Source of the DNA: Alienimonas californiensis | Lineage (GTDB): Bacteria; Planctomycetota; Planctomycetia; Planctomycetales; Planctomycetaceae | DNA: 64,000 nt | Assembly (NCBI RefSeq): GCF_007743815.1 | Contig: NZ_CP036265.1 | Coordinates: forward strand, 3,552,823 to 3,616,822 | Direction: 5' to 3' | Shown: positions 1 through 64,000 of the stretch, piece after piece | Position numbering within the stretch: the stretch's first letter is position 1 | Layout of the letters: each line of letters begins with the position of its first letter | Notes under the pieces: generated by a model | Database searches by the model: none | What the model was told of the DNA's origin: nothing | Seen by the model: only the letters and a program-made list of their open reading frames with translations | Made by a program: the position numbers and the translations under genes

Positions 1-882
1 CACTTCTTCCTCACGGAACAGCGTGGGGGCGAAACCGGCTTCCAACAGGCTCTGGGGGATGGCGGTGTAGTCCTCCACGCCGGGCTTCAGGGAGACGTTG
101 ATCGTCCCTTCGCCGTCGACCGTAACGGACCGCGCCTCGTCGGCCTGCTCCAGCAGTTGGGCGGCGGCTTCGGTGCGGTCCTTCACGCGGATTTGCAGCG
201 TGATGCTCTCGCGGGCCTTGCGCATCACCTCGCGGACGTCGCCGTCCACCAGCAAGTTGCCTTTCTCGATCATCCCCACCCGCGTGCAGACGTCCGCCAG
301 CTCCGGCAGGATGTGCGAAGAGACGATCACCGTCTTCTTCAGCTCGCCCAACCGGCGGAGCAGCCGGCGAATTTCGATCCGGGCCCGCGGGTCCAAGCCG
401 CTCGCCGGTTCGTCCAGCAACAACACCTCCGGCTCGTGGAGCAGGGTGCGGGCCAGGCCGATCCGCTGCGTCTGGCCGCGGGAGAGCTGGTCGACGTAGG
501 CGTCCCGTTTGAAGGTCATGTCGACCAGTTCGAGGCACTCCTCGCAGCGCTTGCGGCGGGCCGGGCCGTCGATGCGGAAGGCGGCGGCGAAGAACTCCAG
601 GTACTCCGTAACGGTCATGTCCTCGTACACGCCGAAGGCGTCCGGCATGTAGCCGATCAGCCGGCGGACCTCCCGGCTGTTCCCGTAGATGCTTTTCCCG
701 CAGACATAGGCCTCGCCGTAGTCCGGGTCCAGCAGGGTGGCGATCATCCGCATCGTCGTGGTCTTGCCGGACCCGTTGGGGCCGATGAACCCGAACACGT
801 CGCCGGCCGCCAGCGACAAGTCGATCTCGTTCACGGCGATCAGGTCGCCGTAACGCTTCGTGAGTTTTTTGGTCTCGATCAC
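1..882 (-). CDS. ABC transporter ATP-binding protein (3' end outside window)
   Basis: ATPase subunit of an ABC exporter of the ABC-2/gliding type, acting at the inner face of the cytoplasmic membrane. Reading leftward from a GTG at 882, the protein shows Walker A (GPNGSGKTT, residues 34-42), an ABC signature LSRGQ (about 133-137), Walker B followed by a D-loop (LLLDEPASGLD, about residues 153-163) and the switch histidine in VSSH (about 190). The last part visible is the C-terminal accessory region. The frame stays open to base 1, so the stop codon lies outside the window. GTG at 882 is chosen because it precedes the usual beta-strand start IETKKLTKRYGD. The next gene upstream (ending at 953) encodes a large exported protein that probably works with this transporter. 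The substrate cannot be told from the sequence. Confidence 0.93.
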   Translation of the reverse strand, partial: MIETKKLTKRYGDLIAVNEIDLSLAAGDVFGFIGPNGSGKTTTMRMIATLLDPDYGEAYVCGKSIYGNSREVRRLIGYMPDAFGVYEDMTVTEYLEFFAAAFRIDGPARRKRCEECLELVDMTFKRDAYVDQLSRGQTQRIGLARTLLHEPEVLLLDEPASGLDPRARIEIRRLLRRLGELKKTVIVSSHILPELADVCTRVGMIEKGNLLVDGDVREVMRKARESITLQIRVKDRTEAAAQLLEQADEARSVTVDGEGTINVSLKPGVEDYTAIPQSLLEAGFAPTLFREEEV

Positions 883-952
883 CGGGGAACGATCAGCGGG
901 CGGAGTGGAATGCGGGGGGAACGGGCGGACCCGGGATCAATGGACGACGCGG

Positions 953-3265
953 TCAGTCGGCTGCGGGGCCGAGCGGCCGGCGGCGGGGCAGGGCGGGGGC
1001 TTCGGCGTCGGAATCGAGCCGCACCGGACCGACGCTCGGCCCGGCGGGGGCGGCATCGGCGCTGCGCTCCGTCACGGGGAGGACTGCCCTGACGTACGTC
1101 ACCGTCGGCCCATCCGCGGGGAAGGGGTCGCCGAAGGTCACCTCCAGGTCCGTCAGCGGGGCGTCCAGCCGGCCGAACAGCAGCGCCCGCCCGCTGCCGG
1201 CGAGGGCGGAGAGGTCCAGCCCCTCCAACTCGGCGTTGGAAAGCCCCGTAAACGCCGCCCCGCCGGACTGGGCGTACAGCGACAGGGCCGGCAGGATCAC
1301 GCCGAAGTCCCGGCTGCGGGCGGCGTAGCGGGTGTAGACCAGCCGCTGGGTCTCGTCGAATTTCAGCGGGTCGTCGCCCCCGCCGCGCAGCGTCGACGGC
1401 CCCTCGCGGACCTCCCGCACCTGCGTGAGGAACCCCCGCAGGTCCCGCCGCAGCACGCCCGGCCCGTCCGGCCGCCACTCTGCCCCCGACGGCATTGACC
1501 CGTCCTCCCACAACTCCTCAGCGCCCGAATAGGGGTCGCCGGCCCGCTCCGGGTCCGGGCGATAGACGCGGCCGTTATGGATGAGGAAGAAGTCCGACAG
1601 CGCCCCCGGCAGCGTGTGCGAGACCGTGCCGGTGAGGAGCCCGTTCTCGGTGGCCAGTTGCCCCGCGACGGCCCCGTCGCCCGGTCCGGTCCAGTCGAGG
1701 CGAAACCGTTTGGCGGAGCGTTCCGGCAGCGGCACGCCGACGGCTTCCGTCCCCGCGACCGCGTATTCGCCCGGCGTCAGCCCCATGCCGCCGCCGCGGT
1801 AGAGCCCGCCGAACGTCGCGCCCGGCTCCGCGGCGTAGCCCAAGCGGCTCTCGTCGGGCTCCCCGGAGAACCGCTCCGTCGGCGTGACCCGCACGGTCAG
1901 GCGGCCCGCCTCCGGCGCCGGCACGGTCGCCCAGGCGGCGCCGCGGACGCGGTTCGCGGCGACGTCCACGTCCACCAGTTCCAGCCGACGCGGCGTGGCG
2001 TCGGCCTCCGCGGTTCCCCACACGGCCAGCGCCGTCGCCCCGCCGAGCCACAGCGGCAGCGTGACCCACGTCAGCGCCGGGCGGTTCAGCAGGCGATGGA
2101 CGAGCAGATAGTCCAGCGGTCCGACGACGACCAGCAGGACCAGCGCCCAGACGCCCACTGTCCCCGGGGAGGCGCCGGCGGCAACGTCGGCCTCCAGCGC
2201 CTCGTACACTTGGTCGGCCATCTCGCCGGTCGGCGCCCGGTCGCCGGGGCCGGCCCCGCCGGGGGCGGAGCGGGTCAATTCCAGCAGGAAGGAGGGCAGC
2301 CCGCCCCAGCCGCTCAGCGGGGCCTCGTGCAGCGACGCCGCCACGACCGTTGCCCGGCCGAAGCCGATCGGCAGTTCCGCGACCAAGGCCCCGCCGTCGC
2401 CGGTCGCCAGCACGCGGCCGTCCGCGGCCGCGATTTCCGTCGCGTCCAGCGGCCGCACCGCGGCCGGCACCAGTCGGTTGATGACCGCCGCGGTGCCTCG
2501 TCCGCTGCCGGCCTTCGCCAGCCGTTCCAGCGCCGGGCGGGCCGTCAGCGCGACCGGGCCGCCGGGCGTGAGCGGAATCCAGTCCGGCAGTTCCCCGGTC
2601 GCGGACAGACTGACGATCAGGTGCCCCCCGCCGGCGACGTATTTCTGGAGGAACGCGTCGTCGTCCGGCCAGTCGTCGGCGTCGATCAGCAGCGTCCGCA
2701 CCGTGCCCAGGGCGCCGGGGACGCTCGGCAGGTCGTTGGCCTGGGGGAACGCCGCGATCCGCACCGGCCGGCCGGGCCGATCCAACGGGCCAGCTGTATC
2801 CTCCGGGCTCTGCGACAGCGCCGCCGGCAACCGCACCGCCGCCCACAGCCGCTCGTCCGGGGCGAGCACGGTGAAGTCGTCGCCGGGGCGCAACGTGCCG
2901 GTCGTTTCCGGCTCAACCTGCCCTAGGCCGACGTCGCCGGCGGAGAACGTGATCTCGGATTCCGCTCGGCCCGCTTGGATGAGGCACACGCCGTCGACGG
3001 CCTCCACCTGACGTTGCAACCGCAGGCCGTCGCCGTCGGTCACCTCGACCGCGACCGGCATGTAGCTCGGTCCGCCCCGAAACTCGGCCAGGTCGAGCGA
3101 TTCGACCCGCAGCGGAACCCAGGCCCCCGGCCGGACGAAGCCGCCGACGCCGGCGGTGGGCACACGCTGTTCAAAGGGGGCTTGGCCGCGGGCGTCGCTT
3201 GGGCCGAGCGTCGCCACACTAGCGACGAGCAGGGCGGCGATCGGCGGGAGCGGCGGGCGACGCAA
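953..3265 (-). CDS. Large exported/membrane protein partnered with ABC ATPase
   Basis: Unnamed 770-residue protein. It starts at TTG (3265) with a signal-peptide-like stretch (LPPIAALLVASVATLG, residues about 6-21), then an N-terminal beta-rich region and a region reading like a Rossmann/GATase-like fold (RIAAFPQAN...LLIDADDWPDDDAFLQKYVAGGGHLIV). Around residue 370-420 are two hydrophobic segments flanking the motif GPLDYLLVHRLL, which I associate with planctomycete membrane proteins encoded beside ABC-2 transporters. A beta-rich C-terminal half follows. Only about 70 bases separate it from the ABC ATPase, so the two are likely co-transcribed. The role is inferred from context only, as an accessory or extracytoplasmic component of the exporter. 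The TTG start is the least certain part. Confidence 0.8.
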   Translation of the reverse strand: MRRPPLPPIAALLVASVATLGPSDARGQAPFEQRVPTAGVGGFVRPGAWVPLRVESLDLAEFRGGPSYMPVAVEVTDGDGLRLQRQVEAVDGVCLIQAGRAESEITFSAGDVGLGQVEPETTGTLRPGDDFTVLAPDERLWAAVRLPAALSQSPEDTAGPLDRPGRPVRIAAFPQANDLPSVPGALGTVRTLLIDADDWPDDDAFLQKYVAGGGHLIVSLSATGELPDWIPLTPGGPVALTARPALERLAKAGSGRGTAAVINRLVPAAVRPLDATEIAAADGRVLATGDGGALVAELPIGFGRATVVAASLHEAPLSGWGGLPSFLLELTRSAPGGAGPGDRAPTGEMADQVYEALEADVAAGASPGTVGVWALVLLVVVGPLDYLLVHRLLNRPALTWVTLPLWLGGATALAVWGTAEADATPRRLELVDVDVAANRVRGAAWATVPAPEAGRLTVRVTPTERFSGEPDESRLGYAAEPGATFGGLYRGGGMGLTPGEYAVAGTEAVGVPLPERSAKRFRLDWTGPGDGAVAGQLATENGLLTGTVSHTLPGALSDFFLIHNGRVYRPDPERAGDPYSGAEELWEDGSMPSGAEWRPDGPGVLRRDLRGFLTQVREVREGPSTLRGGGDDPLKFDETQRLVYTRYAARSRDFGVILPALSLYAQSGGAAFTGLSNAELEGLDLSALAGSGRALLFGRLDAPLTDLEVTFGDPFPADGPTVTYVRAVLPVTERSADAAPAGPSVGPVRLDSDAEAPALPRRRPLGPAAD

Positions 3266-3385
3266 AGCGGGGCGGTCCGGGGAGGAGCGGGGCGGAAGAA
3301 TACAGGGACGCTACGCCCGCCGACACCGGCCGCGATGGGCACGATTTCACCGCTCCTTCGCTTCGACGCCCGGTTGAGCGATCTG

Positions 3386-4129
3386 TCAGGCCTCGCTGGC
3401 GGCTTCCAGCAGGTCGGCGAGGCCCTCTAGAGCCACCGGCGGGATCGTGTGCGGGCCGGGGAAGGCTTCGAACCGCACCGTGTGTCCGGCGTCGGTCAGC
3501 AGGTCCCGCAACGCCTCGCCGCTCTCGTACGGCAGGATCGGGTCGGCCGTGCCGTGGGACTGGAACACCCGCCGCGACGGACAGGTCGCCGCCCACGCGC
3601 TCCACTCGTCCTCCGCCACAAACGCCCCGCTGAGGATCGCCAGTCCGCCGAGTTCCCCTTCGGTCCGCAGGGCGTAGTCGGTCGTCAGCATCGCCCCCTG
3701 GGAGAAGCCGCCGACGACCAGACTCTCGCTCGGGAGTCCGTCGAGAGTCAGCAGGGAGTCAATCGCGGAGTCCAACTGAGTCCGCAGGGCGTCGATGCCC
3801 TCCGGCCGCTCCCGCCGCAACGCCGCGACCCGCTGTGCCGGCGGTAGGTTCAGGCGGTTCATGTTCAGCATCCACCAGGCCCGGGCGCCGGGCATGCCCA
3901 TCGCCGCCAGATCGTGCGGGGCCGCGGGGAAGTGCACGCGGGCGCGTCCAACCAGCGCCGGGCGTAGGCGGAACAGTTCGGCCGCCAGGCCGACGAGGTC
4001 CGTCCCCGGGGCGCCGAAGCCGTGGCAGAGGAGCAGGGCCGCCTCCACCGGCTCGCCCGCCGGCGGGCCGACGGTGCGGACGGTCAGCCCGGCGTGTTCG
4101 GAGGTGGTCTGGGTCAGGAGGACGTTCAT
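3386..4129 (-). CDS. Alpha/beta hydrolase, phospholipase/carboxylesterase family
   Basis: Serine esterase of the small carboxylesterase/lysophospholipase group, probably cytoplasmic because no signal peptide is seen. The 247-residue protein has the oxyanion-side HGFG motif (36-39), the nucleophile elbow GFSQG with Ser143, the acid in GTADP (Asp196) and the histidine in GPHTIPP (His227), all in the order of an intact catalytic triad. Length agrees with the family (about 210-250). ATG at 4129 fits. It is transcribed toward the ABC-associated gene but 120 bases away from it, so a shared transcript is possible but not clear. The natural substrate (acyl ester or lysophospholipid) cannot be deduced. 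Confidence 0.9.
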   Translation of the reverse strand: MNVLLTQTTSEHAGLTVRTVGPPAGEPVEAALLLCHGFGAPGTDLVGLAAELFRLRPALVGRARVHFPAAPHDLAAMGMPGARAWWMLNMNRLNLPPAQRVAALRRERPEGIDALRTQLDSAIDSLLTLDGLPSESLVVGGFSQGAMLTTDYALRTEGELGGLAILSGAFVAEDEWSAWAATCPSRRVFQSHGTADPILPYESGEALRDLLTDAGHTVRFEAFPGPHTIPPVALEGLADLLEAASEA

Positions 4130-4388
4130 GGGGTCGGTTTGACGACGGGAATGGTGTGTCGTCTCTCTGACGACGATGTGGCGGGGCCGCGACAGATCTG
4201 CGGCCCCATCTCAGTGGGCGATTCGTCACAACTCATTGCAGCGGAGTTGTTTGTGCCGAAAGCGTATGCGCGGGTACGAGATTGGCGACGAACTTCGGTT
4301 GCGAATCGCTCCGCGGGAACACGTTACAGTGTTCGCCTCGGCGCTCCCGCCGCCTTCCCCCTCAATCACCCTCAACGGCCGACGAACG

Positions 4389-5357
4389 ATGCGTCTCCGC
4401 TTGTTTTCCCCGCTCGTGGCGCTCGCCGCGGCGGCCTGCGTCGCGCCGCTCCCCTCCGCTGCGGCCGGGGACGGCGACATTGCGAAGGCGACCCGTCTGG
4501 CCGCCGCGGTGGAGCAGCACGCGCTGGCTGCCGCCCGGTTCGGCTCCTCGGTCCCGCTGCCGGACTACTTCGCCTTCGCCCACACGGCGAACGCGATCGC
4601 CGCCGAAGCCCACGCGGTTGAGGTGAAGCTCGCCGTCGGCGACGTGGCCGGGGCGAAGAACTGCCTGCGTCACATGAAAGGGCTGATTGAATCGCTCGAC
4701 AAGCAGGAAGACCGGCTGACGCGCCGCGGCCCGGCCCGGAGCGCCCGGAAAGCCGCCGACGACTTCGCCGACGACATCGAAGACTGCTTCGAGGATCTGG
4801 AGGACGAGGTCGAAGACCTGCGGGCCGTGCCGATCGTCCTGCATGGCGGCGCCCCGCACCCAGCGCTCATCGGGCGGCCGACGATCGTCCCCGGCCCCGT
4901 CCAGGTCGGGCCGCCGGCGTACCTGTCGCCGCGGAGCGACTCCTACCGTCCCGCTCCGTCGGCCCCGGCGTGGGGCGGCGGGCGCACCGCCCCCGGCACT
5001 CTGCCGCCGGGGTTCGAGTACCAGGGCGAGGGCGAAAACGGCGGCGTCTACATCGGCCCCAGCCGTGAGTCGTTCGGTCCCGGCGCCGGGCCGATCGCTC
5101 CCGCCGGCGGGGCGAACAGCCCCGGCGGGTTGTACGGCGACCAAGTCGCGCCGCGGCCGGTGGACGGCGGCTCGTTCCGCCCCGTGCCCAGCCGCGATTC
5201 CTACCGCCCCGTGCCGAACGCGGCCCCGGCCCCGCCGCGGTACGAGGGGACGATGGACGACGGCTTCGACGGCCCCGCGCTGCCCGGGATGCCGCAGGCG
5301 GGGTTCGATCGCTCCAGCCGTGCCGCCCGCCTGTTCCCGGTGACGATGCTGCGGTGA
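4389..5357 (+). CDS. Exported Pro/Gly-rich protein of unknown function
   Basis: Unrecognised 322-residue protein. I place the start at the ATG at 4389 because it gives a clean signal peptide (basic start, hydrophobic LFSPLVALAAAACVA, Ala-rich cleavage region) while the frame upstream of it is not protein-like. After the signal come about 130 residues of predicted helix containing an acidic run (DDFADDIEDCFEDLEDEVEDL), and then a long low-complexity tail rich in Pro, Gly, Ser and Arg with repeated SRDSYRPVP-like and SRESFGPG-like words. This fits a periplasmic or cell-envelope protein. The gene is divergent from the hydrolase gene at 3386-4129 and followed by a strong inverted repeat. Confidence 0.75.
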   Translation: MRLRLFSPLVALAAAACVAPLPSAAAGDGDIAKATRLAAAVEQHALAAARFGSSVPLPDYFAFAHTANAIAAEAHAVEVKLAVGDVAGAKNCLRHMKGLIESLDKQEDRLTRRGPARSARKAADDFADDIEDCFEDLEDEVEDLRAVPIVLHGGAPHPALIGRPTIVPGPVQVGPPAYLSPRSDSYRPAPSAPAWGGGRTAPGTLPPGFEYQGEGENGGVYIGPSRESFGPGAGPIAPAGGANSPGGLYGDQVAPRPVDGGSFRPVPSRDSYRPVPNAAPAPPRYEGTMDDGFDGPALPGMPQAGFDRSSRAARLFPVTMLR

Positions 5358-5372
5358 GGCCCGAGCGGACCC

Positions 5373-6206
5373 TCACTTTCCAGCGACCCGGACGCTCCCC
5401 GCGTCCGGGTCGCTTTGCGTTCGGACCGTGCCCTCCGCGCGCCGCAATTCGACGAGCCACCGCGGTTCCCGCTGCGGGTCGGCGTGCAGGGCGTCCCACT
5501 CCTCGACGGCGTCGGCTTCCGCCGTCTCGTGGAACGCTCGCATCTGTCGGACGTGCGGGCGGAGCAGCGCCCACACGGCGACGCCCCACGGCGCCAGCAG
5601 TCCGCAGGCGATCCAGACCGTCGTCCCCTGCGGCCACCCCGCCCACCGGGCGATCTGGGCGGCGGCCGGGAACGCGAGCGGGTGGCCGATTAGCAGCGTG
5701 AGGAGGGCGAGCGTCCGGGCGGCCGTCCCCGGCGGGTCGAACAGGATTCGCGGGCGGCCGAACCGCCTCACCGCGCCGCTGACGAGCAGGGCCGCGACCG
5801 ACAGCGCCGGGCCCAGCAGCAGGTACACAGCGTTCCCGGTGAGGATCTGCAGCGCCAGCCCGAACGCCTCGCCGGCCAGCACCACGGCGAAGATCGCCGT
5901 GGGCGAGGGCGCTCCGTCGCTGACCCGCTCCCCCGACCGCAGAGGCCGGTGGGGCGTCTCGCATCGCACCAAGGGCAGGGCGACCCTCCGGCAGAAAGTC
6001 GGCCAGCCAGTCTGGCGGTCCGCTGGCACGCGGGCGCGGTGGTGCCGGATCGTCCGCAGCAACTCCGCGTTATCCACCCGCGACGGGACGACGCGGACGG
6101 TCTCGCCGGGGTGCGTCCAGCGGATCGCGGCGTCCCGGTGCGTGGGCCAGCGGATCCGCTCGACGACCCGCGGGCCGGGCGGCGGCGGGAGCGGGCGGGC
6201 CGGCAT
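5373..6206 (-). CDS. Multi-pass membrane protein of unknown function
   Basis: Unrecognised 277-residue protein. The first 85 residues are basic and Pro-rich without a signal peptide. Four hydrophobic segments follow (about residues 100-120, 122-145, 163-182 and 190-212), and then a hydrophilic tail with acidic and basic residues. The last 12 codons are encoded by one arm of the inverted repeat at 5382-5414, so the C-terminus and the terminator share sequence. The gene converges on the exported-protein gene and diverges from dnaX. No enzymatic motif is visible. Confidence 0.7.
   Translation of the reverse strand: MPARPLPPPPGPRVVERIRWPTHRDAAIRWTHPGETVRVVPSRVDNAELLRTIRHHRARVPADRQTGWPTFCRRVALPLVRCETPHRPLRSGERVSDGAPSPTAIFAVVLAGEAFGLALQILTGNAVYLLLGPALSVAALLVSGAVRRFGRPRILFDPPGTAARTLALLTLLIGHPLAFPAAAQIARWAGWPQGTTVWIACGLLAPWGVAVWALLRPHVRQMRAFHETAEADAVEEWDALHADPQREPRWLVELRRAEGTVRTQSDPDAGSVRVAGK
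5382..5414. terminator. Perfect 14-bp inverted repeat, bidirectional terminator
   Basis: AGCGACCCGGACGC at 5382-5395, a 5-base loop TCCCC, and the exact complement at 5401-5414. It lies 25 bases after the stop of the plus-strand exported protein and within the last codons of the converging minus-strand gene that stops at 5373. The position between convergent genes and the very stable stem support a terminator; the following T-run is weak (TTGCGTT). Confidence 0.7.
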
Positions 6207-6328
6207 GCCATACCGTAACGGAAACGATCCCCGCCCGGTTCACCGTGCGGCCGGGGCGAGTTCGCCTGCCCCGGGGTCGGTCGGGCGACTAGACTGCGAC
6301 TCCGCGTTCGCCCCCGTTTTCTTTCGTT

Positions 6329-8251
6329 ATGGCTGACGACCCGCTGCTCGCCGATCCGCTGCTCGAGGACCCTTCGCACAGGGAGGGGGCCGACGCCCCC
6401 GCGGCGGTCGGCGGAAACGGCCGGGGCGGGGCGAAGCACTACACCGTGCTGGCCCGGCGCTACCGGCCGCAGACCTTCGCCGAGGTCATCGGGCAGGGGC
6501 ATGTCGCCCGGGCGCTGACGAACGCGATCGCCGCTGGGCGGGTGGCCCACGCCTACCTGTTCACCGGCGCCCGAGGGGTGGGGAAGACGTCGACGGCCCG
6601 CATCTTCGCCAAGGCCCTGAACTGCCCGAACGCCCCCAAAGAAGGCCCGAACGCCGGGGTGCCCTGCAATCAGTGCGAGATCTGCGATGCGGTCTCCGAG
6701 GGCAACGACGTCGACGTCCTGGAGATCGACGGCGCCAGCAACAACGGCGTGGACCACATCCGCGACCTCCGCGGCAACGTGACCGTCAAGCCGATGCGGG
6801 CCCGTTATAAGGTCTACATCATCGACGAGGTGCACATGCTGTCGAAGGCGGCGTTCAACGCGTTGCTGAAGACCCTGGAGGAACCGCCCGCCGGGGTGAA
6901 GTTCGTGTTCTGCACCACCGAGCCGAACAAGCTGCCGGACACAATTCTGTCCCGCGTGCAGCGGTTCGACTTCGCCACCGTTCACGTTCAGAACATCATC
7001 CAGCGCCTCGCGGCGATTGCTGAGGCGGAAGGGTACGAGGTCGAACAGCCCGCCCTCGAACTGGTCGCCCGCCGGGCCGCGGGGTCAATGCGGGACTCGC
7101 AGAGCCTGTTCGACCAGTTGCTGAGTTTCGGCGGGGCGAAGATCACTGCGGAGGAGGTGCACCGGCTGTTCGGGACCGCCTCGGACGATCGGCTGGTGGC
7201 GCTGGTCGGCTACTGCGTGAACGGCGACCCGGCCGGGGCGCTGGCGGAACTGGAGGCCGCGATCGGCGACGGGGTGCAGCTCGACGAGCTGATTGATCAA
7301 CTCGTCGGCTACCTGCGGGATCTGATGATCCTTGCCGCCGGGGCCGACGGCGTGCCGCTGCTGGGGGTGAGCGAGGAGTTCCGCTCCGCGCTGTCGGAGC
7401 AGGCGCAGGATTGGGGCGTCCAGACGACGCTTGCGGCGGTGCAGTTGCTGTCCGAGGCGAAGCTCCGCATGCAGCGGGTGACGTTCGGCCGGGCGCTGGC
7501 CGAGGCGGCGCTGGTGCGGGCCGCCACGCTGGGTGATCTGGACGACTTGGCGGGCCTCGCCGAGAGCCTCCGCGGCGGCGGCTCTCCGAGCGGCGCGACG
7601 GCCCCGGCCCGCAACCGTCCTCCCGCCCGCCCGGCCCCGCGAAACAGCCCATCCCCGTCTCGCCAGGAACCCGTCGCGCCGCGGCCCCCCGGGGCCGCGG
7701 CGATACAGGAGGAACGCCCCACGCCGGCGCCCGCCCCGCCGCCGAGGCGGGAAGAACCGCAGGCGGAACGAGCGGAGCCGGACGAACCGGAGGCGCCCGC
7801 GGTCCCGTCGGTCCCCCTCAAGGCGGGCAACGAGGGGCTGTTGCTCAGCCGGTTGAAAGAGCTGATCGGCGCCGGGAACGCCCTGACGGGGGTGCGGGAG
7901 AGTTCCGCCCTAGCAATTCTCGGGCCGGATCGCGTAGAATTGCGGTTCCCGGCCGCTCTGAAGGTCGCCGCCGAACGGTGCGAAGCGAAACGCCCCGCCG
8001 TCGAAGCGGCCCTTCGCACGATCGTCGGGGCTCCCGTCTCCTTCGCTGTCGCCCTCGACGCCGCCCCCGCGAATGGGGCGGCCCGTCAGGAGGCGAAGCC
8101 CGAACGCTCCGCCCGGGACGCCTCCCGGCCCGAACCCGTCAATCCGGACGACATCGCCGACCCCTTCGTACGGCGGGCCGTCGACCTGTTCGAGGCTCGG
8201 CAGGTGACCTCCCAACCGCTGCCGCCGGCCGCCGCGTCCGTTCCGGACTGA
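6329..8251 (+). CDS. dnaX: DNA polymerase III subunit gamma/tau
   Basis: Clamp-loader ATPase of the replicative DNA polymerase III holoenzyme. The 640-residue protein has a 35-residue non-conserved N-terminus, the family start [13 protein letters not shown], Walker A GARGVGKT (80-87), the four zinc-binding cysteines C99, C113, C116 and C119, the Walker B region ([11 protein letters not shown]) and the SRC-like motif LSRVQRFDF. It then runs through the collar domain into a Pro/Arg/Glu-rich linker (about 410-520) and a C-terminal tau-type domain. ATG at 6329 is preceded by no strong ribosome site. It is followed 49 bases later by ybaB/ebfC, the classical bacterial arrangement. Confidence 0.97.
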
Positions 8252-8300
8252 CCCGTTCGTCGTCCGCCTTCCCCGTCTCGTTCCCGTCACGTCGCTCGCT

Positions 8301-8660
8301 ATGTTCGGTAAACTCGGCGGTTTGGGCAATATGGCCGCCCTCGCCTCGAACTTCGGGGAGATCCAGAAGCGGATCAAAGAGGTGCACCGCAAAACCGGCG
8401 AGATGATCGTCACCGGCAGCGCCGGCGAGGGCGCCGTCGAGGTGGACGTGACCGGCCACGGCGAGATGGTCGCCTGTCGCATCGCCCCGGCGCTGTTGAG
8501 CGGCCCGGAGAACGTCGCCCAGTTGCAGTCGCTGGTGATCGAGGCCTCCAACGACGCCGGCAAGAAAGCCAAAGCCGCCGCCAAGGAGATGATCTCCCGG
8601 GAGGCCGAGGACCTCAACGTGCCCGGTCTGGGCGACATGCTGGCCAAAGTCGGGATGTAG
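8301..8660 (+). CDS. ybaB: YbaB/EbfC family nucleoid-associated protein
   Basis: Small DNA-binding protein of 119 residues, usual length for the family (about 100-115). It begins with the Gly/Met-rich leader MFGKLGGLGNM, continues with the long helix (NFGEIQKRIKEVHRKTGEM), the beta-strand core containing GAVEVDVTGHGEM, and ends with the helix of A/K-rich residues and the LNVPGL motif. Location directly after dnaX is the conserved dnaX-ybaB gene order; recR, which often follows, is absent here and replaced by rpoN. It presumably binds DNA as a dimer and shapes the nucleoid or gene expression. Confidence 0.93.
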   Translation: MFGKLGGLGNMAALASNFGEIQKRIKEVHRKTGEMIVTGSAGEGAVEVDVTGHGEMVACRIAPALLSGPENVAQLQSLVIEASNDAGKKAKAAAKEMISREAEDLNVPGLGDMLAKVGM

Positions 8661-8803
8661 GACCCGTCCCGCCCGACGCCGCGACGGGTTCGACCCCGCG
8701 GTACACTGGACCGTCCGCCGACTCCGGCGGCCGCCGATTCCGGCTCCGCGACGTTCCTTCCCGTCGCCCACCACCTCTCACCGACCCGTCCCCGGGGATC
8801 GCC

Positions 8804-10297
<1,494 letters not shown>

Positions 10298-10421
10298 CCG
10301 GCGGCTCCGTCCTTCGATCGCGTTGGGCGGTTGGAGGAACCGGCCGTGAGGGTCGGCCCGGTGCCGACCGGCCGCGGGACCGGGTAGGTTCGTCGGCTCA
10401 TTCCCCCTGAGAGCCGACGCC

Positions 10422-10805
10422 GTGGTTGATCCGCACCCCCGCGATCCCGCCGCGGATCGCCCCGTCGAGGACAGCCCCGCCGGGGAGCGGTTCCGGCCGC
10501 CCGGTCCGCATCACATCGTCGACCCGGCGAAGGTCTCCCAGACACCGGTCCTCTCGCCGAACGCCCAAGAAGTCTCCGACGCGGAGGCGGAGCTTATGGT
10601 GACCGACGCCGCCGAGGCCGGCCCGGCCTGGGCCAGTTCGCGGCTGATCGCCGGATCGATCGCGATCGTCCTGATGGTCCTCACGCTGGCCCTCGGCGCC
10701 TGGCTGATGGGCTGGCTGACGGAGGAGGGGGACGAGGCGTTGAACCCCACGCTGTTCGTCGCCCCGATCACGGCCCCGACGGACGCCGCGGCACTCCGCG
10801 ACTGA
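10422..10805 (+). CDS. Small single-pass membrane protein
   Basis: Unrecognised 127-residue protein with a GTG start. The first 75 residues are Pro/Asp-rich and hydrophilic, followed by one strong transmembrane helix (LIAGSIAIVLMVLTLALGAWLMGWL, about residues 80-104) and a short tail; by the positive-inside rule the orientation is not clear because both flanks are acidic. It lies 124 bases after rpoN in the same direction. An overlapping minus-strand open frame (10398-10844) is judged a shadow because the hydrophobic helix and the start fit this strand better. Confidence 0.6.
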   Translation: MVDPHPRDPAADRPVEDSPAGERFRPPGPHHIVDPAKVSQTPVLSPNAQEVSDAEAELMVTDAAEAGPAWASSRLIAGSIAIVLMVLTLALGAWLMGWLTEEGDEALNPTLFVAPITAPTDAAALRD

Positions 10806-10885
10806 GAGACCGAACCCCGCGGCGGGGCTCCGTGTCCGTCTCACGAATCGTCTGCGAAGTCGGTTGGCCGATCGCCCGGGAGAAA

Positions 10886-12373
10886 CTATCCTATGCGACC
10901 GGCCCCCCCAGTCGGCGCTCCCCGGGGCGCCGCGGCGGCCGTCGTTCCCCGATAGTGTAACGGTAGCACCACAGATTCTGGTTCTGTTAGTCTAGGTTCG
11001 AATCCTAGTCGGGGATTTGTCGTTGATGGCGAGGGCCGGCATGTCGCGGCGGGGAATGGCGTAAGCCGTTGGGGCTGAGGAGGTTGTTTTCGTCCGTGCC
11101 GGACGACGCTGTCGCCCGCCGCTGCCTGCGGCGTCGGAAAATGCGTCGTCTGTGCGTCGGATTCTGCGTCGCCTTCCGCTCCGCAGGCATTTTCTAAGAT
11201 CGCTTCATTCGGTTGGTCCCTGGGGGGATCCTCGTCGCGGTCTTCCGGGGCTTCTTCGCCTTTGGGTGCGTTCAAGTCCGCCCCGCCGGCGGCCTGCTTG
11301 AAGTGGTCGTCGGTCACCCGCAGGTAGTGCTCCCGTGCCACTGCGGCGGAGTTGCCGATCCAGCTGCACACCACGTGCTCGGGGAACTCGTTGGCCAGTT
11401 CCGTTTGCCGGGTCGCCCGCAGGTTGTGGAACGGCTTGGGCCACGGCTCCAGGCCTGCAGCTTTGATGATCCGTTTGAACTGGGTGCCGAGATTCGTTCC
11501 CCCGTCGGCGGCCCGCGGGACCACTTGGTCGGCAGGGCTTCTCCCGGTCGGGTCGAGGTGCTCCCGCAGTTCCGGGAACAGCGGAACGTCCCGCGATCCG
11601 CCGCCCTCATGGTGGGCGGTTTTGGGGCTGGTGACGTGCAGTTTGCCGGCGGCGACGTCCACGTCGCCCCACCTCAGGGGGACGAGTTCGCTGACGACCC
11701 GTAGACCTCCGAACCGGGCGAGCGCCACGATCCGGCGCCATTCGTCGTCCGGGCAGGTGGCGAGCACGCGGTCGATTTCGTCGCGGGTGACGAACCGGAA
11801 CTTGTCCGGGTTCCCCCGCACCTGCACCTTCTGATCGGCGAACGGGTTGCGGTCGATCAGTTCGGCCCGCACCGCGGCGGTGAAGATCTGCTTGGCCCGC
11901 CCGACCTCCCGGCGAACTGTGTTCTGCTCCTTGCCTGTGGCGAGCAGAGAGCGGCGGTAGCGGTCGGCGTCCGCGGCGGTGACATCACGCAGCGGGATCG
12001 CGGGGCCGAAGAAGCCCGCGAGGCTGTCGGCGGAGCGGGCGAGGTGCGTACGGGTGGCATCCTTCAGGTCGGTGCGGCCGGCGGCGTAGTCAGCGGCAAA
12101 GTCCGCCACCGTCGCGGACGTCCGCTGGGCGACCAGCCCCACGGCGGCGAGTTTGTCGTGCATTGCCCGGTCCAGACCGGCGATCCAGCGGGCGGTGTGG
12201 TCGTCCGGAGCGTGCCCGGCGAGCTTGGCGGCGTTGAGCCGCTCAACCATCCCCTTGACCTGCTCGGCCGACTTCTTCGGCACCTTTCCGAGTCGGAGGG
12301 TGCGGCGTTTGCGGTCGGGGCCGGTGAACTGGATCCGGCGTCCGCCGCTCGGATCGGTGGAAAGGGAGGCCAT
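10886..12373 (-). CDS. Tyrosine recombinase / phage-type integrase
   Basis: Site-specific recombinase that would integrate and excise the neighbouring element. The 495-residue protein has an AP2-like N-terminal arm-binding region (GRRIQFTGPDRKRRTLRLG), a core-binding domain (about 85-185) and the catalytic domain with Arg225 (GGLRVVSE), a candidate Lys251, His316/Arg319 (HNLRATR), Trp338 in place of the second histidine, and the nucleophile Tyr350 (REHYLR). Residues after about 370 are low-complexity, and residues about 453-476 are encoded by the complement of tRNA-Gln. The true C-terminus in the free element is therefore probably different, and the present tail is host sequence fused at the junction. 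ATG at 12373 is used. Confidence 0.9.
   Translation of the reverse strand: MASLSTDPSGGRRIQFTGPDRKRRTLRLGKVPKKSAEQVKGMVERLNAAKLAGHAPDDHTARWIAGLDRAMHDKLAAVGLVAQRTSATVADFAADYAAGRTDLKDATRTHLARSADSLAGFFGPAIPLRDVTAADADRYRRSLLATGKEQNTVRREVGRAKQIFTAAVRAELIDRNPFADQKVQVRGNPDKFRFVTRDEIDRVLATCPDDEWRRIVALARFGGLRVVSELVPLRWGDVDVAAGKLHVTSPKTAHHEGGGSRDVPLFPELREHLDPTGRSPADQVVPRAADGGTNLGTQFKRIIKAAGLEPWPKPFHNLRATRQTELANEFPEHVVCSWIGNSAAVAREHYLRVTDDHFKQAAGGADLNAPKGEEAPEDRDEDPPRDQPNEAILENACGAEGDAESDAQTTHFPTPQAAAGDSVVRHGRKQPPQPQRLTPFPAATCRPSPSTTNPRLGFEPRLTEPESVVLPLHYRGTTAAAAPRGAPTGGAGRIG
10946..11016 (+). tRNA. tRNA-Gln (anticodon CTG)
   Basis: The acceptor arm TCCCCGA (10946-10952) pairs with TCGGGGA (11009-11015). 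The D arm GTGTAACGGTAGCAC, an anticodon stem ACAGA/TCTGT with the seven-base loop TTCTGGT giving anticodon CTG, and the T arm CTAGGTTCGAATCCTAG are all present. The 3' CCA is not encoded and the base after the acceptor stem is T, an unusual discriminator. The adjacent tyrosine recombinase, whose frame continues through this tRNA on the other strand, marks it as the likely attachment site of the element to its right. Confidence 0.95.
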
Positions 12374-12570
12374 GGTCGATACCGACGCCGGTGAAGTGCG
12401 GGGTGGTGAGGTCGGCTCCGGGGGCTATTGCGGCCCAAGTGCCCGCAATCCCGACATGGTCACCGCCACGTACCGAGCGGCTAGCGTAGGTCGGTCCTCG
12501 GCTGGTGCAAGACAGGGTCGCCGACGGGCGGGGACGGAGGAGGCACACCGGGGCGCACTCCGGAGCGGCT

Positions 12571-13668
12571 TCAGATTGGCCCCATGACATAGGCCGCATA
12601 ACCGAGGACGCGGAGCCGCCTGCCCCGATCCCCCTCGGCGGACCGATCGTCCGGGCGGGCGTACGTCGGTCCACCCGTCTCCCAGGTCCCCTTCGTGGCC
12701 GGACGGGGCCGGTGCACTTGGGAGAGGGCGGGACCGTACTCGGTCTCCACGATCGGGGGGAGGACGCATTCCAACGATTGTTCGCCCCGCAACACGGTCC
12801 GGCGGGGGACGGAGGTACCGGACGGGGCGACGGGCGGACCCGCGATCCACTGCGGGACCTTTCCGGTCCAGACCAGCACCGTGCGATCATCGAGGCCGGA
12901 GTCGTCCCGCGGGTCGCGGGCGAGGATCCTGGCCCCGCCCCCGTCGCCTTCGGGGTCTCCACCCACCGGCCGTCCTGTCCAGACGGCGTAGGCCCCGTCG
13001 CGGACCCACTGCTCGGGAAGCGCGACGGCCCCCACGGCTCGGCCGGCGAACGTCAGTGGCGGGCCGGGTAGGAACTCGTTGAAGAGGGGTACGATACCGC
13101 CCCGGAGGGGGGGCGGTTCGGGGTCGCGGGCGTGGGCGTGGGCGTGGGTCGGTGCGGGGGCGTTGAGCGAAGCTTCGGCCTCTAGGAAGTCTAGCCAGAT
13201 TCGAAACTCGTTGAGAAGTAGGCCGGCCCTCACCTCGGCCGGCCAGTCGTCCGGCAGCTTGCCGGCGGCGGCAAGCTTCTCAAACTCCTTCCGCGAACTG
13301 ACCGCTTTTCGCTTCACCTCTCTCCGGAGAGGCCTCCAGTCCTCGGCTCCCCGCGACTGCTCCATGAGGCGATCGACAGTGCATTCGAGCTCGAACAAGG
13401 CCGTGCCGAGCGGGCCGCGGCCCTGGTCACCGAGCGGGCGTCCCCCCCGGAGCAGAGCAGTTACGTCGCATCCCACGGCGGCAAGAGCTTGGAGCAGCTT
13501 CCCGCTAGGCAGGTGCTTGCCAAGCATGGCCGCAGACAGTGTGCCCTGAGCGATCCCGAGTTCCCGCACGGCAGCGGATTGCCCGCCAAATCGGCCATTG
13601 ATCACCCGGCGGAGAGCGGCGGCGACCAAAGCGTCGTCAGGGAGCGTCGGGCCTGAGTCGGCAGTCAT
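12571..13668 (-). CDS. Repressor-like HTH regulator of the integrated element
   Basis: 365-residue protein. Residues about 25-70 form a helix-turn-helix (SAAVRELGIAQGTLSAAMLGK) followed by LLQALAAVGCDVTALLRGG. The middle is charged and helical, and the C-terminal half begins with VPLFNEFLPGP and continues as a beta-rich domain. The same order of parts (HTH, CDVTALL-type segment, VPLF/LL-xGFL start of a beta-rich domain) occurs in the protein at 22883-23683, so the two are paralogous regulators. The arrangement recalls phage CI/LexA-type repressors, but I see no clear Ser/Lys dyad. It is transcribed away from the excisionase-like gene; the intergenic region between them holds a perfect palindrome. 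Confidence 0.65.
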   Translation of the reverse strand: MTADSGPTLPDDALVAAALRRVINGRFGGQSAAVRELGIAQGTLSAAMLGKHLPSGKLLQALAAVGCDVTALLRGGRPLGDQGRGPLGTALFELECTVDRLMEQSRGAEDWRPLRREVKRKAVSSRKEFEKLAAAGKLPDDWPAEVRAGLLLNEFRIWLDFLEAEASLNAPAPTHAHAHARDPEPPPLRGGIVPLFNEFLPGPPLTFAGRAVGAVALPEQWVRDGAYAVWTGRPVGGDPEGDGGGARILARDPRDDSGLDDRTVLVWTGKVPQWIAGPPVAPSGTSVPRRTVLRGEQSLECVLPPIVETEYGPALSQVHRPRPATKGTWETGGPTYARPDDRSAEGDRGRRLRVLGYAAYVMGPI

Positions 13669-13736
13669 AATTTTGGATCTTTACACAAGCATCGGCCCGC
13701 GGCAGCACTGAAATATCAGAAAATCTCCGCCGCGGA

Positions 13737-13750
13737 AACGCCTAGGCGTT
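13737..13750. promoter_or_regulatory. 14-bp perfect palindrome, candidate operator
   Basis: AACGCCTAGGCGTT is its own reverse complement. It lies in the 174-bp divergent region between the repressor-like gene (starting at 13668, minus) and the small HTH gene (starting at 13843, plus), the place where a lysogeny-type repressor would bind. No second copy was noticed nearby. Confidence 0.5.
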
Positions 13751-13842
13751 GTAGCATCGAAGATTCGCGGTAACGTGTAGCCGTTCTTCGGCGGCATCTG
13801 CTTGCCGGTGCCGACGGTTCACTTCCCCGAGACACTACCCCA

Positions 13843-14052
13843 ATGACCGCGATCCCCCAAGGCGATGCCGGGCCGGCTTCCGTGCTCGTCGACCCGCGGC
13901 AGGCCGCTGACCTGCTCCGCGTTTCCGAGCGGACGCTCCGCGACTTGACCGTTCCGCACGGCGACCTGCCTGCGGTGCGGATCGGCCGACTGGTCCGCTA
14001 CAGGACCACCTCCCTCACCGACTGGGCGCAGCGGCACGAAGCCGCCGCCTGA
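13843..14052 (+). CDS. Excisionase-like small HTH DNA-binding protein
   Basis: 69-residue protein with the winged-helix pattern of the MerR/Xis-like HTH_17 group: VDPRQAADLLRVSERTLRDL (helix-turn-helix) followed by the wing GDLPAVRIGRLVRYRTTSL and a final helix WAQRHE. Proteins of this size and type serve as excisionases or small transcription regulators in integrative elements. It is the first plus-strand gene of the element, divergent from the repressor-like gene. It is likely controlled from the palindrome-containing region upstream. Confidence 0.8.
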   Translation: MTAIPQGDAGPASVLVDPRQAADLLRVSERTLRDLTVPHGDLPAVRIGRLVRYRTTSLTDWAQRHEAAA

Positions 14053-14253
14053 CGACCCGCCCGGGCAGCGCCTGCCCGGGCTCCTTCTTCCGCGGCAGCC
14101 AGACTGCCGCCCCGGAGACAAGCCGCCGGAGCGATCCGGCCGGTTGCGGGCACGGTGTGCGCCCGCGTCACGGACGAGCACCAACCGGACACCACTTCAC
14201 AACCCCCAGCGGACCGCACCGCGGTCCCGCCACCGACTCACTCGGAACCCCGA

Positions 14254-14793
14254 ATGACTGACACGTTTCACAAAGACTCTGCGGTGCATATCGAGATCCT
14301 CCCGACCCCAAAACGGTCGCCCCCAGCACGCGAGATCACCGCGGAGGCGGCAGTTCCGATGGCCGCCTTGGCGGCCTATCACGGCCCGGAAGCGGTCAAC
14401 GAGATGGGTTCCATCTTCGCGATCGCGGCCGAGGAGAACCCTGATAGTCCGACGGGCGTCGCGCTCGCTGATGCGATCCGGACTCACGGCAGTCGCCACT
14501 GGAGGCTCTGCCGGGTGGAGGTCAACCTGCGGGCGTACCGGGACGGGATGGGGCACATGCTCATCGAACGGTTAGGCGGCATTCCACTGACCGAGGTCAC
14601 GCACGCGTTCGACCGTGGCGTCTTCGAGACGCTCGAAGACGAAGAACTGAGCGCCGGCGACACTCCGACAGGACGGAGGGCGGCTGACATGTCCATCAGC
14701 GTCCTCGATGCGTTGCTGCCGGCTGCCGCGGCGGAGGAAGCCGCTGAAGTGACGAACGGCTGCGAGGGCAGTGCCGAGACTCACCGGAACTGA
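14254..14793 (+). CDS. Hypothetical protein of the integrated element
   Basis: 179 residues from the ATG at 14254 (frame open from 14155, but the upstream part is Pro/Thr-rich and follows no start signal). The sequence is acidic and mostly helical (TAEAAVPMAALAAYHGPEAVNEMGSIF; DEELSAGDTPTGRRAADMSISVLDALLP). I do not recognise a family. It lies in the plus-strand gene series between the excisionase-like gene and the paralog array, consistent with an accessory role in the element. Confidence 0.6.
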   Translation: MTDTFHKDSAVHIEILPTPKRSPPAREITAEAAVPMAALAAYHGPEAVNEMGSIFAIAAEENPDSPTGVALADAIRTHGSRHWRLCRVEVNLRAYRDGMGHMLIERLGGIPLTEVTHAFDRGVFETLEDEELSAGDTPTGRRAADMSISVLDALLPAAAAEEAAEVTNGCEGSAETHRN

Positions 14794-14977
14794 GTTTCGC
14801 GCAACGCTGCCGGACGCCGCCCCCGCTTCTCGCCGCCCCTCACCGGGCATGGGCCGCGGACGAGGTCTTTGGCGTGCCGGCGGCTGTTCAGATCTCACAT
14901 GCGTGCACGGCACCGGGCCACGCGGCCGGCTGCTGGTGCGCCGCGAAGACCTAAAAGAACTGCTCGCCGACGGCTGA
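14771..14977 (+). CDS. Possible small protein, weakly supported
   Basis: A 68-codon frame starting at GTG and overlapping the previous gene by 23 bases. Its C-terminal part (GRLLVRREDLKELLADG) resembles the wing and last helix of excisionase-type HTH proteins, but the N-terminal half shows no matching helix-turn-helix. It may be a decayed or frameshifted copy of such a gene. Translation is doubtful. Confidence 0.3.
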   Translation: MPRLTGTEFRATLPDAAPASRRPSPGMGRGRGLWRAGGCSDLTCVHGTGPRGRLLVRREDLKELLADG

Positions 14978-15129
14978 GCAGGCCTCGAATACGCCCGAAC
15001 GCTGCGCCGCCGGCCTGAAGCCCGCGGCGCTCCCGAATCCCGGCGCCGGACCCTCGCGGTCAGCGCCGAGCCGCCCCTTGCTCCCGCTCCGCGGGCGCCC
15101 CCTCACGTCTCCCTCCCAAGAAGTTCCAG

Positions 15130-15534
15130 ATGAAACCCACCACCACCACCGACATGACCCCGGCCGGGCTGCAGGCCCGCGCCGACGCCTTCGCCATGTG
15201 CGCCGGCACGATGGCGTTCCGGATCCGCCGGGACGTGTTCTTCGACCAAGCCACCGGCCTGATCGCGTTCGCCGACAACAACCCCGACGAGGGCCGGCCC
15301 GAGCGGCTGTCCGCCCTGCGGGAGAGGCTCTCCGCCGAGGGCGTCGTCGAGCGAGCCGTCGGCGGGTACGCCGATCCGGAGGACGATCAACCGCCCTACG
15401 CCACGCCCTACACGGTCGTGCTGCTGCTCGATGTCCCCGCGGAAGACGGGATGAGCCGGCGGAGCGGCGTGTGGCCGGTGCGGGACGCGGTCCGAGCCAC
15501 CGTCGGCGAGATCGGCCTCACTCACGTCGGATAG
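15130..15534 (+). CDS. Element-encoded paralog family, member 1
   Basis: 134-residue protein of unknown function, a near-copy in layout of the protein at 16293-16694. Shared features are a Thr/Lys-rich start (MKPTTTT), a conserved block ARADAFAMCAGTMAFRIRRD, the strand VFFDQATGLIAFADNNPDE, a helix with LSALRERLSAEGV, the strand TVVLLLDVP, and the end PVRDAVRATVGEIGL. The strand-turn pattern resembles small alpha/beta proteins, but no fold can be named. It is the first of three tandem genes with this pattern, probably products of local duplication. Confidence 0.65.
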   Translation: MKPTTTTDMTPAGLQARADAFAMCAGTMAFRIRRDVFFDQATGLIAFADNNPDEGRPERLSALRERLSAEGVVERAVGGYADPEDDQPPYATPYTVVLLLDVPAEDGMSRRSGVWPVRDAVRATVGEIGLTHVG

Positions 15535-15713
15535 CTCTTCGACTCGCCGTGAGCGCCGCCGCTCCACAGCGCCGCCCGGCGTGCCAGTGGCCGCCCAAAC
15601 GCCCCCCCCCCGCACATGGCGCTGCCCACTCACGTTTCCCGAGTCCGGCGCAGCTTTCCCTTCCCACGGCCGGCGCTTGTTGCGTCGGCCCGACCCCTCA
15701 CTGACTGACACAG

Positions 15714-16100
15714 ATGCACTTCTCCGACACCGCCCCGTCCACCGCGAAGATCCCCGTCCGCCCCGAGAGCGTGGCGCGGCTCGCCGCCGAGTACGGCGGC
15801 AAGCTGGTGACGCGGTACTTCCGAACCGTGTTCGTGGACGACGAGAGCGGCCTGATCCTCTACGTCGACAGCCGGCCGACGGAGAAACGATTTGTGAGCC
15901 GCTACAGGTTCGAAGGGCTGCTGGAGGCCGCCGGGGCGAAAATTCAAGCCACGGCGACGCACGGCGAAGGCGGCTTCCGCGGGGAGCCCCGCACATTGGC
16001 GTGGGCGATCGAGGTCCCCGGCCGGTCCCGGGGCGAGACCGTTTCTCTAGTGCGAGCCGCTGCCGGCGCCCTCTTCGGCGGCGTTGACGTCGTGGATTGA
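15714..16100 (+). CDS. Element-encoded paralog family, member 2 (divergent)
   Basis: 128-residue protein. The core VFVDDESGLILYVDSRPTE aligns with VFFDQATGLIAFADNNPDE of the flanking two genes, and the preceding helix (SVARLAAEYGGKLVTRYFR) occupies the same place, so this is a divergent member of the same family. The C-terminal half keeps the late strand (LAWAIEVPG) and a final Ala-rich helix. Function unknown. It sits 180-190 bases from each paralog, each pair separated by GC-rich spacer DNA without recognisable genes. Confidence 0.6.
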   Translation: MHFSDTAPSTAKIPVRPESVARLAAEYGGKLVTRYFRTVFVDDESGLILYVDSRPTEKRFVSRYRFEGLLEAAGAKIQATATHGEGGFRGEPRTLAWAIEVPGRSRGETVSLVRAAAGALFGGVDVVD

Positions 16101-16292
16101 GACCGTTCGCGTAGGGCTGTCGCTGTACCCGCGACACGGCTCGGAGCCTCGTCGCCCCGTACCGCCGCCCTAACGCCCCTGAACTTGAGTCGTCCGGGGG
16201 TCTCGAGCCCCCCGGCCGACCCGCCGCCCCCCCCCCTTCCAAAGTCGGCTGGACCGCGAGGTCCGGCCGGCCCCCCAACCAGTAGCTTCACG

Positions 16293-16694
16293 ATGAAATC
16301 CACCACCAAGACCGCCATGACTCAGGCCGAACTGACCGCACGGGCCAACGCCTTCGCCGTCTGCGCCAGGACGATGGCGTTCCACGTTCAGCGGGAGGTC
16401 TTCTTCGACGCGGAGACCGGCCTGATCGCGTTCGCCGATAACAGCCCGGACGAGAACCGTCCCCCGCGGCTGGCCGCCCTGCGGGCGCGGTTAGACGCGG
16501 AGGGCGTCACTGAGCGGGCCTTCGGCGGCTGCAGCGCCCCGGATGACGAACGGCATGACTGGGCCGACCCCCACACCGTCGTACTGCTGCTCGACGTGCC
16601 CGAGAACGAAGGGCTGAACCGGCAGAGCGGCATGTGGCCGGTGGGGGAAGCGGTTTGCGCGACCGTCGGCGAGATCGGTCTGAAGAAGGGCTAG
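16293..16694 (+). CDS. Element-encoded paralog family, member 3
   Basis: 133 residues from the ATG at 16293, chosen because it gives MKSTTKT, matching the start of member 1 at 15130; the open frame further upstream is Pro-rich and unconvincing. It matches member 1 over nearly its full length (AFAVCARTMAFHVQREVFFDAETG; LAALRARLDAEGVTERAFGG; TVVLLLDVPENEG; VGEIGLKKG). Function unknown. The close match implies a relatively recent duplication or selection to keep two copies. Confidence 0.65.
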   Translation: MKSTTKTAMTQAELTARANAFAVCARTMAFHVQREVFFDAETGLIAFADNSPDENRPPRLAALRARLDAEGVTERAFGGCSAPDDERHDWADPHTVVLLLDVPENEGLNRQSGMWPVGEAVCATVGEIGLKKG

Positions 16695-16854
16695 ACCGAG
16701 TCGCCGCCGGATAAGTCGTCGCCCCGTACCGCTGTCCATCGCCCCCACCGGGCGCGGGCGGCGGACGGGGCCTTCGGCGTGCCGGCGATGCGTCGCGTTC
16801 CGACATCAGTGCCGCCGCACGTTTTCCAACTCCCGTTTCTTCGCGGCGTTCACC

Positions 16855-17784
16855 ATGAGCACCACCTACGCACCGCCCCCCCGACCGGCCGTCGACCCGC
16901 CCACGCCTCAGACCAGCGGTTCGACCGCCGCGGACGGCAAGATGCCCGCCGGGGAGGCCGGCGAATCGTACACGGCGCGGGCCGAGCTCCTGCCCGTCGA
17001 GGTCACCGTCCGCCCCACGGGCCCGAACAACACGCCGGAGGTAATCTTCACGGACGTGGGTGAGGATGTCGGGGTCGCGGTGTTGGAGCGGCGCTTCTTC
17101 TTCTCGACGGACGACTGGTTCTCAATCTCCTCGGTGAAGACGGCGGTCGCCGCGTACCGGGGCCGCCGCAGCGGCCGCCGCGTGGGAGCGCGGCGGGCCT
17201 CCGTCAGCGTGATGAAGGCTCTGCGGGACGCCTTCGAGCAGGCCGCGGACGCCGGGGCGCCGGTCGCTCCGTACGACAAGGCCGTGGAACCCACCGCCCG
17301 GCCCGGCGGCACCAGTGTCGCCGAGAAGACGGTTTTGAAGCGCCCGTTCAAAGCGGGCAGCCCGAAGACCTTCGGTCCTGCAACCGATCGGCCGGATGAG
17401 GCCGCCGCCTCGTCTACCGAGGCAGAACGGCCCGTCGGCGAGGCTCCACATGACCCGTGGGAACCGCAGCACGAGCGGCCTCGGCTGGCCGTCCGCACAC
17501 TCGCCCGCGGCGACCGTGATGCCGCCCTGGGGCTGGTCGAGTGCTCGCTGCCCCGACCCGGCCGTCGGCTGCCGCAGCAAGCCGCGGACTTTCTGACGAT
17601 GCTCGCCGCGAACGAACTGCGGGTCCTGTACGCCGAGGGGGTGAACGGCGGCGACCCCGCCTCCGGATCCCATGTCGGCTTCACCGTCCTGGCCGAGCTG
17701 CCCGGCAAGACGCCGGAGGAGCTGACGGCGCTGCTGACCGAGCAGGCCCGCGATCTCCTCGGGGGCGACTTCGAAACCGTCTGA
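16855..17784 (+). CDS. Hypothetical protein upstream of the primase gene
   Basis: 309-residue protein with a disordered Pro/Thr-rich N-terminus, a basic segment (YRGRRSGRRVGARRASVSVMKAL, about residues 100-125) that could contact DNA, a low-complexity middle, and a C-terminal alpha/beta part (LAVRTLARGDRDAALGLVECSLP...LGGDFETV). No family recognised. Because it directly precedes the Prim-Pol primase and helicase genes on the same strand, a role in element replication or regulation is possible but only inferred from position. Confidence 0.6.
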   Translation: MSTTYAPPPRPAVDPPTPQTSGSTAADGKMPAGEAGESYTARAELLPVEVTVRPTGPNNTPEVIFTDVGEDVGVAVLERRFFFSTDDWFSISSVKTAVAAYRGRRSGRRVGARRASVSVMKALRDAFEQAADAGAPVAPYDKAVEPTARPGGTSVAEKTVLKRPFKAGSPKTFGPATDRPDEAAASSTEAERPVGEAPHDPWEPQHERPRLAVRTLARGDRDAALGLVECSLPRPGRRLPQQAADFLTMLAANELRVLYAEGVNGGDPASGSHVGFTVLAELPGKTPEELTALLTEQARDLLGGDFETV

Positions 17785-17919
17785 CGGTCGGAGCCACACA
17801 ACTTTCCGGGCCACCGCCGGGGGCCCTCGAGTCCCGGCGCCAACTGCAACGCACCCGCGTCGCCCGCCCACGCTCTTGCCGGGGCCGGGGGGCGACGCGG
17901 GCACTCCTCAACGACTTCC

Positions 17920-18888
17920 ATGTTACCTGACAAATCTGCGGGGCGCGACCCCGCCGCAGCCGACGGCGTCTTCGAGGACGTCCGCGAAGCTGAGCGATTT
18001 TACGCGAACCTCGGCTGGGTCACGCTGCCCACGAAGCCGGGCGAGAAGCGACCGTTCTTCTCCTACGCCGAGCGTCGTGACGCCGGCACGGTCACCACCC
18101 CCGAGGAAGCCAAGCGATGGTGGGGGATCAGCCCCCAATACGGCATCGCGATCGGCCTGGGGGGCGACGGGCCGACCGTGGTCGACGTCGACTCCGCCGC
18201 CGCCTGCGCGGCGCTGGCGGACCGGCTGGGCGACACGCCGGTCACCTGGACGGCCGACAGCGGGTCGGCCGACCCGGGCCGGTTCCACCTGTACTTCGAA
18301 ACCCCGCCCGGCCTGCCGGCCGCGGCCAAGCTCACCCCGTGGCACGACGACTTGGAGTTCCGCGGCGCCGGCGGGCTGATCCAGGGGGTGCCGTCGACGC
18401 ACCCGTCCGGCGGCCGCTACCGCTGGCGTGAGGGCCGCTCCCCCGTGGACCTGCCGCTCGCCCCGCTGCCGGGGGCGATCGCCACGGAGTTCCACGCCCA
18501 CGCCGAACGCCAGGCCGTCGGGGCGGACCGTCCCGCCGGGGTCCGCCCGGCGACCGCCGCCCCGCCGACGGCGATGACCGCCGCCCACCGGCTGCGGGTC
18601 GAGCACCTGCCCGGCGTCTGCCGGACCACCAAGCGGTTCCTGCTGGGCGAGTTCGCCGAGGGGCCGGACTGGAACGGTCGGCTGTTCCGCGCCGCCTGCG
18701 ACCTGGCCGGCAACGAGTACGACGACGCCTGGGCCGAGGCCGCTCTGCTGCTGGGGGCGGCCCCCTGGGACGCCGCCGAGGGGGAGAAGGCCCTCGCCAC
18801 GATCGAGAGCGCCCTGTCGCAGCCCAGGTCGCCGGCGGTCGAGCGGCCCGAATTCGCCGCCCAGATCAGAAACCGTTTCCGCCGCTGA
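17920..18888 (+). CDS. Bifunctional DNA primase/polymerase (Prim-Pol domain)
   Basis: Replication primase of mobile elements. The 322-residue protein starts with FYANLGWVTLPTKPGEKRP, the usual entry to the Prim-Pol fold. It carries the catalytic acidic pair in VVDVDS (Asp89, Asp91), the conserved histidine in GRFHLYF (His123), and the family motif region GGLIQGVPSTHPSGGRYRW. A helical C-terminal domain follows (about 200-320). Length fits a stand-alone primase acting with the separate helicase encoded next. It should synthesise primers at the element's origin, possibly the iteron-like cassette after the helicase gene. Confidence 0.85.
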   Translation: MLPDKSAGRDPAAADGVFEDVREAERFYANLGWVTLPTKPGEKRPFFSYAERRDAGTVTTPEEAKRWWGISPQYGIAIGLGGDGPTVVDVDSAAACAALADRLGDTPVTWTADSGSADPGRFHLYFETPPGLPAAAKLTPWHDDLEFRGAGGLIQGVPSTHPSGGRYRWREGRSPVDLPLAPLPGAIATEFHAHAERQAVGADRPAGVRPATAAPPTAMTAAHRLRVEHLPGVCRTTKRFLLGEFAEGPDWNGRLFRAACDLAGNEYDDAWAEAALLLGAAPWDAAEGEKALATIESALSQPRSPAVERPEFAAQIRNRFRR

Positions 18889-19023
18889 TTCAGGGTCGAC
18901 ATCCCCGCGGGGCTGTCGGCCCGTCATCTCGGGCGTCGGGACCGCCGCCCCCGCCGAATGGCGGGCGTGCGCCGGGACCGCGTCCACGTCTCTCCACTCT
19001 TGAGTTTTCACCCCCGGATTCCC

Positions 19024-21045
19024 ATGTCCAATAACCTCCCGGCGCTCGCCGGCCCCGCGGCCCCGACCGCCCAGTTCGTCTGCCACCCTGCCCCCGACGG
19101 GCCGACGGTGAACGCCTTCTTGTTCGACCCGGACGGGCGGGACGTGCTGCTGACTGACGAGATCAACGCGATCTCGGCCGACGCCCGAGCCGACCTGCTG
19201 GACCGATTCGCCGAGGCCGCCCTGGCCGAGGGCCACCCGTTCGACCGGGACGCGGCCGAGCGGGACTTGATCACGCAGGGCGGAGAGGCCGCCCGGCGGG
19301 CCGCCAGTCAGCCCGCCGCCCGGATGGCCGACCCCGCCGCCCTCCTCAGCCGCGTCGGCCTGACGGTCGTCGGCGAGCGGGCGGACGGGGCCGCGGTCAC
19401 CCACAGCGAGTCGACCGGCCGCACCCGCACCACCCCGCGGGTCGCGAAGCTGGAGTTCGAGGACGCCCTCCAGCTCGTCGGCAGCGACCACGCCGGCCGG
19501 CTCGTCCGCAAGCGGACGAACGACACCCCGCCCGGGGCGATCTCGCTGCCGGAGCTCAAGGGCGCCCTCGCGCTCGCCGCCTCGGCCGCCCCGGAGATCG
19601 ATTCCGGAGGTCGCGGGCGGGGCGTCTGGCCGGGCGAGGGCGGCGACCTGCTGATCAACGACGGCCGGACCGTGTACACCTACGACGGCCTCCAGACCGC
19701 GGACTTCGCCGACCACGCCGTCGGCGGCCACGCCGTGCTGCGGGGCGGCGCCGAGTGGGCCGGGTCGGACGTGCGGGCGGCGGTCGACGGCATGACCCCG
19801 GACCGGGCAGCCGCGGCGTATAGCCGCCTGCTAGAGATCACCGGACAGTGGCGCTGGGAGCGGCCCGCCGACGCGGCCGTAGCCGCCGCCGCCGTCGTCG
19901 CCACCCCCGTGCAGGCTGTCCTCCGGCACCGCCCGCGGATGGCCGTCCTCGGCCCCACCAACTCGGGCAAGAGCACGCTGGTAACGGAGGCGCTCACGCC
20001 GCTGCTGAGCGGCCCGCACCGGTTCGCCGAAATCTTCGACGACGCCACCGCCGCGGGCGTCCGCCAATCGGTCGGGTGCGACGCCCCGCCGGTCGTGCTG
20101 GACGAGTTCGAGAACTCCTCCCGCCGCGAAGGTATCTTGGCGATGTTCCGGGTGGCCAGCCGGGGCGGCCGGATGGTCCGCGGCACGCCCGGACAGGTCG
20201 CCCACGAGACCGAACTGCGGCTGATGCCCTGGGTGCTGGCGATCGAGCCCGGCGACCTGCCGGCCCAAGACCGCAACCGGCAGATCGAACTGGAGCTCGC
20301 CGCCCCCCCGGCCGACTCGCCGGACCCTGAGCTCCCGTCCGTCGAGGAACTGCACGAGTTGCGGGTCGAGTTGGTCGCCGCCGCCGTCTGGGCGGTGCGG
20401 GCGGCCGAGGACCTCGCACTGGCGATCCGACGGCTGGCCCCCGCAGACGCCGACCGACGGCTGGTCGAGTCGCTGGCCGTCCCCGCCGCCTTCGACGCCG
20501 TCCTGCGGCACGGACGCGACGTCGCCCCCGACGTGGCCGGGAAGGTGCTTCGGAGCTTCCTGGAGGGCCGCACCGTCGACGACACCGCCAGCACCGAGCA
20601 AGACCTCCTCGACGCGATCTTCTCGGCCCCGATCACCGTACCGGGGATGAACAAGAAGGTGGTCAGCGTCGGCGAACTGGTCGCGGAGCAGTTTACCGGC
20701 CACACCACTTGGCTCGGGATGGGTGCCGAGCAGCTCGGGCTCAACGGCCTCCGGGTGTTCCATCACCCCCGGGCGGCCAGTGGTGACCGGCCGGCGTGCG
20801 ACCGCGGCCTGTTCGTCACGCCGCTGGTCGCGACCACGCTGCTGGAAGGAACGAGTTGGCAGGGGGTGGACGTCAAAACGATCCTGAAACGTCTGCCGGG
20901 CGCCTGCGAGGACAATCAAGCCGTCAACGGCCGGCCGACCCGCGGGGTCTTCCTCCCGCTCGGCGCCCTGGGGCTCTGCGGCACGCTCCCGGCCGCGGAC
21001 CCCGCGGCGACCTCGGACAAAGACACGCTCGCGATTACGGGCTAG
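19024..21045 (+). CDS. SF3-like replicative helicase/ATPase of the element
   Basis: 673 residues from ATG at 19024. The N-terminal 280 residues resemble the accessory region of phage primase-helicases. The ATPase core has Walker A GPTNSGKST (about 310-318), Walker B PVVLDEFEN (about 356-362), a conserved segment with GTPGQ that may carry a sensor, and an Arg-rich end typical of SF3/D5-like helicases. The C-terminus (VDVKTILKRLPG) resembles a winged-helix DNA-binding part. With the Prim-Pol primase just upstream (135-bp spacing) this forms a two-protein replication module, and the iteron-like cassette begins 76 bases after its stop. Confidence 0.8.
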   Translation: MSNNLPALAGPAAPTAQFVCHPAPDGPTVNAFLFDPDGRDVLLTDEINAISADARADLLDRFAEAALAEGHPFDRDAAERDLITQGGEAARRAASQPAARMADPAALLSRVGLTVVGERADGAAVTHSESTGRTRTTPRVAKLEFEDALQLVGSDHAGRLVRKRTNDTPPGAISLPELKGALALAASAAPEIDSGGRGRGVWPGEGGDLLINDGRTVYTYDGLQTADFADHAVGGHAVLRGGAEWAGSDVRAAVDGMTPDRAAAAYSRLLEITGQWRWERPADAAVAAAAVVATPVQAVLRHRPRMAVLGPTNSGKSTLVTEALTPLLSGPHRFAEIFDDATAAGVRQSVGCDAPPVVLDEFENSSRREGILAMFRVASRGGRMVRGTPGQVAHETELRLMPWVLAIEPGDLPAQDRNRQIELELAAPPADSPDPELPSVEELHELRVELVAAAVWAVRAAEDLALAIRRLAPADADRRLVESLAVPAAFDAVLRHGRDVAPDVAGKVLRSFLEGRTVDDTASTEQDLLDAIFSAPITVPGMNKKVVSVGELVAEQFTGHTTWLGMGAEQLGLNGLRVFHHPRAASGDRPACDRGLFVTPLVATTLLEGTSWQGVDVKTILKRLPGACEDNQAVNGRPTRGVFLPLGALGLCGTLPAADPAATSDKDTLAITG

Positions 21046-21120
21046 ATCGCACGAAATCGGGCGTCTGACCGACGCCTCGTCGCGTCCGCGGGCGGGGTCA
21101 CCCCCGCCCGCGGTCGTTTC

Positions 21121-21297
21121 TTTCACGTTTTCACGCCAAACCCCCGCCGGCGTGAAGCATTTGTGAAGCGTTTTCTCCATGCAGGGTAGGAGGAACCTGC
21201 CTCCTTCACAGTTTCACACCATTTCTGAATAAAGAAGAGTAGAAGAGGGGAGCTTACTTACGTCCTTCTTCAACCGTGTGAGCGTGAAATTGTGAAA
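21121..21297. repeat. Iteron-like cassette A (TTCAC/GTGAA words), candidate origin
   Basis: Four pairs of a five-base word: TTCAC at 21122 and 21130; GTGAA at 21152 and 21163; TTCAC at 21205 and 21213; GTGAA at 21284 and 21292. Within-pair spacings are 8, 11, 8 and 8. The last two pairs face each other across about 65 bases rich in A and G (TTTCTGAATAAAGAAGAG...). The cassette lies between the 3' ends of the helicase gene (plus) and a small minus-strand gene. Exactly the same geometry recurs at 56538-56711 and, with different words, at 56180-56355. A replication origin or initiator/partition-protein binding site is the best reading. Confidence 0.6.
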
Positions 21298-21433
21298 GGC
21301 TCCTCCGATCCGCCGTGGTAGGCCGGAGCGACGGGCCGGCAAGGCGTTTCCGTCAGGCTTGGCACAGACGTTCGCGTAGGGCGCACGGAACTGACCGCCG
21401 CGAGCGATGTCATTCCCGCCCTATCGGCGTGGT

Positions 21434-21922
21434 TTAGATGCCTACGGAGGTGACGCGGGCTCGCCGCCGCCGCACGGCCTTGGGCTTCGGTTTCTCAGCG
21501 TCGCCGGCTCCCTTCTTCACCTCTGCCGCCATGGCGCCGGGCGTGCTCTTCACGAGCCCCCTCGGCAGGACGGCGAACAGTTCGCGGCGGACGGCGTCCA
21601 CGTCGCTGAGCTGGATGACCGGCGGCTCTCCATCAACGCTGGCCCGTTCCCTGGCCAACCCCGCCGCGGCCTCGTTGACGATCCGCTGCAGGGCGTTCAC
21701 GCAGTTCGTCAGGGCCTTCGCCGCCTCCGGCGTGACCCGCGCTCCCTCCGGGCCGAAGGTCCTGTACGAGTTCGGCAGGCCCAGCTTCCGGCGCCGGCTG
21801 TCCGCCGCTCCCGGCGTACGCCCCGACGCCTCGGCGAACTCCGCATCGGTCATCGTGAGGAGCATGGCTTCCTCGTCCTCGGCCCAGGGCTGGCCGGCCT
21901 TCGAGGCGGCGTTCATCGTCAT
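21434..21922 (-). CDS. Hypothetical protein with helical, basic C-terminus
   Basis: 162 residues from ATG at 21922; the longer frame upstream overlaps the structured repeat at 22074-22166 and is not protein-like. The N-terminal part (WAEDEEAMLLTMTDAEFAEA...RRRKLGLP) looks like a SANT/HTH-type helical domain. The middle helix (ALTNCVNALQRIVNEAAAGLA) could dimerise, and the end is very basic (PKPKAVRRRRARV). DNA binding is therefore plausible. It ends near cassette A and converges on the helicase gene. A different 162-residue protein occupies the equivalent place beside cassette B (56889-57377). Confidence 0.6.
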   Translation of the reverse strand: MTMNAASKAGQPWAEDEEAMLLTMTDAEFAEASGRTPGAADSRRRKLGLPNSYRTFGPEGARVTPEAAKALTNCVNALQRIVNEAAAGLARERASVDGEPPVIQLSDVDAVRRELFAVLPRGLVKSTPGAMAAEVKKGAGDAEKPKPKAVRRRRARVTSVGI

Positions 21923-22073
21923 GCTTCTGCTCTGCCGGGGGGGGGTGGTGGAACGGGAACACCCCATTGTCGCCCGGAAGAGCGCCTGCGCAACCGGGCG
22001 GGGCTGTCGGCGGGGCCCGCGAGGTCTTGGCTGTGGTCCGGTACCGGCGCCCCGACCCCGCACCTGCCACGGG

Positions 22074-22166
22074 GAGCGACCGGCAGAATCTCGCCGACCT
22101 CGAGGAAGCCAGCTTCCGCCTTTCCATAAACACCGCGGGTCGGCCTTCGGCCGTCCCGCTCGTGTG
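22074..22166 (+). repeat. Two-hairpin structured repeat, copy 1
   Basis: Block starting GAGCGACCGGCAGAATCTCG and containing hairpin 1 GGAAGC-CA-GCTTCC, the linker CGCCTTTCCATAAACAC, and hairpin 2 (GCGGGTCGGCC-TTC-GGCCGTCCCGC, imperfect). A second copy with the same order and compensating changes lies at 56376-56460. Both copies are on the plus strand and both belong to mobile-type modules. Function unknown: structured RNA, recombination site or transcription-termination element are possible. The stretch 21923-22882 otherwise contains no gene I can support. Confidence 0.5.
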
Positions 22167-22811
22167 TCTCTCGCTCTTCTGACCAACTGACCTCGGCGCC
22201 GTGCGCCCCGGTGACCAAGTCGGCCCGCAGCATCGGTGCCCGGTGTGTCGGTGCGGTTGCGGCGGCGGGCGAAGGCAGACAGGCCGTTCGTGCGTCACTC
22301 CGATCGCGGCCGTGCCGCTGTTCGCCGTCACGCTGACGGTCTCCTGCGGGTCCGCCGGGATGCCCCCGAGGGCTCTCTCGATCTCCCGACGCTCGCTCTC
22401 TCCCGCCGCTTCCGCTGCCTCATCGCGGCGGTCTGGCAAGCTGAGCGTGGGGACGGCGGGCGTGAACGGCGGCCGACAGGCGATCTCCTCGGTTTGTTCG
22501 GCGCTGACGGCCCGCTGCCGTGCGGACGAGCGGCGGGTCGATCTCCCCGACGGGCTGCCGCCCCCGTATGGAGACCGCGTCAGTCCTCGTGACTTCCTGT
22601 GCCGCGAGCATCTGGGCTGTCAGGAGTTTCGCCCCTGCTGCTGCAGTGTGCCGGCGATCCTGTCCCGCGTCGGCCGGCAGGGACTTCGCGGGAAGGATGG
22701 ACCGATCCAACACTCGGCTCGCCAGACGATTTCTAACGCGAACTACGTTACCGACCGTAAGGCCGGTTGGTACCGCACTCTCCGGCTAAATCACTCCACC
22801 TCTAAGCATTC

Positions 22812-22825
22812 TGTTTCGCGAAACA
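22812..22825. promoter_or_regulatory. 14-bp perfect palindrome upstream of second regulator
   Basis: TGTTTCGCGAAACA, self-complementary, 34 bases before the GTG at 22859 and 58 before the ATG at 22883 of the regulator gene. The same 14 bases recur inside a 16-bp palindrome at 59587-59602, and a one-mismatch form (TGTTGCGCGAAACA) occurs at 57392-57405, both in the second mobile module. It is a good candidate binding site of the regulator encoded just downstream. Confidence 0.5.
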
Positions 22826-22882
22826 TAACGTGAATCCCGATGGCAGTGCGACGGCGGGGTGAGGCGCCGTAGGTTGCCTCAC

Positions 22883-23683
22883 ATGCCCTCCGCCCGCCCC
22901 GCAGACGATCCTTCGCCAAACGCTCGGCCGCATGGTTCGGGCAAGCCGATGCGGAAGTCCCGTTCGCCCCGCCGGTCCGCTCCGAAGGGACCGCACGCGG
23001 AACTGGCGGAGCGGGTCGGGGCGACGCTGCTCACGCTGCACGGCAGCCAGTCGGCGGCGGCCCGGACATGGGGCGTGCCGCAGCCGCGGATCAGCGACGC
23101 CCTGGACGGCCGGACGCCGCCCGCGGTGTGGTTGCTGGAGCGACTGGCGGCGGAGGGGGCGGACGTCACCACCCTCCTGACCGGTCGGCCGGCGCCGGTC
23201 GCGGCGGTTCCGCTCCTCGACGGGTTCCTCGCCGGCCGTTCGGCGGGGGCGACCGTGCTCGGCGTACATCACGTCCCGGCGGAGTTTGTCGCCGTGGGCA
23301 CCTACGCAGTTCGGCTCGACCGGACGTTGGCCGAAGCTACCTTGGGGGGGACCGCGGCGAACCGGCCGCGTGAGGGCGACACGGTGGTGGTGGTGACCGA
23401 CGTCGAGACCGTTGCGGGCTTGATACCTCGTGCGTGGGGATTCGGCGCACGCCGGTCGCGGAAGCGGATCCCACTCCCGCCGTCGGTGGTGCTATTGGAC
23501 GGCGTGCCGACCCTGTCGCTGGCGCACCGGGTCCGCTTGGCCGGCCGGCCGGACGGGGCGTCGTTGAGACTCCCGGTGACGACGGACCCGCCGGCTATTG
23601 CCGCCGGTCTTCCGGAGTCCGCGGCGGGGGCATTGGACGCGGTCGGGTTCGTCGTGCTTCGCACCGGCCCGCTCTCGCCATGA
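22883..23683 (+). CDS. Second repressor-like HTH regulator, paralog of 12571-13668
   Basis: 266 residues from ATG at 22883 (GTG at 22859 and ATG at 22949 are alternatives). After a basic leader comes a helix-turn-helix (SAAARTWGVPQPRISDALDG) and the segment LLERLAAEGADVTTLLTGR. A beta-rich domain follows, starting VPLLDGFLAGR and including FVAVGTYAVRLD and GDTVVVVTDVE. The same parts in the same order occur in the regulator at 12571-13668. The C-terminal part resembles the S24/LexA-type dimerisation fold in layout, but no clear self-cleavage dyad is evident. A perfect palindrome lies just upstream. Confidence 0.65.
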   Translation: MPSARPADDPSPNARPHGSGKPMRKSRSPRRSAPKGPHAELAERVGATLLTLHGSQSAAARTWGVPQPRISDALDGRTPPAVWLLERLAAEGADVTTLLTGRPAPVAAVPLLDGFLAGRSAGATVLGVHHVPAEFVAVGTYAVRLDRTLAEATLGGTAANRPREGDTVVVVTDVETVAGLIPRAWGFGARRSRKRIPLPPSVVLLDGVPTLSLAHRVRLAGRPDGASLRLPVTTDPPAIAAGLPESAAGALDAVGFVVLRTGPLSP

Positions 23684-24518
23684 AGGATGTTTCAATCCAC
23701 GCCGGCTCGCTTCCACCGGGCTTTATTAATGGCCGCCGGAAGTCCGTCCCTCGATCCCTGTCTACATGCATGACCTTGATACACGCGAGCGGTTCCGCCG
23801 CCTCGTCGCGGCAATCCGGTGGACGATAGATCGGGTTTTCGAGGTAAACGCGGACCAAGCTGCTGGGCGCCCCGGCGGACGTCCACAGGCCTGTTGTCGT
23901 AGGGAAGCGTCGTCTCCTGCCCATCGTCGACGACCGGACCGGTCGAACACTAACCCCTGGAGCAAAACGGGAATTGAAGCGGCCGTCGTTCGTAGATCCG
24001 GTTTGCTCGAGCGGCTTCGTCATACGGCCTACGGTCGCGCCTGCCGTAGGCCTGCCGATCGGTCAGGTGCACATGGCTGTCAGTGACTTCATCCGAGGCG
24101 ACAATGAGTACAACAGCCTCGAGGCTGCGATCTCCTCGCGGTTTCCGCTGGCGGAACCGTGGGGCTCGATCGAGGCCTCGGGGACGGCATCCAGCCTCGA
24201 AATTCGGACGAGTGTTGCCTGACGTGGATCGCCCTGACCAGGATCGCAGACGAAGGGGTCGGCCGCGGGCTCCTGGCCGCCGACGTGGCTGCCTTGGGGC
24301 TGCTGGTTGCCGTGACGTCCTGAAGGCCGCCTGCGGCAAGAGCGAAGCGGAGGACGGGGGGGACCGCCGCGAGCGGGAGATTGTTGCCGCAGCGGCGGAG
24401 GTCGCCCGGCTGCAAATATTATCTTAGCAGTCTTGGCTGCGTTTTCCCGCTCCCAGATCGGCAGGCCCCGCAGGGTCGACTCCGCACGAAGCCGGCCCCG
24501 CGGCGCTCGCCGCTCCTC
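23684..24518. other. Intergenic stretch without supported gene
   Basis: About 835 bases between the second regulator and the membrane/winged-helix gene. Several short frames exist on both strands (for example 23595-24023 minus and 23974-24222 plus), but none shows a family motif, a signal sequence or a convincing start. It may contain the decayed right part of the integrated element; I saw no copy of the tRNA-Gln 3' end here. Confidence 0.4.
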
Positions 24519-25079
24519 CTAGCCCGCCGCGTCTGCCCGTTCGCCTCCGCCACTTCTCGGAGCGGCCCCCTCTTCGCCGATCTCCCGGAACTTCCGCACC
24601 CAACGGTGTCCGAGCGGCGTCAGCCGCACGAACTCCGCGAGGTCGAAATCCCGATCGCCCCGGAGCTGGCCTACCTGCCGGTCCAGCCTGATCAACTCCA
24701 GCAGCCCGATCGAGCGGAGCCGCCGCAACTCCGCCCACAGCGGACCCCCGCCCCAGTAGCCGGCCGACCTACCGCGGTCGAGGTTCAACAGGTGCTCCCG
24801 CTCCGCCTGCGGCGGCAGCAGCGGAAGCATCATTTCGAGATCGTGGAGGACGTTCTCCTGCTTGATCTGCTCGGCCCTCACCCGCTCCAACAGCTCCAGC
24901 TTGAATCCGGAGACCTCGAGCCGCTTTAGCGGGAACAGGTCGGGCCGGACGAGCACGGCCGCGCCGCCGACTGCGAGGGCGATCAAGCCGAGGTGCACCG
25001 CGTCGATCCGGTGAGCCTCGTCGAACGGCCCGAAGAGCACGCCGGCGGTGTAGGCGAGGACCGCGACGAACCGCGTCAC
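24519..25079 (-). CDS. Membrane-anchored protein with winged-helix-like cytoplasmic part
   Basis: 186 residues from a GTG at 25079. Two hydrophobic segments at the N-terminus (AVLAYTAGVLFGPF and LGLIALAVGGAAVLV) are followed by a coiled-coil-like helix (ELLERVRAEQIKQENVLHDLEMML). A domain with LLNLDRG...PLWAELRRLRSIGLLEL...FVRLTPLGHRWVRKFREI then follows, which reads as a winged helix. A degenerate relative lies at 45056-45580. The start overlaps the stop of a small frameshifted frame upstream (25076-25241), suggesting translational coupling. Function unknown; membrane sensor or effector-regulator are guesses. Confidence 0.65.
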   Translation of the reverse strand: MTRFVAVLAYTAGVLFGPFDEAHRIDAVHLGLIALAVGGAAVLVRPDLFPLKRLEVSGFKLELLERVRAEQIKQENVLHDLEMMLPLLPPQAEREHLLNLDRGRSAGYWGGGPLWAELRRLRSIGLLELIRLDRQVGQLRGDRDFDLAEFVRLTPLGHRWVRKFREIGEEGAAPRSGGGERADAAG

Positions 25080-25241
25080 AATATGCCGACCCGCACAATC
25101 TTGTGCTTCGCCTTCGGGTCTTTAATGTCGACCGCGAGATGAGGGACGGGGTTTTTCGAGACGTCGTCGCACGTGCGATCGACGTCGAGGGCGACCGCGG
25201 CCCCCCCCCTTGCGTGACTTGGGGGATAGGATTTTCTTCAC
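25076..25241 (-). pseudogene. Small ORF with a G9 homopolymer frameshift
   Basis: Reading leftward from GTG at 25241 gives VKKILSPKSRKG. After a run of nine G residues (C9 on the plus strand, 25201-25209) the protein-like frame continues in another register as AVALDVDRTCDDVSKNP and VDIKDPKAKHKIVRVGIL, ending at a TGA that overlaps the GTG start of the next gene. One inserted or deleted G would restore a protein of about 54 residues. This may be a pseudogene, a phase-variable gene, or a sequencing error in the homopolymer. Confidence 0.4.
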
Positions 25242-26463
25242 GCTAGCAGCCGAAGGGGACCTGGACACGTGGGGCCCGAGACAATTCATTCCCGAAAATA
25301 CTTCTTGGGACGCGCCCCCCCGGAACCGTTACGTCCGATAGGCCGACCCCCGATTGGGGACAAGTCGAAGATGGACCAACTGGGAGGTGAACTGCATTCC
25401 CGCCTAGACGACCCAGCTTCATGCAAGCGATCGAGCAGAAAACCCTCCAAAATTGTCGGCCGAGCCGAGCCTGCTTTCAACGTCGCTGGCGTCAGCCTGG
25501 CGGGTTCTAAACGCTATCCTGCGAACGATGGGAGGGCGCTGACGGCTGAGGCGGTTGTGGATCTGGCGTCGACCGCAGCCGAAGCGGACGTCCCCTTCTC
25601 CGAGGCCCCGGCGACTGCCCGTTCCGCCGAAAGCGTGCGTCCGAGGCGTTGACGCTGGCGATCCCGACAGGCTGCCCCATCACCAGCGGAATCGGGCGGT
25701 CGGCAATGAATCCCTTGGTTCGCGCCGCTTCCTGGGGGGAGCGAGCAATCTGAATCCCCTGACGAGGTGACGCCGGCGAGCGGCGGTTGAACGCCCGCCG
25801 GCGCCGGCGGCATGGCAGGCGAATGATCCGTGTCGTTCTCCCCCTCCTAGTTCTGTCGTTCTACGGATCGAGCTGCTCGCCAGACCCCAACCCTTCGACG
25901 CCGGCTGAGTTGCTCGGCGATCCGGACGGATGCGGCCCTGACCTGCGCGTCGGTCACGTCGCTGGAATAGCCCTACTTCTTCGTTGGTCTCATGCTCTAT
26001 TGGCCATTCCCGCAGTGCATAAGTCGGCAACACGCTCTCGCGTTCGCTTTCCGCGCATGCCTCCGGCGGGAGTGAGCGACGCACTTGCCGCGCCGGGAGC
26101 GACTAGGTAGCTTGGCAGACTCGAGGCTGGGACGGTCATCCACAAAACCTTTTGAGATGTGTTCCCATGACCATCGATCGGTTATCAGTAGGAGCAGAGT
26201 TTTCGATCTAGAAGGCGGGCATGGATTCGGATCCGCCTTAAAAGAGGAAGAACGGCACCAACTTCTTGAGTATCTGAAGTCGCTCTGACATTCCAATCTT
26301 AGGACTCTAACCGCCGTCCCTCAGCGGTTGGACATCTGAAGACTTAGCGGAGGGGTCGCGTCCGTCGGCTCCGCATTACCGAGGCCGTCAGGCGGCCAAG
26401 GCTCCTGTTTAGCCTGCGCTGCCCGCTCGGCCGCCCTGGCGATTCCCTTCACGAGCCCCCTTC
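25242..26463. other. Intergenic stretch, no supported gene
   Basis: About 1.2 kb with only short frames lacking motifs. The reading frames on both strands look like random GC-rich translation, with a lower-GC patch near 26100-26350. Probably remnant DNA from earlier insertions and deletions. Confidence 0.4.
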
Positions 26464-27627
26464 ATGTTAACTTCCGGACCTACGATGATCGAAAACATCC
26501 CCGCTGACGAATCCGATCAGATCGACGCGATCGTCGATTCGACGTTGAGGCAGCTCGAGATCCGCTATCCGGGCGACGAACGTGCGCTACGTGCCGTCCA
26601 TGCGAAGGGGCACGCCTGCGTGAGAGCCACATTTAAGGTGGCGGACGAACTAGACGCGAGGTATCGAATCGGCGTGTTTGCAACGCCGGGGATCGGGTTC
26701 GACACGGACATCCGATTCTCGAACGCGGCGGTGTTGGTGACGCCTGACTCCCCCGACTCGGAACGCGGTCGCAGTCACGGCAGTCGCGGCGTAGCTTTGA
26801 AGTTGCACGACGTGATCGGCCCACGACTGCGGGAGGAGGGCGAGTCGGACACGCAGGACTTTCTGATGATCAATCAGCCGGTCTTCGCCTTCGCAAACGT
26901 CGAAGACTACGCTGCGCTCAGTGCGGCCCTCGAGAGAGACACCGAAACCCGAGCCTCGAACGGGGCCGGCTTCTTCAGCCGCATGCCGGACGGCACCTCC
27001 CCGCCGACGCCGTTACAGAAGCGGGCGGCGCGCACGTTCGACATCATCGGCCGGATCCGGTCGTTCACCGCCGAGACGCCTGAGAACAAGGAGGACGGAA
27101 AGCCGAAGGCGTTTCAGGCGCCGCCGGCTAGCCCGGTCGATAATACGTACTTCGGCGCTGCTCCTTTCCAGTTAGGCGAGAATCAGGTGATGCGGTTCCG
27201 GCTAAAGCCAGCCGCACGGTCGAACGACCTCCCGAACGTCGAAAGCGAAGACTACCTTCGCGAAGCGTTGGCAAGACGGCTGGCCGATACCGCCGCCGGC
27301 GACGTCATCTTCGAGTTTGGAGCTCAGGTTCGTTCGATGAATGAGTTGGCGCCCGACGTCGACATCGAGGACGCTTCGGAACAGTGGCCGGAAACAATTC
27401 CCTTCGTTCATCTGGCGACTGTGACCATCCCCTGCCAGCAGTTTAGCGCCGACGGGCAGCGCGAAGCGTGCGAGGCTCTCGTCTTCAATCCCTGGAACGG
27501 CCTTGAAGCGCATCGTCCCTTGGGCGGCATCAATCGTCTGAGAAAGCCAGTGTACGACGCGTCCGTATCCGCCCGCTGCCCGCATTATTCACGACGAAAT
27601 GTTTCGGAGTGTCCAGATCGGCAGTGA
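26464..27627 (+). CDS. Catalase-family (y4iL/SrpA-like) heme protein
   Basis: 387-residue protein of the small catalase-related family, which binds heme and may act as a peroxidase or oxylipin-type enzyme. Supporting motifs are AVHAKGHACVRATFKV near the start, RFSNAAVLVTPDSP, RGVALKLHDV (the catalase-like VALKL strand), QDFLMINQPVFAF, the middle segment DNTYFGAAPFQLG, and the C-terminal PLGGINRLRKPVYDAS, characteristic of this family. ATG at 26464 is used; ATG at 26485 (MIENIPADES) is an equally possible start. It stands alone. P450 and di-heme cytochrome genes 9-12 kb downstream belong to oxidative families that I have seen mentioned together with it. Confidence 0.8.
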   Translation: MLTSGPTMIENIPADESDQIDAIVDSTLRQLEIRYPGDERALRAVHAKGHACVRATFKVADELDARYRIGVFATPGIGFDTDIRFSNAAVLVTPDSPDSERGRSHGSRGVALKLHDVIGPRLREEGESDTQDFLMINQPVFAFANVEDYAALSAALERDTETRASNGAGFFSRMPDGTSPPTPLQKRAARTFDIIGRIRSFTAETPENKEDGKPKAFQAPPASPVDNTYFGAAPFQLGENQVMRFRLKPAARSNDLPNVESEDYLREALARRLADTAAGDVIFEFGAQVRSMNELAPDVDIEDASEQWPETIPFVHLATVTIPCQQFSADGQREACEALVFNPWNGLEAHRPLGGINRLRKPVYDASVSARCPHYSRRNVSECPDRQ

Positions 27628-27925
27628 CGGCGCACTAATCCTTCCCCGCCTTGAGTCGGTTATGAACTCTGTTGGATGATGCGCCTGAGTAGGAGACCCA
27701 GGAAGGCACCCCAGCGGCAGCCTGCGGGCGTCTCCGCCAGCCGTTCGCGATCCCGTGCCAGCCGACGTGATCAGCCCAGCCAACTTCAGCCTCCCCGAAC
27801 CCGCCACGGCACCTGATCATGTTGCGGGGTTATCAGACGACCTATCGGAGAGGCGCGAGCCGTGCAAGTCCGCGAGTTTTGACAGCACCCTCAGGACACA
27901 AAGAAGAAAGATCAGGAGATCTCTT

Positions 27926-28696
27926 GTGAACAAGCGGCCACATATTGACAAAGGCGACGTCGGCACGCCCGGCGGCGGTGATCCGACGCCGAGTGAAGGT
28001 AATTTGAAATGCAGGCTAGACCCCACCATTTATGTTGCCGTAGTTTCGGCGTTGCCCAACCTTTTCGGGATTCTCGCAATCTTGCTGGTCCTGGCGCTTT
28101 ATCAGCCGCTTATCTCATCACATTTCTCCCGCGTTTCCGGGGTTAAGGCGCTGGGAATAGAAATCACTCTGGCTGCTCAGCAACTGCAAGAGGCGGCCGA
28201 ACTACAAGTTGGCGTCACTCTGACGGAAGGGCAAAAGCTCACGGCCGTCAAGCGAGCAGAGCATGTTGCGCCCTTGTTTGACAACGCCCGGATTCTTTGG
28301 GTAGATGACACTCCGCAAAACAACCGCCCTCTCCGGACTCTTCTTCGAGATCTGGGAGCCAAGACCGACACGGCCTTGTCGAGTACTGAAGCCATAGAGT
28401 TAATGCGACGCTTTGACTACAGCGTGGTTATTTCGGATATTCGGCGGGAATCTGAAGGGCCCACTGGCTCTCATGCGGGGTTAAGCATGCTAGGGCAAAT
28501 GAGGCGTTTGGATTTCCCTCATTATGTCATCTTCTACGTAGGCGAGTTGCACGGCGTAGAATTGAACGGGGTCAGCAATCGACTCGTCCCAGAGGGCGCA
28601 TTCGCTATCACCAACAGGCCGGACGAGCTCCTGAATTATGTCATTGACGCTCTTGAGCGAGATACGTGGGGGTCGGGGGCGTCGAGTGCGGAATGA
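27926..28696 (+). CDS. Membrane-anchored response-regulator receiver protein
   Basis: 256 residues from GTG at 27926, chosen because AGGAG stands 7 bases upstream. One transmembrane helix near residues 38-60 (NLFGILAILLVLALYQPLI) is followed by a linker helix (EITLAAQQLQEAAEL) and then a receiver domain: ILWVDDTPQNN with the acidic pair, the phosphorylatable Asp in VVISDIRRES, IFYVGELHG where the conserved Thr/Ser is expected, and AFAITNRPDEL where Lys is replaced by Asn. There is no output domain. The Asp pocket is partly kept while the switch residues are altered, so it may be an atypical receiver acting at the membrane. Base composition is lower in GC than its neighbours. Confidence 0.75.
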   Translation: MNKRPHIDKGDVGTPGGGDPTPSEGNLKCRLDPTIYVAVVSALPNLFGILAILLVLALYQPLISSHFSRVSGVKALGIEITLAAQQLQEAAELQVGVTLTEGQKLTAVKRAEHVAPLFDNARILWVDDTPQNNRPLRTLLRDLGAKTDTALSSTEAIELMRRFDYSVVISDIRRESEGPTGSHAGLSMLGQMRRLDFPHYVIFYVGELHGVELNGVSNRLVPEGAFAITNRPDELLNYVIDALERDTWGSGASSAE

Positions 28697-28828
28697 TCAG
28701 TGGGAGCGTGCTGACGTCTGTACAGACTACGAATGCACTCGCCCCGCTTCAGTGCGACCGTTCCTCGCTCCCTTTCGCTGGCGGGTGGATTTGCTCTTTC
28801 GGACCGGACAGAGAACCGGCTGCTGAGA

Positions 28829-29640
28829 TCAGTCAGCGTCCGCGGCTGCGTGTCGCCAGAGGCGATAGTTGACGACCGCCATGGCCAGCGTGTTCCACGC
28901 CTCGATCGCCTCTTCCCGCCGGTCGTACCGCACCCGCAGCCGCCACAGGCTTTTCGGCCAGCCGATCGTTCGCTCGACCACCCAACAGCCTCTCCCGAGG
29001 CCGCTGCCGTGCGGGGTCCCCCGCTTGCGGATGAGCGGCTCGACGCCCAAGCACCGCAACATGTTTCGCTTCGCTGTCGTAGCCGGCGTTGGCGTACAGC
29101 CGGTCCGGGCCTGCTTCGGGCGGCCCGGCTTACCGCCGACGCGGGGGAACTCCTCCCGGACCAGCGGGAGGATCTGCGTGTGGTCGCTGGCGTTCGCTCC
29201 GGCCACTTTTACGCCCAGTGCCGCCCCGTTCCGGTCGACCATGAGGCTGTACTTGCAGCCAGGCCCGGCTCGGTTGAGCGGGCTGGGGCCGGTGAGGGCC
29301 CCGGCCCCGTGGGCGTGGATGAGGACCGAGTCGACGATCGCGGTGTCGTGCTCCAACTCGCCGTCTCAGCGAAGCAGCCGTAGGAAGTCCAGGTGCACGC
29401 GGACCCACACGCCGAGCTCTTCCCTTTCGATCAGCCGACACCGTGCGGTCTCGCCGGAGCAGCCCATACCGGGGGCGCGTCCCGCCAGCGGCAACCGGTG
29501 GTTGGCACGTACCAGAGGACCTTCAGCACGACGTGGTTGGGCGTGCGGGGCCGACCGCCTTCGACGGCGACCTGGCGGTTTGACGGCAAGTGATAGGCGG
29601 CGACGTCGGCGAACTCGTCGGGCAGGCGGCGCTGGGCCAT
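28829..29640 (-). pseudogene. IS5-family transposase, frameshifted
   Basis: Minus-strand remains of a DDE transposase. The N-terminal part (MAQRRLPDEFADVAAYHLPS; KVLWYVPTTGCRWRDAP) is read from 29640 to about 29440. The frame then shifts to PGMGCSGETARCRLIEREELG, and again to the part with VDSVLIHAHGAG (first catalytic Asp), LMVDRNGAALGVKVAGANASD (second Asp) and WVVERTIGWPKSLWRLRVRYDRREE (catalytic Glu), ending at 28829. At least two frame breaks make it inactive. Terminal inverted repeats could not be placed with confidence. Confidence 0.75.
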
Positions 29641-29912
29641 GGCGGGTCTTCAAGGGCTGGACTTGAGCCCCTATTGCTGAGATGGCGGCCGAGGTCTTCC
29701 GTCCGGTTGTAACGGTCTGCGGTACCAACCTCTGAAGTTCTGGCACGCGCGGGACTGTTCCGTCCCCGGGAACGGCGAGAGTCGCTGCCGAACTTTCCGG
29801 AAGCAACCTTCGACAATCACAAACTTTTAACTTTCGCGGACGGCGTAGTTGAATTTGGTCCGCGGCGCACCAGAGGATTTCCTTTCCAATCTCGCAGGAA
29901 CTGCAGGGCCAC

Positions 29913-31892
29913 GTGCCTCTCACCCGAACCGACGTGACGGCCCTCCTGTTCGCCGGCGGGGGGGCGCGGCGATTCACCCAAGACTCGCCCGTCCTGCCGG
30001 ATGTTTGGGTCGCGTACGCTCAGAGCCCGAACCGTCGTCTGGACCTGCTCCTGACGCCGTATCATCCTAGCTCCGCGACTGACGCTCCTCACCGGCGCAA
30101 TCTGGTGGAGGGAGCCGCGGCGGGCGTCTCGCCTGTCGGGCGGCTGGCGACTTATCTGAAGGATCGGCTCCCCACGAGATCAAATGTTGGGCAAAATCAG
30201 ACCGGCGTCGTCGCCCGGTGCGATTTCGAGACTCTCGTTCGAGTGTTATTGCCGGCTTCGAGCTTCTGGGACGGCCGACTCGGCCACGGCGTCGAGATTG
30301 CGCGGAACCTCCGCGACCCGGTGGAACGGGAGCGGCTGGCCCGACTCCTCGCGGCCGACGCCCGCACCGCCGCGCATGAGCCGGACGGGATTTCTCCCGG
30401 CGAACTCTGGCTGCTGCGCGTCGTCGGCACGCTCGCCGAACTCCGACGCGCGGGTGCCGAACGGCCGGCCGCGGAACTTCGGGAGGAGTTCGTCGAACCG
30501 TGGCTGGACGACGACCCACCGGAGCAGGACGACGAGCCGCCGTTACGGGACGGCACGGCTTCCGGCGAATTCCGCACGCTCGCCTTATGCCGTCGGCTGA
30601 TTGACGCCGTCGGGCGGCTGCTCGAAGACTGGGACGGCCGCGGCCCGGCCGAACCACTCCTCTACCAAGTAGGGCTCAATCGGCCGGCCCGGTTGGCGGT
30701 TCGGCAGTCCGCACGCGCAGTCAAAGCCGACGCGGTCGTCCGCCTGTTCGAGACCCGGTGCTCTGGGCTCACCTGGGCGGTCCTCGATGACGGGATCGAC
30801 CGCAGGCATCCCGCCTTCGCCGACCGCGCCGCCGGGGGAACGGCGTCTCGGGTCCGGCGCGTCTTCGACTTTACCCAGATCAGGCACCTGCTCGCTGAGG
30901 ACGGATGGGGGGACCCGCACCTCCCGCTGCGGACTCGCCGTCGTCTCGACGCCCACCCCGGTCTGCGACGGGATCTTCGCCGGAGCCTCTCGTCTGGGCG
31001 GTCCTTCGATTGGTCGCTGGTCCAGGAACTCATTGAAGTCGGCGCAGGAGAGGACGAGGAAGACGAACTGATCAGAGACGGCGGGGGTCTGCACGGGACT
31101 CACGTGGCCGGGATCCTGGCGGCGGACTGGCGGCCGGACGATCTCGCCCCCCCGCCCGGCGGCGAATCGGTGGTCGGGCTGTGCCCGGACTTGAACCTGA
31201 TCGACCTGCGGGTGATCGACGCGCGGGGGCGGGGGGACGAGTTCGCCGTGATCGCCGCCCTGCAGTTCGTCCGTCACTTAAACGCGACGGCCCACCAGCC
31301 TGTCGTCCACGGGGTCAACGTGAGTCTCGCGATCGCACACGACGTGACGAACTACGCCTGCGGCCGAACGCCAGTCTGCCTGGAGTGCGAGCGACTGGTG
31401 GGCGACGGCGTGGTGGTCGTCGCCGCCGCCGGGAACGAGGGATACGCAGCCCGCGACGGGGCCGTCGGACCGGCCGGGCTAACGTTCGGCGGGGACTACC
31501 GGACCTCGAGCATCTCCGATCCTGGAAATGCGGAGGCGGTCCTGACCGTCGGGGCGACCCACCGATCCGCCCCCCATAGCTACGGCGTGAGCTATTTTTC
31601 CGGCCGCGGCCCGACGGGGGACGGGCGGGCGAAGCCGGACTTGGTGGCGCCGGGTGAGAAAATCGTCTCGTGCGCCCCGAACGGGCGTCTCGCGACGCGG
31701 GACGGGACGAGCATGGCCGCCCCGCACGTGAGCGGCGCCGCCGCCCTGCTGATGGCCCGCAACGCGGAGTTCATCGGCCGGCCCGCCCGGGTGAAAGACG
31801 TCCTCTGCCGGTCGGCGACCGACCTCGGCCGGGAGCGGTATTTCCAGGGGCACGGCATGCTCGACGTCCTCCGCGCCCTCCAAGCCGTCTGA
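29913..31892 (+). CDS. S8 (subtilisin-like) serine peptidase with long N-terminal region
   Basis: 659-residue protease starting at GTG. Catalytic residues are in the family order: Asp292 (AVLDDGIDRRHP), His394 (LHGTHVAG), oxyanion Asn508 (AAAGNEG) and Ser600 (DGTSMAAPHVSG). The first 280 residues do not look like a signal peptide or I9 prodomain and may be a recognition or regulatory domain, suggesting a cytoplasmic enzyme. The caspase-hydrolase gene follows 60 bases downstream, so both are likely on one transcript. A caspase-subtilisin pair also occurs in the operon at 52121-54893, pointing to a recurring functional partnership in proteolytic signalling. Confidence 0.9.
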   Translation: MPLTRTDVTALLFAGGGARRFTQDSPVLPDVWVAYAQSPNRRLDLLLTPYHPSSATDAPHRRNLVEGAAAGVSPVGRLATYLKDRLPTRSNVGQNQTGVVARCDFETLVRVLLPASSFWDGRLGHGVEIARNLRDPVERERLARLLAADARTAAHEPDGISPGELWLLRVVGTLAELRRAGAERPAAELREEFVEPWLDDDPPEQDDEPPLRDGTASGEFRTLALCRRLIDAVGRLLEDWDGRGPAEPLLYQVGLNRPARLAVRQSARAVKADAVVRLFETRCSGLTWAVLDDGIDRRHPAFADRAAGGTASRVRRVFDFTQIRHLLAEDGWGDPHLPLRTRRRLDAHPGLRRDLRRSLSSGRSFDWSLVQELIEVGAGEDEEDELIRDGGGLHGTHVAGILAADWRPDDLAPPPGGESVVGLCPDLNLIDLRVIDARGRGDEFAVIAALQFVRHLNATAHQPVVHGVNVSLAIAHDVTNYACGRTPVCLECERLVGDGVVVVAAAGNEGYAARDGAVGPAGLTFGGDYRTSSISDPGNAEAVLTVGATHRSAPHSYGVSYFSGRGPTGDGRAKPDLVAPGEKIVSCAPNGRLATRDGTSMAAPHVSGAAALLMARNAEFIGRPARVKDVLCRSATDLGRERYFQGHGMLDVLRALQAV

Positions 31893-31952
31893 CCCCCGGG
31901 CGACGCTTCCTACGCTATCCCTTAAACAACCTCCTCACGAGCAGCATCCAAG

Positions 31953-34007
31953 ATGGCCGACAAAGCCCTCCTCTGCGGCGTCAACAACTACCGCTCCATC
32001 TCGGACCTCCGGGGCTGCCTCAACGACGTCGCCAACGTGAAGCGGCTGCTGACGCGGGAGTTCGGGTTCGCCGAAACCGACGTCCGCACGTTGGAGGAAC
32101 GAAAGGTCACGAAGAAGGAGGTGCTCAAGGGATGGAGGTGGCTCCTGAAGGACGCCGGCCCCGGCGATCGGCTCGTCTTTCACTTCTCCGGTCACGGCTC
32201 GTACACCGCCGACGAGGACGGGGACGAGGACGACGGTCGTGACGAACTCCTCTGCCTCTACGACATGGACTGGTCGAAGCCGGACAGCTACCTGCTCGAC
32301 GACGACATTCGGGAGGAACTGACGGGGAAACTCCCGGAGGGGGCCGAGCTGACGGTCCTGCTCGACTGCTGCCACTCCGGGACGGCGACGCGGATGCTCG
32401 CCCCGGGCGGATCGGTTCGGGCCGCCGGAGTGCCTGACGAAGACGCCCCGTTCGTGGATCTGACGGCGAGTCTTAATCGCCTCCATGCGGCGGGGCGGAA
32501 GAAGACGCGATCCAGCGTCCGTGTCGAAGATTTAAAAGACGACTTCGATCGGGTCGTCGCCCCGGACGTTCCGGCTGACGAGGCCGAGGAGACGGTACTC
32601 GTACGCTTCGTCGAACCTCCCGCGGACGTGCGAGAAAGGGCCGCCGCCCGGGGCGGCGTCGTCCGGTCCTCTCTCGGACGTTCGGCGGCCGGCGCGCGGG
32701 ACGATCGGGCGGGGATGAACCACGTGTTGCTCGCCGGGTGCCGAGACACGCAGACGTCGGCGGACGCATACATTTCCGACGACTTTCACGGAGCGTTCTC
32801 GTACCACCTCTGCGAGACCGCGCGGCGGTCCGGCCCCGCCGTGACCCGGCCCGCTCTGATGACCGCCGTCCGCCGGGCGATCCTCGACGGCGGATTCTCG
32901 CAATCGCCGCAGTTGGAGCCCGAAGGGGCCGCGGGACAGTTGTTCGGCGGACGCGGCGTCACGGACGACAACGGGGCAACCGCGTCGGTGTCGCCGCGGA
33001 GGGAGGAACTGCAGATCGAACTGCTACAGGAGATTCTCGCCCAGCTCGTCCACCTCCGCGGCGGAACGGGTCCTGCCGGAGAGGCGGTCGAGGGACGCGG
33101 AGCCGACCGCCACCTCGTCGCGGTGCACGGAATCTGCCGGCACGACTCGGGCTATTCGAATCCATGGTGGGAGGCCCTCTCGCCCCACCTCCCGGCCGGC
33201 CTGCGGCGGGCCCTGAGCACGCTCGGCGGCGGCCGCCGTGAGGTCCTTTGGAGCGATCTCGTCACCTCGCGGTCGATCGGCGCGGCGACGTTCGCGGAGG
33301 TCTCGGAAGGTAATCGAGGCGACTTGGAATACGCCCGGCTGAAGTCCGAAATCGAAGCCGTGCTGGAGGACCGGGTGGAACGGCAAGTTATGGACGCCGC
33401 CCCGTCCGGCGATGCGGGCGAGGCCCCGACGGCGGCGCGTTCCGCCGGCGCGATGGCCTTGGACCGGCAGACTGAACGGGCGCTATTCGGCATTCCCGGG
33501 TTGGACTGCGTCGACGACTTCGTCAAGTACCTGATCGACGACGGGGTGCGGGCCGAGGTCCAGGGACGGTTCCGGGAGGTCGTCGTGCCGCTGTTGGAAT
33601 CCGCCGGCCGCGTCGACGTGATCGCTCACAGCTGGGGGACCGTGGTGGCGTACGAGGGACTGCGGGCCCTAGACGGCGAGCGGACTCTGGAGGGCGAGGT
33701 GGGGACCTTCTTCACGGTCGGGGCCGCCCTCTCGATCGGTCCGGTTAAGCGGCGCCTGCGCCCCGGGGACGGGGCGAAGCCGCGGTGCGTCCGCACCTGG
33801 GTGAACCTCGACGCGAAGGGGGATCCGGTCGGCGGGCCGCTGACCGGCCGGCCGTACGCCGTGGACCACGAGTTCCTCAACCTGCACCCGACCGACTGTC
33901 GCGAAATCTTGGGTCTGGTTGCCCCCGCGTGCGCCCACTCGTCGTACTTCAAGCGAGGTAACACGGCGGTCAACCGAGACGTGTTCGCCCGCTTCCTCAC
34001 GCGGTAG
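31953..34007 (+). CDS. Caspase-domain protease fused to an alpha/beta hydrolase
   Basis: 684-residue fusion. The N-terminal domain is a peptidase C14 caspase: ALLCGVNNYRSISDLRGCLNDV, His81 in HFSGHGS, and Cys140 in LLDCCHSGT. A long middle region (about 150-350) of mixed composition follows. The C-terminal domain begins LVAVHGICRHDSGYSNPWWEAL and contains the nucleophile elbow IAHSWGT (Ser560), as in lipase/PGAP1-like hydrolases. A plausible reading is a protease-gated effector in which cleavage by the caspase or by the S8 peptidase encoded upstream controls the hydrolase. It is the second gene of a two-gene operon and converges on another caspase gene. Confidence 0.88.
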   Translation: MADKALLCGVNNYRSISDLRGCLNDVANVKRLLTREFGFAETDVRTLEERKVTKKEVLKGWRWLLKDAGPGDRLVFHFSGHGSYTADEDGDEDDGRDELLCLYDMDWSKPDSYLLDDDIREELTGKLPEGAELTVLLDCCHSGTATRMLAPGGSVRAAGVPDEDAPFVDLTASLNRLHAAGRKKTRSSVRVEDLKDDFDRVVAPDVPADEAEETVLVRFVEPPADVRERAAARGGVVRSSLGRSAAGARDDRAGMNHVLLAGCRDTQTSADAYISDDFHGAFSYHLCETARRSGPAVTRPALMTAVRRAILDGGFSQSPQLEPEGAAGQLFGGRGVTDDNGATASVSPRREELQIELLQEILAQLVHLRGGTGPAGEAVEGRGADRHLVAVHGICRHDSGYSNPWWEALSPHLPAGLRRALSTLGGGRREVLWSDLVTSRSIGAATFAEVSEGNRGDLEYARLKSEIEAVLEDRVERQVMDAAPSGDAGEAPTAARSAGAMALDRQTERALFGIPGLDCVDDFVKYLIDDGVRAEVQGRFREVVVPLLESAGRVDVIAHSWGTVVAYEGLRALDGERTLEGEVGTFFTVGAALSIGPVKRRLRPGDGAKPRCVRTWVNLDAKGDPVGGPLTGRPYAVDHEFLNLHPTDCREILGLVAPACAHSSYFKRGNTAVNRDVFARFLTR

Positions 34008-34232
34008 CGGAAGCTTCCCGAGGCCTTTAGTCGTCCCGTTCCCAGCCTCGACGAACGCGCGAGGTCGCGGCCGCTCAGAGCGCACCCGCAGACCGTTCTC
34101 AGATTCGGAGACCGACAGGACGGACAATCTCGCCGCAGCGTTGGACCGGGACGACGCTGCGGCCCCGGGCTGGTCAAGGAGGGAGGACTCCCGCGGCGAG
34201 TTCCGGCCCGATGCGGCCGATGGATCGATGTT

Positions 34233-35129
34233 CTACGCGAACAGCGGGCGGTCGTCGCCCGGCTGTCGGACGAGCAGGTTCGGGACCTGGGGATACCCTC
34301 CGGACTGGATCAGCCGCGAGACTCCCTCAACCACCTGCCCCAACGGTTGGTTCAGACCGCCCGCGGCGAGGGTGCGGATCAAATAATACGTGAAGACGCC
34401 GTGCCGACGTCCGGCGATGGTGGCTTCAGTCGCCTCCTGATCGTCTTGAGAGGCGGCGAGGAAGGCGTTGAGCTGTGGCCGGTCGTCCCCTTGGCCGCGA
34501 AGTTCGGGAGCGGTCGTCCTCGCCCGGATCTCCCGCCTTGGAGGATTGGGCGGCGGCGAATACCGGAGCACAGGCCCAGGATCCGCACTGTCCACTTCCC
34601 CCGCAAACGGCGGCTCCCCCTCTGCTTCAGACCAAACTTCGTCGGAGGGCGCGACAGGGGCGGGGGCTGACGGTTGGGGAGGACCGGGCGCCCGAAGGGC
34701 CGTCCCGGAGTGGCACGAGTCGACGATCACCGTCAACCGGGAATGCGTCGGAAACTGCGCGGTCAGTCGCCACAACTCGTCGTCGTACAGGTACGTCCGG
34801 GCGTCCGATGGATCGGATTCGTGCAGGCAGTAGAGTTCGTCCTTCCGGTCGCGCTCGTCGCCGCTCCGATCGGTAACTTGGGTGCCGTGTCCTGAAAAGA
34901 AGAAGACGGCGTGGCTGCCCTCCGGGACCCGGCACAACCAGGTCCACCAGCGGACGAGATTTTGCCGGGTGGCCGCCTCGTCTACCAAATACTGCACTTT
35001 GTTCTCGGCCGCGCCGCACCGCTGCGTCAGCAGATGCTTCCAGTGAGCGACGTCGTTCCGGCACCCTTCCAGGTCCCGCAGATATCGATACTGGTTGATG
35101 CCGACAAGCAACGCTTTTTGGACCGTCAT
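34233..35129 (-). CDS. Caspase-domain (peptidase C14) protein
   Basis: 298-residue caspase-fold protease. The beta-strand and helix pattern KALLVGINQYRYLRDLEGCRNDVAHW is followed by His81 in FFSGHGTQ, the acidic segment GDERDRKDELYCLHESDP, and Cys139 in VIVDSCHSGTA. A Pro/Ala-rich insert (about 148-200) precedes the small-subunit-like end (LNAFLAASQDDQEATEA; GVFTYYLIRTLA). It resembles the caspase half of the protein at 31953-34007 and is convergently transcribed with it, with 225 bases between. There is no fused effector and no signal peptide. Confidence 0.88.
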   Translation of the reverse strand: MTVQKALLVGINQYRYLRDLEGCRNDVAHWKHLLTQRCGAAENKVQYLVDEAATRQNLVRWWTWLCRVPEGSHAVFFFSGHGTQVTDRSGDERDRKDELYCLHESDPSDARTYLYDDELWRLTAQFPTHSRLTVIVDSCHSGTALRAPGPPQPSAPAPVAPSDEVWSEAEGEPPFAGEVDSADPGPVLRYSPPPNPPRREIRARTTAPELRGQGDDRPQLNAFLAASQDDQEATEATIAGRRHGVFTYYLIRTLAAGGLNQPLGQVVEGVSRLIQSGGYPQVPNLLVRQPGDDRPLFA

Positions 35130-35217
35130 CAGGCCGTCTCCGGTAGAGGTTTCTCACGAAGTTTGACGAGAGACGGTTTCGCGAGCAAGAGTTGCCAGCG
35201 CCCTCGTAACGGCTTTA

Positions 35218-36576
35218 TTAGTCGTTGATGTCCACACCGAGGTTAATGTTTCCTTCAAGTCCGTCGGGGGACGACGGCGAGCCAGACATGTAAGGGACGG
35301 CGGGCGAGGCGGGAGCCAAGAGAGGGAGTGCTGGCGAGGCGGGAGCCAAGAGAGCGGCGTCCGTGAGACGATCAGCCGCGCTCGGCGGAAAGATGCGGAC
35401 GGATTCGATTACCGAGGGGCGATCATGGAACGGGTGCCAATGTCCAAGATCGATGTCCCCGAAGAGGCGATGTCTTTTCGGCGGTGCGGGGGGCGGCATG
35501 ACGTTGATCGCAGTGGCGTTTACTTCGACCGGCGCCGGCGCCGGTTCGACCGGCACGACGTCGTTTCTCGTCTGCGGATTGTCCTTAGGCTCCGGCGTAC
35601 CACCTCTCGCAGTATCGGACGTCACGGCGGGGGCGCACACGACCCGTTCAACCTTCAGGCCGAGCATGTCCCGGTAAAACTGCAGGTCGATCACCGGGGC
35701 CCAAGTGGACTGTCCCGTCACGTCGTCAAGCCGCTGCTCAAAAATGTGGATTTCCGCAAACCCATCCAGCCGGACGGGCTGGCACCCGGCCAGCCCGCCG
35801 AACACCTCGACCGCCTGCTCGACCGTCACCGTGCGGCCATCGTTCGGGCCGACGCCGTCGCGGGACTTACCCAGTTCGCCGGCGAGGTCGGTGACGGAAT
35901 TCACCACGTCGGCGGCCCCGCCAAGGGCGAGGTTGGAGGCGATGCCGCCGGCCATCCCGTTCTGCGCGGAACTGCTGTCCTTCATGTAAAACGGCCCTAG
36001 CCCGGTGAACTGCCAGCCGTTGACCATCTGCATGGCGGCGCGGAACTCGCCGGCCCCACCGCGGATCTTCAGCCCGTATTTCTGCGAGAGGTCCGGAACG
36101 AACATGATATGGTACGTAAAGAACGTGTCGGGTGTTAGCCCGTCCGAGGGCGCCTGCCCGGGGGAAACCGGTGCGCCTCTTGAGTGCAGCACCGGTGCCC
36201 CTGCCGTGGCGTGGTTACCGGTCGTTATCGTCGTCGTGTCGCCCTCGACGGTCGGGTACGACGAGCCGCTGGTGACTCGGCTGAAGGCAGTACGCGAGTT
36301 AATGTCGCCGTACTTGGATTGGTCGTCAAAGTGTCCCGGAATCGGGGCGGAGGAGGTCAAGCCGACCTTTGACTCTTCGATTGATCGGAAGTTCTTCGAG
36401 ACGACCAACAACGCCTTCGGGAGGTAGAACGGGATTCCCTCCGGCTCGCACATGTTGTTTGGAGACAGCGCGACGGCCGTGATCTCCGGCGGCGTCGCCT
36501 TGCACCCGACGGCCGTCAAGCCCGCGACCGCCAGCATCGCTACGGCGAAAGACTTTGTCGAGAAAGATGTCTTCAT
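35218..36576 (-). CDS. Putative lipoprotein of unknown function
   Basis: 452-residue protein with a clear lipoprotein signal: basic/hydrophobic start (KSFAVAMLAVAG) and lipobox LTAVGC with Cys25 as the acylation site. The body contains GLKIRGGAGEFRAAMQM, GGIASNLALGGAADVVNSVTDL, and a Pro-rich C-terminal region including the doubled word LLAPASPA. I do not recognise the family. It is transcribed in the same direction as the caspase gene at 34233-35129, 88 bases upstream of it, so co-expression with the caspase is possible. Confidence 0.7.
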   Translation of the reverse strand: MKTSFSTKSFAVAMLAVAGLTAVGCKATPPEITAVALSPNNMCEPEGIPFYLPKALLVVSKNFRSIEESKVGLTSSAPIPGHFDDQSKYGDINSRTAFSRVTSGSSYPTVEGDTTTITTGNHATAGAPVLHSRGAPVSPGQAPSDGLTPDTFFTYHIMFVPDLSQKYGLKIRGGAGEFRAAMQMVNGWQFTGLGPFYMKDSSSAQNGMAGGIASNLALGGAADVVNSVTDLAGELGKSRDGVGPNDGRTVTVEQAVEVFGGLAGCQPVRLDGFAEIHIFEQRLDDVTGQSTWAPVIDLQFYRDMLGLKVERVVCAPAVTSDTARGGTPEPKDNPQTRNDVVPVEPAPAPVEVNATAINVMPPPAPPKRHRLFGDIDLGHWHPFHDRPSVIESVRIFPPSAADRLTDAALLAPASPALPLLAPASPAVPYMSGSPSSPDGLEGNINLGVDIND

Positions 36577-36894
36577 TGGTCCGACATCGTTTCGGAGGCT
36601 AGGGAGGAAGTCGGTCCGGTTTGAACTCCTCCTTTATCGCCCCCCCGGACTCGCGATCTTGAGGGTATTTGCGATTGCTTCGACTGGAGTGGATTTGCGG
36701 GAACGTGAAAGCGGCGCGCTCGACTTTCGCGCTTACCGCCAGACGTGGCGCCACGTAGGCCCCGGACCAGCGTCCCAGATGCGTCGACCTGGGCAAGTCG
36801 CGCACGCAGCAAGCCCCTCCGCGACACCGCTGCCGAAGAACTCGGTCCGCGCTCAAAAAGCGGGCTGAGGGAGCAGCGCGACGGTGACGATTCG
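36577..36894. other. Intergenic region, likely holds the lipoprotein promoter
   Basis: 318 bases between the lipoprotein start (36576, minus) and the P450 stop (36895, minus). No coding frame is convincing and no strong inverted repeat was noticed. Since both flanking genes read leftward, it should contain a P450 terminator and the promoter for the lipoprotein and possibly the caspase gene. Confidence 0.4.
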
Positions 36895-38178
36895 TCAAGC
36901 GGGTTGCTTGCACACAGGCCGGTCCGACGCCGGAGTTTCCCAGGTCCAAGACCAGTTATGAGGAACGGTGCCGGGACGACGTTCGACCGCTGCCGGGCGC
37001 CAATCTTCCAGCAGGAGTCCGCTCCGCACGATCTCCGGGATCATCGCCGCCCCGATCGCCCGTCCCAGACACTCGTGAAGACCCAATCCAAAGTGGAAAG
37101 TATTGGTGGGCGATCTGCCAGGGGCGAACTCGTCCGGGCCGTCGAACGCGGCGGGGTCGAACATCGCGGCGTGCGTCACGGCAAGGACTGTCTTGCCGCT
37201 CGGGATCGTCCGCTCGTAGTCGGTCCCCCGCGCCAGCGGCGTGTCGCGTTCGCACCGGCGGAAGAAGAAGCGAAACGCCGGCCGAAACCTCAGTGCTTCG
37301 AAAATGAGGGCGTCGAGGGCCCCGTCCGATTCCGCTCGGGCCGCGGCTCGGGCGGCTGCCAGTCGGTCGGGATCGCGCGACAAGAATTCTAAGGCGTTCA
37401 CGACGGCGTGGGACGTCGTTTCGACGGTGCCGATCAACAGCCCGCCGAGATTAAGCATGACCGCGGCGGGGTCGAAACGCACGGCGCCGGAGTTCGACAA
37501 CCGCAACAGACGCGTCGCCATGTCGTCGACTGGTCGGCCGGCTTCCAGGGCGACCGTCCGCCGCTGGACGAGGTCGATCAGAAACGACCTCATCTCCACG
37601 TTCGCAGCTTCCCGCCGGGCGACCACGCCGGTCGGGTCGTCGACGAACGCGTCGTCGAACGGTTGGTTCCAAAAGGCGTCCCGCTGGTTCCAGTAGGACC
37701 ACTCCAGCATGTCCGCCGGCTCGGCGTCCGCGAAGCCGAAGCGGCGCCGGACGAGTTCGACAGGGACGGCGCGGGTGAGCGTCGCGATGGCATCCACTGG
37801 ACCGCCGTCCGCCGCGTCGAGGGCGGAGGCCGCCAGGTATGCGGCTTCCCGCCGGATCCCTGGCACATCCTCGCGGTCCAGCACGGCGTACATGACCGAC
37901 TTTTGCCGCTGGTGCTCGGCCGTGTCGTCCTGGGCCATCCAGTACGTCCCCTGCTTCGTCTTGTACAGCGCCACGCTGAACAGGTCGTGCCGGCGAAGTA
38001 CCTCGGCGCAGTCGGCGAACCGGGTGACCAGCGTCACCTCCGGGGTTTCCAACACGGGGCGATGGTCGCGGAGTTCCGCGTAGAACGGGAGTGGGTCGTC
38101 CCCCAGCAGACGATCCCTCGTCATGCGCCACCTGTCGGCCGGCGCCGTCGAGTCGAATGCGTTGAGGAAGCTGCTCAT
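36895..38178 (-). CDS. Cytochrome P450
   Basis: Heme-thiolate monooxygenase of 427 residues, soluble bacterial type without a membrane anchor. It has the C-helix region MAQDDTAEHQRQKSVM, an I-helix with GTVETT instead of the usual AGxDTT, the K-helix EALR motif, and the heme loop FHFGLGLHECLG with the cysteine ligand at about residue 370. The changed I-helix may alter oxygen activation, as in peroxide-using P450s, but this is inference. Its start lies 44 bases from the stop of the upstream di-heme cytochrome gene on the same strand, so the two are probably one operon. Substrate unknown. Confidence 0.93.
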   Translation of the reverse strand: MSSFLNAFDSTAPADRWRMTRDRLLGDDPLPFYAELRDHRPVLETPEVTLVTRFADCAEVLRRHDLFSVALYKTKQGTYWMAQDDTAEHQRQKSVMYAVLDREDVPGIRREAAYLAASALDAADGGPVDAIATLTRAVPVELVRRRFGFADAEPADMLEWSYWNQRDAFWNQPFDDAFVDDPTGVVARREAANVEMRSFLIDLVQRRTVALEAGRPVDDMATRLLRLSNSGAVRFDPAAVMLNLGGLLIGTVETTSHAVVNALEFLSRDPDRLAAARAAARAESDGALDALIFEALRFRPAFRFFFRRCERDTPLARGTDYERTIPSGKTVLAVTHAAMFDPAAFDGPDEFAPGRSPTNTFHFGLGLHECLGRAIGAAMIPEIVRSGLLLEDWRPAAVERRPGTVPHNWSWTWETPASDRPVCKQPA

Positions 38179-38222
38179 CGTGCTTTGTGGACTGAGGGAC
38201 CGGGGCGAGCGGAAACCGAAAC

Positions 38223-40067
38223 CTATAACGTCTTAAGAAATTCGATCAGGTCGGACCGATCGTCGGGCGCGAGTCCGCCGGGCGGATACTCGTGACCGCC
38301 GTTGCCGTTGCCGAGCAGCTCTGTGTCGAAGCGGAACCGGCCGGGAGCGTCTTCGCTGACGTACCCCAATCGCTCGAGATCCAGTTCCCGCGCCCCGGTC
38401 CAGAACACCTTCCGGCGATCGGCCGGGGGCTTCAGCAGATCTTCGACGGTTGGCACGGACCCGTTGTGTAAGTACGGGCCGGTCGCCCACACCCCCGGCA
38501 GCGGACCGGCCTTGACGTCCGTTAGCGACGGGGGCGTATATGGAACGGGCAGTCCGGCCGGTCCGGGCCGCAGTCGGTAGCCGATCATGTCGGCCCGTTC
38601 CTCGGGCGTCAGCCCCGCCTCCGCCATGGCGCGACTGAGAACCGCTCCCACCGTTCGCGAGAAATACGCCGGCGCCGCGACGACGCCCTCCCCGTCCACC
38701 AGCGGAGCCGTCGCCGGGGACGTCAGGACCAACCGTCCGACGAGCGACTCCACATAGGCCGGGTCCGTTCCGACTTCCCGATAATCCACCCGCTTGATCG
38801 GAATGAACGATTTCCCGAACGAATTCTCCGCCGGGTCCGTCTGCGGATAGGGCGGCAGCGCGTGACAGCCGACGCAGTGACGTTCGTACAAGCCTCGCCC
38901 GAGGTCCGCGGCGGGCCTGTCGATCTCGCCCATGATCGACTCGTCCCAAGCGGGCGGCTCGAGGTCGCGCACCCACGTTTCGATGTTGTGCAGATCGTGG
39001 AGGCGGACGCTGGAGTCGAACAGGCCGTCCGCCGGACCGGCGAGTGCGGCGCGGCCAAAGACGCCCAACGTCTGGCCGCCGTTCCGGGCGAGCGGGTTCG
39101 CCGCGATCGGGTTCCACTGCACGAACTCCAAACGGGGCGTCAGCCAGAGCGGGGGATAGCTGGTCGGGGCGGCCGGGGCGCGCAGGTTGGCCGGCGTCTG
39201 TTGGTCGCGGGCGGCGATTGAGTTCACAATCTGCGTGAGGGCGTCCACCCGCCCGAAGCCAGACTCCAACGCCGGACGGCGGAGCGCCGCCTCCCCGGCG
39301 ACCGCCGCCGCTCGCTCGGCGAACGCGACGCGCAGCTTCGCCCGGGCGACGTCCGCGGTCGCGCCCGCCGGTCCCTCCGCGACCGGCCCGACGATCTGGT
39401 CGGCGAACCGTTCGAACCGCGCCGGATCATACAGTGTTTTCTGCACCGCCGCGGCGAAGTCGCGATAGAACGAGTCGAAGTCGAATCGGGCCGGCGCCCC
39501 GTCCAGCCGAACGGACCGTCCCCGAACGGTGGCGTCGGCGGTGTGACAGGCGGCGCACGTCAGGCCGACCCAGCGCTCGCCCGGGGAGGCCCGCTCCAAA
39601 TCAGCGGACAGACTCGTATCGATGCCCGCGGCGGTCGGCCCGGGTTCGACGGCGAATCCGATCGGCAGCCCGTCTGGGTTGAGTGCGTTCCGCCCGTCCG
39701 GCGGAATCAGACCGTAGCGTTCGAGGTGGTCAGGATGCGCGAACCGCCGCACATCCCGGTTCTCGCCCGATTCCTCCGCTTCCAGCGAGAGAAACCACTC
39801 GTAGGGGAAGAGCAGCGACCCCTGCGGAGTGTGATAGAATTGATTTCTAAGTTCTTCGTCCCAGCCTTGCGGAAGGCGCACCGGCGGCTTCCCGTCGGGC
39901 GGATCGTCGAAAGATAGGGCCGGCCCGGGAACGACAATCGAAGCGAGTGCCGCTGCCAGCGCGACCCGAACGACGGATATCCGCTGCAGGTTTCCTCCGC
40001 GCCCTTCTGAGACGAAGCGGCGGCCGCCAAAAATCGAGCGACGATGCGGCAAAATGGTCCGTGTCAC
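38223..40067 (-). CDS. Di-heme cytochrome c peroxidase-like (RoxA-like) protein
   Basis: 614-residue periplasmic c-type cytochrome starting at GTG 40067, selected because GAGGG lies six bases upstream. After a basic leader comes a signal sequence (VALAAALASIVVPGPALS). Two heme-attachment motifs are present, CAACH near residue 170 and CVGCH near 395, together with FYHTPQGSLLFPYEWFLSLE, a motif I associate with large di-heme peroxidases related to rubber oxygenase RoxA. The ending YPPGGLAPDDRSDLIEFLKTL is typical of cytochrome c domains. Likely an oxidative enzyme working with the P450 encoded directly downstream. The frame further upstream (to 40451) belongs to an insertion-sequence remnant. 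Confidence 0.85.
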   Translation of the reverse strand: MTRTILPHRRSIFGGRRFVSEGRGGNLQRISVVRVALAAALASIVVPGPALSFDDPPDGKPPVRLPQGWDEELRNQFYHTPQGSLLFPYEWFLSLEAEESGENRDVRRFAHPDHLERYGLIPPDGRNALNPDGLPIGFAVEPGPTAAGIDTSLSADLERASPGERWVGLTCAACHTADATVRGRSVRLDGAPARFDFDSFYRDFAAAVQKTLYDPARFERFADQIVGPVAEGPAGATADVARAKLRVAFAERAAAVAGEAALRRPALESGFGRVDALTQIVNSIAARDQQTPANLRAPAAPTSYPPLWLTPRLEFVQWNPIAANPLARNGGQTLGVFGRAALAGPADGLFDSSVRLHDLHNIETWVRDLEPPAWDESIMGEIDRPAADLGRGLYERHCVGCHALPPYPQTDPAENSFGKSFIPIKRVDYREVGTDPAYVESLVGRLVLTSPATAPLVDGEGVVAAPAYFSRTVGAVLSRAMAEAGLTPEERADMIGYRLRPGPAGLPVPYTPPSLTDVKAGPLPGVWATGPYLHNGSVPTVEDLLKPPADRRKVFWTGARELDLERLGYVSEDAPGRFRFDTELLGNGNGGHEYPPGGLAPDDRSDLIEFLKTL

Positions 40068-40079
40068 GAAAGTCCCTCG

Positions 40080-40450
40080 TTGCGAGATGGGGCGCCGAAT
40101 GCCTGGGGCCGATGCATTTGCATTCTCCTGACCTACAAGCGGATTCACTTCGACAGTGGGGACAACGGGTAGGTCCACTCCGGCGAGGAACTCCACAGCG
40201 GTTCCGCGGCCGTTTTCTCTCGAGGGTTCGCCTGGGCACAGATCGCCGACAGGGACGTGTGGGCGAGCATCGCGAACGTGACGTGCCAGCGCTATGCGTC
40301 CCAGCTCCTGATTTCGTACCCGACGAACCCCGTCTCCTGCGCGACGTGCTTGGAGAACGCCTTGATCGCCCCACGGGAGTCCGCGATCTCCGCCAGCTTT
40401 ATCAGCGGCGTCCCCTCCGCCAAGTAGGGGATACCATGGGCCCGCTCCCA
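40080..40450 (-). pseudogene. IS701/IS4-type transposase C-terminal remnant
   Basis: Leftward translation gives PLIKLAEIADSRGAIKAFSK and ETGFVGYEIRSWDA, then a stop codon, then RWHVTFAMLAHTSLSAICAQ. This has the character of the C-terminal RSWxGWxRHxTLAMLAHAF region of IS701-family transposases, with an internal stop and no start. It lies directly upstream of the cytochrome gene. The rest of 40451-40576 holds nothing recognisable. Confidence 0.5.
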
Positions 40451-40576
40451 TACGTATATTTCAGACTCGCCGAGGCTTTCGCAATCGGGCAGCTCTCCTC
40501 TTGAAAGGCGCCGCCGTGGGACAATCCTTCCAAACGCCTGGCGTTGTCCGACTGAACTACAACTGTAATCTCAAAA

Positions 40577-43500
40577 CTACGGGGCCGGCCGGTCTTGGAG
40601 CCCGTCCCACAGGCCCGCCGCGCGGAGATGTTGGAGGACGCCGAGCGTGGGCGGGGGCCTATGTTTGAACTCGACGCCTCCTTCGGTCTTCTCGAACTGA
40701 TAGATCAGCACGTGCACGGACCGGTCGCCGTGCCGCTCGTCTGCCAAGCCGGGCGGCAGACGGCTGCCCCCGAGTTGGGCCCACCCGGAAGTAAGGTCGA
40801 ACGTTGGCGTCGCAACGCCCGGGTCCGGCCGGCGGTCCGGCGTGACGGCGATCAGGAACACGCGGAAGTGTCCCGTCGGGCCGTGCAGGATTCGGGCAAA
40901 CCAGTCGCGCACCCGCAGGCGGGACAGCGGCAGCCATTCTGTGTTCCAACGGTCGGGCGGCGGCGACGGGCGGCCCGTCTCCGGGTCGAATCGCTCAATT
41001 TGCGTGACGATCAGGAAACCGTCTGGTATGCCGATCACGGCTCGCTGCTCGTAGCCGCGTCCGTCCAGCAGGAGACCGATCCGATTAGCAAACTCCTGCA
41101 TCGTCGCCGTGGGCGCCCCGAGGCCGGTCCCGGTCAGGGTCTTCAGTAGCGACCAGGCCGGCGGCGGCCATGCCAGTTCGCCCGATCCGTGCGCGTACCC
41201 CGCATGGTTAGTAGTAGGCCAAGGGGTAAGGGCGAAAGAAATCGCTTCCAAGGCCGAGGCACGTACCCCCGCGTCCGGCGCCGACGCCGCCTCCGCCGCG
41301 AATCGGGCTGCGGTCAAGCTGCGGGACGCGTCCGCGAACGCCTTGAGCGTCTTCACGGCTCGCGCTCGATCTTCAGAGGGTTCGTCCACTCGAAGAAGTT
41401 GCAGCAAGGTTCCCTTCAGTTGGGGCGGCAGATCGCGTTCGGAATTGGAATAGGCATAGGCCACGACGATCTCCGCAGCGTCAGGGGCACTCAGCACACT
41501 CGTGGCGACCCGTCCGTCCATCGGGTCGAGAAGGAGAATCGCCGTCGCCAATGCTCGACGCGTGGCGCCGTCGAGGTTCTCCCGATCGAACGCCGCCCGC
41601 AGTTCCGGCAGCCGCCGCGGTTCGACGTCGGAAGGAATCCGTTGGGCGAGGACGCCCGTCGTCGTCGCGTCCGCATCGTTCAGACGCTCGAACAGGAGGT
41701 CAGTGGGCAGACCCGGCAGCCGAACCCATTGCCGAAGCGCCTCGGCGCGGACGCTCGCATCCGGGTCGTTCAATAGGCTGCGGACCGCGGCCTCGGGATC
41801 GGCGACGAGATCCGAACGGACCCCGACCGCTCGCGCCGCCTGCCGCCGCACCGCTGGGTCAGGATGATTGAACTGGGCGCGAACTTCCCGGCCCAGCGCT
41901 TCTCCGGGGAAGTGCCCCTCGGCCAAGTTGGCGAGGAGATCGACCCGCACCTCCGCCGTCTCGGCGATTAGAGCCCGGCGCACGGTTGGAACGAGCGCCG
42001 CCCCGGGCGGGACGTCATCGGGATTCCTGAACATTCCGAACGCATCCTGCGGCGGGAGCGCCTCGGCCGATAGCATTCGGATTGTCGGCGAACGGCTCGT
42101 CAACGCCCGTCCGAGCGTCTCTGCCGCCCGTGAATTTGCCGGGTCGATTTGAAGAATCGCGGCGGCCGGGAGCGCCGCTTCGGCTAGCCCCCCGGCCGCG
42201 GCGAGGCGGGCGTTGAGAACGGGGAGCGCGGACTCCGCGGACGGGCCGAACCGGGCGAGACTTTCGGTGGCCAGATCAGCGACGATCGGATCCGGCGAAG
42301 CAATCATACGGGTGAGCGACTCGATTAAGCGTTCCCGCTTTTTGTCGCTAAGCTCTCGCGAAGGCTGTTGACTCGCCGTGGCGCCGATAATCTCGGCGAC
42401 CGCCAGTCTGATCTCTCCGGAGTCGCTGTTCTCCGATCCGTCCGTCAGCAGCGAAGCCAATGGCTCCGCCAAGCTCCATGAGGGGCTTTGGAGGAGAGCC
42501 TCCCGAGCAACGGCTCGCCGACGCCGATCGCGGAGTCGCTCGCGGAGGACGGGGGCCGCCGCGTCGGGAGCACGCCGATTCAGCACGTCGAGGATCGCAC
42601 CGGCTGTGACTGCCGAGTCGGTTGTGGCAAGGGTTGACGTCAGCAGTTCGAGAATTTGCGGAGTCGGCTCGAATCTGTCGAACGCTGAAGCCGCGCTGGC
42701 GGCGAGCGGCGGATCGCTCGCTCGCAGTGCCCTGCCAAGTGGGTCGACGGCCTTGGCCGGCAGGCTAACCGAACTGGCCAAGGCGTCCGCGGCCGCCCGG
42801 CGTACGCGCACTTCGCGGTCGTCTAGCCCTGCGAGGACTGCGTCGAGATCGCCCGCACTCATCCTTGGTCCACCCAATGCCGCGATCGCCGCGAGTCGCA
42901 CGTTGGGGTCAGCGTCGCGAGTCGCCTCGAACAACCTCTGCCGTAATCGTTCGGCGAATCCAGTCGGCGATTCCTCCATGCCCGCCGTTCGGTTCAGGAG
43001 AGCTCCCGCGGCCGCGATCGCCGCGAGTCGCACGTTGGGGTCAGCGTCGCGAGTCGCCTCGAACAACCTCTGCCGTAATCGTTCGGCGAATCCAGTCGGC
43101 GATTCCTCCATGCCCGCCGTTCGGTTCAGGAGAGCTCCCGCGGCCGCGATCGCCGCGAGTCGCACGTTGGGGTCAGCGTCGCGAGTCGCCTCGAACAACC
43201 TCTGCCGTAATCGTTCGGCGAATCCAGTCGGCGATTCCTCCATGCCCGCCGTTCGGTTCAGGAGAGCTCCCGCGGCCGCGATCGCCGCGAGTCGCACGTT
43301 GGGGTCAGCGTCGCGAGTCGCCTCGAACAACCTCTGCCGTAATCGTTCGGCGAATCCAGTCGGCGATTCCTCCAAGCCCGCCGTTCGGTTCAGGAGAGCT
43401 CCCGCGGCCGCGATCGCCGCGAGTCGCACCCGCGGGTCGTCGTCTTGGAATGCCGCCTCGACGGGGGCTGCGACGGCTGCGAGTGCCACCGCCTGCTCGT

Positions 43501-43579
43501 CCTGCGGGGGCGGCTGGACGAATGCTGCGGTGAGGTACCCCAACCACAAGAACCCGGCCAAACAAAATGGAGCCAGCAT
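40577..43579 (-). CDS. Exported HEAT-repeat protein with C-terminal domain
   Basis: 1000-residue protein with an N-terminal hydrophobic signal (MLAPFCLAGFLWLGYLTAAFV). Residues about 40-720 are HEAT-like helical repeats (DxxPxVRxAAxxALG pattern). The first part contains four almost identical 44-residue units (DADPNVRLAAIAAAGALLNR ... RLFEATR), identical also at DNA level. The final 200 residues form a separate domain starting near SLLKTLTGTGLGAPTATMQEF and containing GYEQRAVIGIPDGFLIVTQIERFD and VHVLIYQFEKTEGG. HEAT repeats usually bind proteins, and the C-terminal domain is unrecognised but resembles proteins found near bacterial caspase genes. It is followed by an IS remnant and the cytochrome gene. 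Confidence 0.85.
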   Translation of the reverse strand: MLAPFCLAGFLWLGYLTAAFVQPPPQDEQAVALAAVAAPVEAAFQDDDPRVRLAAIAAAGALLNRTAGLEESPTGFAERLRQRLFEATRDADPNVRLAAIAAAGALLNRTAGMEESPTGFAERLRQRLFEATRDADPNVRLAAIAAAGALLNRTAGMEESPTGFAERLRQRLFEATRDADPNVRLAAIAAAGALLNRTAGMEESPTGFAERLRQRLFEATRDADPNVRLAAIAALGGPRMSAGDLDAVLAGLDDREVRVRRAAADALASSVSLPAKAVDPLGRALRASDPPLAASAASAFDRFEPTPQILELLTSTLATTDSAVTAGAILDVLNRRAPDAAAPVLRERLRDRRRRAVAREALLQSPSWSLAEPLASLLTDGSENSDSGEIRLAVAEIIGATASQQPSRELSDKKRERLIESLTRMIASPDPIVADLATESLARFGPSAESALPVLNARLAAAGGLAEAALPAAAILQIDPANSRAAETLGRALTSRSPTIRMLSAEALPPQDAFGMFRNPDDVPPGAALVPTVRRALIAETAEVRVDLLANLAEGHFPGEALGREVRAQFNHPDPAVRRQAARAVGVRSDLVADPEAAVRSLLNDPDASVRAEALRQWVRLPGLPTDLLFERLNDADATTTGVLAQRIPSDVEPRRLPELRAAFDRENLDGATRRALATAILLLDPMDGRVATSVLSAPDAAEIVVAYAYSNSERDLPPQLKGTLLQLLRVDEPSEDRARAVKTLKAFADASRSLTAARFAAEAASAPDAGVRASALEAISFALTPWPTTNHAGYAHGSGELAWPPPAWSLLKTLTGTGLGAPTATMQEFANRIGLLLDGRGYEQRAVIGIPDGFLIVTQIERFDPETGRPSPPPDRWNTEWLPLSRLRVRDWFARILHGPTGHFRVFLIAVTPDRRPDPGVATPTFDLTSGWAQLGGSRLPPGLADERHGDRSVHVLIYQFEKTEGGVEFKHRPPPTLGVLQHLRAAGLWDGLQDRPAP
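42879..43430. repeat. 132-bp tandem repeat inside the HEAT-repeat gene
   Basis: The word GCCGCGATCGCCGCG begins at 42879, 43011, 43143, 43275 and 43407, an exact 132-bp period. Four full units plus a partial fifth are present, with only scattered differences (for example a Met/Leu change near the right end). 132 is divisible by 3, so copy-number change keeps the frame and adds or removes one 44-residue HEAT unit. Confidence 0.95.
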
Positions 43580-43631
43580 GTCGAGACCTGTAGAGAGGGT
43601 TCACATTCTGCGGTGCAACACTCCGCGTTCC

Positions 43632-44165
43632 CTAGCTTATAGATGACTCGTTCGCGGCGGAAGCGGCCTTCTTCCGATCCTGCGCCGTGAAAAGAAATCC
43701 GATCGCCGCCACCGCGAGCCCCTGCAGAATGCCCAACCAGAGGTTGGAAACGGGAATCGCTTCGGCGGCGGTCGGACCGCCGTCCTGCGGGAGAAGAATC
43801 GCCCCTAGGACCGAGATAGCCGCCATTAACAAGTAGAACGCCGAAAGGCCAACCGCGAAACGGGCGTAAAAGCGGTCGACAGTCCGTTCGTCCGGCTCGG
43901 TATCCAGCGCCGCTTTACCCAGCACGCCGAGCATCAGCCCCAGCGTCGGGCCGATCGCGCCTACGTACCAAGCCCATACCTTCTCCCTCTGATCGACTCG
44001 CTCCCCGTCCATCTTGGGCTGGAACCGTGTTCCCATAGATAGGACGAGCAGCAGAACGAAGAGCGTCCCGGCCCCGCCGAACCACACTATGAGGAGTTGG
44101 CGGCGGAGCTCGGGGAGCGGTACCCGATCCTTTTCGGCGGGCGGGACGGCGGGGGTGTCGCTCAC
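43632..44165 (-). CDS. Four-helix membrane protein of unknown function
   Basis: 177-residue protein with a short cytoplasmic N-terminus and four hydrophobic helices (about 25-46 FGGAGTLFVLLLVLS, 67-88 GAIGPTLGLMLGVLGKA, 105-127 VGLSAFYLLMAAISVLGAIL, 142-163 LWLGILQGLAVAAIGFLFTA). It ends in a basic tail. It is transcribed just upstream (52 bases) of the HEAT-repeat gene in the same direction and is likely co-expressed with it. No motif gives a function. Confidence 0.75.
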   Translation of the reverse strand: MSDTPAVPPAEKDRVPLPELRRQLLIVWFGGAGTLFVLLLVLSMGTRFQPKMDGERVDQREKVWAWYVGAIGPTLGLMLGVLGKAALDTEPDERTVDRFYARFAVGLSAFYLLMAAISVLGAILLPQDGGPTAAEAIPVSNLWLGILQGLAVAAIGFLFTAQDRKKAASAANESSIS

Positions 44166-44249
44166 GGGGAATCTCGGGACGGGAGGGCGATTGCGAAGCT
44201 CAGCGGCGGGGCGAGTCGACGCCCCCGGGCCGCCGAACGGCGGCGACTG

Positions 44250-44630
44250 TCAGATTCCACTCGATACGCCGCCCAAATGCATTCCAGCCCGGAATGCATA
44301 ATATTTGTTGAGAAACGGCTGCCCGTGAGAAGACGCGCGGACGGCTCGGACAGTGTCGAAACTCGCTCGAGCGACGCCGGAAGATCGCCTGCGGCACCGG
44401 CGGGCGTCCGACACATCGTCTCGGGGCCGGGATCTCTTTCGTGAATTCGCTGGCTACCAATCCCTCCGTGTCGGTCCCGGCCACCAAACCGAAGAACCTG
44501 TGCAACGGAGCCGGAGCCCGAGTGCCTTTTCAAGCTTGGCCAAGCAAACGCGGGTCACCAGGCTCCGGATCACGCCGCCGTCGAGCGAGAGGATGCGATA
44601 GCGGCGGTGCCGGTTCGTCGTATAACTGAG
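44250..44630 (-). pseudogene. Decayed patatin-like phospholipase
   Basis: Leftward from about 44625, one frame reads YRILSLDGGVIRSLVTRVCL followed by AKLEKALG, matching the patatin start (SLDGGGIRG). After a one-base frame change it continues FFGLVAGTDTEGLVASEFTK, matching the patatin GTSTGG nucleophile region, but with Ser replaced by Asp. The Gly-rich oxyanion loop is altered (DGGV for DGGG), the catalytic Ser is lost and the frame is broken, so the gene is dead. The remainder of 44166-45055 shows only fragments, including a protein-like stretch KGKVDLWGVSDSSSPAFANA near 44700. Confidence 0.5.
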
Positions 44631-45055
44631 CTCTCGATGCGAGAGCTTTCGACGGCGGCGTCGATCGCGTTCGCGAAGGCCGGACTGGAACTATCCGAGA
44701 CGCCCCACAGGTCCACCTTTCCCTTGGCGGCAGACTGCTGGGCGAAAAGGACTGGGCGCTCTCGTCGTACTCGAGGTTCCAGTAACTTGACCGCACCGTC
44801 ACAGCCCCTTCAGCAGCGTCCTGCGCCCGGGCGGGCGAAAAACACGGCAACGTGACCGCGACGGTCGGAAGGCACGCAGTCAGACAGGGATGCAAGGCGG
44901 AACTCGCCATCGGGGGTGACGCGTGCGTCTACTGGCAGGAGCGGAAGCCGGCTCCGTCGAAGGTCACCCCCTGTTCGCGCCGCGGCCAAGGAGACGAGAT
45001 CGGCTTCAACTCCCGGGCGTGAGTGTCAAGCCGGCCCCGTTTCGTCGGCCGGCAC

Positions 45056-45580
45056 TTACCAATTTCCCAGAGTTTGCTCGCGCAGCGGTACCCCCAACAG
45101 CGTCAGCCTCACCAGATCGCCGAGGCCGGATTCCCGGTTGCCGCACGAGTGGCCTACCTGCCGGTTCGGGCCGGCCATTGCCAGCAACCTGATCGAGTAA
45201 CGCCGACGCAGTGCAGTTCGCAACAGTCCGCCGCCGCGGCACCAACCGGACTTCCCGTGGTCGAGGCTCAGCAAATGCTGCCGCTCTGCTGTTGCCAGCA
45301 GCAACGGGAGCGCCGTCGCGAGATTGAGGAGGACGTGCTCCTGTTCGACCTGCCGGGCCCGCCCCGGTTCCAGCAGTTCCAACTCGAACCCGGACACCGC
45401 AACGCTCTTCAGCAGGAACACAGTGGTCTGGACGGGTAGGACTGACCGGCCGACGGTGAAGGCGATCAGCCGGAGGTGCACGGCGTCAATCCGCTGATAC
45501 TCCTTCAGTCGGCCGGAGAGAATGCCGGCTACCAGTGGGAAGGCTCCCGCGTAATCACGCTCGGACCACTCGCCTGCGGA
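45056..45580 (-). pseudogene. Degenerate relative of the 24519-25079 membrane protein
   Basis: An open frame at 45056-45481 continues in the same register upstream to about 45580. It contains RIDAVHLRLIAFTVG, SGFELELLEPGRARQVEQEH, LPLLLATAERQHLLSLDHGK and DLVRLTLLG, aligning in order with RIDAVHLGLIALAVG, SGFKLELLERVRAEQIKQEN, PPQAEREHLLNLDRG and EFVRLTPLG of the protein at 24519-25079. No good start codon precedes the first membrane helix and the C-terminal wing is shortened, so it is probably a decaying copy, though a shortened product from GTG 45481 cannot be excluded. Confidence 0.55.
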
Positions 45581-45702
45581 AATCCACGAGAGTCTCTGGA
45601 CGATGAACTCGCCTCCTTGGATGATGCCGAGATCACCGTTGCACTGGCTGCAGCTTTGTATAGCAGCACGGAAATCTCGACACGCCCTGAAGGTCCTCTG
45701 CC

Positions 45703-46185
45703 ATGAAAACCAGCCGATGCGACCGCCAGCGGAGGGGTCAAGCGGTTCGACGGGGAATGGAGTCGCTTCAGGTGCTTATGACCACTGGCCTTGCAGCGGT
45801 GATGTTAGTTGGCGTCTACGCCGTATTCTCCAAACTTTCGGGCCGGTCAACCGAATTTCTTGAGTCGGCAGGCGTCCTCGCTCTTTTGGCGGCCGTTCTG
45901 GGAGTTATTGGGTGGTGCGGAAAGCTGCTCGTCGAGTTTTCACCTCAGAGGTCGGCTATGCTGATCAGAGAAGTGCTTAGCGACGGGAGGGCGCGAACTC
46001 GGGAAGAGATCTTGCGTGAGGCGCGAGCGATGAGACGAACCCATCTTTTCGCCCCGTTTCCCGGATCACTCACAGACGCACTTGCCAAACTATTAGAAAA
46101 GGGTGACCTGGTCGTTCAGAACCAAATGTATCGAATCTCGACGAAAACGTCCGAGACAGGACCGGCGAACCAGACATCGCCATAA
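45703..46185 (+). CDS. Membrane protein with C-terminal winged-helix-like domain
   Basis: 160 residues from ATG 45703 (ATG 45757, MESLQVLM, is an alternative that removes a basic leader). Two hydrophobic helices (VLMTTGLAAVMLVGVYAVF and SAGVLALLAAVLGVIGWCG) are followed by RSAMLIREVLSDGRARTREEI, LFAPFPGSLTDALAKLLEKG and DLVVQNQMYRIS, which read as a winged helix. The layout (two helices, then a winged-helix-like part) is like the proteins at 24519 and 45056, without close sequence match. Codon use is less GC-biased than in the flanking core genes, suggesting transfer. Confidence 0.65.
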   Translation: MKTSRCDRQRRGQAVRRGMESLQVLMTTGLAAVMLVGVYAVFSKLSGRSTEFLESAGVLALLAAVLGVIGWCGKLLVEFSPQRSAMLIREVLSDGRARTREEILREARAMRRTHLFAPFPGSLTDALAKLLEKGDLVVQNQMYRISTKTSETGPANQTSP

Positions 46186-46790
46186 TAGACCGCATTGTAG
46201 TCATGGCCGCATGTCCATTATGCCGACGGAGGTGGGCAACAGACGCGGGAACGGGCCGATCCGGCGGCCCCTTTCGCGTCACCACGCTCGCGGAAGTCAT
46301 CAGAGATGACAACCGCCCCCTCTCAGCCGACGCTCGGCCGTCTGCCACCGTTGTTGAATCTGCGGCCAGATGAAGAGCCGCGTACCCTTTCGGCGGTGGA
46401 ACTGTTCCGTGTCGGCTACGTTCAGCCGCGAACATCGACCGCCCGGCGAAGCAGCGTCTGCCATCGGCATTATCTGCACGAGTCGTTCGTTTGCCGCGCT
46501 ATCTCCTCCGCCGCAAGGCGGAGGGATCTCACGGCCCAGATCAACGGCCAGACCTTCCCGCGTTCATTCGCCACGACCTCCTCGAGGGGCTATGACATCA
46601 CGGTGCCCGAATTCCTCAGTCGCAACGCCGTACCTCTCGAGGATCACGTACACGCACGACCTGAAACGCAGCGGCTGCGCGGTCGTCAACCCGGCCGATC
46701 TCGACCTTCCCGAACCCGACACGATGCATGATGACCGGCAAGTGCCATCAAGCAATGTGCCGGAGAACCCCAGAACAGCTGCAGGTAAAT
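46186..46790. other. Intergenic stretch with fragmentary frames
   Basis: About 600 bases between two membrane-protein genes. Several frames (for example 46306-46731 plus) are open but contain no recognisable motif and shift between registers. A short segment near 46620-46720 reads LSRITYTHDLKRSGCAVVNP in one frame and may be a remnant of a decayed gene. Nothing can be named. Confidence 0.35.
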
Positions 46791-47888
46791 ATGGAACTGG
46801 TGTCCTCAGCTCTTTCGCTTCTCGGCGGCATCATCGGCATCGGCCTGCTTTATATCGCCGTCTTCCTGTACGACGACGAGCATGGGCAAATGCAAAACCG
46901 CCTAGAGCATTGGTGGCTTAAGATGCAGGACTATAGCGAGATGACGGTGGGCCGACATGTTGTATTCGCGCGACGCGTGTGCACGACGCTCGGCGAGCAC
47001 TTTGACCGACTCTTCGGCGAAAGCGTGTTTTCAATCCGTTCCGTAGCCGTGTCGTCAGCCTACTCGCTGGCCGCATTCGGATTCGTTTTCTTCCTGCTAT
47101 TGCTCTATCTTTTTGCGATTCACTTCGCAGACACCGCACCAGCACCGGTCCCGTATTTTGCGTTCGCCGCGTCCGTCACGTATCCGGTTGCAATGCTAGC
47201 TGCGATTGCTTGGTGCGTATTCTTTCTCGAGCTAATGCATCGATGCATCACGCAGCCCAGCTATGGATATCTCACGCTGGTTGGAACTTTCGCGGCAGCA
47301 CCGCTCTGGTTCTTCACGAGTTGGTGCTGGTACGCAGCGGTCGAGCCGCCGGCCCCAACGGCCCAACTTGTTGTTCGAGCACTCATCGCAACAGCGGCAC
47401 TCGCGTGCGCCGTCTTATCAGACTGGCTCCTGATCGGCACAACCAGATATTGCCTGCGAGCCTGCGCCGACTTTCGTTCGTTTCCGACCATCATGCTCTC
47501 TTTGGCAGCAAACCTCGCCATCGCGATGATTTTCTTCGCCGTTCCTGCTTGGGTTTTTCTCGGCACACTCAACCCGTTCAGCGGCATAGCGTCATTGGCA
47601 CTTACAACGGAGTTTGCAGAACGCCTTCAGCGGCCAGTTGCATTCTTTGCCACCCTGGCCTCACTCAACGTAACTGTACTGATACCGACGCTTGCGTTCG
47701 TTAGCGTGTCGGTAACACTGATTCTTCATCGCATCGCATGGCGCCTGATCAATCGACCAATTTACGCCGTCGCCGAAATGAGTATTGCTAAACGTAAGAA
47801 GTTATGCGCATCGGTTGCGATCACGTTACTCGTTCCGTCAGTCTCTGGATTTGGCACTTGGGGCAAGTGGTTGATGGAAATTATTTAG
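46791..47888 (+). CDS. Multi-pass membrane protein, probably cut by IS630 insertion
   Basis: 365 residues from ATG 46791. Seven strong transmembrane helices are visible (for example LSLLGGIIGIGLLYIAVFLY, AAFGFVFFLLLLYLFAIHF, TIMLSLAANLAIAMIFFAVP and VLIPTLAFVSVSVTLIL). An incomplete eighth (CASVAITLLVPSVSGFG) precedes the end WLMEII. The stop TAG at 47886-47888 falls exactly where the IS630-type element begins, and IS630 elements insert at TA, so the C-terminus may have been truncated by the insertion. Base composition is lower in GC than the core genome. Family not recognised. Confidence 0.7.
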   Translation: MELVSSALSLLGGIIGIGLLYIAVFLYDDEHGQMQNRLEHWWLKMQDYSEMTVGRHVVFARRVCTTLGEHFDRLFGESVFSIRSVAVSSAYSLAAFGFVFFLLLLYLFAIHFADTAPAPVPYFAFAASVTYPVAMLAAIAWCVFFLELMHRCITQPSYGYLTLVGTFAAAPLWFFTSWCWYAAVEPPAPTAQLVVRALIATAALACAVLSDWLLIGTTRYCLRACADFRSFPTIMLSLAANLAIAMIFFAVPAWVFLGTLNPFSGIASLALTTEFAERLQRPVAFFATLASLNVTVLIPTLAFVSVSVTLILHRIAWRLINRPIYAVAEMSIAKRKKLCASVAITLLVPSVSGFGTWGKWLMEII

Positions 47889-49032
47889 GCCGCTGCTACT
47901 GAGAACCAGCCGGGTTGTTGCGCCGGCGGCCGGGTTGTTTTAATGGGAGGATGGGCGAACCGGCACGGACCCGCCACTCCCACGAGGCCCGACTGCGGGC
48001 CGTCCGGCTGGTCTGCGAGGCGGGCTGGCGGGCGGCCGACGTGGCGACCGCGCTGGGCTGCTCCGTCCGGTCGGTTCAGCTCTGGATCGAACGCTCCGAC
48101 CGCGGGACGAATCCCGCCGCGTTGACCGCTCGCAAACCGCCGGGAGCCTCGCCGAAGCTCTCCGACGCCCAACGCACGCGGCTGGCCGAACTGCTCGACG
48201 CCGGCCCCGAAGCCGCCGGCCTGGCCGGGCAGCTCTGGACCGGGCCGCGGGTCGCGGCGCTGATCGAACGCGAGTTCGGCGTCGCCCACAGTTCCAAGTA
48301 CCTGCCGGAACTGTTGCGGCGGCTGGGGCGCTCGCCCCAGAAGCCGGCGAAGCGGGCCGTCGAGTGGGACGAAGAGGCGATCGCCGGATGGGTCCGCACG
48401 GACTGGCCCCGCAAAAAAAAAAGTGTCGGCGGCTCGGCGCCGCCCTCGTCTGGTACGAGGAGACCGGGTTCCTGACGCATCCGCACGTCGGCCGCACCTG
48501 GGCGCCGGTCGGACGCACGCCGACGATCCGGCATCGCGTGCGTCACCGGGAGCGGGTGAGCGTGATCGGCTCGCTGACGATCTCGCCGCGCCGCCGGCGG
48601 TGCGGCCTGTACTGCGAGTTCCTGCGGGGCCGAGGGGTGACGCAGGAGGACCTGATCGCCCACCTCCGCCGGCTGCGGAAGACGCTCGGCTGCCCGCTGG
48701 TCGTCGTCCTGGACAACCTGAACGTGCACAAGGGCCAGCGGCTGCGAGGGTGGTGCGAACGCGTGAAGGACGTCCGGTTGGAGTATCTGCCGGCCTACGC
48801 CCCGGAGCTGAACGCGGTCGAGGCGGCGTGGGGTCACGGGAAGTGCGTGACCGCCGCCGGCCGGACGGCCGACGACGCAGACGAGTTGGAGGCATTGGCC
48901 CGCGAAGCGATCGCCGCCGCCGGCCAGCAGCGGCTGCTCCGCGGTTTCGTGCGAGGCACGAGGCTGCCCTTTCAATTCGACCTGCCGTCCCGCAGAAATC
49001 CATCTGGCGCTCAGTAAGTGCAGCGTCAAGCT
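47886..49032 (+). mobile_element. IS630-family insertion sequence
   Basis: About 1.14 kb element carrying a two-frame transposase. The left end CGCTGCTACTGAGAACCAG (from 47892) resembles the complement of the right end (CGCTGCACTTACTGAGCGCCAG, read from about 49025 leftward), imperfect terminal repeats. A TA at the left border is consistent with the family's TA target. The right border is approximate. To the right lies the remnant of a second, different IS630 element. Confidence 0.65.
47951..49017 (+). CDS. IS630-family transposase made by -1 frameshift
   Basis: The first frame (47951 to a stop at 48475) encodes the HTH part: RHSHEARLRAVRLVCEAGWR, ALGCSVRSVQLWIER, and a second helical domain. 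At A10 (48413-48422) a -1 slip leads into the second frame, giving KKKKCRRLGAALVWYEETGF, which runs to 49017. It contains VVVLDNLNVHKG (second catalytic Asp) and LPAYAPELNAVEAAW (catalytic Glu). The first catalytic position reads YEETGF where DExGF is usual, an Asp-to-Glu change that may weaken activity. Frameshifting at A-runs is known for this family. Confidence 0.75.
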
Positions 49033-49235
49033 GTTACTGACGGGTAGGACCGGCTCAGTTTAATTCGCGCGTCGACCGTGGCGAATTGCCACCGGACCGT
49101 CGCCCCCGCCGCTTTGCGAGCCGCGAACCACGCTTCGATCTCACGCTTCGATCTCACGCGGGAGCGTATCGATCCCGCCCAGTCGCCGGCGGCCCAGACG
49201 CTGCGGCGGCGTCGCCGGTCTGACGAACAATCCGG
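49024..49235 (-). pseudogene. IS630-family transposase C-terminal remnant
   Basis: Leftward translation from 49235 gives KREIEAWFAARKAAGATVRW then QFATVDARIKLSRSYPSVTA before the stop. This matches the conserved end of a different IS630-type subgroup (WQFTTADARIKLRRLYP). Only about 60 residues survive; the rest was removed, and the IS3 element begins 3 bases beyond its broken end. Confidence 0.55.
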
Positions 49236-49237
49236 CC

Positions 49238-50503
49238 TGCCCCCCGGAAACTGGTCCGGCAGTTACGAGAGTCTCAAGCCGATGACATCGGCATGGAGAT
49301 TAGACCATGACCAAACGACGCAAACGACACACCCCCGAGGAGATCGTCCGCAAGCTGCGGGACGCCGACGCCATGCTGAACGCCGGCCGCGACCTGGCGG
49401 CCGTCCTGCAGGCGCTCGAAGTCACCGAAGCGACCTATCACCGCTGGCGGAACCAATACGGCGGGATGAAGGCGACCGAGGCCAAGAAGCTCCGGGAACT
49501 CGAAGTCGAGAACGCCCGGCTCAAAAAGCTGCTGGCCGAGGCGGAGCTGGATAAGGCGATGCTCAAGGAACTCGCCTCGGGAAACTGGTGAGCCCCTCTC
49601 GGAAGCGGACCGCCGCTGCACATCTGGTGAAGCAATTCGCCGTATCGCAGCGGCGGGCCTGTCGGGTCGTCGACCAGCATCGCAGCAGCCAGCGGTACGA
49701 ATCGACGCCCAAGTCCGACGAGGGGCCGCTGCTGAAACGCATGTCCGAACTGGTGCGACGACACCCCCGCTACGGCTACCGGCGAATCGCCGCGCTGCTG
49801 AGGGCGGAGGGCTTCCGGCTGAACGCCAAGCGGGCGTTCCGGCTCTGGCGTCGGGAGGACTTCCGGGTTCCGAGAAAACAGGCCAAGAAGCGCCGGGTCG
49901 GTTCGTCGGCCAACGCCTGCCATCGCCGGCGGGCGGCGGGGAGGAACGACGTCTGGGCCTGGGACTTCGCCTTCGACCGGACGGCGAACGGAACGACGCT
50001 GAAGTGGCTCTCGATCGTGGACGAATTCACGCGGGAATGCTTGGCGCTGGAGGTCGGCCGGAGCGTCACCGCAGAAGATTTGATCGAGACGCTGGCCGCG
50101 TTGTTCCGCCAGCGGGGCGCTCCGAACCATCTCCGCAGCGACAACGGGCCGGAGTTCGCGGCGAGGGCGATCCGGCGATGGACCGAGCGATTGCAGATCG
50201 GCACGCTGTACGTCGCTCCGGCGTCGCCGTGGGAGAACGCCTACGCCGAGAGTTTCGCTCGAAACTGCGGGACGAGTTCTTGGCCGCGGAGGAGTTCGGC
50301 AGCCTGCAAGAGGCTCGAGCTTTGACGAGCGCTTGGAAGCGTGAGTACAACGAAGTGCGACCGCACAGTTCGCTCGGGTACGTTAACCCCGGCGGCGTTC
50401 GCGCGGACGTGCGAGGCGTCCATTCGGCCTACGGCCTCATTCCCGCCTCGCACGTCACCCCCCGTCCCCGCTCTCATAGCGACTGGACCAGTTTCCGGGG
50501 GCA
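49238..50503 (+). mobile_element. IS3-family insertion sequence
   Basis: Terminal inverted repeats are TGCCCCCCGGAAACTGGTCC at 49238-49257 and its near-complement at 50485-50503 (one C fewer). GGCC flanks both ends (49234-49237 and 50504-50507) and may be a 4-bp target duplication, although GGCC is self-complementary. Inside are orfA (49307-49591) and a damaged orfB. Left and right flanks belong to remnants of two different elements, so rearrangement has occurred since or before insertion. Confidence 0.85.
49307..49591 (+). CDS. IS3-family OrfA (HTH protein)
   Basis: 94-residue OrfA of an IS3-type element: a basic start MTKRRKRHTPEEIVRKLRDA, a helix-turn-helix (DLAAVLQALEVTEATYHRWR), and a leucine-zipper helix (LRELEVENARLKKLLAEAEL) ending DKAMLKELASGNW. 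It binds the inverted repeats and is normally joined to OrfB by frameshifting; here OrfB starts by a 4-base overlap (ATGA-like arrangement at 49588). Confidence 0.88.
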   Translation: MTKRRKRHTPEEIVRKLRDADAMLNAGRDLAAVLQALEVTEATYHRWRNQYGGMKATEAKKLRELEVENARLKKLLAEAELDKAMLKELASGNW

Positions 50504-50534
50504 GGCCACGCCCTCCCGCCGCTCTCGGGGGTAG
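49588..50534 (+). pseudogene. IS3-family OrfB transposase, frameshifted
   Basis: DDE integrase-type transposase. It has RHPRYGYRRIAALLRAEGF, the rve core with WAWDFAFDRTANG (first Asp), LRSDNGPEFAARAI (second Asp) and SPWENAYAESF (catalytic Glu). Directly after AESF the frame breaks near 50255: one missing base turns the expected RSKLRDEFLAAEEF into another register. The continuing frame reaches a stop at 50534, beyond the right inverted repeat. The product would lack its normal end, so the element is probably inactive. Confidence 0.8.
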
Positions 50535-50875
50535 AGTGCAGGGTGTGGGCGTCGAAGATCGTGACGGTCGGATCGTCCCGGCGGTCCTTCAGCAGCCGCT
50601 CGAAGATCCGCAGATCGTGGGCGATCGCCTCGAAGACGCCGGCGACCTGCCAGCGGCGGGACTGTTAGTAGACCGCCTCCCACGACGGAAAATCGTTCGG
50701 CAGGTACCGCCAGACGCAGCCGTTTTTGACGATGTACCGCAGCGCACCGAACAGCTTCCGGGACGGATGGAGCCGTTGCAGGGGCGTCCTCCCGCATCAG
50801 CGTCAGGTACGGCGTGAGAAACTCCCGCTCCGCGTCCGTCACGTCGCTGGGGTAGCATTTCTGTGGCGTGTTCAT
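50504..50875 (-). pseudogene. IS5-family transposase N-terminal remnant
   Basis: Leftward from 50875: MNTPQKCYPSDVTDAEREFL, LTPYLTLM and, in shifted frames, KLFGALRYIVKNGCVWRYLP, VAGVFEAIAHDLRIFERLLK and TVTIFDAHTLHSTPESGGRA. These are the N-terminal helix, the RYIVKNGCVWRYLP motif and the first DDE region of an IS5-type transposase. The frame is broken more than once and the rest is cut off at the IS3 right end. Confidence 0.7.
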
Positions 50876-50979
50876 GCCCATTCGCTACCGCTGTAAAGCG
50901 AAGTTCAACAGCAGGCTCTAAGCTTAGCGACCACATTGGCGCCAAAGCGATCTGCCCGCTGCAAGAAGACCAAACGCAC

Positions 50980-52002
50980 TCATTCGCTGCTCGTGTGGCC
51001 GAACCCGAGCCTTCGCAAGTAATCATTAGGGGAGCTAAGTTGACTTGGTGAAACTCGCACCAACCTCACGACGCCGTCACACATCGTAAACATATTCACC
51101 CCATACTCACTGTCCTTGAAATGAGGGAGCGTCAACCCTCTGACCGTCAGCTTCTTCACGGCACTCTCCCACATTTCCGACAGCTTAACTGACGAACTCT
51201 CCCACACACCGCCGCCAGTCGGCCTCCACATCCACACATCTTGATCAGGCGGCATTATAAACACGCACTTCTCGCTCAACTGGTCGCTTAGGTACACGAG
51301 TTCCTCAAGAGTCGCCGAGAATTGATCATCCGTCGACGCGTCGATAGGAAGACAGAAAACTACCTGTGCCTCATGGGCAAGCCGGCGGAAGGTGGGGAAC
51401 CACTCTGACATCGATGCTTGATATTGCCCGGGACGGTCGTACAGCAGCATCCCCTTGAACTTGTCGAACTCTCTGTCGTAAACAGTTGTATTGCACATCG
51501 CCGAACTTGCGAACTTCTCACCCCAGACCTTATGCATAGATTCCTTCACCGGGCTAAACGAAATCATGATGGTCGATCTCCTAAATCCGAGAGCGAGGCG
51601 ACTTTCTAGCGACCAATGATCAAGCTGGCCTGCTTGTTCGCGGCTTCCCGAAAATACTGCACGGTCCAATGCAAAAGGCCTCAGGAAAAGGGCAAATTTC
51701 CGATGGATCGGCCGCTCATCCGACGTGACGTCCCGCACGAGCTGGTCAGCCCCTTCGTCAAGCATGCAATGCTGGAGTTTCTTCGCCCTGATCATTAGGT
51801 CAAGCCGAATGTTGCCTATAGTGGCCCTGTATATTAGGACGTAGTAATTGGCGACCACGCATACGCCAAGCAATACCCACCAACCTTGTTGGCGAAAGAT
51901 AATCATTAAAGGGAACAGCACGCACATACTAATTATTTCGGGGCTCATGAACCGTGCGAGGCACCCGAGCATGATCAGCAGTCGTCGGATAAGATTCCTC
52001 AT
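50980..52002 (-). CDS. Membrane protein with soluble alpha/beta domain (FLRPF type)
   Basis: 340-residue protein. Two N-terminal membrane helices (IISMCVLFPLMIIF and WWVLLGVCVVANYYVLIY) are followed by a cytoplasmic domain starting KFALFLRPFALDRAV. This pattern, a strand ending in LRxF followed by Asp/Arg, is seen in TIR/SLOG-like nucleotide-binding folds of membrane conflict proteins. Later strands include RSTIMISFSP, AQVVFCLPIDAS and KCVFIMPPDQD, consistent with a Rossmann-like alpha/beta fold. It is the last gene in the minus-strand series after the subtilisin gene (118-base gap). A membrane effector or sensor role in that system is inferred from position and layout only. Confidence 0.7.
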   Translation of the reverse strand: MRNLIRRLLIMLGCLARFMSPEIISMCVLFPLMIIFRQQGWWVLLGVCVVANYYVLIYRATIGNIRLDLMIRAKKLQHCMLDEGADQLVRDVTSDERPIHRKFALFLRPFALDRAVFSGSREQAGQLDHWSLESRLALGFRRSTIMISFSPVKESMHKVWGEKFASSAMCNTTVYDREFDKFKGMLLYDRPGQYQASMSEWFPTFRRLAHEAQVVFCLPIDASTDDQFSATLEELVYLSDQLSEKCVFIMPPDQDVWMWRPTGGGVWESSSVKLSEMWESAVKKLTVRGLTLPHFKDSEYGVNMFTMCDGVVRLVRVSPSQLSSPNDYLRRLGFGHTSSE

Positions 52003-52120
52003 AGCAACGACCCGCGTGCATGAGACAAAAACACTGCCTTTTTATTTTCAAATGAGGAACTGGGTTCTCGTTGCTTCCCGTGGCTCGTGTACATTGGCAA
52101 CATCGCGCGCTCGTATACCG

Positions 52121-53338
52121 TCAGGCACTCGGCGGCGCCTGGACAAGACCTAGACCCACATCAGCCGGCTGGTATCTAGGGTCGAGCGATGCGGTTGTAG
52201 CTGACCCAGCCAGTTTCGTTTCTAATGTAAATGGGGTGAGCGTACGCTGGCGACGCAGCCACTGCGCCCACAGTGCCGCTACACCGGCGACGTGCGGGGC
52301 GGCCATGCTGGTGCCGTTGAACGCGACCAAGCCGGCTGAGTTCGCCTGTGCCGAGAGGACGTTCACGCCCGGCGCGGCGACCATCGCACCGGAGTTGGAA
52401 AAGCGTGCGGGGACGTACCCGCCGTCTCCCTGTCCGAGCGCCGCCACGGACAGGATTCCGTCGGTAGCCGCAGGGAGGCCGACGGCGATGCTCCAATCCG
52501 GGTTCTGGAACTGTCGGTTCTCGTTTCCTGCCGCCGCGACGATGATGCTCGTGCCGCCGAACTCGTGCCTTGCCTTCACGAAGCTGACGAGCCCCTCGTA
52601 CACGCCGATGGTCGTGCGGAAACCTTCTAACGCGATGCTCGTCGCCAAGTCAGTCGGTATTCCGCTTTGATTTACGAGCCGGTCGACGTAGCCGGGAAAG
52701 TCGATCCCGAGGGACATCGAAATGACCGTTGCGCCGTTCTTGACGGCCCACTCGATGGCTTCGAGGGACCAGAGGGTGTTGCCCGATCCATCGTTGCCCA
52801 GCACTTTGCCGATGAGGGCGCGTTGGACGCCACGCGCCACGCCAATGCGGATTCCACTCACGTCGCGGCCGAAGATTGTTCCCGCGCAGTGTGTGCCGTG
52901 GCCGTTCACGTCGCCGTTGCCGTCCCCGGTGAAGTCTTGCTCGACGATGTCCACGCCGGCGAACGCCGGATGGTTCCTGTCGATGCCCGTATCAAGTACG
53001 GCGACGGTGACCCCCTCGCCGGTCAGCTGCGAGCCGTCGGCCCCCACGGCCTGCACGCCCCAAGTCACGTTGCCGAGGGTCGCTTCAGGTGGCGTGCCGT
53101 CGACGTCCAAGGGCGCGATGAGCCGCGTCGGCATCTGCGGCGCGATTGCAACAACGTCGTTCTGCTGTCGGAGCTCGGCGACGCGATTCGAGTCCAGATC
53201 GTCCGCCTCGATCCGCGGGTCTGCGGCGAACGGGCCGCCCCCGATCAACCCGCCGCGAACGCCGGTGCCGAGCGGCCCCGTGAACGGGCCTGTCGCCGCA
53301 GTGCCGCCGGCACGGAGGATGACGTATTTCTGCTTCAT
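52121..53338 (-). CDS. S8 (subtilisin-like) serine peptidase with I9-like prodomain
   Basis: 405 residues from ATG 53338 (GTG 53350 is an alternative). The N-terminal 85 residues read as an I9-type inhibitor prodomain (KYVILRAGG ... VAELRQQNDVVAIAPQMP) without a signal peptide, so a cytoplasmic zymogen is likely. The catalytic residues are Asp116 (AVLDTGIDRNHP), His147 (NGHGTHCAG), Asn272 (AAAGNEN) and Ser344 (FNGTSMAAPHVAG), all intact. The short C-terminus ends soon after the last helix. It is the fourth gene of the TIR-caspase-SLOG series, 32 bases after the SLOG-like gene. Activation by removal of the prodomain, possibly by the caspase, is a testable idea. Confidence 0.92.
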   Translation of the reverse strand: MKQKYVILRAGGTAATGPFTGPLGTGVRGGLIGGGPFAADPRIEADDLDSNRVAELRQQNDVVAIAPQMPTRLIAPLDVDGTPPEATLGNVTWGVQAVGADGSQLTGEGVTVAVLDTGIDRNHPAFAGVDIVEQDFTGDGNGDVNGHGTHCAGTIFGRDVSGIRIGVARGVQRALIGKVLGNDGSGNTLWSLEAIEWAVKNGATVISMSLGIDFPGYVDRLVNQSGIPTDLATSIALEGFRTTIGVYEGLVSFVKARHEFGGTSIIVAAAGNENRQFQNPDWSIAVGLPAATDGILSVAALGQGDGGYVPARFSNSGAMVAAPGVNVLSAQANSAGLVAFNGTSMAAPHVAGVAALWAQWLRRQRTLTPFTLETKLAGSATTASLDPRYQPADVGLGLVQAPPSA

Positions 53339-53382
53339 AATGTTGCCCACAGTCTGAGCGGGGGTTTAGATCGACGTCGCCT

Positions 53383-53868
53383 TCATCGACCGTGTGACTT
53401 CACTGTCCGATCGAGCGGGTTGATATGGACGAGGGGTACCCCGGACTCTATGGCGAATGCAACGATGTCCGCCGTACCACCCTTGCCCCTCGCCGGGAGT
53501 CCGTCCCAGACGGCAAGCATCCTGTCGGCGAGGTCAACAATTCGCTTCCCGGCCGCCAAATAGGCGTCTTCCTCGGTCCCTGCCACGTCGAGAGTTTCCA
53601 CCTTCGCTTGACCCGCGATCGAATTGAAGGTTGGAACATTCTCCGCCGGGAGCGTCCGAGCGATGTCGGCGAATGGCAGAACGGCATGCACGGAACCGTC
53701 CCTCTCTAATACGAGACGTGCGAGCAGTTGATCCGCCCCGATTGCCAGCGACGTCACCGCCACCAAAGGTCGGGCAGCAGCGTCGAGCTCTCGACTCATG
53801 GCTGCCTCTACCCACGGCCAAACCGAGGCGTCGTCTAACTTTTGGTGCCCTGTGATGCCGATTTTCAT
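53383..53868 (-). CDS. SLOG-like nucleotide-binding protein
   Basis: 161-residue Rossmann-like protein of the SLOG/LOG superfamily type. It has the first strand-loop MKIGITGHQKL, TSLAIGADQLLARLV, the strand HAVLPF, and the characteristic late motif WDGLPARGKGGTADIVAFAI with strand VPLVHINP. SLOG domains bind nucleotide-derived ligands; in Thoeris ThsA a SLOG domain senses the signal made by a TIR protein. Here it is a stand-alone protein encoded 41 bases after the caspase gene and 32 bases before the subtilisin gene. A sensor or sponge for the TIR-made signal, or a hydrolase of nucleotides, are the main options. Confidence 0.75.
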   Translation of the reverse strand: MKIGITGHQKLDDASVWPWVEAAMSRELDAAARPLVAVTSLAIGADQLLARLVLERDGSVHAVLPFADIARTLPAENVPTFNSIAGQAKVETLDVAGTEEDAYLAAGKRIVDLADRMLAVWDGLPARGKGGTADIVAFAIESGVPLVHINPLDRTVKSHGR

Positions 53869-53909
53869 ATCTTCTCGATAAGAATCGAGGGCTACTCGAT
53901 TTTCGCCAC

Positions 53910-54893
53910 TCAGACTCGTTTGAGTTCAGCGAGACGTCTGTAATGTTCGCCGAGGGCAGTGAGGCGGACCGGCTTGCTTTCCATACATGCGTCCCAAAGA
54001 TTGGCGACGCCGACCGGTACAAGGAGCGCCGCACGGTTGTATTTTCTCAGCACAAGCAGCTTTTCGACGTTGGCGGGGTCGGCGGCCGGCATCATCTCGG
54101 TCCTCCCGTCGTCCCGCGGTTCGAAAGAGGGGTCAAGCTGATATTCCGAACCGCGGGATGGAAAGAACTCGAGCATGCGGCGGATCTCTTCTACGGTGAC
54201 GACTGGCTCCACACGTCGCAGCGACACAAAGCTCTGCACGTTCGTCTTGAAGACGGGGCGCTGCTCGAGGAAGCTTAACGACTGATCGACGTGTGCGTAT
54301 ACGCTACCCGGCGTGATCTCCCCGAGAATGTTTGCCGCCGCTCCGCTCAGGGCGTCGACGAGTAGCGACGTGAACACTCCGCCCATACCGCTTTCATGTG
54401 CATACTGATCCTGTGATGACGCCGTCATAATCGTCAACCCCTCAGACAGGACAGAGTTTTGGCCGACGTGCGGCACAACGCCGGCCGCACCGGAGTGGCA
54501 GCTGTCGAGCAGTATGACTCGATTACGGATCTTCGACTCATTCGCCATCACTAACAAGTCTGACAGCGAAAGGCCTTGGTCGCCTCGGCTGCATTCGCTC
54601 GTGAGCAAATAGCCGCCTGTACGTTCAACGTGCCCATGTCCGGCGAAATAGAAAAGGGCAATGTCGCTGTTGCTTTGAAAAAGTCTCTCTACCAGATTCC
54701 TGAGATCGCCACTGTTGACTCCTTCGCCTGTCGTGCTGGCGGTACGCAGTTCGACCTGAAAGTTCGCACTTCCGTCGGCATGGCTGTACAACAACTGCTG
54801 AATAGCGTGCGCGTCACTGACGGCGCCGTGGAGTCTGGGGAATGGATGGCCGTAATGATCGATACCCACTACGAGTGCTGACCGCATGCTCAC
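53910..54893 (-). CDS. Caspase-domain protease paired with TIR-like protein
   Basis: 327 residues from GTG 54893 (ATG 54887 also possible). The caspase domain has ALVVGIDHYGHPFPRLHGAV, His86 in FYFAGHGHVE and Cys132 in LLDSCHSGAAG, followed by LTIMTASSQDQYAHES and a GVFTSLLVDALSG small-subunit-like part. Residues after about 230 form a separate C-terminal region (EEIRRMLEFFPSRGSEYQLD ... NVEKLLVLRKYNRAALLVPV) ending in helices. It could be the ligand-binding or substrate-recognition part. The gene starts 12 bases after the stop of the TIR-like gene. TIR plus caspase is the core of type IV Thoeris. Confidence 0.9.
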   Translation of the reverse strand: MSMRSALVVGIDHYGHPFPRLHGAVSDAHAIQQLLYSHADGSANFQVELRTASTTGEGVNSGDLRNLVERLFQSNSDIALFYFAGHGHVERTGGYLLTSECSRGDQGLSLSDLLVMANESKIRNRVILLDSCHSGAAGVVPHVGQNSVLSEGLTIMTASSQDQYAHESGMGGVFTSLLVDALSGAAANILGEITPGSVYAHVDQSLSFLEQRPVFKTNVQSFVSLRRVEPVVTVEEIRRMLEFFPSRGSEYQLDPSFEPRDDGRTEMMPAADPANVEKLLVLRKYNRAALLVPVGVANLWDACMESKPVRLTALGEHYRRLAELKRV

Positions 54894-54904
54894 GTCAACC
54901 TCGG

Positions 54905-55288
54905 TCAGAGACTATCGAGAAAGTTGGCGATATTGTCCCATGTCCAGCTGACAACTCGTACCCCCGCAAACTCACGCGGGAGTGCGCTTGGACGTTCCTT
55001 GACAGAAATGTGAACTCCACGCACAGGCACCTCTTCCTGTAGGGCGCAGCCAACCTCCCAAAGCTGTCCGTCCGCGCTGGCCGTATTCTTACTGACGAGG
55101 GCGATAACGCCGTCACAGCCTTTAATCTTCGTGCGGCAGTTCGTTTTCCATTTCTCGTCCCACGGTTTTTTTACGCCCATGTCGACAAACTCGAACGGGC
55201 TGTTCTCGTTCCTCGCTTGCCCAACGAGGTGGTGATAGGCCGACTTGTCTTCAATCGGAAAGCTAATGAAGATACGCTTCTTGCCCAT
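54905..55288 (-). CDS. TIR-like (ThsB/DUF1863-type) protein
   Basis: 127-residue single-domain protein with the TIR-like fold seen in Thoeris ThsB: first strand KRIFISFPIEDKS, LVGQARNENSPFEFVDMG, KKPWDEKWKTNCRTKIKGCD, strand VIALVSKNTASADGQ and WEVGCALQEE with Glu78, the candidate catalytic residue. A late strand VRVVSWTWDNIANFLDSL closes the domain. Such proteins convert NAD into a cyclic ADP-ribose signal when a phage is sensed. It is the first gene of the series on the minus strand; the region upstream (55289-55350) should hold the promoter. A short, intact protein in a tight operon suggests a functional system. Confidence 0.88.
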   Translation of the reverse strand: MGKKRIFISFPIEDKSAYHHLVGQARNENSPFEFVDMGVKKPWDEKWKTNCRTKIKGCDGVIALVSKNTASADGQLWEVGCALQEEVPVRGVHISVKERPSALPREFAGVRVVSWTWDNIANFLDSL

Positions 55289-55350
55289 TATGTTCTTTCG
55301 TGAGAGCTCACTGAACTTAGTCTGATTTCAGCGGCCGGTGGGAACCATTT

Positions 55351-55530
55351 ATGCCGGCGACGCCTCCTGGAAGTGTTGCCTCGCCGACAACAGCAGGGCG
55401 ACCAGCAGCCCGATGACGTCGACTACGAGCTGCAACTCGATTCCCGTGAAACCGCGGGAACGTACCGTCAGCCGCTCCTCGCCGGCCACCCGAACTCGGG
55501 ATTTGCCGCCACTCGAGAGGGTTCACGGTA
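55351..55530 (-). pseudogene. Fragment of a single-pass membrane protein
   Basis: Leftward translation gives GKSRVRVAGEERLTVRSRGF followed by TGIELQLVVDVIGLLVALLL and SARQHFQEASPA before a stop near 55351. The helix LVVDVIGLLVALLLSA is a convincing transmembrane segment, but an in-frame TGA lies just upstream and no start is visible. Probably the end of a truncated gene. 55531-55740 holds nothing recognisable. Confidence 0.35.
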
Positions 55531-55746
55531 CCATAGGGGCTGTACTTTTGGAGAGGCCGGGCTGATCGCCCCATCGAGGCGGTTCATGCTGCTCACCACA
55601 GTCGGCCGCGTCAAGGCGACACGGAACCCCTCGCCGGGATCGCAGTCGGTCGCGGGCTGCGAATGGCCAATCTTCGGCCGCGACGGATCGACACTCTAAA
55701 GTAGACGCTGCTCTCCGGTAGCCTGGTAGTTAAAGAGAGAACTCCG

Positions 55747-55768
55747 CCCCGCCCGAACCCGGGCGGGG
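55747..55768. terminator. GC-rich hairpin
   Basis: CCCCGCCC (55747-55754) pairs with GGGCGGGG (55761-55768). It lies 30-50 bases beyond the stop of the pseudogene fragment at 55797 in the minus direction, the same arrangement as the hairpin after the intact gene at 56889. Confidence 0.45.
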
Positions 55769-55796
55769 CAGGATCCAAGACAGTCGCAGGTTGAGA

Positions 55797-55995
55797 TCAG
55801 GTCCGGGCACGTTCCTTCAACCCGTCGTTCGCCTCGCTCGCCTGCCGGCGGGACAGTTCCTCGGCCGTGGTCAGCCCGAACCGTCGCCGCGGTTCCTCCG
55901 TCAGTTCCACGAGGGCCCGGTGACTGAAGGCGTGCAGCGCCCGCACCTGCTTTTCCGTGCAGGGCAGCGAGCCGCGGCCGTTGGAAGGCGAGCCG
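55797..55995 (-). pseudogene. Duplicated C-terminal fragment of the 56889-57377 gene
   Basis: Leftward frame NGRGSLPCTEKQVRALHAFS, LTTAEELSRRQASEANDGLK, ending at TGA 55797-55799. It aligns with NGRGGLPCTEKQVRALHAFS and VTTAEDLSRRQASEAIDRFK of the intact protein 1 kb to the right. A TAG lies in frame shortly upstream and there is no start. The copy shows that this part of the module was duplicated, together with the iteron-like cassette. Confidence 0.7.
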
Positions 55996-56179
55996 GGTCG
56001 CCGGGGCTAAACCGGCGGTCGCCCCGCAGCGCCCGACCGGCAATCCGCCCCCGCACCGTCAGCACGCACGCGAGACCGTCGACCGGCGGGAGTTCGCCGG
56101 TCTCCAGTCGGCCGGCCTCTGCCCGTCCGGAAGCGTCGCGGGGCGTCCTTCGGCAGCCCCGCGGGTCGCCGTTTCGCCC

Positions 56180-56355
56180 GTTCCGCCCCGTTCCGCCCCG
56201 TTCCGCCAGATTGAACGCCGCCGGAACAACCTAACCTATTGCCTCACAGCGTCTTACCTCTTCCTGTTCCACTGTTCCGTCTTTCTGAAGGGATAGATAG
56301 TAGTAGACGGAAACTCACGTGAGGGGGTGTTCTCCCTCGCCTGGAACGGCGGAAC
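56180..56355. repeat. Iteron-like cassette C (GTTCC/GGAAC words)
   Basis: GTTCC at 56180, 56190 and 56200; TGAAC/GGAAC at 56212 and 56223 (spacing 11); GTTCC at 56266 and 56274 (spacing 8); GGAAC at 56343 and 56351 (spacing 8). TTTCTGAA follows the third pair as in cassettes A and B, and the facing third and fourth pairs are 77 bases apart (79 in A, 78 in B). The geometry is that of A and B but the word has changed from TTCAC to GTTCC. Confidence 0.6.
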
Positions 56356-56375
56356 GCGTTCCCGATGCGGCGGCG

Positions 56376-56460
56376 CCCGACCGGAAGAATCCCGCCGGCC
56401 TCGAGGAAGCGTGCTTCCGCCTTTCCACAAACACCCGGGGCGGCCCGAGGCCGCCCCGGC
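56376..56460 (+). repeat. Two-hairpin structured repeat, copy 2
   Basis: Begins GCCCGACCGGAAGAATCCCG and contains hairpin 1 GGAAGC-GT-GCTTCC, the linker CGCCTTTCCACAAACAC, and hairpin 2 CGGGGCGGCC-CGA-GGCCGCCCCGG. It matches the copy at 22074-22166 in order and in the linker, while the arms of hairpin 2 differ but remain complementary, a sign that the structure is conserved. It lies between cassettes C and B. Confidence 0.55.
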
Positions 56461-56537
56461 CCGTGCGGTTTTGCGTCTCGACCTGCTTCACCGTCACGCG
56501 GACCCTGGCACGGCCCGCCCGTCGCGGCGGGTCGTTC

Positions 56538-56711
56538 TTCACGCCTTCACGCCTCGGCCCCGCCCGCGTGAAGCCGATGTGAAGCCATTCGCACAAGCCA
56601 GACAGGCGGAAGTAGCCCTCTTCACACTTTCACACCATTTCTGAATGAAGAAGAGATAAAGAGGGATCCTTCTCTCTGCTCTCTTCCCCGGTGTGACCGT
56701 GAAACTGTGAA
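56538..56711. repeat. Iteron-like cassette B (TTCAC/GTGAA words)
   Basis: TTCAC at 56538 and 56546; GTGAA at 56568 and 56579; TTCAC at 56621 and 56629; GTGAA at 56699 and 56707. Spacings 8, 11, 8, 8 are the same as in cassette A. The distances from the first to the second pair (30) and to the third pair (83) are also identical, and the segment CACCATTTCTGAAT is shared. The cassettes are 35 kb apart in different modules. Confidence 0.6.
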
Positions 56712-56827
56712 ACCGCCCCGCCGCCCGCCGTGGGAACCGGCCAGACGGCGGGACTCGCTCTCGGTCCGGCGGGCGCCCCTGCCCGATCCCCGGGTTCCAC
56801 AGGCCGCGGCCGCGACCGCTGCGGGCT

Positions 56828-56866
56828 AAAAGTGAAAAGGCCCACCCCGCCCGTTCCGGGGCGGGG
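56828..56866 (-). terminator. Hairpin terminator of the clamp/AAA+ operon
   Basis: Stem CCCCGCCC (56845-56852) with GGGCGGGG (56859-56866). In the minus direction it is followed by CCTTTTCACTTTTAG, giving two T-runs. It is 23 bases beyond the stop of the last operon gene (56889), so it probably ends that transcript. Confidence 0.65.
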
Positions 56867-56888
56867 CGGGGTCGCTCGCGGGCGCGCT

Positions 56889-57377
56889 TCAGGCTTCCGC
56901 CTTCTCCTTGAACCGGTCGATCGCCTCGCTGGCCTGCCGGCGGGATAAGTCCTCCGCGGTGGTGACGCCCAGCCGCCGCAACTCGGCGGCCAAGTCCGCC
57001 CCAGCCCTGCGGCTGAAGGCGTGCAGGGCCCGGACTTGTTTCTCCGTGCAGGGGAGACCCCCGCGACCGTTGCCGGCGTAGCCGTTGTCGTTCGTGCCAT
57101 TGCGGGCGTGGCCGTTGTCGCCGCCGTTTCGCCGCGGGTCCGCTGTCGGCCGCCACCGCTGCTCCTCCACCTCGTTGTGAGGTTCAGGCGTGACGCCCAG
57201 CTCTTCGTCGACGGCGGCCCGCAGCGTCTCGAAGCAGCCGCGGACCTGCCGCCGCAACTTGTCGGAATCCTTCAGCACGTCGGCCGGCAGTTCGATCTCC
57301 ACGTTCACCATCGCCCCGCGGCTGCCGTAATTCGGCAGGCCGATCTTGCGGGACAGGCCCGCGTTCAACTTCAGCAT
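56889..57377 (-). CDS. Hypothetical protein ending the clamp/AAA+ operon
   Basis: 162 residues from ATG 57377, with GGAG six bases upstream. An N-terminal beta-like part (MLKLNAGLSRKIGLPNYGSR; VNVEIELPADVLKD) and a helix (LRRQVRGCFETLRAAVDEEL) are followed by an Asn/Gly-rich linker. A C-terminal helical domain follows (CTEKQVRALHAFSRRAGADL ... TTAEDLSRRQASEAIDRFKE), whose pattern resembles small DNA-repair or replication-protein tails such as the TEKQ...AI...L domain of Rad52/Sak-like proteins. A decayed copy of this last domain lies at 55797-55995. Role in DNA metabolism of the module is inferred. Confidence 0.65.
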   Translation of the reverse strand: MLKLNAGLSRKIGLPNYGSRGAMVNVEIELPADVLKDSDKLRRQVRGCFETLRAAVDEELGVTPEPHNEVEEQRWRPTADPRRNGGDNGHARNGTNDNGYAGNGRGGLPCTEKQVRALHAFSRRAGADLAAELRRLGVTTAEDLSRRQASEAIDRFKEKAEA

Positions 57378-57413
57378 CTGCCTCTCCTTCGTGTTGCGCG
57401 AAACAGGAACCAG

Positions 57414-58943
57414 TCAGGCGACCAGCGAGCCGAGCCGCTTCAGCCCGGCGAGGGCGCTGGTAACGGTGCGGTTGCGGCGTTTCAGCTTGCGGAGGTCCGT
57501 CGCCAGCGATCTGGCTTCCGAGGCCGCGTCGGACAACGTGCTGCCGAGGGCGGAGACCCGCTCCAGCAGGGCGTCGTGGTCCGGCGAGGTGTCCGGGTTC
57601 TCTTCGCCGCGGACGGCGTGGCCGTTGGCGTCGCCGTTCGTGCGGTAGCCGTTCGCGTTCTGGGCGATGCGGTTGCGGGGCATCGTGGGGGCGGTCCTCG
57701 TGGGAGAAGCGGGTTGAGAAGTCCGGCCCTCGCGGACCGCGACGGGCGTCTCAGCGGCTCTGGGTGGAGCCGAGTTCGTGGGTTCATCTGCGGTCAGCCT
57801 CACCGCGTCCTTCGCCGAAACCGGATCGCCGGCGAGCGTGGCGAAGACGATCGTCGTGCTGAGGGTTTCTGTGCCGGCGGCGTCGCACCGCACCGGCTCC
57901 TCAGCGCCGTTCAGCACGATCTCCGTGCAGCCGTTGGACAACGCCCTGCCGACGAACCGGCGGTCGGCGACGCAGATCGCCGTACCGCTGACCTGCGAGG
58001 ACGCCGTGGCCAACTCCACCGGCCTGCCGCCCTCGTCCGCGGCACGAATCAGGAACAGGCCGTCCTTCGCCTCCAGCGTGACTGGGCGGCGGTCGGCGCC
58101 GACTCCCGGGAGTCGGTCCAGCCGGTCGGCGAGGAACGCCGCGTCGGCCCCAGAGAGGCTGACGGAGGCCTTCCCCTCGCCGCCGGGAACCACACGGTCC
58201 AGGTCCGGGAACCGGGCGTCCCGGGCCTCCGGCGTCCACAGCGTCCAGTCGCCGACGGAGAGGACCACGAGCGGAACCTTCGGTCCGTCCGTCACCCTCG
58301 CCACGCGGAGCTCCGCGTCCTTCAGCTGCGAACAGCTCAGGACGTGCGGGGCCGGCAGCAGGACGGGCTGTTCCCAGGGGAAGGAATAGCCCCGGGCGAT
58401 CAGCAGGTGATGACTGTCGGTCGCTTCGATGCGACCGGCGTGCGGGTCCAGCCGCACGCAGCCCAGGGCGTAGCGGGTCGACTCCGCGTCGGTCACGGCC
58501 ACGGCCGACCGCAGCGCCGCGGCGAAGCCGGGGCCGGGGTCATGGAAGCTGCCAACGGCCGGCGGAGCGAACGTCGCCGCCCGGTCGCGGTCCTGCTTTT
58601 CCAGCGAGCCGCGGGCGCTGCGGGGCACGCCCTTCTCGTCCCAGTTGGCGACGACCGCGGCGCCGCCGTTGGCTTCGGCGAGGGAAACGTCGCCGTTCTT
58701 GGCAGCTCCGGCCTCCGCCAGCAGATTGAACGGCAGGACCAATCCGGCAGGCGGACGATCGCCGGGGATGAGCAGGCTGACGCCGCGGCCGTCAGGACCG
58801 ACGGCGGTCAGCCGGGTTCCGCCTTCGGCTCCGGCGTCGATGCGGACCGGCGGCCCGTCGTCGCGGGCTTTGAGCCCGAGGTGTTTCTTCAGCACCGTGC
58901 GGAACGCATGCAGCGTTCGCCGGGGCAGCGTGATCGGGGGCAT
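57414..58943 (-). CDS. Sliding-clamp-like (DnaN-related) protein with coiled-coil tail
   Basis: 509 residues from ATG 58943, with AGAGG five bases upstream. Residues 1-380 have the rhythm of a beta-clamp: RRTLHAFRTVLKKHLG, ALGCVRLDPHAGRIEATDSH followed by HLLIARGY (as in the DnaN LTGVLL...ATDGHRL region), a second domain with SVSLSGADAAFLADRLDRLP, and LNGAEEPVRCDAAG. The end is a disordered Asn-rich linker and a helix (LRKLKRRNRTVTSALAGLKR). Not the host DnaN, whose length is about 370. It may be a module-specific processivity factor or an anti-competitor of the host clamp. Confidence 0.65.
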   Translation of the reverse strand: MPPITLPRRTLHAFRTVLKKHLGLKARDDGPPVRIDAGAEGGTRLTAVGPDGRGVSLLIPGDRPPAGLVLPFNLLAEAGAAKNGDVSLAEANGGAAVVANWDEKGVPRSARGSLEKQDRDRAATFAPPAVGSFHDPGPGFAAALRSAVAVTDAESTRYALGCVRLDPHAGRIEATDSHHLLIARGYSFPWEQPVLLPAPHVLSCSQLKDAELRVARVTDGPKVPLVVLSVGDWTLWTPEARDARFPDLDRVVPGGEGKASVSLSGADAAFLADRLDRLPGVGADRRPVTLEAKDGLFLIRAADEGGRPVELATASSQVSGTAICVADRRFVGRALSNGCTEIVLNGAEEPVRCDAAGTETLSTTIVFATLAGDPVSAKDAVRLTADEPTNSAPPRAAETPVAVREGRTSQPASPTRTAPTMPRNRIAQNANGYRTNGDANGHAVRGEENPDTSPDHDALLERVSALGSTLSDAASEARSLATDLRKLKRRNRTVTSALAGLKRLGSLVA

Positions 58944-59036
58944 GGGGCCCTCTCGTGTTCGGGGATCAGCGGATGAGGGAAAAAGGCCGGCGACGGGGTT
59001 CAGCCCGTCGCCGGTCGTGAAGCCGCCGCCTTCAAA

Positions 59037-59243
59037 TCAGTGAAAGGCGACGCGACCTTTGCCGCAGCGGTGCGGGTTCGTCCGCCGCCGGGCCTGGTGC
59101 TCGTCCCAGTCGATGGGGCCGAGGTCGTCGTCGAAGTGGGTGAACGACGGCGGGCCGTCGATCTGGAAGCCCATCCGGGCGATGGCGCCGACGCTCTCGC
59201 CGGTGACGGCGGCGATGCGGCGGTTCAGTTCGTGCTGGGGCAT
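59037..59243 (-). CDS. Small acidic/basic hypothetical protein
   Basis: 68 residues from ATG 59243, with AGGAG six bases upstream, which decides the start. Sequence MPQHELNRRIAAVTGESVGA is followed by FDDDLGPIDWDEHQARRR. The first half resembles a small HTH-like helical segment, the second is charged. Unknown function. It lies in operon order between two larger genes, and the good ribosome site argues it is translated. Confidence 0.65.
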   Translation of the reverse strand: MPQHELNRRIAAVTGESVGAIARMGFQIDGPPSFTHFDDDLGPIDWDEHQARRRTNPHRCGKGRVAFH

Positions 59244-59341
59244 GGGAAGCTCCTGTTCGTGAAGTGGGAAAAGAAAAGCGACGAGCCGGCGATGAAGCCG
59301 ACCCGCCGCTGGGGGGGTGAAGTCGAAGGTGGTGCCGGGCC

Positions 59342-59602
59342 TCAGCCTGGCGGGTTCAGCAGTTTGCGGATGAGCCAGTCGGCCTCCGCGGTCAATGCCT
59401 CGCTCCGCAGCGGGAACGGCCCCAGTACAGGACCGCCGCTCGGGGAGAGATCCGCGGTCCAGACGCCGCCGTCGGCGGGCTCGACGTGGCTGGCACGCGT
59501 CACGGAGCACGTACCCATCGCGGCGGCGTCGAGGAGTTCGCCGTACAACCCGCGGGCGTTCCCGTCGGAGCCGACGAACAGCTCCTGTGTTTCGCGAAAC
59601 AC
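59342..59602 (-). CDS. Small hypothetical protein (RASHVEP...GPF type)
   Basis: 86 residues from GTG 59602. The sequence VFRETQELFVGSDGNARGLY continues with GTCSVTRASHVEPADGGVWT, ADLSPSGGPVLGPFPLRSEA and LTAEADWLIRKLL. I recall small planctomycete element proteins with this GGPVLGPF...RSEAL pattern, but no function is known. Its 5' part overlaps by about 100 bases with the end of the upstream gene (59500) in another frame. The first 16 bases form a perfect palindrome. An alternative is that a frame change fuses it to the upstream protein. Confidence 0.55.
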   Translation of the reverse strand: MFRETQELFVGSDGNARGLYGELLDAAAMGTCSVTRASHVEPADGGVWTADLSPSGGPVLGPFPLRSEALTAEADWLIRKLLNPPG

Positions 59603-60648
59603 GCTCCTCGGGGAGACCGCAGCACGCGACGGCGGGGGGCGTCGGCGACGAGCGGGTCGAGGGCCTCGGCCACGCCGGTCAGTCCCTCGCGGACCCGCTG
59701 TTGGAGCCAGCCGACGCCGGTGTTCGCCCGCAGGTCCACGGGGTCGACGCCCCGCATCAGTCCTTCGGCCTCCGCCACGACGGCGTCGAGGTCGGGGCTG
59801 CTGTTCACGTTCAGACGGCGGAACCGCTGGAAGAACTCCGTCAGGTTCTCGATCGCCGAATCGCGGAAGACCCGTGGCCCGCCGTTCTCGCCGCCGGTGA
59901 GGCGTTCCCGCAGGTGGTCGACCAGTTGGGCCAACTCCTGAGCGAACGCTTGCTCGGCCAGCTCCACGGCCTGTTCGAACCGCTGCCGCACGCGATCGCA
60001 CTCCTGCTGGTACAGGCGGGGCGAGAGCCGCCGCAGGTAGTCCGGCGGCTCCACCGCGGGCAGGTCCCAGCTCAGCCCGAACAGCGGGGCCAGTGAGCGA
60101 GGGTAGTCAGACGGATCGAACAGATCGCCCAGCCGCTGCCGGGCCAGATCCACGAGGTCGTCCCGGCTTCGATCGACCTCGATCGCGGTCTCGGCGAGTT
60201 CCCGTTGGAATTCGTTCATCCGCCGTTCGAAGGAAGGCAGATCGTCGCGGGGCAACAACCGCACGCCGTTCTCGGGGAACGGCAGCGACGTCGTTTTCCA
60301 GTACGAAACAGCGGCGTGCCGCACCTTCGCGGCCGCCCGGAGGGCGGGGTGATTGGTGTCCAGCAGCTTCTTCGAGGCCGACAACGAACCACTGTCGGCG
60401 TCGAAGGGGCTGGCCGCCTCGTACTTTTGCTCCGGACTGAGGGTTCGCCTCAGCCCCGGCCAACTGACGTGCAGCCGCACCGCGGCGGCGTCCTCACGCA
60501 GCCGTTCGGCGGGGTCCCGTTCGCGGTGATCCCGTTCCTCGTCGAGGATCGTAACCTCCGCGGCGCCGTGGTCGGTCTCGGCGTCCGGCAGGTCCTCGTC
60601 GACTTCATGGGTTCGCCCGCGTCGCGGCGGGCCGATCAACAGCGTCAT
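59500..60648 (-). CDS. Helical protein, DUF3150-like
   Basis: 382 residues from ATG 60648, with GAGGAG five bases upstream. The protein is almost entirely helical and charged: KYEAASPFDADSGSLSASKK, MNEFQRELAETAIEVDRSRD, CDRVRQRFEQAVELAEQAFA and the segment FRDSAIENLTEFFQRFRRLN. The last recalls DUF3150-type proteins encoded beside AAA+ ATPases of phages and plasmids. The last 35 residues overlap the next gene and look out of character, so a shorter natural end or a frame change there is possible. It follows the AAA+ gene by 80 bases. Confidence 0.6.
   Translation of the reverse strand: MTLLIGPPRRGRTHEVDEDLPDAETDHGAAEVTILDEERDHRERDPAERLREDAAAVRLHVSWPGLRRTLSPEQKYEAASPFDADSGSLSASKKLLDTNHPALRAAAKVRHAAVSYWKTTSLPFPENGVRLLPRDDLPSFERRMNEFQRELAETAIEVDRSRDDLVDLARQRLGDLFDPSDYPRSLAPLFGLSWDLPAVEPPDYLRRLSPRLYQQECDRVRQRFEQAVELAEQAFAQELAQLVDHLRERLTGGENGGPRVFRDSAIENLTEFFQRFRRLNVNSSPDLDAVVAEAEGLMRGVDPVDLRANTGVGWLQQRVREGLTGVAEALDPLVADAPRRRVLRSPRGACFAKHRSCSSAPTGTPAGCTANSSTPPRWVRAP
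59587..59602. promoter_or_regulatory. 16-bp perfect palindrome over a start codon
   Basis: GTGTTTCGCGAAACAC is self-complementary and contains the 14 bases TGTTTCGCGAAACA found upstream of the second regulator at 22812-22825. Here it coincides with the first codons of the gene at 59342-59602. A near copy (TGTTGCGCGAAACA) lies at 57392-57405, just upstream of the gene at 56889-57377. Confidence 0.45.
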
Positions 60649-60728
60649 GGCGGCTCCTCTGGGTGTGAAATGAGAAACGCCCCGGCGAAGTGCCGGGGCG
60701 TGTGAAAGTCAGGGCGACGCAGGTCACG

Positions 60729-62315
60729 TCAGTTCAGCGAGTAGCCCCCGCCCGGCGGCCTCCGCTGCGTGTTGCGGCGGGGTCGCGGTTGATCGCCGGA
60801 TTGCTGCCGATCGCGATGCCGGTACGGACCTCCGCCCTCGGCGTCCAAGCACCGACCGCTGGCCCACCGCCGCAGCTTCGCCAGTTGCTCCCTACCGCTC
60901 TCGCTGACCGGAACGACGTAGGAGCCAGCTTCGACCAGGGAGACGCCCAGCAGCGCGCTCAGGCGGCAGCAGGATTCGATCTCCGCCCCGGTCCAGCCCT
61001 CGTCGTCCGCGGGCTCGTCGCCGGCGTCGATCCCGTACTCCGCCCGGTAGCGGTCCCAGATTAACGCACGCTCCTCGGCGGCGGGCAGGTCGAGGAAGAA
61101 CGTCGCGTCGAACCGGCCGGAGCGGGTCAGTTCGGCCGGCAGCCTCGACGCATCGTTGCTGGTCGCCACGGCGAACACGCCCCGCGGGCGATCGGCGAGC
61201 CAACTTAAAAGAGCGCCGAGCATCCGGGTGCCGACGCCGCTGTCCTGCTGCCCGCCGGACGTGCCGGCGAGGGCCTTCTCGACCTCGTCAATAAAAAGCA
61301 CGCAGGGCGACATCGCCTCCACCGTGGCCAGCGCCCGCCTCGTGTTTTCCTCCGACTGACCCACGAGCGAACCCATCAGCCCGCCGATATCCAGCGACAG
61401 GGTGGGCCGACCGACCTCGCTGCCGAGAGCCTTGGCGAAGGCCGATTTGCCGGATCCAGGCGGGCCTAGCAGGAGCACGCCCTTGGGCTCGGCGTGCGGG
61501 TGCAGGTTGGTCAGGGCCGTGCGGCAGAAGGCTTTCAGGGCCTGCATGCCGCCGAGGGAACCGAAGCCGGGACCGTTGCGGCACAGCGTTAGCGAGCCGG
61601 AGCCGGTCAGCTGCTTCGCCTTCAGCTCCCAGAGCGGGTCGGGGTCCAGCTTGCCGTGCCGCACCAGCGACAGGGCGAAGGCGTTCTCGGCTTCCGAGCG
61701 GGTCAGTCCCGCCGCGGCGTCGAGCACCGCCCACATCTCCTCCGGAAGTTCGCCCGGCTCCGTGGCGACGCCCTTCGCCACGCCGTCCAGTTCTTCCCGG
61801 CTGGGAAGCGGGTGATCGAGAACGGCGAAGTCCCGCTTCAACTCCGGCGGCAGGTCGCCGGTCGGCTGAATCAGCACCAAGCAGGTGCGGCGGGTCTTGC
61901 CCGCGGCGAGCGTGCCTCGAATGGCCGCCAGCAGTTCGGCGGACTGGAAGAAGCGGTGGACGTGGACCATCGCTAAGACCGCCGGCGTCTCGCCGTCTCC
62001 GCTCTGCGGCAGGGCCTTCACGGCGGCCAGTGGATCACCGGGCCCCTCTTCGTCGCCTGTCGCCGTCCACGCGGCGAAGGTCCAGTTCCTCTCTTGGCAG
62101 ACTGCGGCGAGGTCGCGAACGGCATCCTCGGGTTCGTCGCTGGTCACCAGCACGCCGGGGAAGGCGGCGGCGATCAGCTCCGCGAACCGCCGCTTCAGGG
62201 TCGGCGGTCGCTCCTCCTCGGGGCTTTCGCCGGGCAGGCGTCGCCCCTCGTCGCGTCGCTCGCCTCGTCGTCTTCGACACCGGCCGGGGTTCTCGCCCGA
62301 CGGTCGTCTGGCCAT
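60729..62315 (-). CDS. AAA+ ATPase, Ycf46/FtsH-like
   Basis: 528 residues from ATG 62315, chosen because AGGAG (62322-62326) stands six bases upstream. The N-terminal 240 residues resemble a degenerate first ATPase domain (LKRRFAELIAAAFPGVLVTS; TCLVLIQPTGDLPPELKRDF), as in Ycf46. The active domain has Walker A GPPGSGKSA (about residue 284), Walker B VLFIDEVEKAL (about 338), sensor-1 VATSND and the arginine finger region TRSGRFD. A small lid domain follows. Together with the DUF2997 and DUF1257 genes upstream it forms the set ycf46-DUF2997-ycf35 known from cyanobacteria, plastids and phages. Confidence 0.85.
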   Translation of the reverse strand: MARRPSGENPGRCRRRRGERRDEGRRLPGESPEEERPPTLKRRFAELIAAAFPGVLVTSDEPEDAVRDLAAVCQERNWTFAAWTATGDEEGPGDPLAAVKALPQSGDGETPAVLAMVHVHRFFQSAELLAAIRGTLAAGKTRRTCLVLIQPTGDLPPELKRDFAVLDHPLPSREELDGVAKGVATEPGELPEEMWAVLDAAAGLTRSEAENAFALSLVRHGKLDPDPLWELKAKQLTGSGSLTLCRNGPGFGSLGGMQALKAFCRTALTNLHPHAEPKGVLLLGPPGSGKSAFAKALGSEVGRPTLSLDIGGLMGSLVGQSEENTRRALATVEAMSPCVLFIDEVEKALAGTSGGQQDSGVGTRMLGALLSWLADRPRGVFAVATSNDASRLPAELTRSGRFDATFFLDLPAAEERALIWDRYRAEYGIDAGDEPADDEGWTGAEIESCCRLSALLGVSLVEAGSYVVPVSESGREQLAKLRRWASGRCLDAEGGGPYRHRDRQQSGDQPRPRRNTQRRPPGGGYSLN

Positions 62316-62367
62316 CGGCATCTCCTGCTGGGGGTGTTTGGGTTGGGAATGCACTCGGCCGCGGAAT

Positions 62368-62562
62368 CTACGCCCGCAGCCGCTCCTGCTCGCTGACCGA
62401 TTCGGTCGCGTGGTATTCGGGCGTCAGCCGCTCGGCGGTCTGGCTGCCGAGGGCGTCCTCGTAGGGCTGGCTGGCGGCCTTGCAGGCGGGGCCGGCGAAG
62501 CCCTTGGTCTCGACGCTGGTCTCGCCCTCCGGCGTGACGGTGATCTCGATGCGGGGGGTCAT
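62368..62562 (-). CDS. DUF2997 family protein
   Basis: 64 residues, the usual length for DUF2997. The pattern IEITVTPEGETSVETKGFAG, PACKAASQPYEDALG has the family's I-x-I-x-PdG-x-x-x-x-T-x-GF-G-x-x-C-x-x-x-t-x-x-x-E-x-x-LG form. Its ATG overlaps the stop of the DUF1257 gene (TGATG), so translation is coupled. In other genomes the pair stands next to an AAA+ ATPase, as here. Biochemical function unknown. Confidence 0.85.
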   Translation of the reverse strand: MTPRIEITVTPEGETSVETKGFAGPACKAASQPYEDALGSQTAERLTPEYHATESVSEQERLRA

Positions 62563-62966
62563 CAGGCGAGTCCTCCGTAGGCGTTCCCGGCGGCGCCGAA
62601 GCCGACGGCCCCGGCGGTGACGGTCAGCCGCACGCCGCCGTCGGGCAGCGGGGTCTCGCTGATCCGGTGCCCGCGGGCCTTCGCCTGCAGCTTGGCGGCT
62701 TCGACCGCGTAGGCCTGCTTCAGGCGGCCGAGGAAGGCGTCGTCGCCCCAGCGGCCGTTGTAGGTATCGCAGCGGACGTTTCCGTCGGTCTGCACCAGCA
62801 CGGGGTAGACGAACCCCGGCGGCCTCACTGCGAGGCCGCTGTGTTCGGCGCCGTCGAAGAACTTGACGGTCTCGTTCCGGGGTTCCGGCAGCTTCAGCCG
62901 GGCGCAGGCGGCGGACAACGCCGCCGGGTCTCTCAGCTTCGTCTCGATCGTGACGACGTGGCTCAT
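62562..62966 (-). CDS. DUF1257 (Ycf35-related) protein
   Basis: 134 residues. MSHVVTIETKLRDPAALSAA, CARLKLPEPRNE, the strand RPPGFVYPVLVQTDGNVRCD, YNGRWGDDAFLGRLKQAYAV and the late strand HRISETPLPDGGVRLTVTA fit DUF1257, the family of plastid Ycf35. AGGA lies nine bases before ATG 62966. It is translationally coupled to the DUF2997 gene and upstream of the AAA+ ATPase. The three probably act together, possibly as an ATPase with two adaptors. Confidence 0.85.
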   Translation of the reverse strand: MSHVVTIETKLRDPAALSAACARLKLPEPRNETVKFFDGAEHSGLAVRPPGFVYPVLVQTDGNVRCDTYNGRWGDDAFLGRLKQAYAVEAAKLQAKARGHRISETPLPDGGVRLTVTAGAVGFGAAGNAYGGLA

Positions 62967-63009
62967 GGGACCGCGTCCTTTCGGGTGAGGGGATGGGAAA
63001 GCCGATCCG

Positions 63010-63327
63010 CTACGGCAGCCGCAGCGGGCGGCGGAGCGGGTCCGGCAGGGGGTTCGTGCGGTTCGCGGGGCCGCTGTTCGGCGGGGGGCCGCGGAATCGG
63101 CCGCCGCGGTCGCGGCGGGGGGCGCGGTTGCGCTGGTGACCGCCGGGATGTTCGTCGTGGTGCGGCGGCCTGGGCGGCGGCTTCACGATCCAAGCTCCCA
63201 AGGCGACCAGCGCGGCCCCGAGGGCCAGCAGCAGGACGGCGGGGAACAGGTCGTTCGCCCACGGACCGGAAGGGGGTACGGGCTCGGCAAAGGCGAGCAG
63301 GGCCGCGAGCGGCGGCGGGTCGGGCAT
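63010..63327 (-). CDS. Small membrane protein with basic tail
   Basis: 105 residues. A single hydrophobic segment (LFPAVLLLALGAALVALGAWIV, about residues 27-48) follows a Pro-rich start, and the rest is a Pro/Arg/His-rich disordered tail. GGAAG precedes ATG 63327. First gene of the minus-strand module as far as visible. Function unknown; low complexity makes the call moderate. Confidence 0.5.
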   Translation of the reverse strand: MPDPPPLAALLAFAEPVPPSGPWANDLFPAVLLLALGAALVALGAWIVKPPPRPPHHDEHPGGHQRNRAPRRDRGGRFRGPPPNSGPANRTNPLPDPLRRPLRLP

Positions 63328-63552
63328 GGGTTCTTCCGACTGGGGAGAGGGGGCCGGCGGGTATTCCGCGGCGTCATCCCACAGTGCAGCGAACCCTCAT
63401 CGGGTTTAGTGCCCCGAAGATCTGGATTCGTCCTCCCGCCGTTCCGATTTCGACGCAGCGGGAAGCGGTTTCGCTTGAATCCGCCCGCCGCCCGCCGCAC
63501 CTTCCGGAGGCGGGTCCACTGACTTCACAATCCTCCGCGACCGCTCTACCGC

Positions 63553-64000
63553 ATGCTTCCCGAGGACCAGTACCGTCAGCTTCGGAACCGTCTGCTAGAC
63601 GTCGCAGACGACGTGCTGCTTGATCGGTCCTTACGGGAGTGGGCAGCTCCCCATGACCGTCTTCAACTTGCCCCCTCGTTGTGTGATCGGCCGCTGCGAG
63701 AGGTCTTCAATCTAAAGTTCCAATGGCTCGCGGCGCGGCGGGGCGTCGACGATGAGCAGATTGTGAGCTTTTTAATGTTGTTGAGACAGGTCGTCCGAGA
63801 AGCGGAGTCGTCGGTAGACAGTCCCTCAGTGGGGGAGTTGGAAGATTGGCAACATGCGGGTGCAGTCCGCTACGACCACCTTCGTGCGGAACTCGCCGGT
63901 CATATCGCACCGGAGCAGCTCGACCGGCCCCTGCGGGATTGGTCGAATTCCGGCGATACGCACCTACCGAAAGCGTTAGTTGACCAGCCGCTGAGCGAGG
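63553..64000 (+). CDS. Protein with tandem helical modules (3' end outside window)
   Basis: Open frame from ATG 63553 to the window edge, 149 codons visible. The sequence has two related segments: YRQLRNRLLDVADDVLLDRS then LREW ... LCDRPLREVF, and YDHLRAELAGHIAPEQLDRP then LRDW ... LVDQPLSE. The repeating LDRxLRxW and LxDxPLxE words suggest a duplicated helical module of about 45 residues, separated by a segment with LAARRGVDDEQIVSFLMLLR. It resembles adaptor (effector-associated, death-like) domains in planctomycete conflict proteins. The gene is divergent from the membrane protein gene at 63010; its promoter must lie in 63328-63552. Confidence 0.6.
   Translation, partial: MLPEDQYRQLRNRLLDVADDVLLDRSLREWAAPHDRLQLAPSLCDRPLREVFNLKFQWLAARRGVDDEQIVSFLMLLRQVVREAESSVDSPSVGELEDWQHAGAVRYDHLRAELAGHIAPEQLDRPLRDWSNSGDTHLPKALVDQPLSE

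Follow-up and report, generated by a model that had tools for sequence, protein, structure and literature searches.

Three cassettes of short repeated words in a 64,000-nucleotide stretch of the Alienimonas californiensis genome (the window; bases 3552823-3616822 of a single 5,475,215-base contig) are very probably iteron replication origins of the PICI/SaPI kind, read by a cognate helicase, with word and helicase changing together. The cassettes keep one layout while their 5-base word is replaced, and the word differs as a block with the helicase gene between two related islands of this genome. The same layout, with other words, lies just past the Prim-Pol and helicase genes of unrelated elements, around a core that is AT-richer than its surroundings. 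From this arrangement we infer binding of the words, melting, priming and replication, as well as present activity of two of the three cassettes, B and C.

Cassette A (21122-21296; no strand is assigned to any cassette) starts 77 bases past the end of the helicase 1 ORF and carries the word TTCAC (>) and its reverse complement GTGAA (<) at offsets of >0 >8 <30 <41 >83 >91 <162 <170 from its first word. Cassette B (56538-56711) has TTCAC at 56538 and 56546, GTGAA at 56568 and 56579, and inner words at 56621 and 56629 and at 56699 and 56707, its offsets equalling those of A except for <161 <169; an earlier reading of these letters (the sequence-only reading) had claimed that A and B share word and spacing, and the word positions bear this out, B staying within one base of A. 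In cassette C (56180-56355), the words are GTTCC (56180, 56190 and 56200) and GGAAC (56223), followed by inner words at 56266 and 56274 and at 56343 and 56351, which gives offsets of >0 >10 >20 <43 >86 >94 <163 <171 and an extra > at 178. The same reading was right that C keeps the layout with GTTCC in place of TTCAC; however, the outer spacing that it gave as 11 is 10, and what it counted as a second outer "pair" of C consists of one GGAAC.

The motif TTCACN3TTCAC occurs six times in the window, every time within A or B (0.05 expected), and GTTCCN3GTTCC four times against 0.36 expected, two of these in C and the strays at 11575 and 62874. We also performed a strict any-word scan, which requires a 5-mer twice at a spacing of 7-10, its reverse complement twice, 45-104 bases between, and both spacings equal within one. 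Within the window it matches A, B and C alone, where 20 dinucleotide shuffles yielded an average of 0.2 matches each. The spacing limits were chosen after the cassettes had been seen, so that the window is no independent test of the scan, whereas the viral loci described below are. The inverted pairs enclose a core with 48-56% AT in A, B, C and two paralogues, versus 33% for the window. A core sequence following the third pair had likewise been described as conserved. TTTCTGAA does match three times in the window, once each in A, B and C (0.65 expected; 4 of 100 shuffles reach three), but its position reads TTTTTGAA in the paralogue of B and TTTTTTGAA in that of C, and it is missing from a further cassette of the genome, E; we therefore rejected TTTCTGAA as a conserved core.

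Ahead of cassette A lie a bifunctional DNA primase/polymerase (Prim-Pol; 17920-18888, plus strand; PF09250, E 2.2e-27) and helicase 1, the predicted initiator (18958-21045, plus strand), whose translation contains the P-loop GPTNSGKST. Helicase 1 has no Pfam family above the cut-off; it is related to phage primase-helicase families (phrog_21086, 1.5e-22; phrog_35358 'DNA primase', 5.4e-18). Helicase alignment searches found no relative in viral contigs, the window's own alone among 392 genomes of the phylum, and two partial matches in 72,556 plasmid records. The predicted structures are poor (pLDDT 45.6 for the helicase and 48.9 for its C-terminal part), and do not reveal the DNA-binding domain. 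Beside A is a weakly regulator-like minus-strand ORF (phrog_323, E 0.0047), and left of Prim-Pol two small neighboring paralogous stretches (15129-15518 and 16292-16681) share 77% DNA identity.

The genome contains two related islands, each with a Prim-Pol followed by a helicase, and searches within it matched Prim-Pol twice (E up to 0.01) and the helicase 1 family also twice (E up to 1), the second of each lying at 3101-3104 kb in island 2. The Prim-Pols of islands 1 and 2 are 87% identical and the helicases 34%, with no drop in identity between the two helicases towards the C-terminus. Exact patterns run over the whole genome yielded two TTCAC tetrads (A and B) and three GTTCC tetrads (C, its paralogue at 3127967, and cassette E at 3105551), and reversed control patterns yielded none. 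BLAST with cassette B matched A plus a paralogue of B at 3128253, which is 77% identical, has one spacing of 7, and carries partly mutated outer words. Cassette E follows the layout of C (>0 >9 >19 <42 >85 >93 <162 <170 <178), with a core of 47% AT versus 30% for its locus. The TTCAC cassette A thus stands past helicase 1 and the GTTCC cassette E 1.07 kb past helicase 2; no initiator gene adjoins B or C.

Comparison of the two islands (BLASTN with an E limit of 1e-6, counting matches longer than 60 bases) located this difference in one block. Window positions 17484-18863, ending in Prim-Pol, are 89% identical to island 2, and positions 21432-23710 are 78% identical; the intervening block of helicase 1 and cassette A (18863-21432) is without a BLASTN match to the corresponding island 2 block (3102220-3105970). 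Since both flanks match and the block does not, helicase and word changed as one unit. The sequence-only reading had ascribed the change of word to co-evolution with an initiator, which is upheld by the pairing of TTCAC with helicase 1 and GTTCC with helicase 2, by their exchange as a block, and by recurrence of the layout with other words. Its further suggestion, that different words avoid cross-talk between coexisting elements, is compatible with a chromosome that harbors two islands whose helicases differ, yet the module of B and C does the opposite by keeping one site of each kind.

At the left, a tyrosine integrase ORF (10886-12373, minus strand; PF00589, 3.7e-7), which as listed crosses the tRNA, lies beside tRNA-Gln (10946-11016), and this site is the probable left end of island 1; in island 2, a Phage_integrase-family ORF (PF00589, 1.3e-22) lies left of tRNA-Leu. 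The system has a Prim-Pol and a helicase, together with integrase ORFs beside tRNA genes, which places it among the integrative elements that carry an AEP primase. Neither right end was found: the 9.2 kb past the window contain no copy of the tRNA-Gln end, and none of the tRNA-Leu end appeared in a search that reached 3143000. For tRNA-Gln, a 34-bp match (85%) to its end lies 219 kb away and amounts to a hint at most. In the cargo of island 1, a subtilase-like gene is twice paired with a caspase-like (Peptidase_C14) gene (29913-34007 and 52121-54893), and the cargo between modules also includes a 430-base repeat of 69% identity (24617-25046 and 45100-45529). Near-identical tandem repeats with a period of 132 bases (42879-43429; self-BLAST offsets 132, 264, 396) lie inside a 1000-aa ORF (40577-43579, minus strand).

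Relatives of the Prim-Pol occur in five other genomes among 170 of the family (E up to 1e-8) and in five others among 397 of the class (E up to 1e-12); one genome is shared, giving nine in total. The layout follows shortly after the helicase in two of the nine, namely as ACAGGTAGG repeats ~340 bp past a DUF927 helicase in G143 and as GTCCA repeats 134 bp past a DUF5906, D5-like helicase in G002, both with an AT-richer core; across these two genomes and that of the window, the core is AT-richer in eight of eight cassettes. After the Prim-Pol ORF of a third genome, G334 (locus L138), 9-bp GCGACAAAA repeats form several clusters in both orientations, perhaps another way of arranging this type of origin. 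By eye, G321 has direct repeats alone, and nothing clear was seen at the site past the helicase or Prim-Pol in G025, G271 and G341. The remaining two of the nine, G071 and G014, end before the site.

BLASTN with cassette B against 150 family genomes gave, besides the window's own, a single match in G007, a restriction that we attribute to the change of words. The B-like cassette of G007 has lost words and is flanked by an IS110-type transposase on one side and a DDE_5 transposase-like gene on the other (L031 13627-14949, L032 230-1228), and no Prim-Pol was found at E up to 1e-8 in this 360-contig assembly. TTCAC tetrads collected from 57 genome loci and nine viral loci form a mixed set, 10 of the 66 having tblastn similarity to one of 21 helicases or to Prim-Pol, each with the tetrad 3' (in L086 also 5'). 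Many others resemble unrelated intergenic repeats when inspected by eye, such as those of the Flavisolibacter loci (L056, L061, L064 and others), GTGAAC-type inverted repeats with an 8-base period that match the tetrad pattern and in whose vicinity nothing similar to a helicase or Prim-Pol was found. Where a tetrad fell within an ORF (L136:10604; L137:3817 and 5842), we attributed it to chance.

To examine the any-word scan on independent sequence, we applied it to 46 IMG/VR Prim-Pol loci, 42 of which reach 2 kb downstream and four less. The strict scan found 20 clusters versus 0.33 expected (three shuffles per locus); 16 lie in the 128,350 bases that extend 0-3 kb downstream of the Prim-Pol match and four in the other 466,548 (binomial p 4e-8). 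These arrays belong to 15 of the 46 loci, a count in which L155 and L156 (helicases 98% identical) are a non-independent pair, and in the remaining 31 the strict scan found no array within 3 kb downstream. Of the 16 clusters, 14 start 4-180 bases past the stop codon of the last Prim-Pol or helicase ORF and the other two 17-19 bases before it, and core AT is above the locus level in 15 of 16. The words include GCCCA, CGATT, GTGAC, GACAG, GTTGA, GGCAA, TTAGC, TGTGA, TACCC, CCTCA, GTCAA and GGTTA. A relaxed scan gave 22 clusters inside the zone and six outside, in 21 of the 46 loci, against six in one shuffle per locus. Among the four strict-scan clusters outside the zone, those in L145 and L177 were taken as chance; the other two lie in L150.

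Among the viral loci, L146 and L155 have helicases that are 77% identical and words that differ, and L161 and L163 (helicases 83% identical) have a word in common whose orientation is opposite in all four positions, so that the word is no simple function of overall helicase identity. The words of L174 and L178 also differ, and identity between their helicases is 23-27% in the last two blocks versus 38-66% before, a pattern that would suit a word reader in the C-terminal part.

A tblastn search with helicase 1 gave weak partial matches in nine phage records, two of them the same phage, and four were examined. In Bdellovibrio phage phi1422 (JQ177062), the helicase (gp23, annotated as putative primase) is 30.5% identical over 134 residues, and the word GTTAC directly follows gp23 at >0 >9 >19 <34 >97 >105 <195 <203 >266 <281 <291 <300, around a core with 80% AT versus 58% for the stretch. 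This array resembles the cassettes in its related helicase, in the outer spacing of E (>0 >9 >19), in inner pairs 8 apart and in its AT-rich core; it differs in its word, in a core of 83 bp and in having outer sets on both sides, and no origin is among the listed features of the stretch. Synechococcus phage S-H1 has AACGGT at >0 >9 >18 with one inverted copy at <111 directly after the gene, an array that the strict scan misses; two genes further on, it encodes a product annotated as DNA polymerase III beta subunit. Nothing clear was seen directly after the gene in Serratia phage MQ-4 and Pseudomonas phage ZRG1, where tetrads 1.8 and 4.8 kb on were left uncounted.

We propose that the cassettes would work as follows. 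In each, short direct repeats of a 5-base word form two inverted sets (inner pairs 8 apart) on either side of the ~65-bp AT-richer stretch, with an outer set of words ~85 bases upstream. The helicase beside A would bind TTCAC and that beside E GTTCC; oligomers of the helicase would load on both inverted sets, the AT-rich stretch would melt, and Prim-Pol would prime there. Reading of the word by the helicase would explain why the two change jointly, and the layout would stay constant because it is set by oligomer loading. Short repeats read at two sites by a primase-helicase are known from phage P4, at its origin and crr, and the classical iteron plasmid origin consists of direct repeats in a single orientation; the cassettes fall outside the latter class, their sets being inverted.

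The closest published counterpart, and the basis on which iteron origins are the most likely identity of the cassettes, is that of PICI/SaPI elements, in which, according to the available part of the paper (PMC6092414), two iteron sets flank an AT-rich region directly 3' of rep. The cassettes share with this Pri-Rep-ori organization the iterons flanking an AT-rich region and the occurrence together of a primase homologue and an initiator; a position immediately 3' of the initiator gene is seen for A, whereas E stands 1.07 kb away and B and C have no initiator beside them. They differ from what that part describes in that the outer iteron set lies ~85 bp upstream and the spacing is nearly constant across words (the paper shows iteron sequences separately for several elements), in that the primase is a Prim-Pol, and in that a second module has two predicted origins of different specificity and no initiator; the islands are also not classed as PICIs. 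In the accessible portion of a second study (PMC7581432), it is the C-terminal domain of SaPI Rep that recognizes the iterons, and SCCmec Cch2 requires the 5-nt iteron AAGTG, the Cch2 helicase binding its iterons specifically and a polymerase-primase preferring the site. Like the Cch2 origin, the cassettes have 5-nt direct-repeat iterons downstream of a helicase gene; unlike them, that origin has, in the same portion, three iterons in one direct-repeat region and inverted repeats that are unneeded for binding. Kazlauskas 2018 (PMC5862659) describes, in the part available, mobile elements in which AEP primases accompany DUF927, D5 and further helicases, and it suggests that winged-helix domains recognize the origin. 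The earlier proposal of an undescribed class of origin is thus supported as to the origin, since the word follows the helicase, but not as to its being undescribed, the PICI/SaPI organization having been published (PMC6092414, as far as its available part goes). No earlier description of these cassettes was found in the literature searched. The origin type itself is already known and its setting is new: one layout persists while the words change, and both islands have a module that lacks a helicase but carries a predicted origin of each specificity.

That second module, which has no recognized helicase, spans 55725-63391 and has a 77% identical copy in island 2 (3127448-3135100). The copy likewise carries both words (C copy at 3127967, B copy at 3128253), so that the module has one TTCAC and one GTTCC cassette in each island, whichever helicase that island has. 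Between C and B is a segment of ~80 bp (56378-56458) that ends in a terminator-like hairpin, as judged by eye, and to which segments ~0.8 kb beyond both A (22077-22158) and E (3106622-3106703) are 85% identical, a hint that Prim-Pol-side loci were the source from which B and C were copied. All on the minus strand, the module encodes a 162-aa protein of a repeated family (56889-57377), a 509-aa sliding-clamp-like protein (57414-58943) and a 541-aa AAA ATPase (60729-62354; PF00004, 8.3e-26). The 509-aa protein has no Pfam family and weak beta-clamp PDB matches (E 0.014 and worse); it matches phrog_947 'DNA polymerase processivity factor' (6e-9) and also phrog_3007 'RusA-like Holliday junction resolvase' (2.6e-8). 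The 162-aa family recurs at six other loci in the genome (340213, 1486804, 2871352, 3336303, 3443769 and 4145692), with a clamp-like gene before at least the 340213 copy, by eye; as these six have no tetrad within 1.5 kb, the 162-aa gene was rejected as the cassette partner.

In this module, B and C would provide one origin per specificity next to a clamp-like protein and an AAA ATPase, and, with no helicase encoded in it, the module would rely on whichever one is available to fire it in trans. We lean towards B and C being working origins fired in this way. A wider reading, which we put forward tentatively and at somewhat less than even chances, is that the B/C module is a helicase-less passenger with one origin per circulating helicase, copied under either, and that Prim-Pol helicases share one layout in which the 5-base word alone is exchanged.

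Alternatively, B and C may be inactive remnants, the module having gained Prim-Pol-side pieces by recombination and the cassettes having no function, a reading that we consider rather unlikely. It draws support from the lack of a recognized helicase gene in the module, from the gene beside C, which matches residues 97-161 alone of the 162-aa family, and from G007, where a B-like cassette that has lost words sits between transposase-type genes with no Prim-Pol found. However, the inner words of B and C are all intact in the island 2 copy despite 77% module identity, evidence that is biased for C, whose copy was counted by an intact-word search, and not for B, whose copy came by BLAST; moreover, both words are kept in both islands. 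Integron attC sites and transposon ends were dropped on sight, the former for the orientation of the words compared with that in attC, the latter as the cassettes sit within larger homologous blocks.

Other functions were also considered for the words. Operators of a transcription regulator, or helicase autoregulation, would account for short repeated words, which are typical of operators, and the phrog_323 ORF adjoins A; nevertheless, the viral arrays sit at the Prim-Pol or helicase stop codon, B adjoins the 3' end of its facing gene, and symmetric sets around an AT-richer core suit an origin better, which makes this reading improbable. Still less probable, in our estimation, are RNA hairpins, terminators or REP-like palindromes. 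The sets are inverted, a long hairpin can be drawn, and the linkers between words pair at 43 of 63 positions where one in four is expected by chance, but iterons longer than 5 bases would likewise yield paired linkers, and in C and E 1 of 3 linker positions pairs while the words do. In addition, tRNA-Gln is the window's only Rfam match at gathering scores, each arm holds the word twice, the word changes with the helicase, and the AT-richer center spans 50-102 bases. Partition sites are the least likely of all: repeated sites in mobile elements can be centromeres, but the arrays go with Prim-Pol and helicase genes, the word changes with the helicase, and none of the present findings suggests such a site.

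Reading the cassettes as iteron origins turns a visual pattern into a testable rule, in which the layout is fixed, the word is variable, and the word is linked to the adjoining helicase. Among Prim-Pol phages and islands, the any-word scan predicts for some (15 to 21 of the 46 viral loci) where the origin lies and which initiator specificity it has, and the claim in the available part of the PICI paper that this organization is unique among known bacterial replicons would have to be widened (PMC6092414). The natural exchange of helicase and origin between two related islands within one chromosome, together with the two-origin module, offers a ready system for change of initiator specificity. 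If the module is indeed a passenger and the layout is shared among Prim-Pol helicases, the word of a new element would be readable from its sequence and would predict which elements fire each other's origins.
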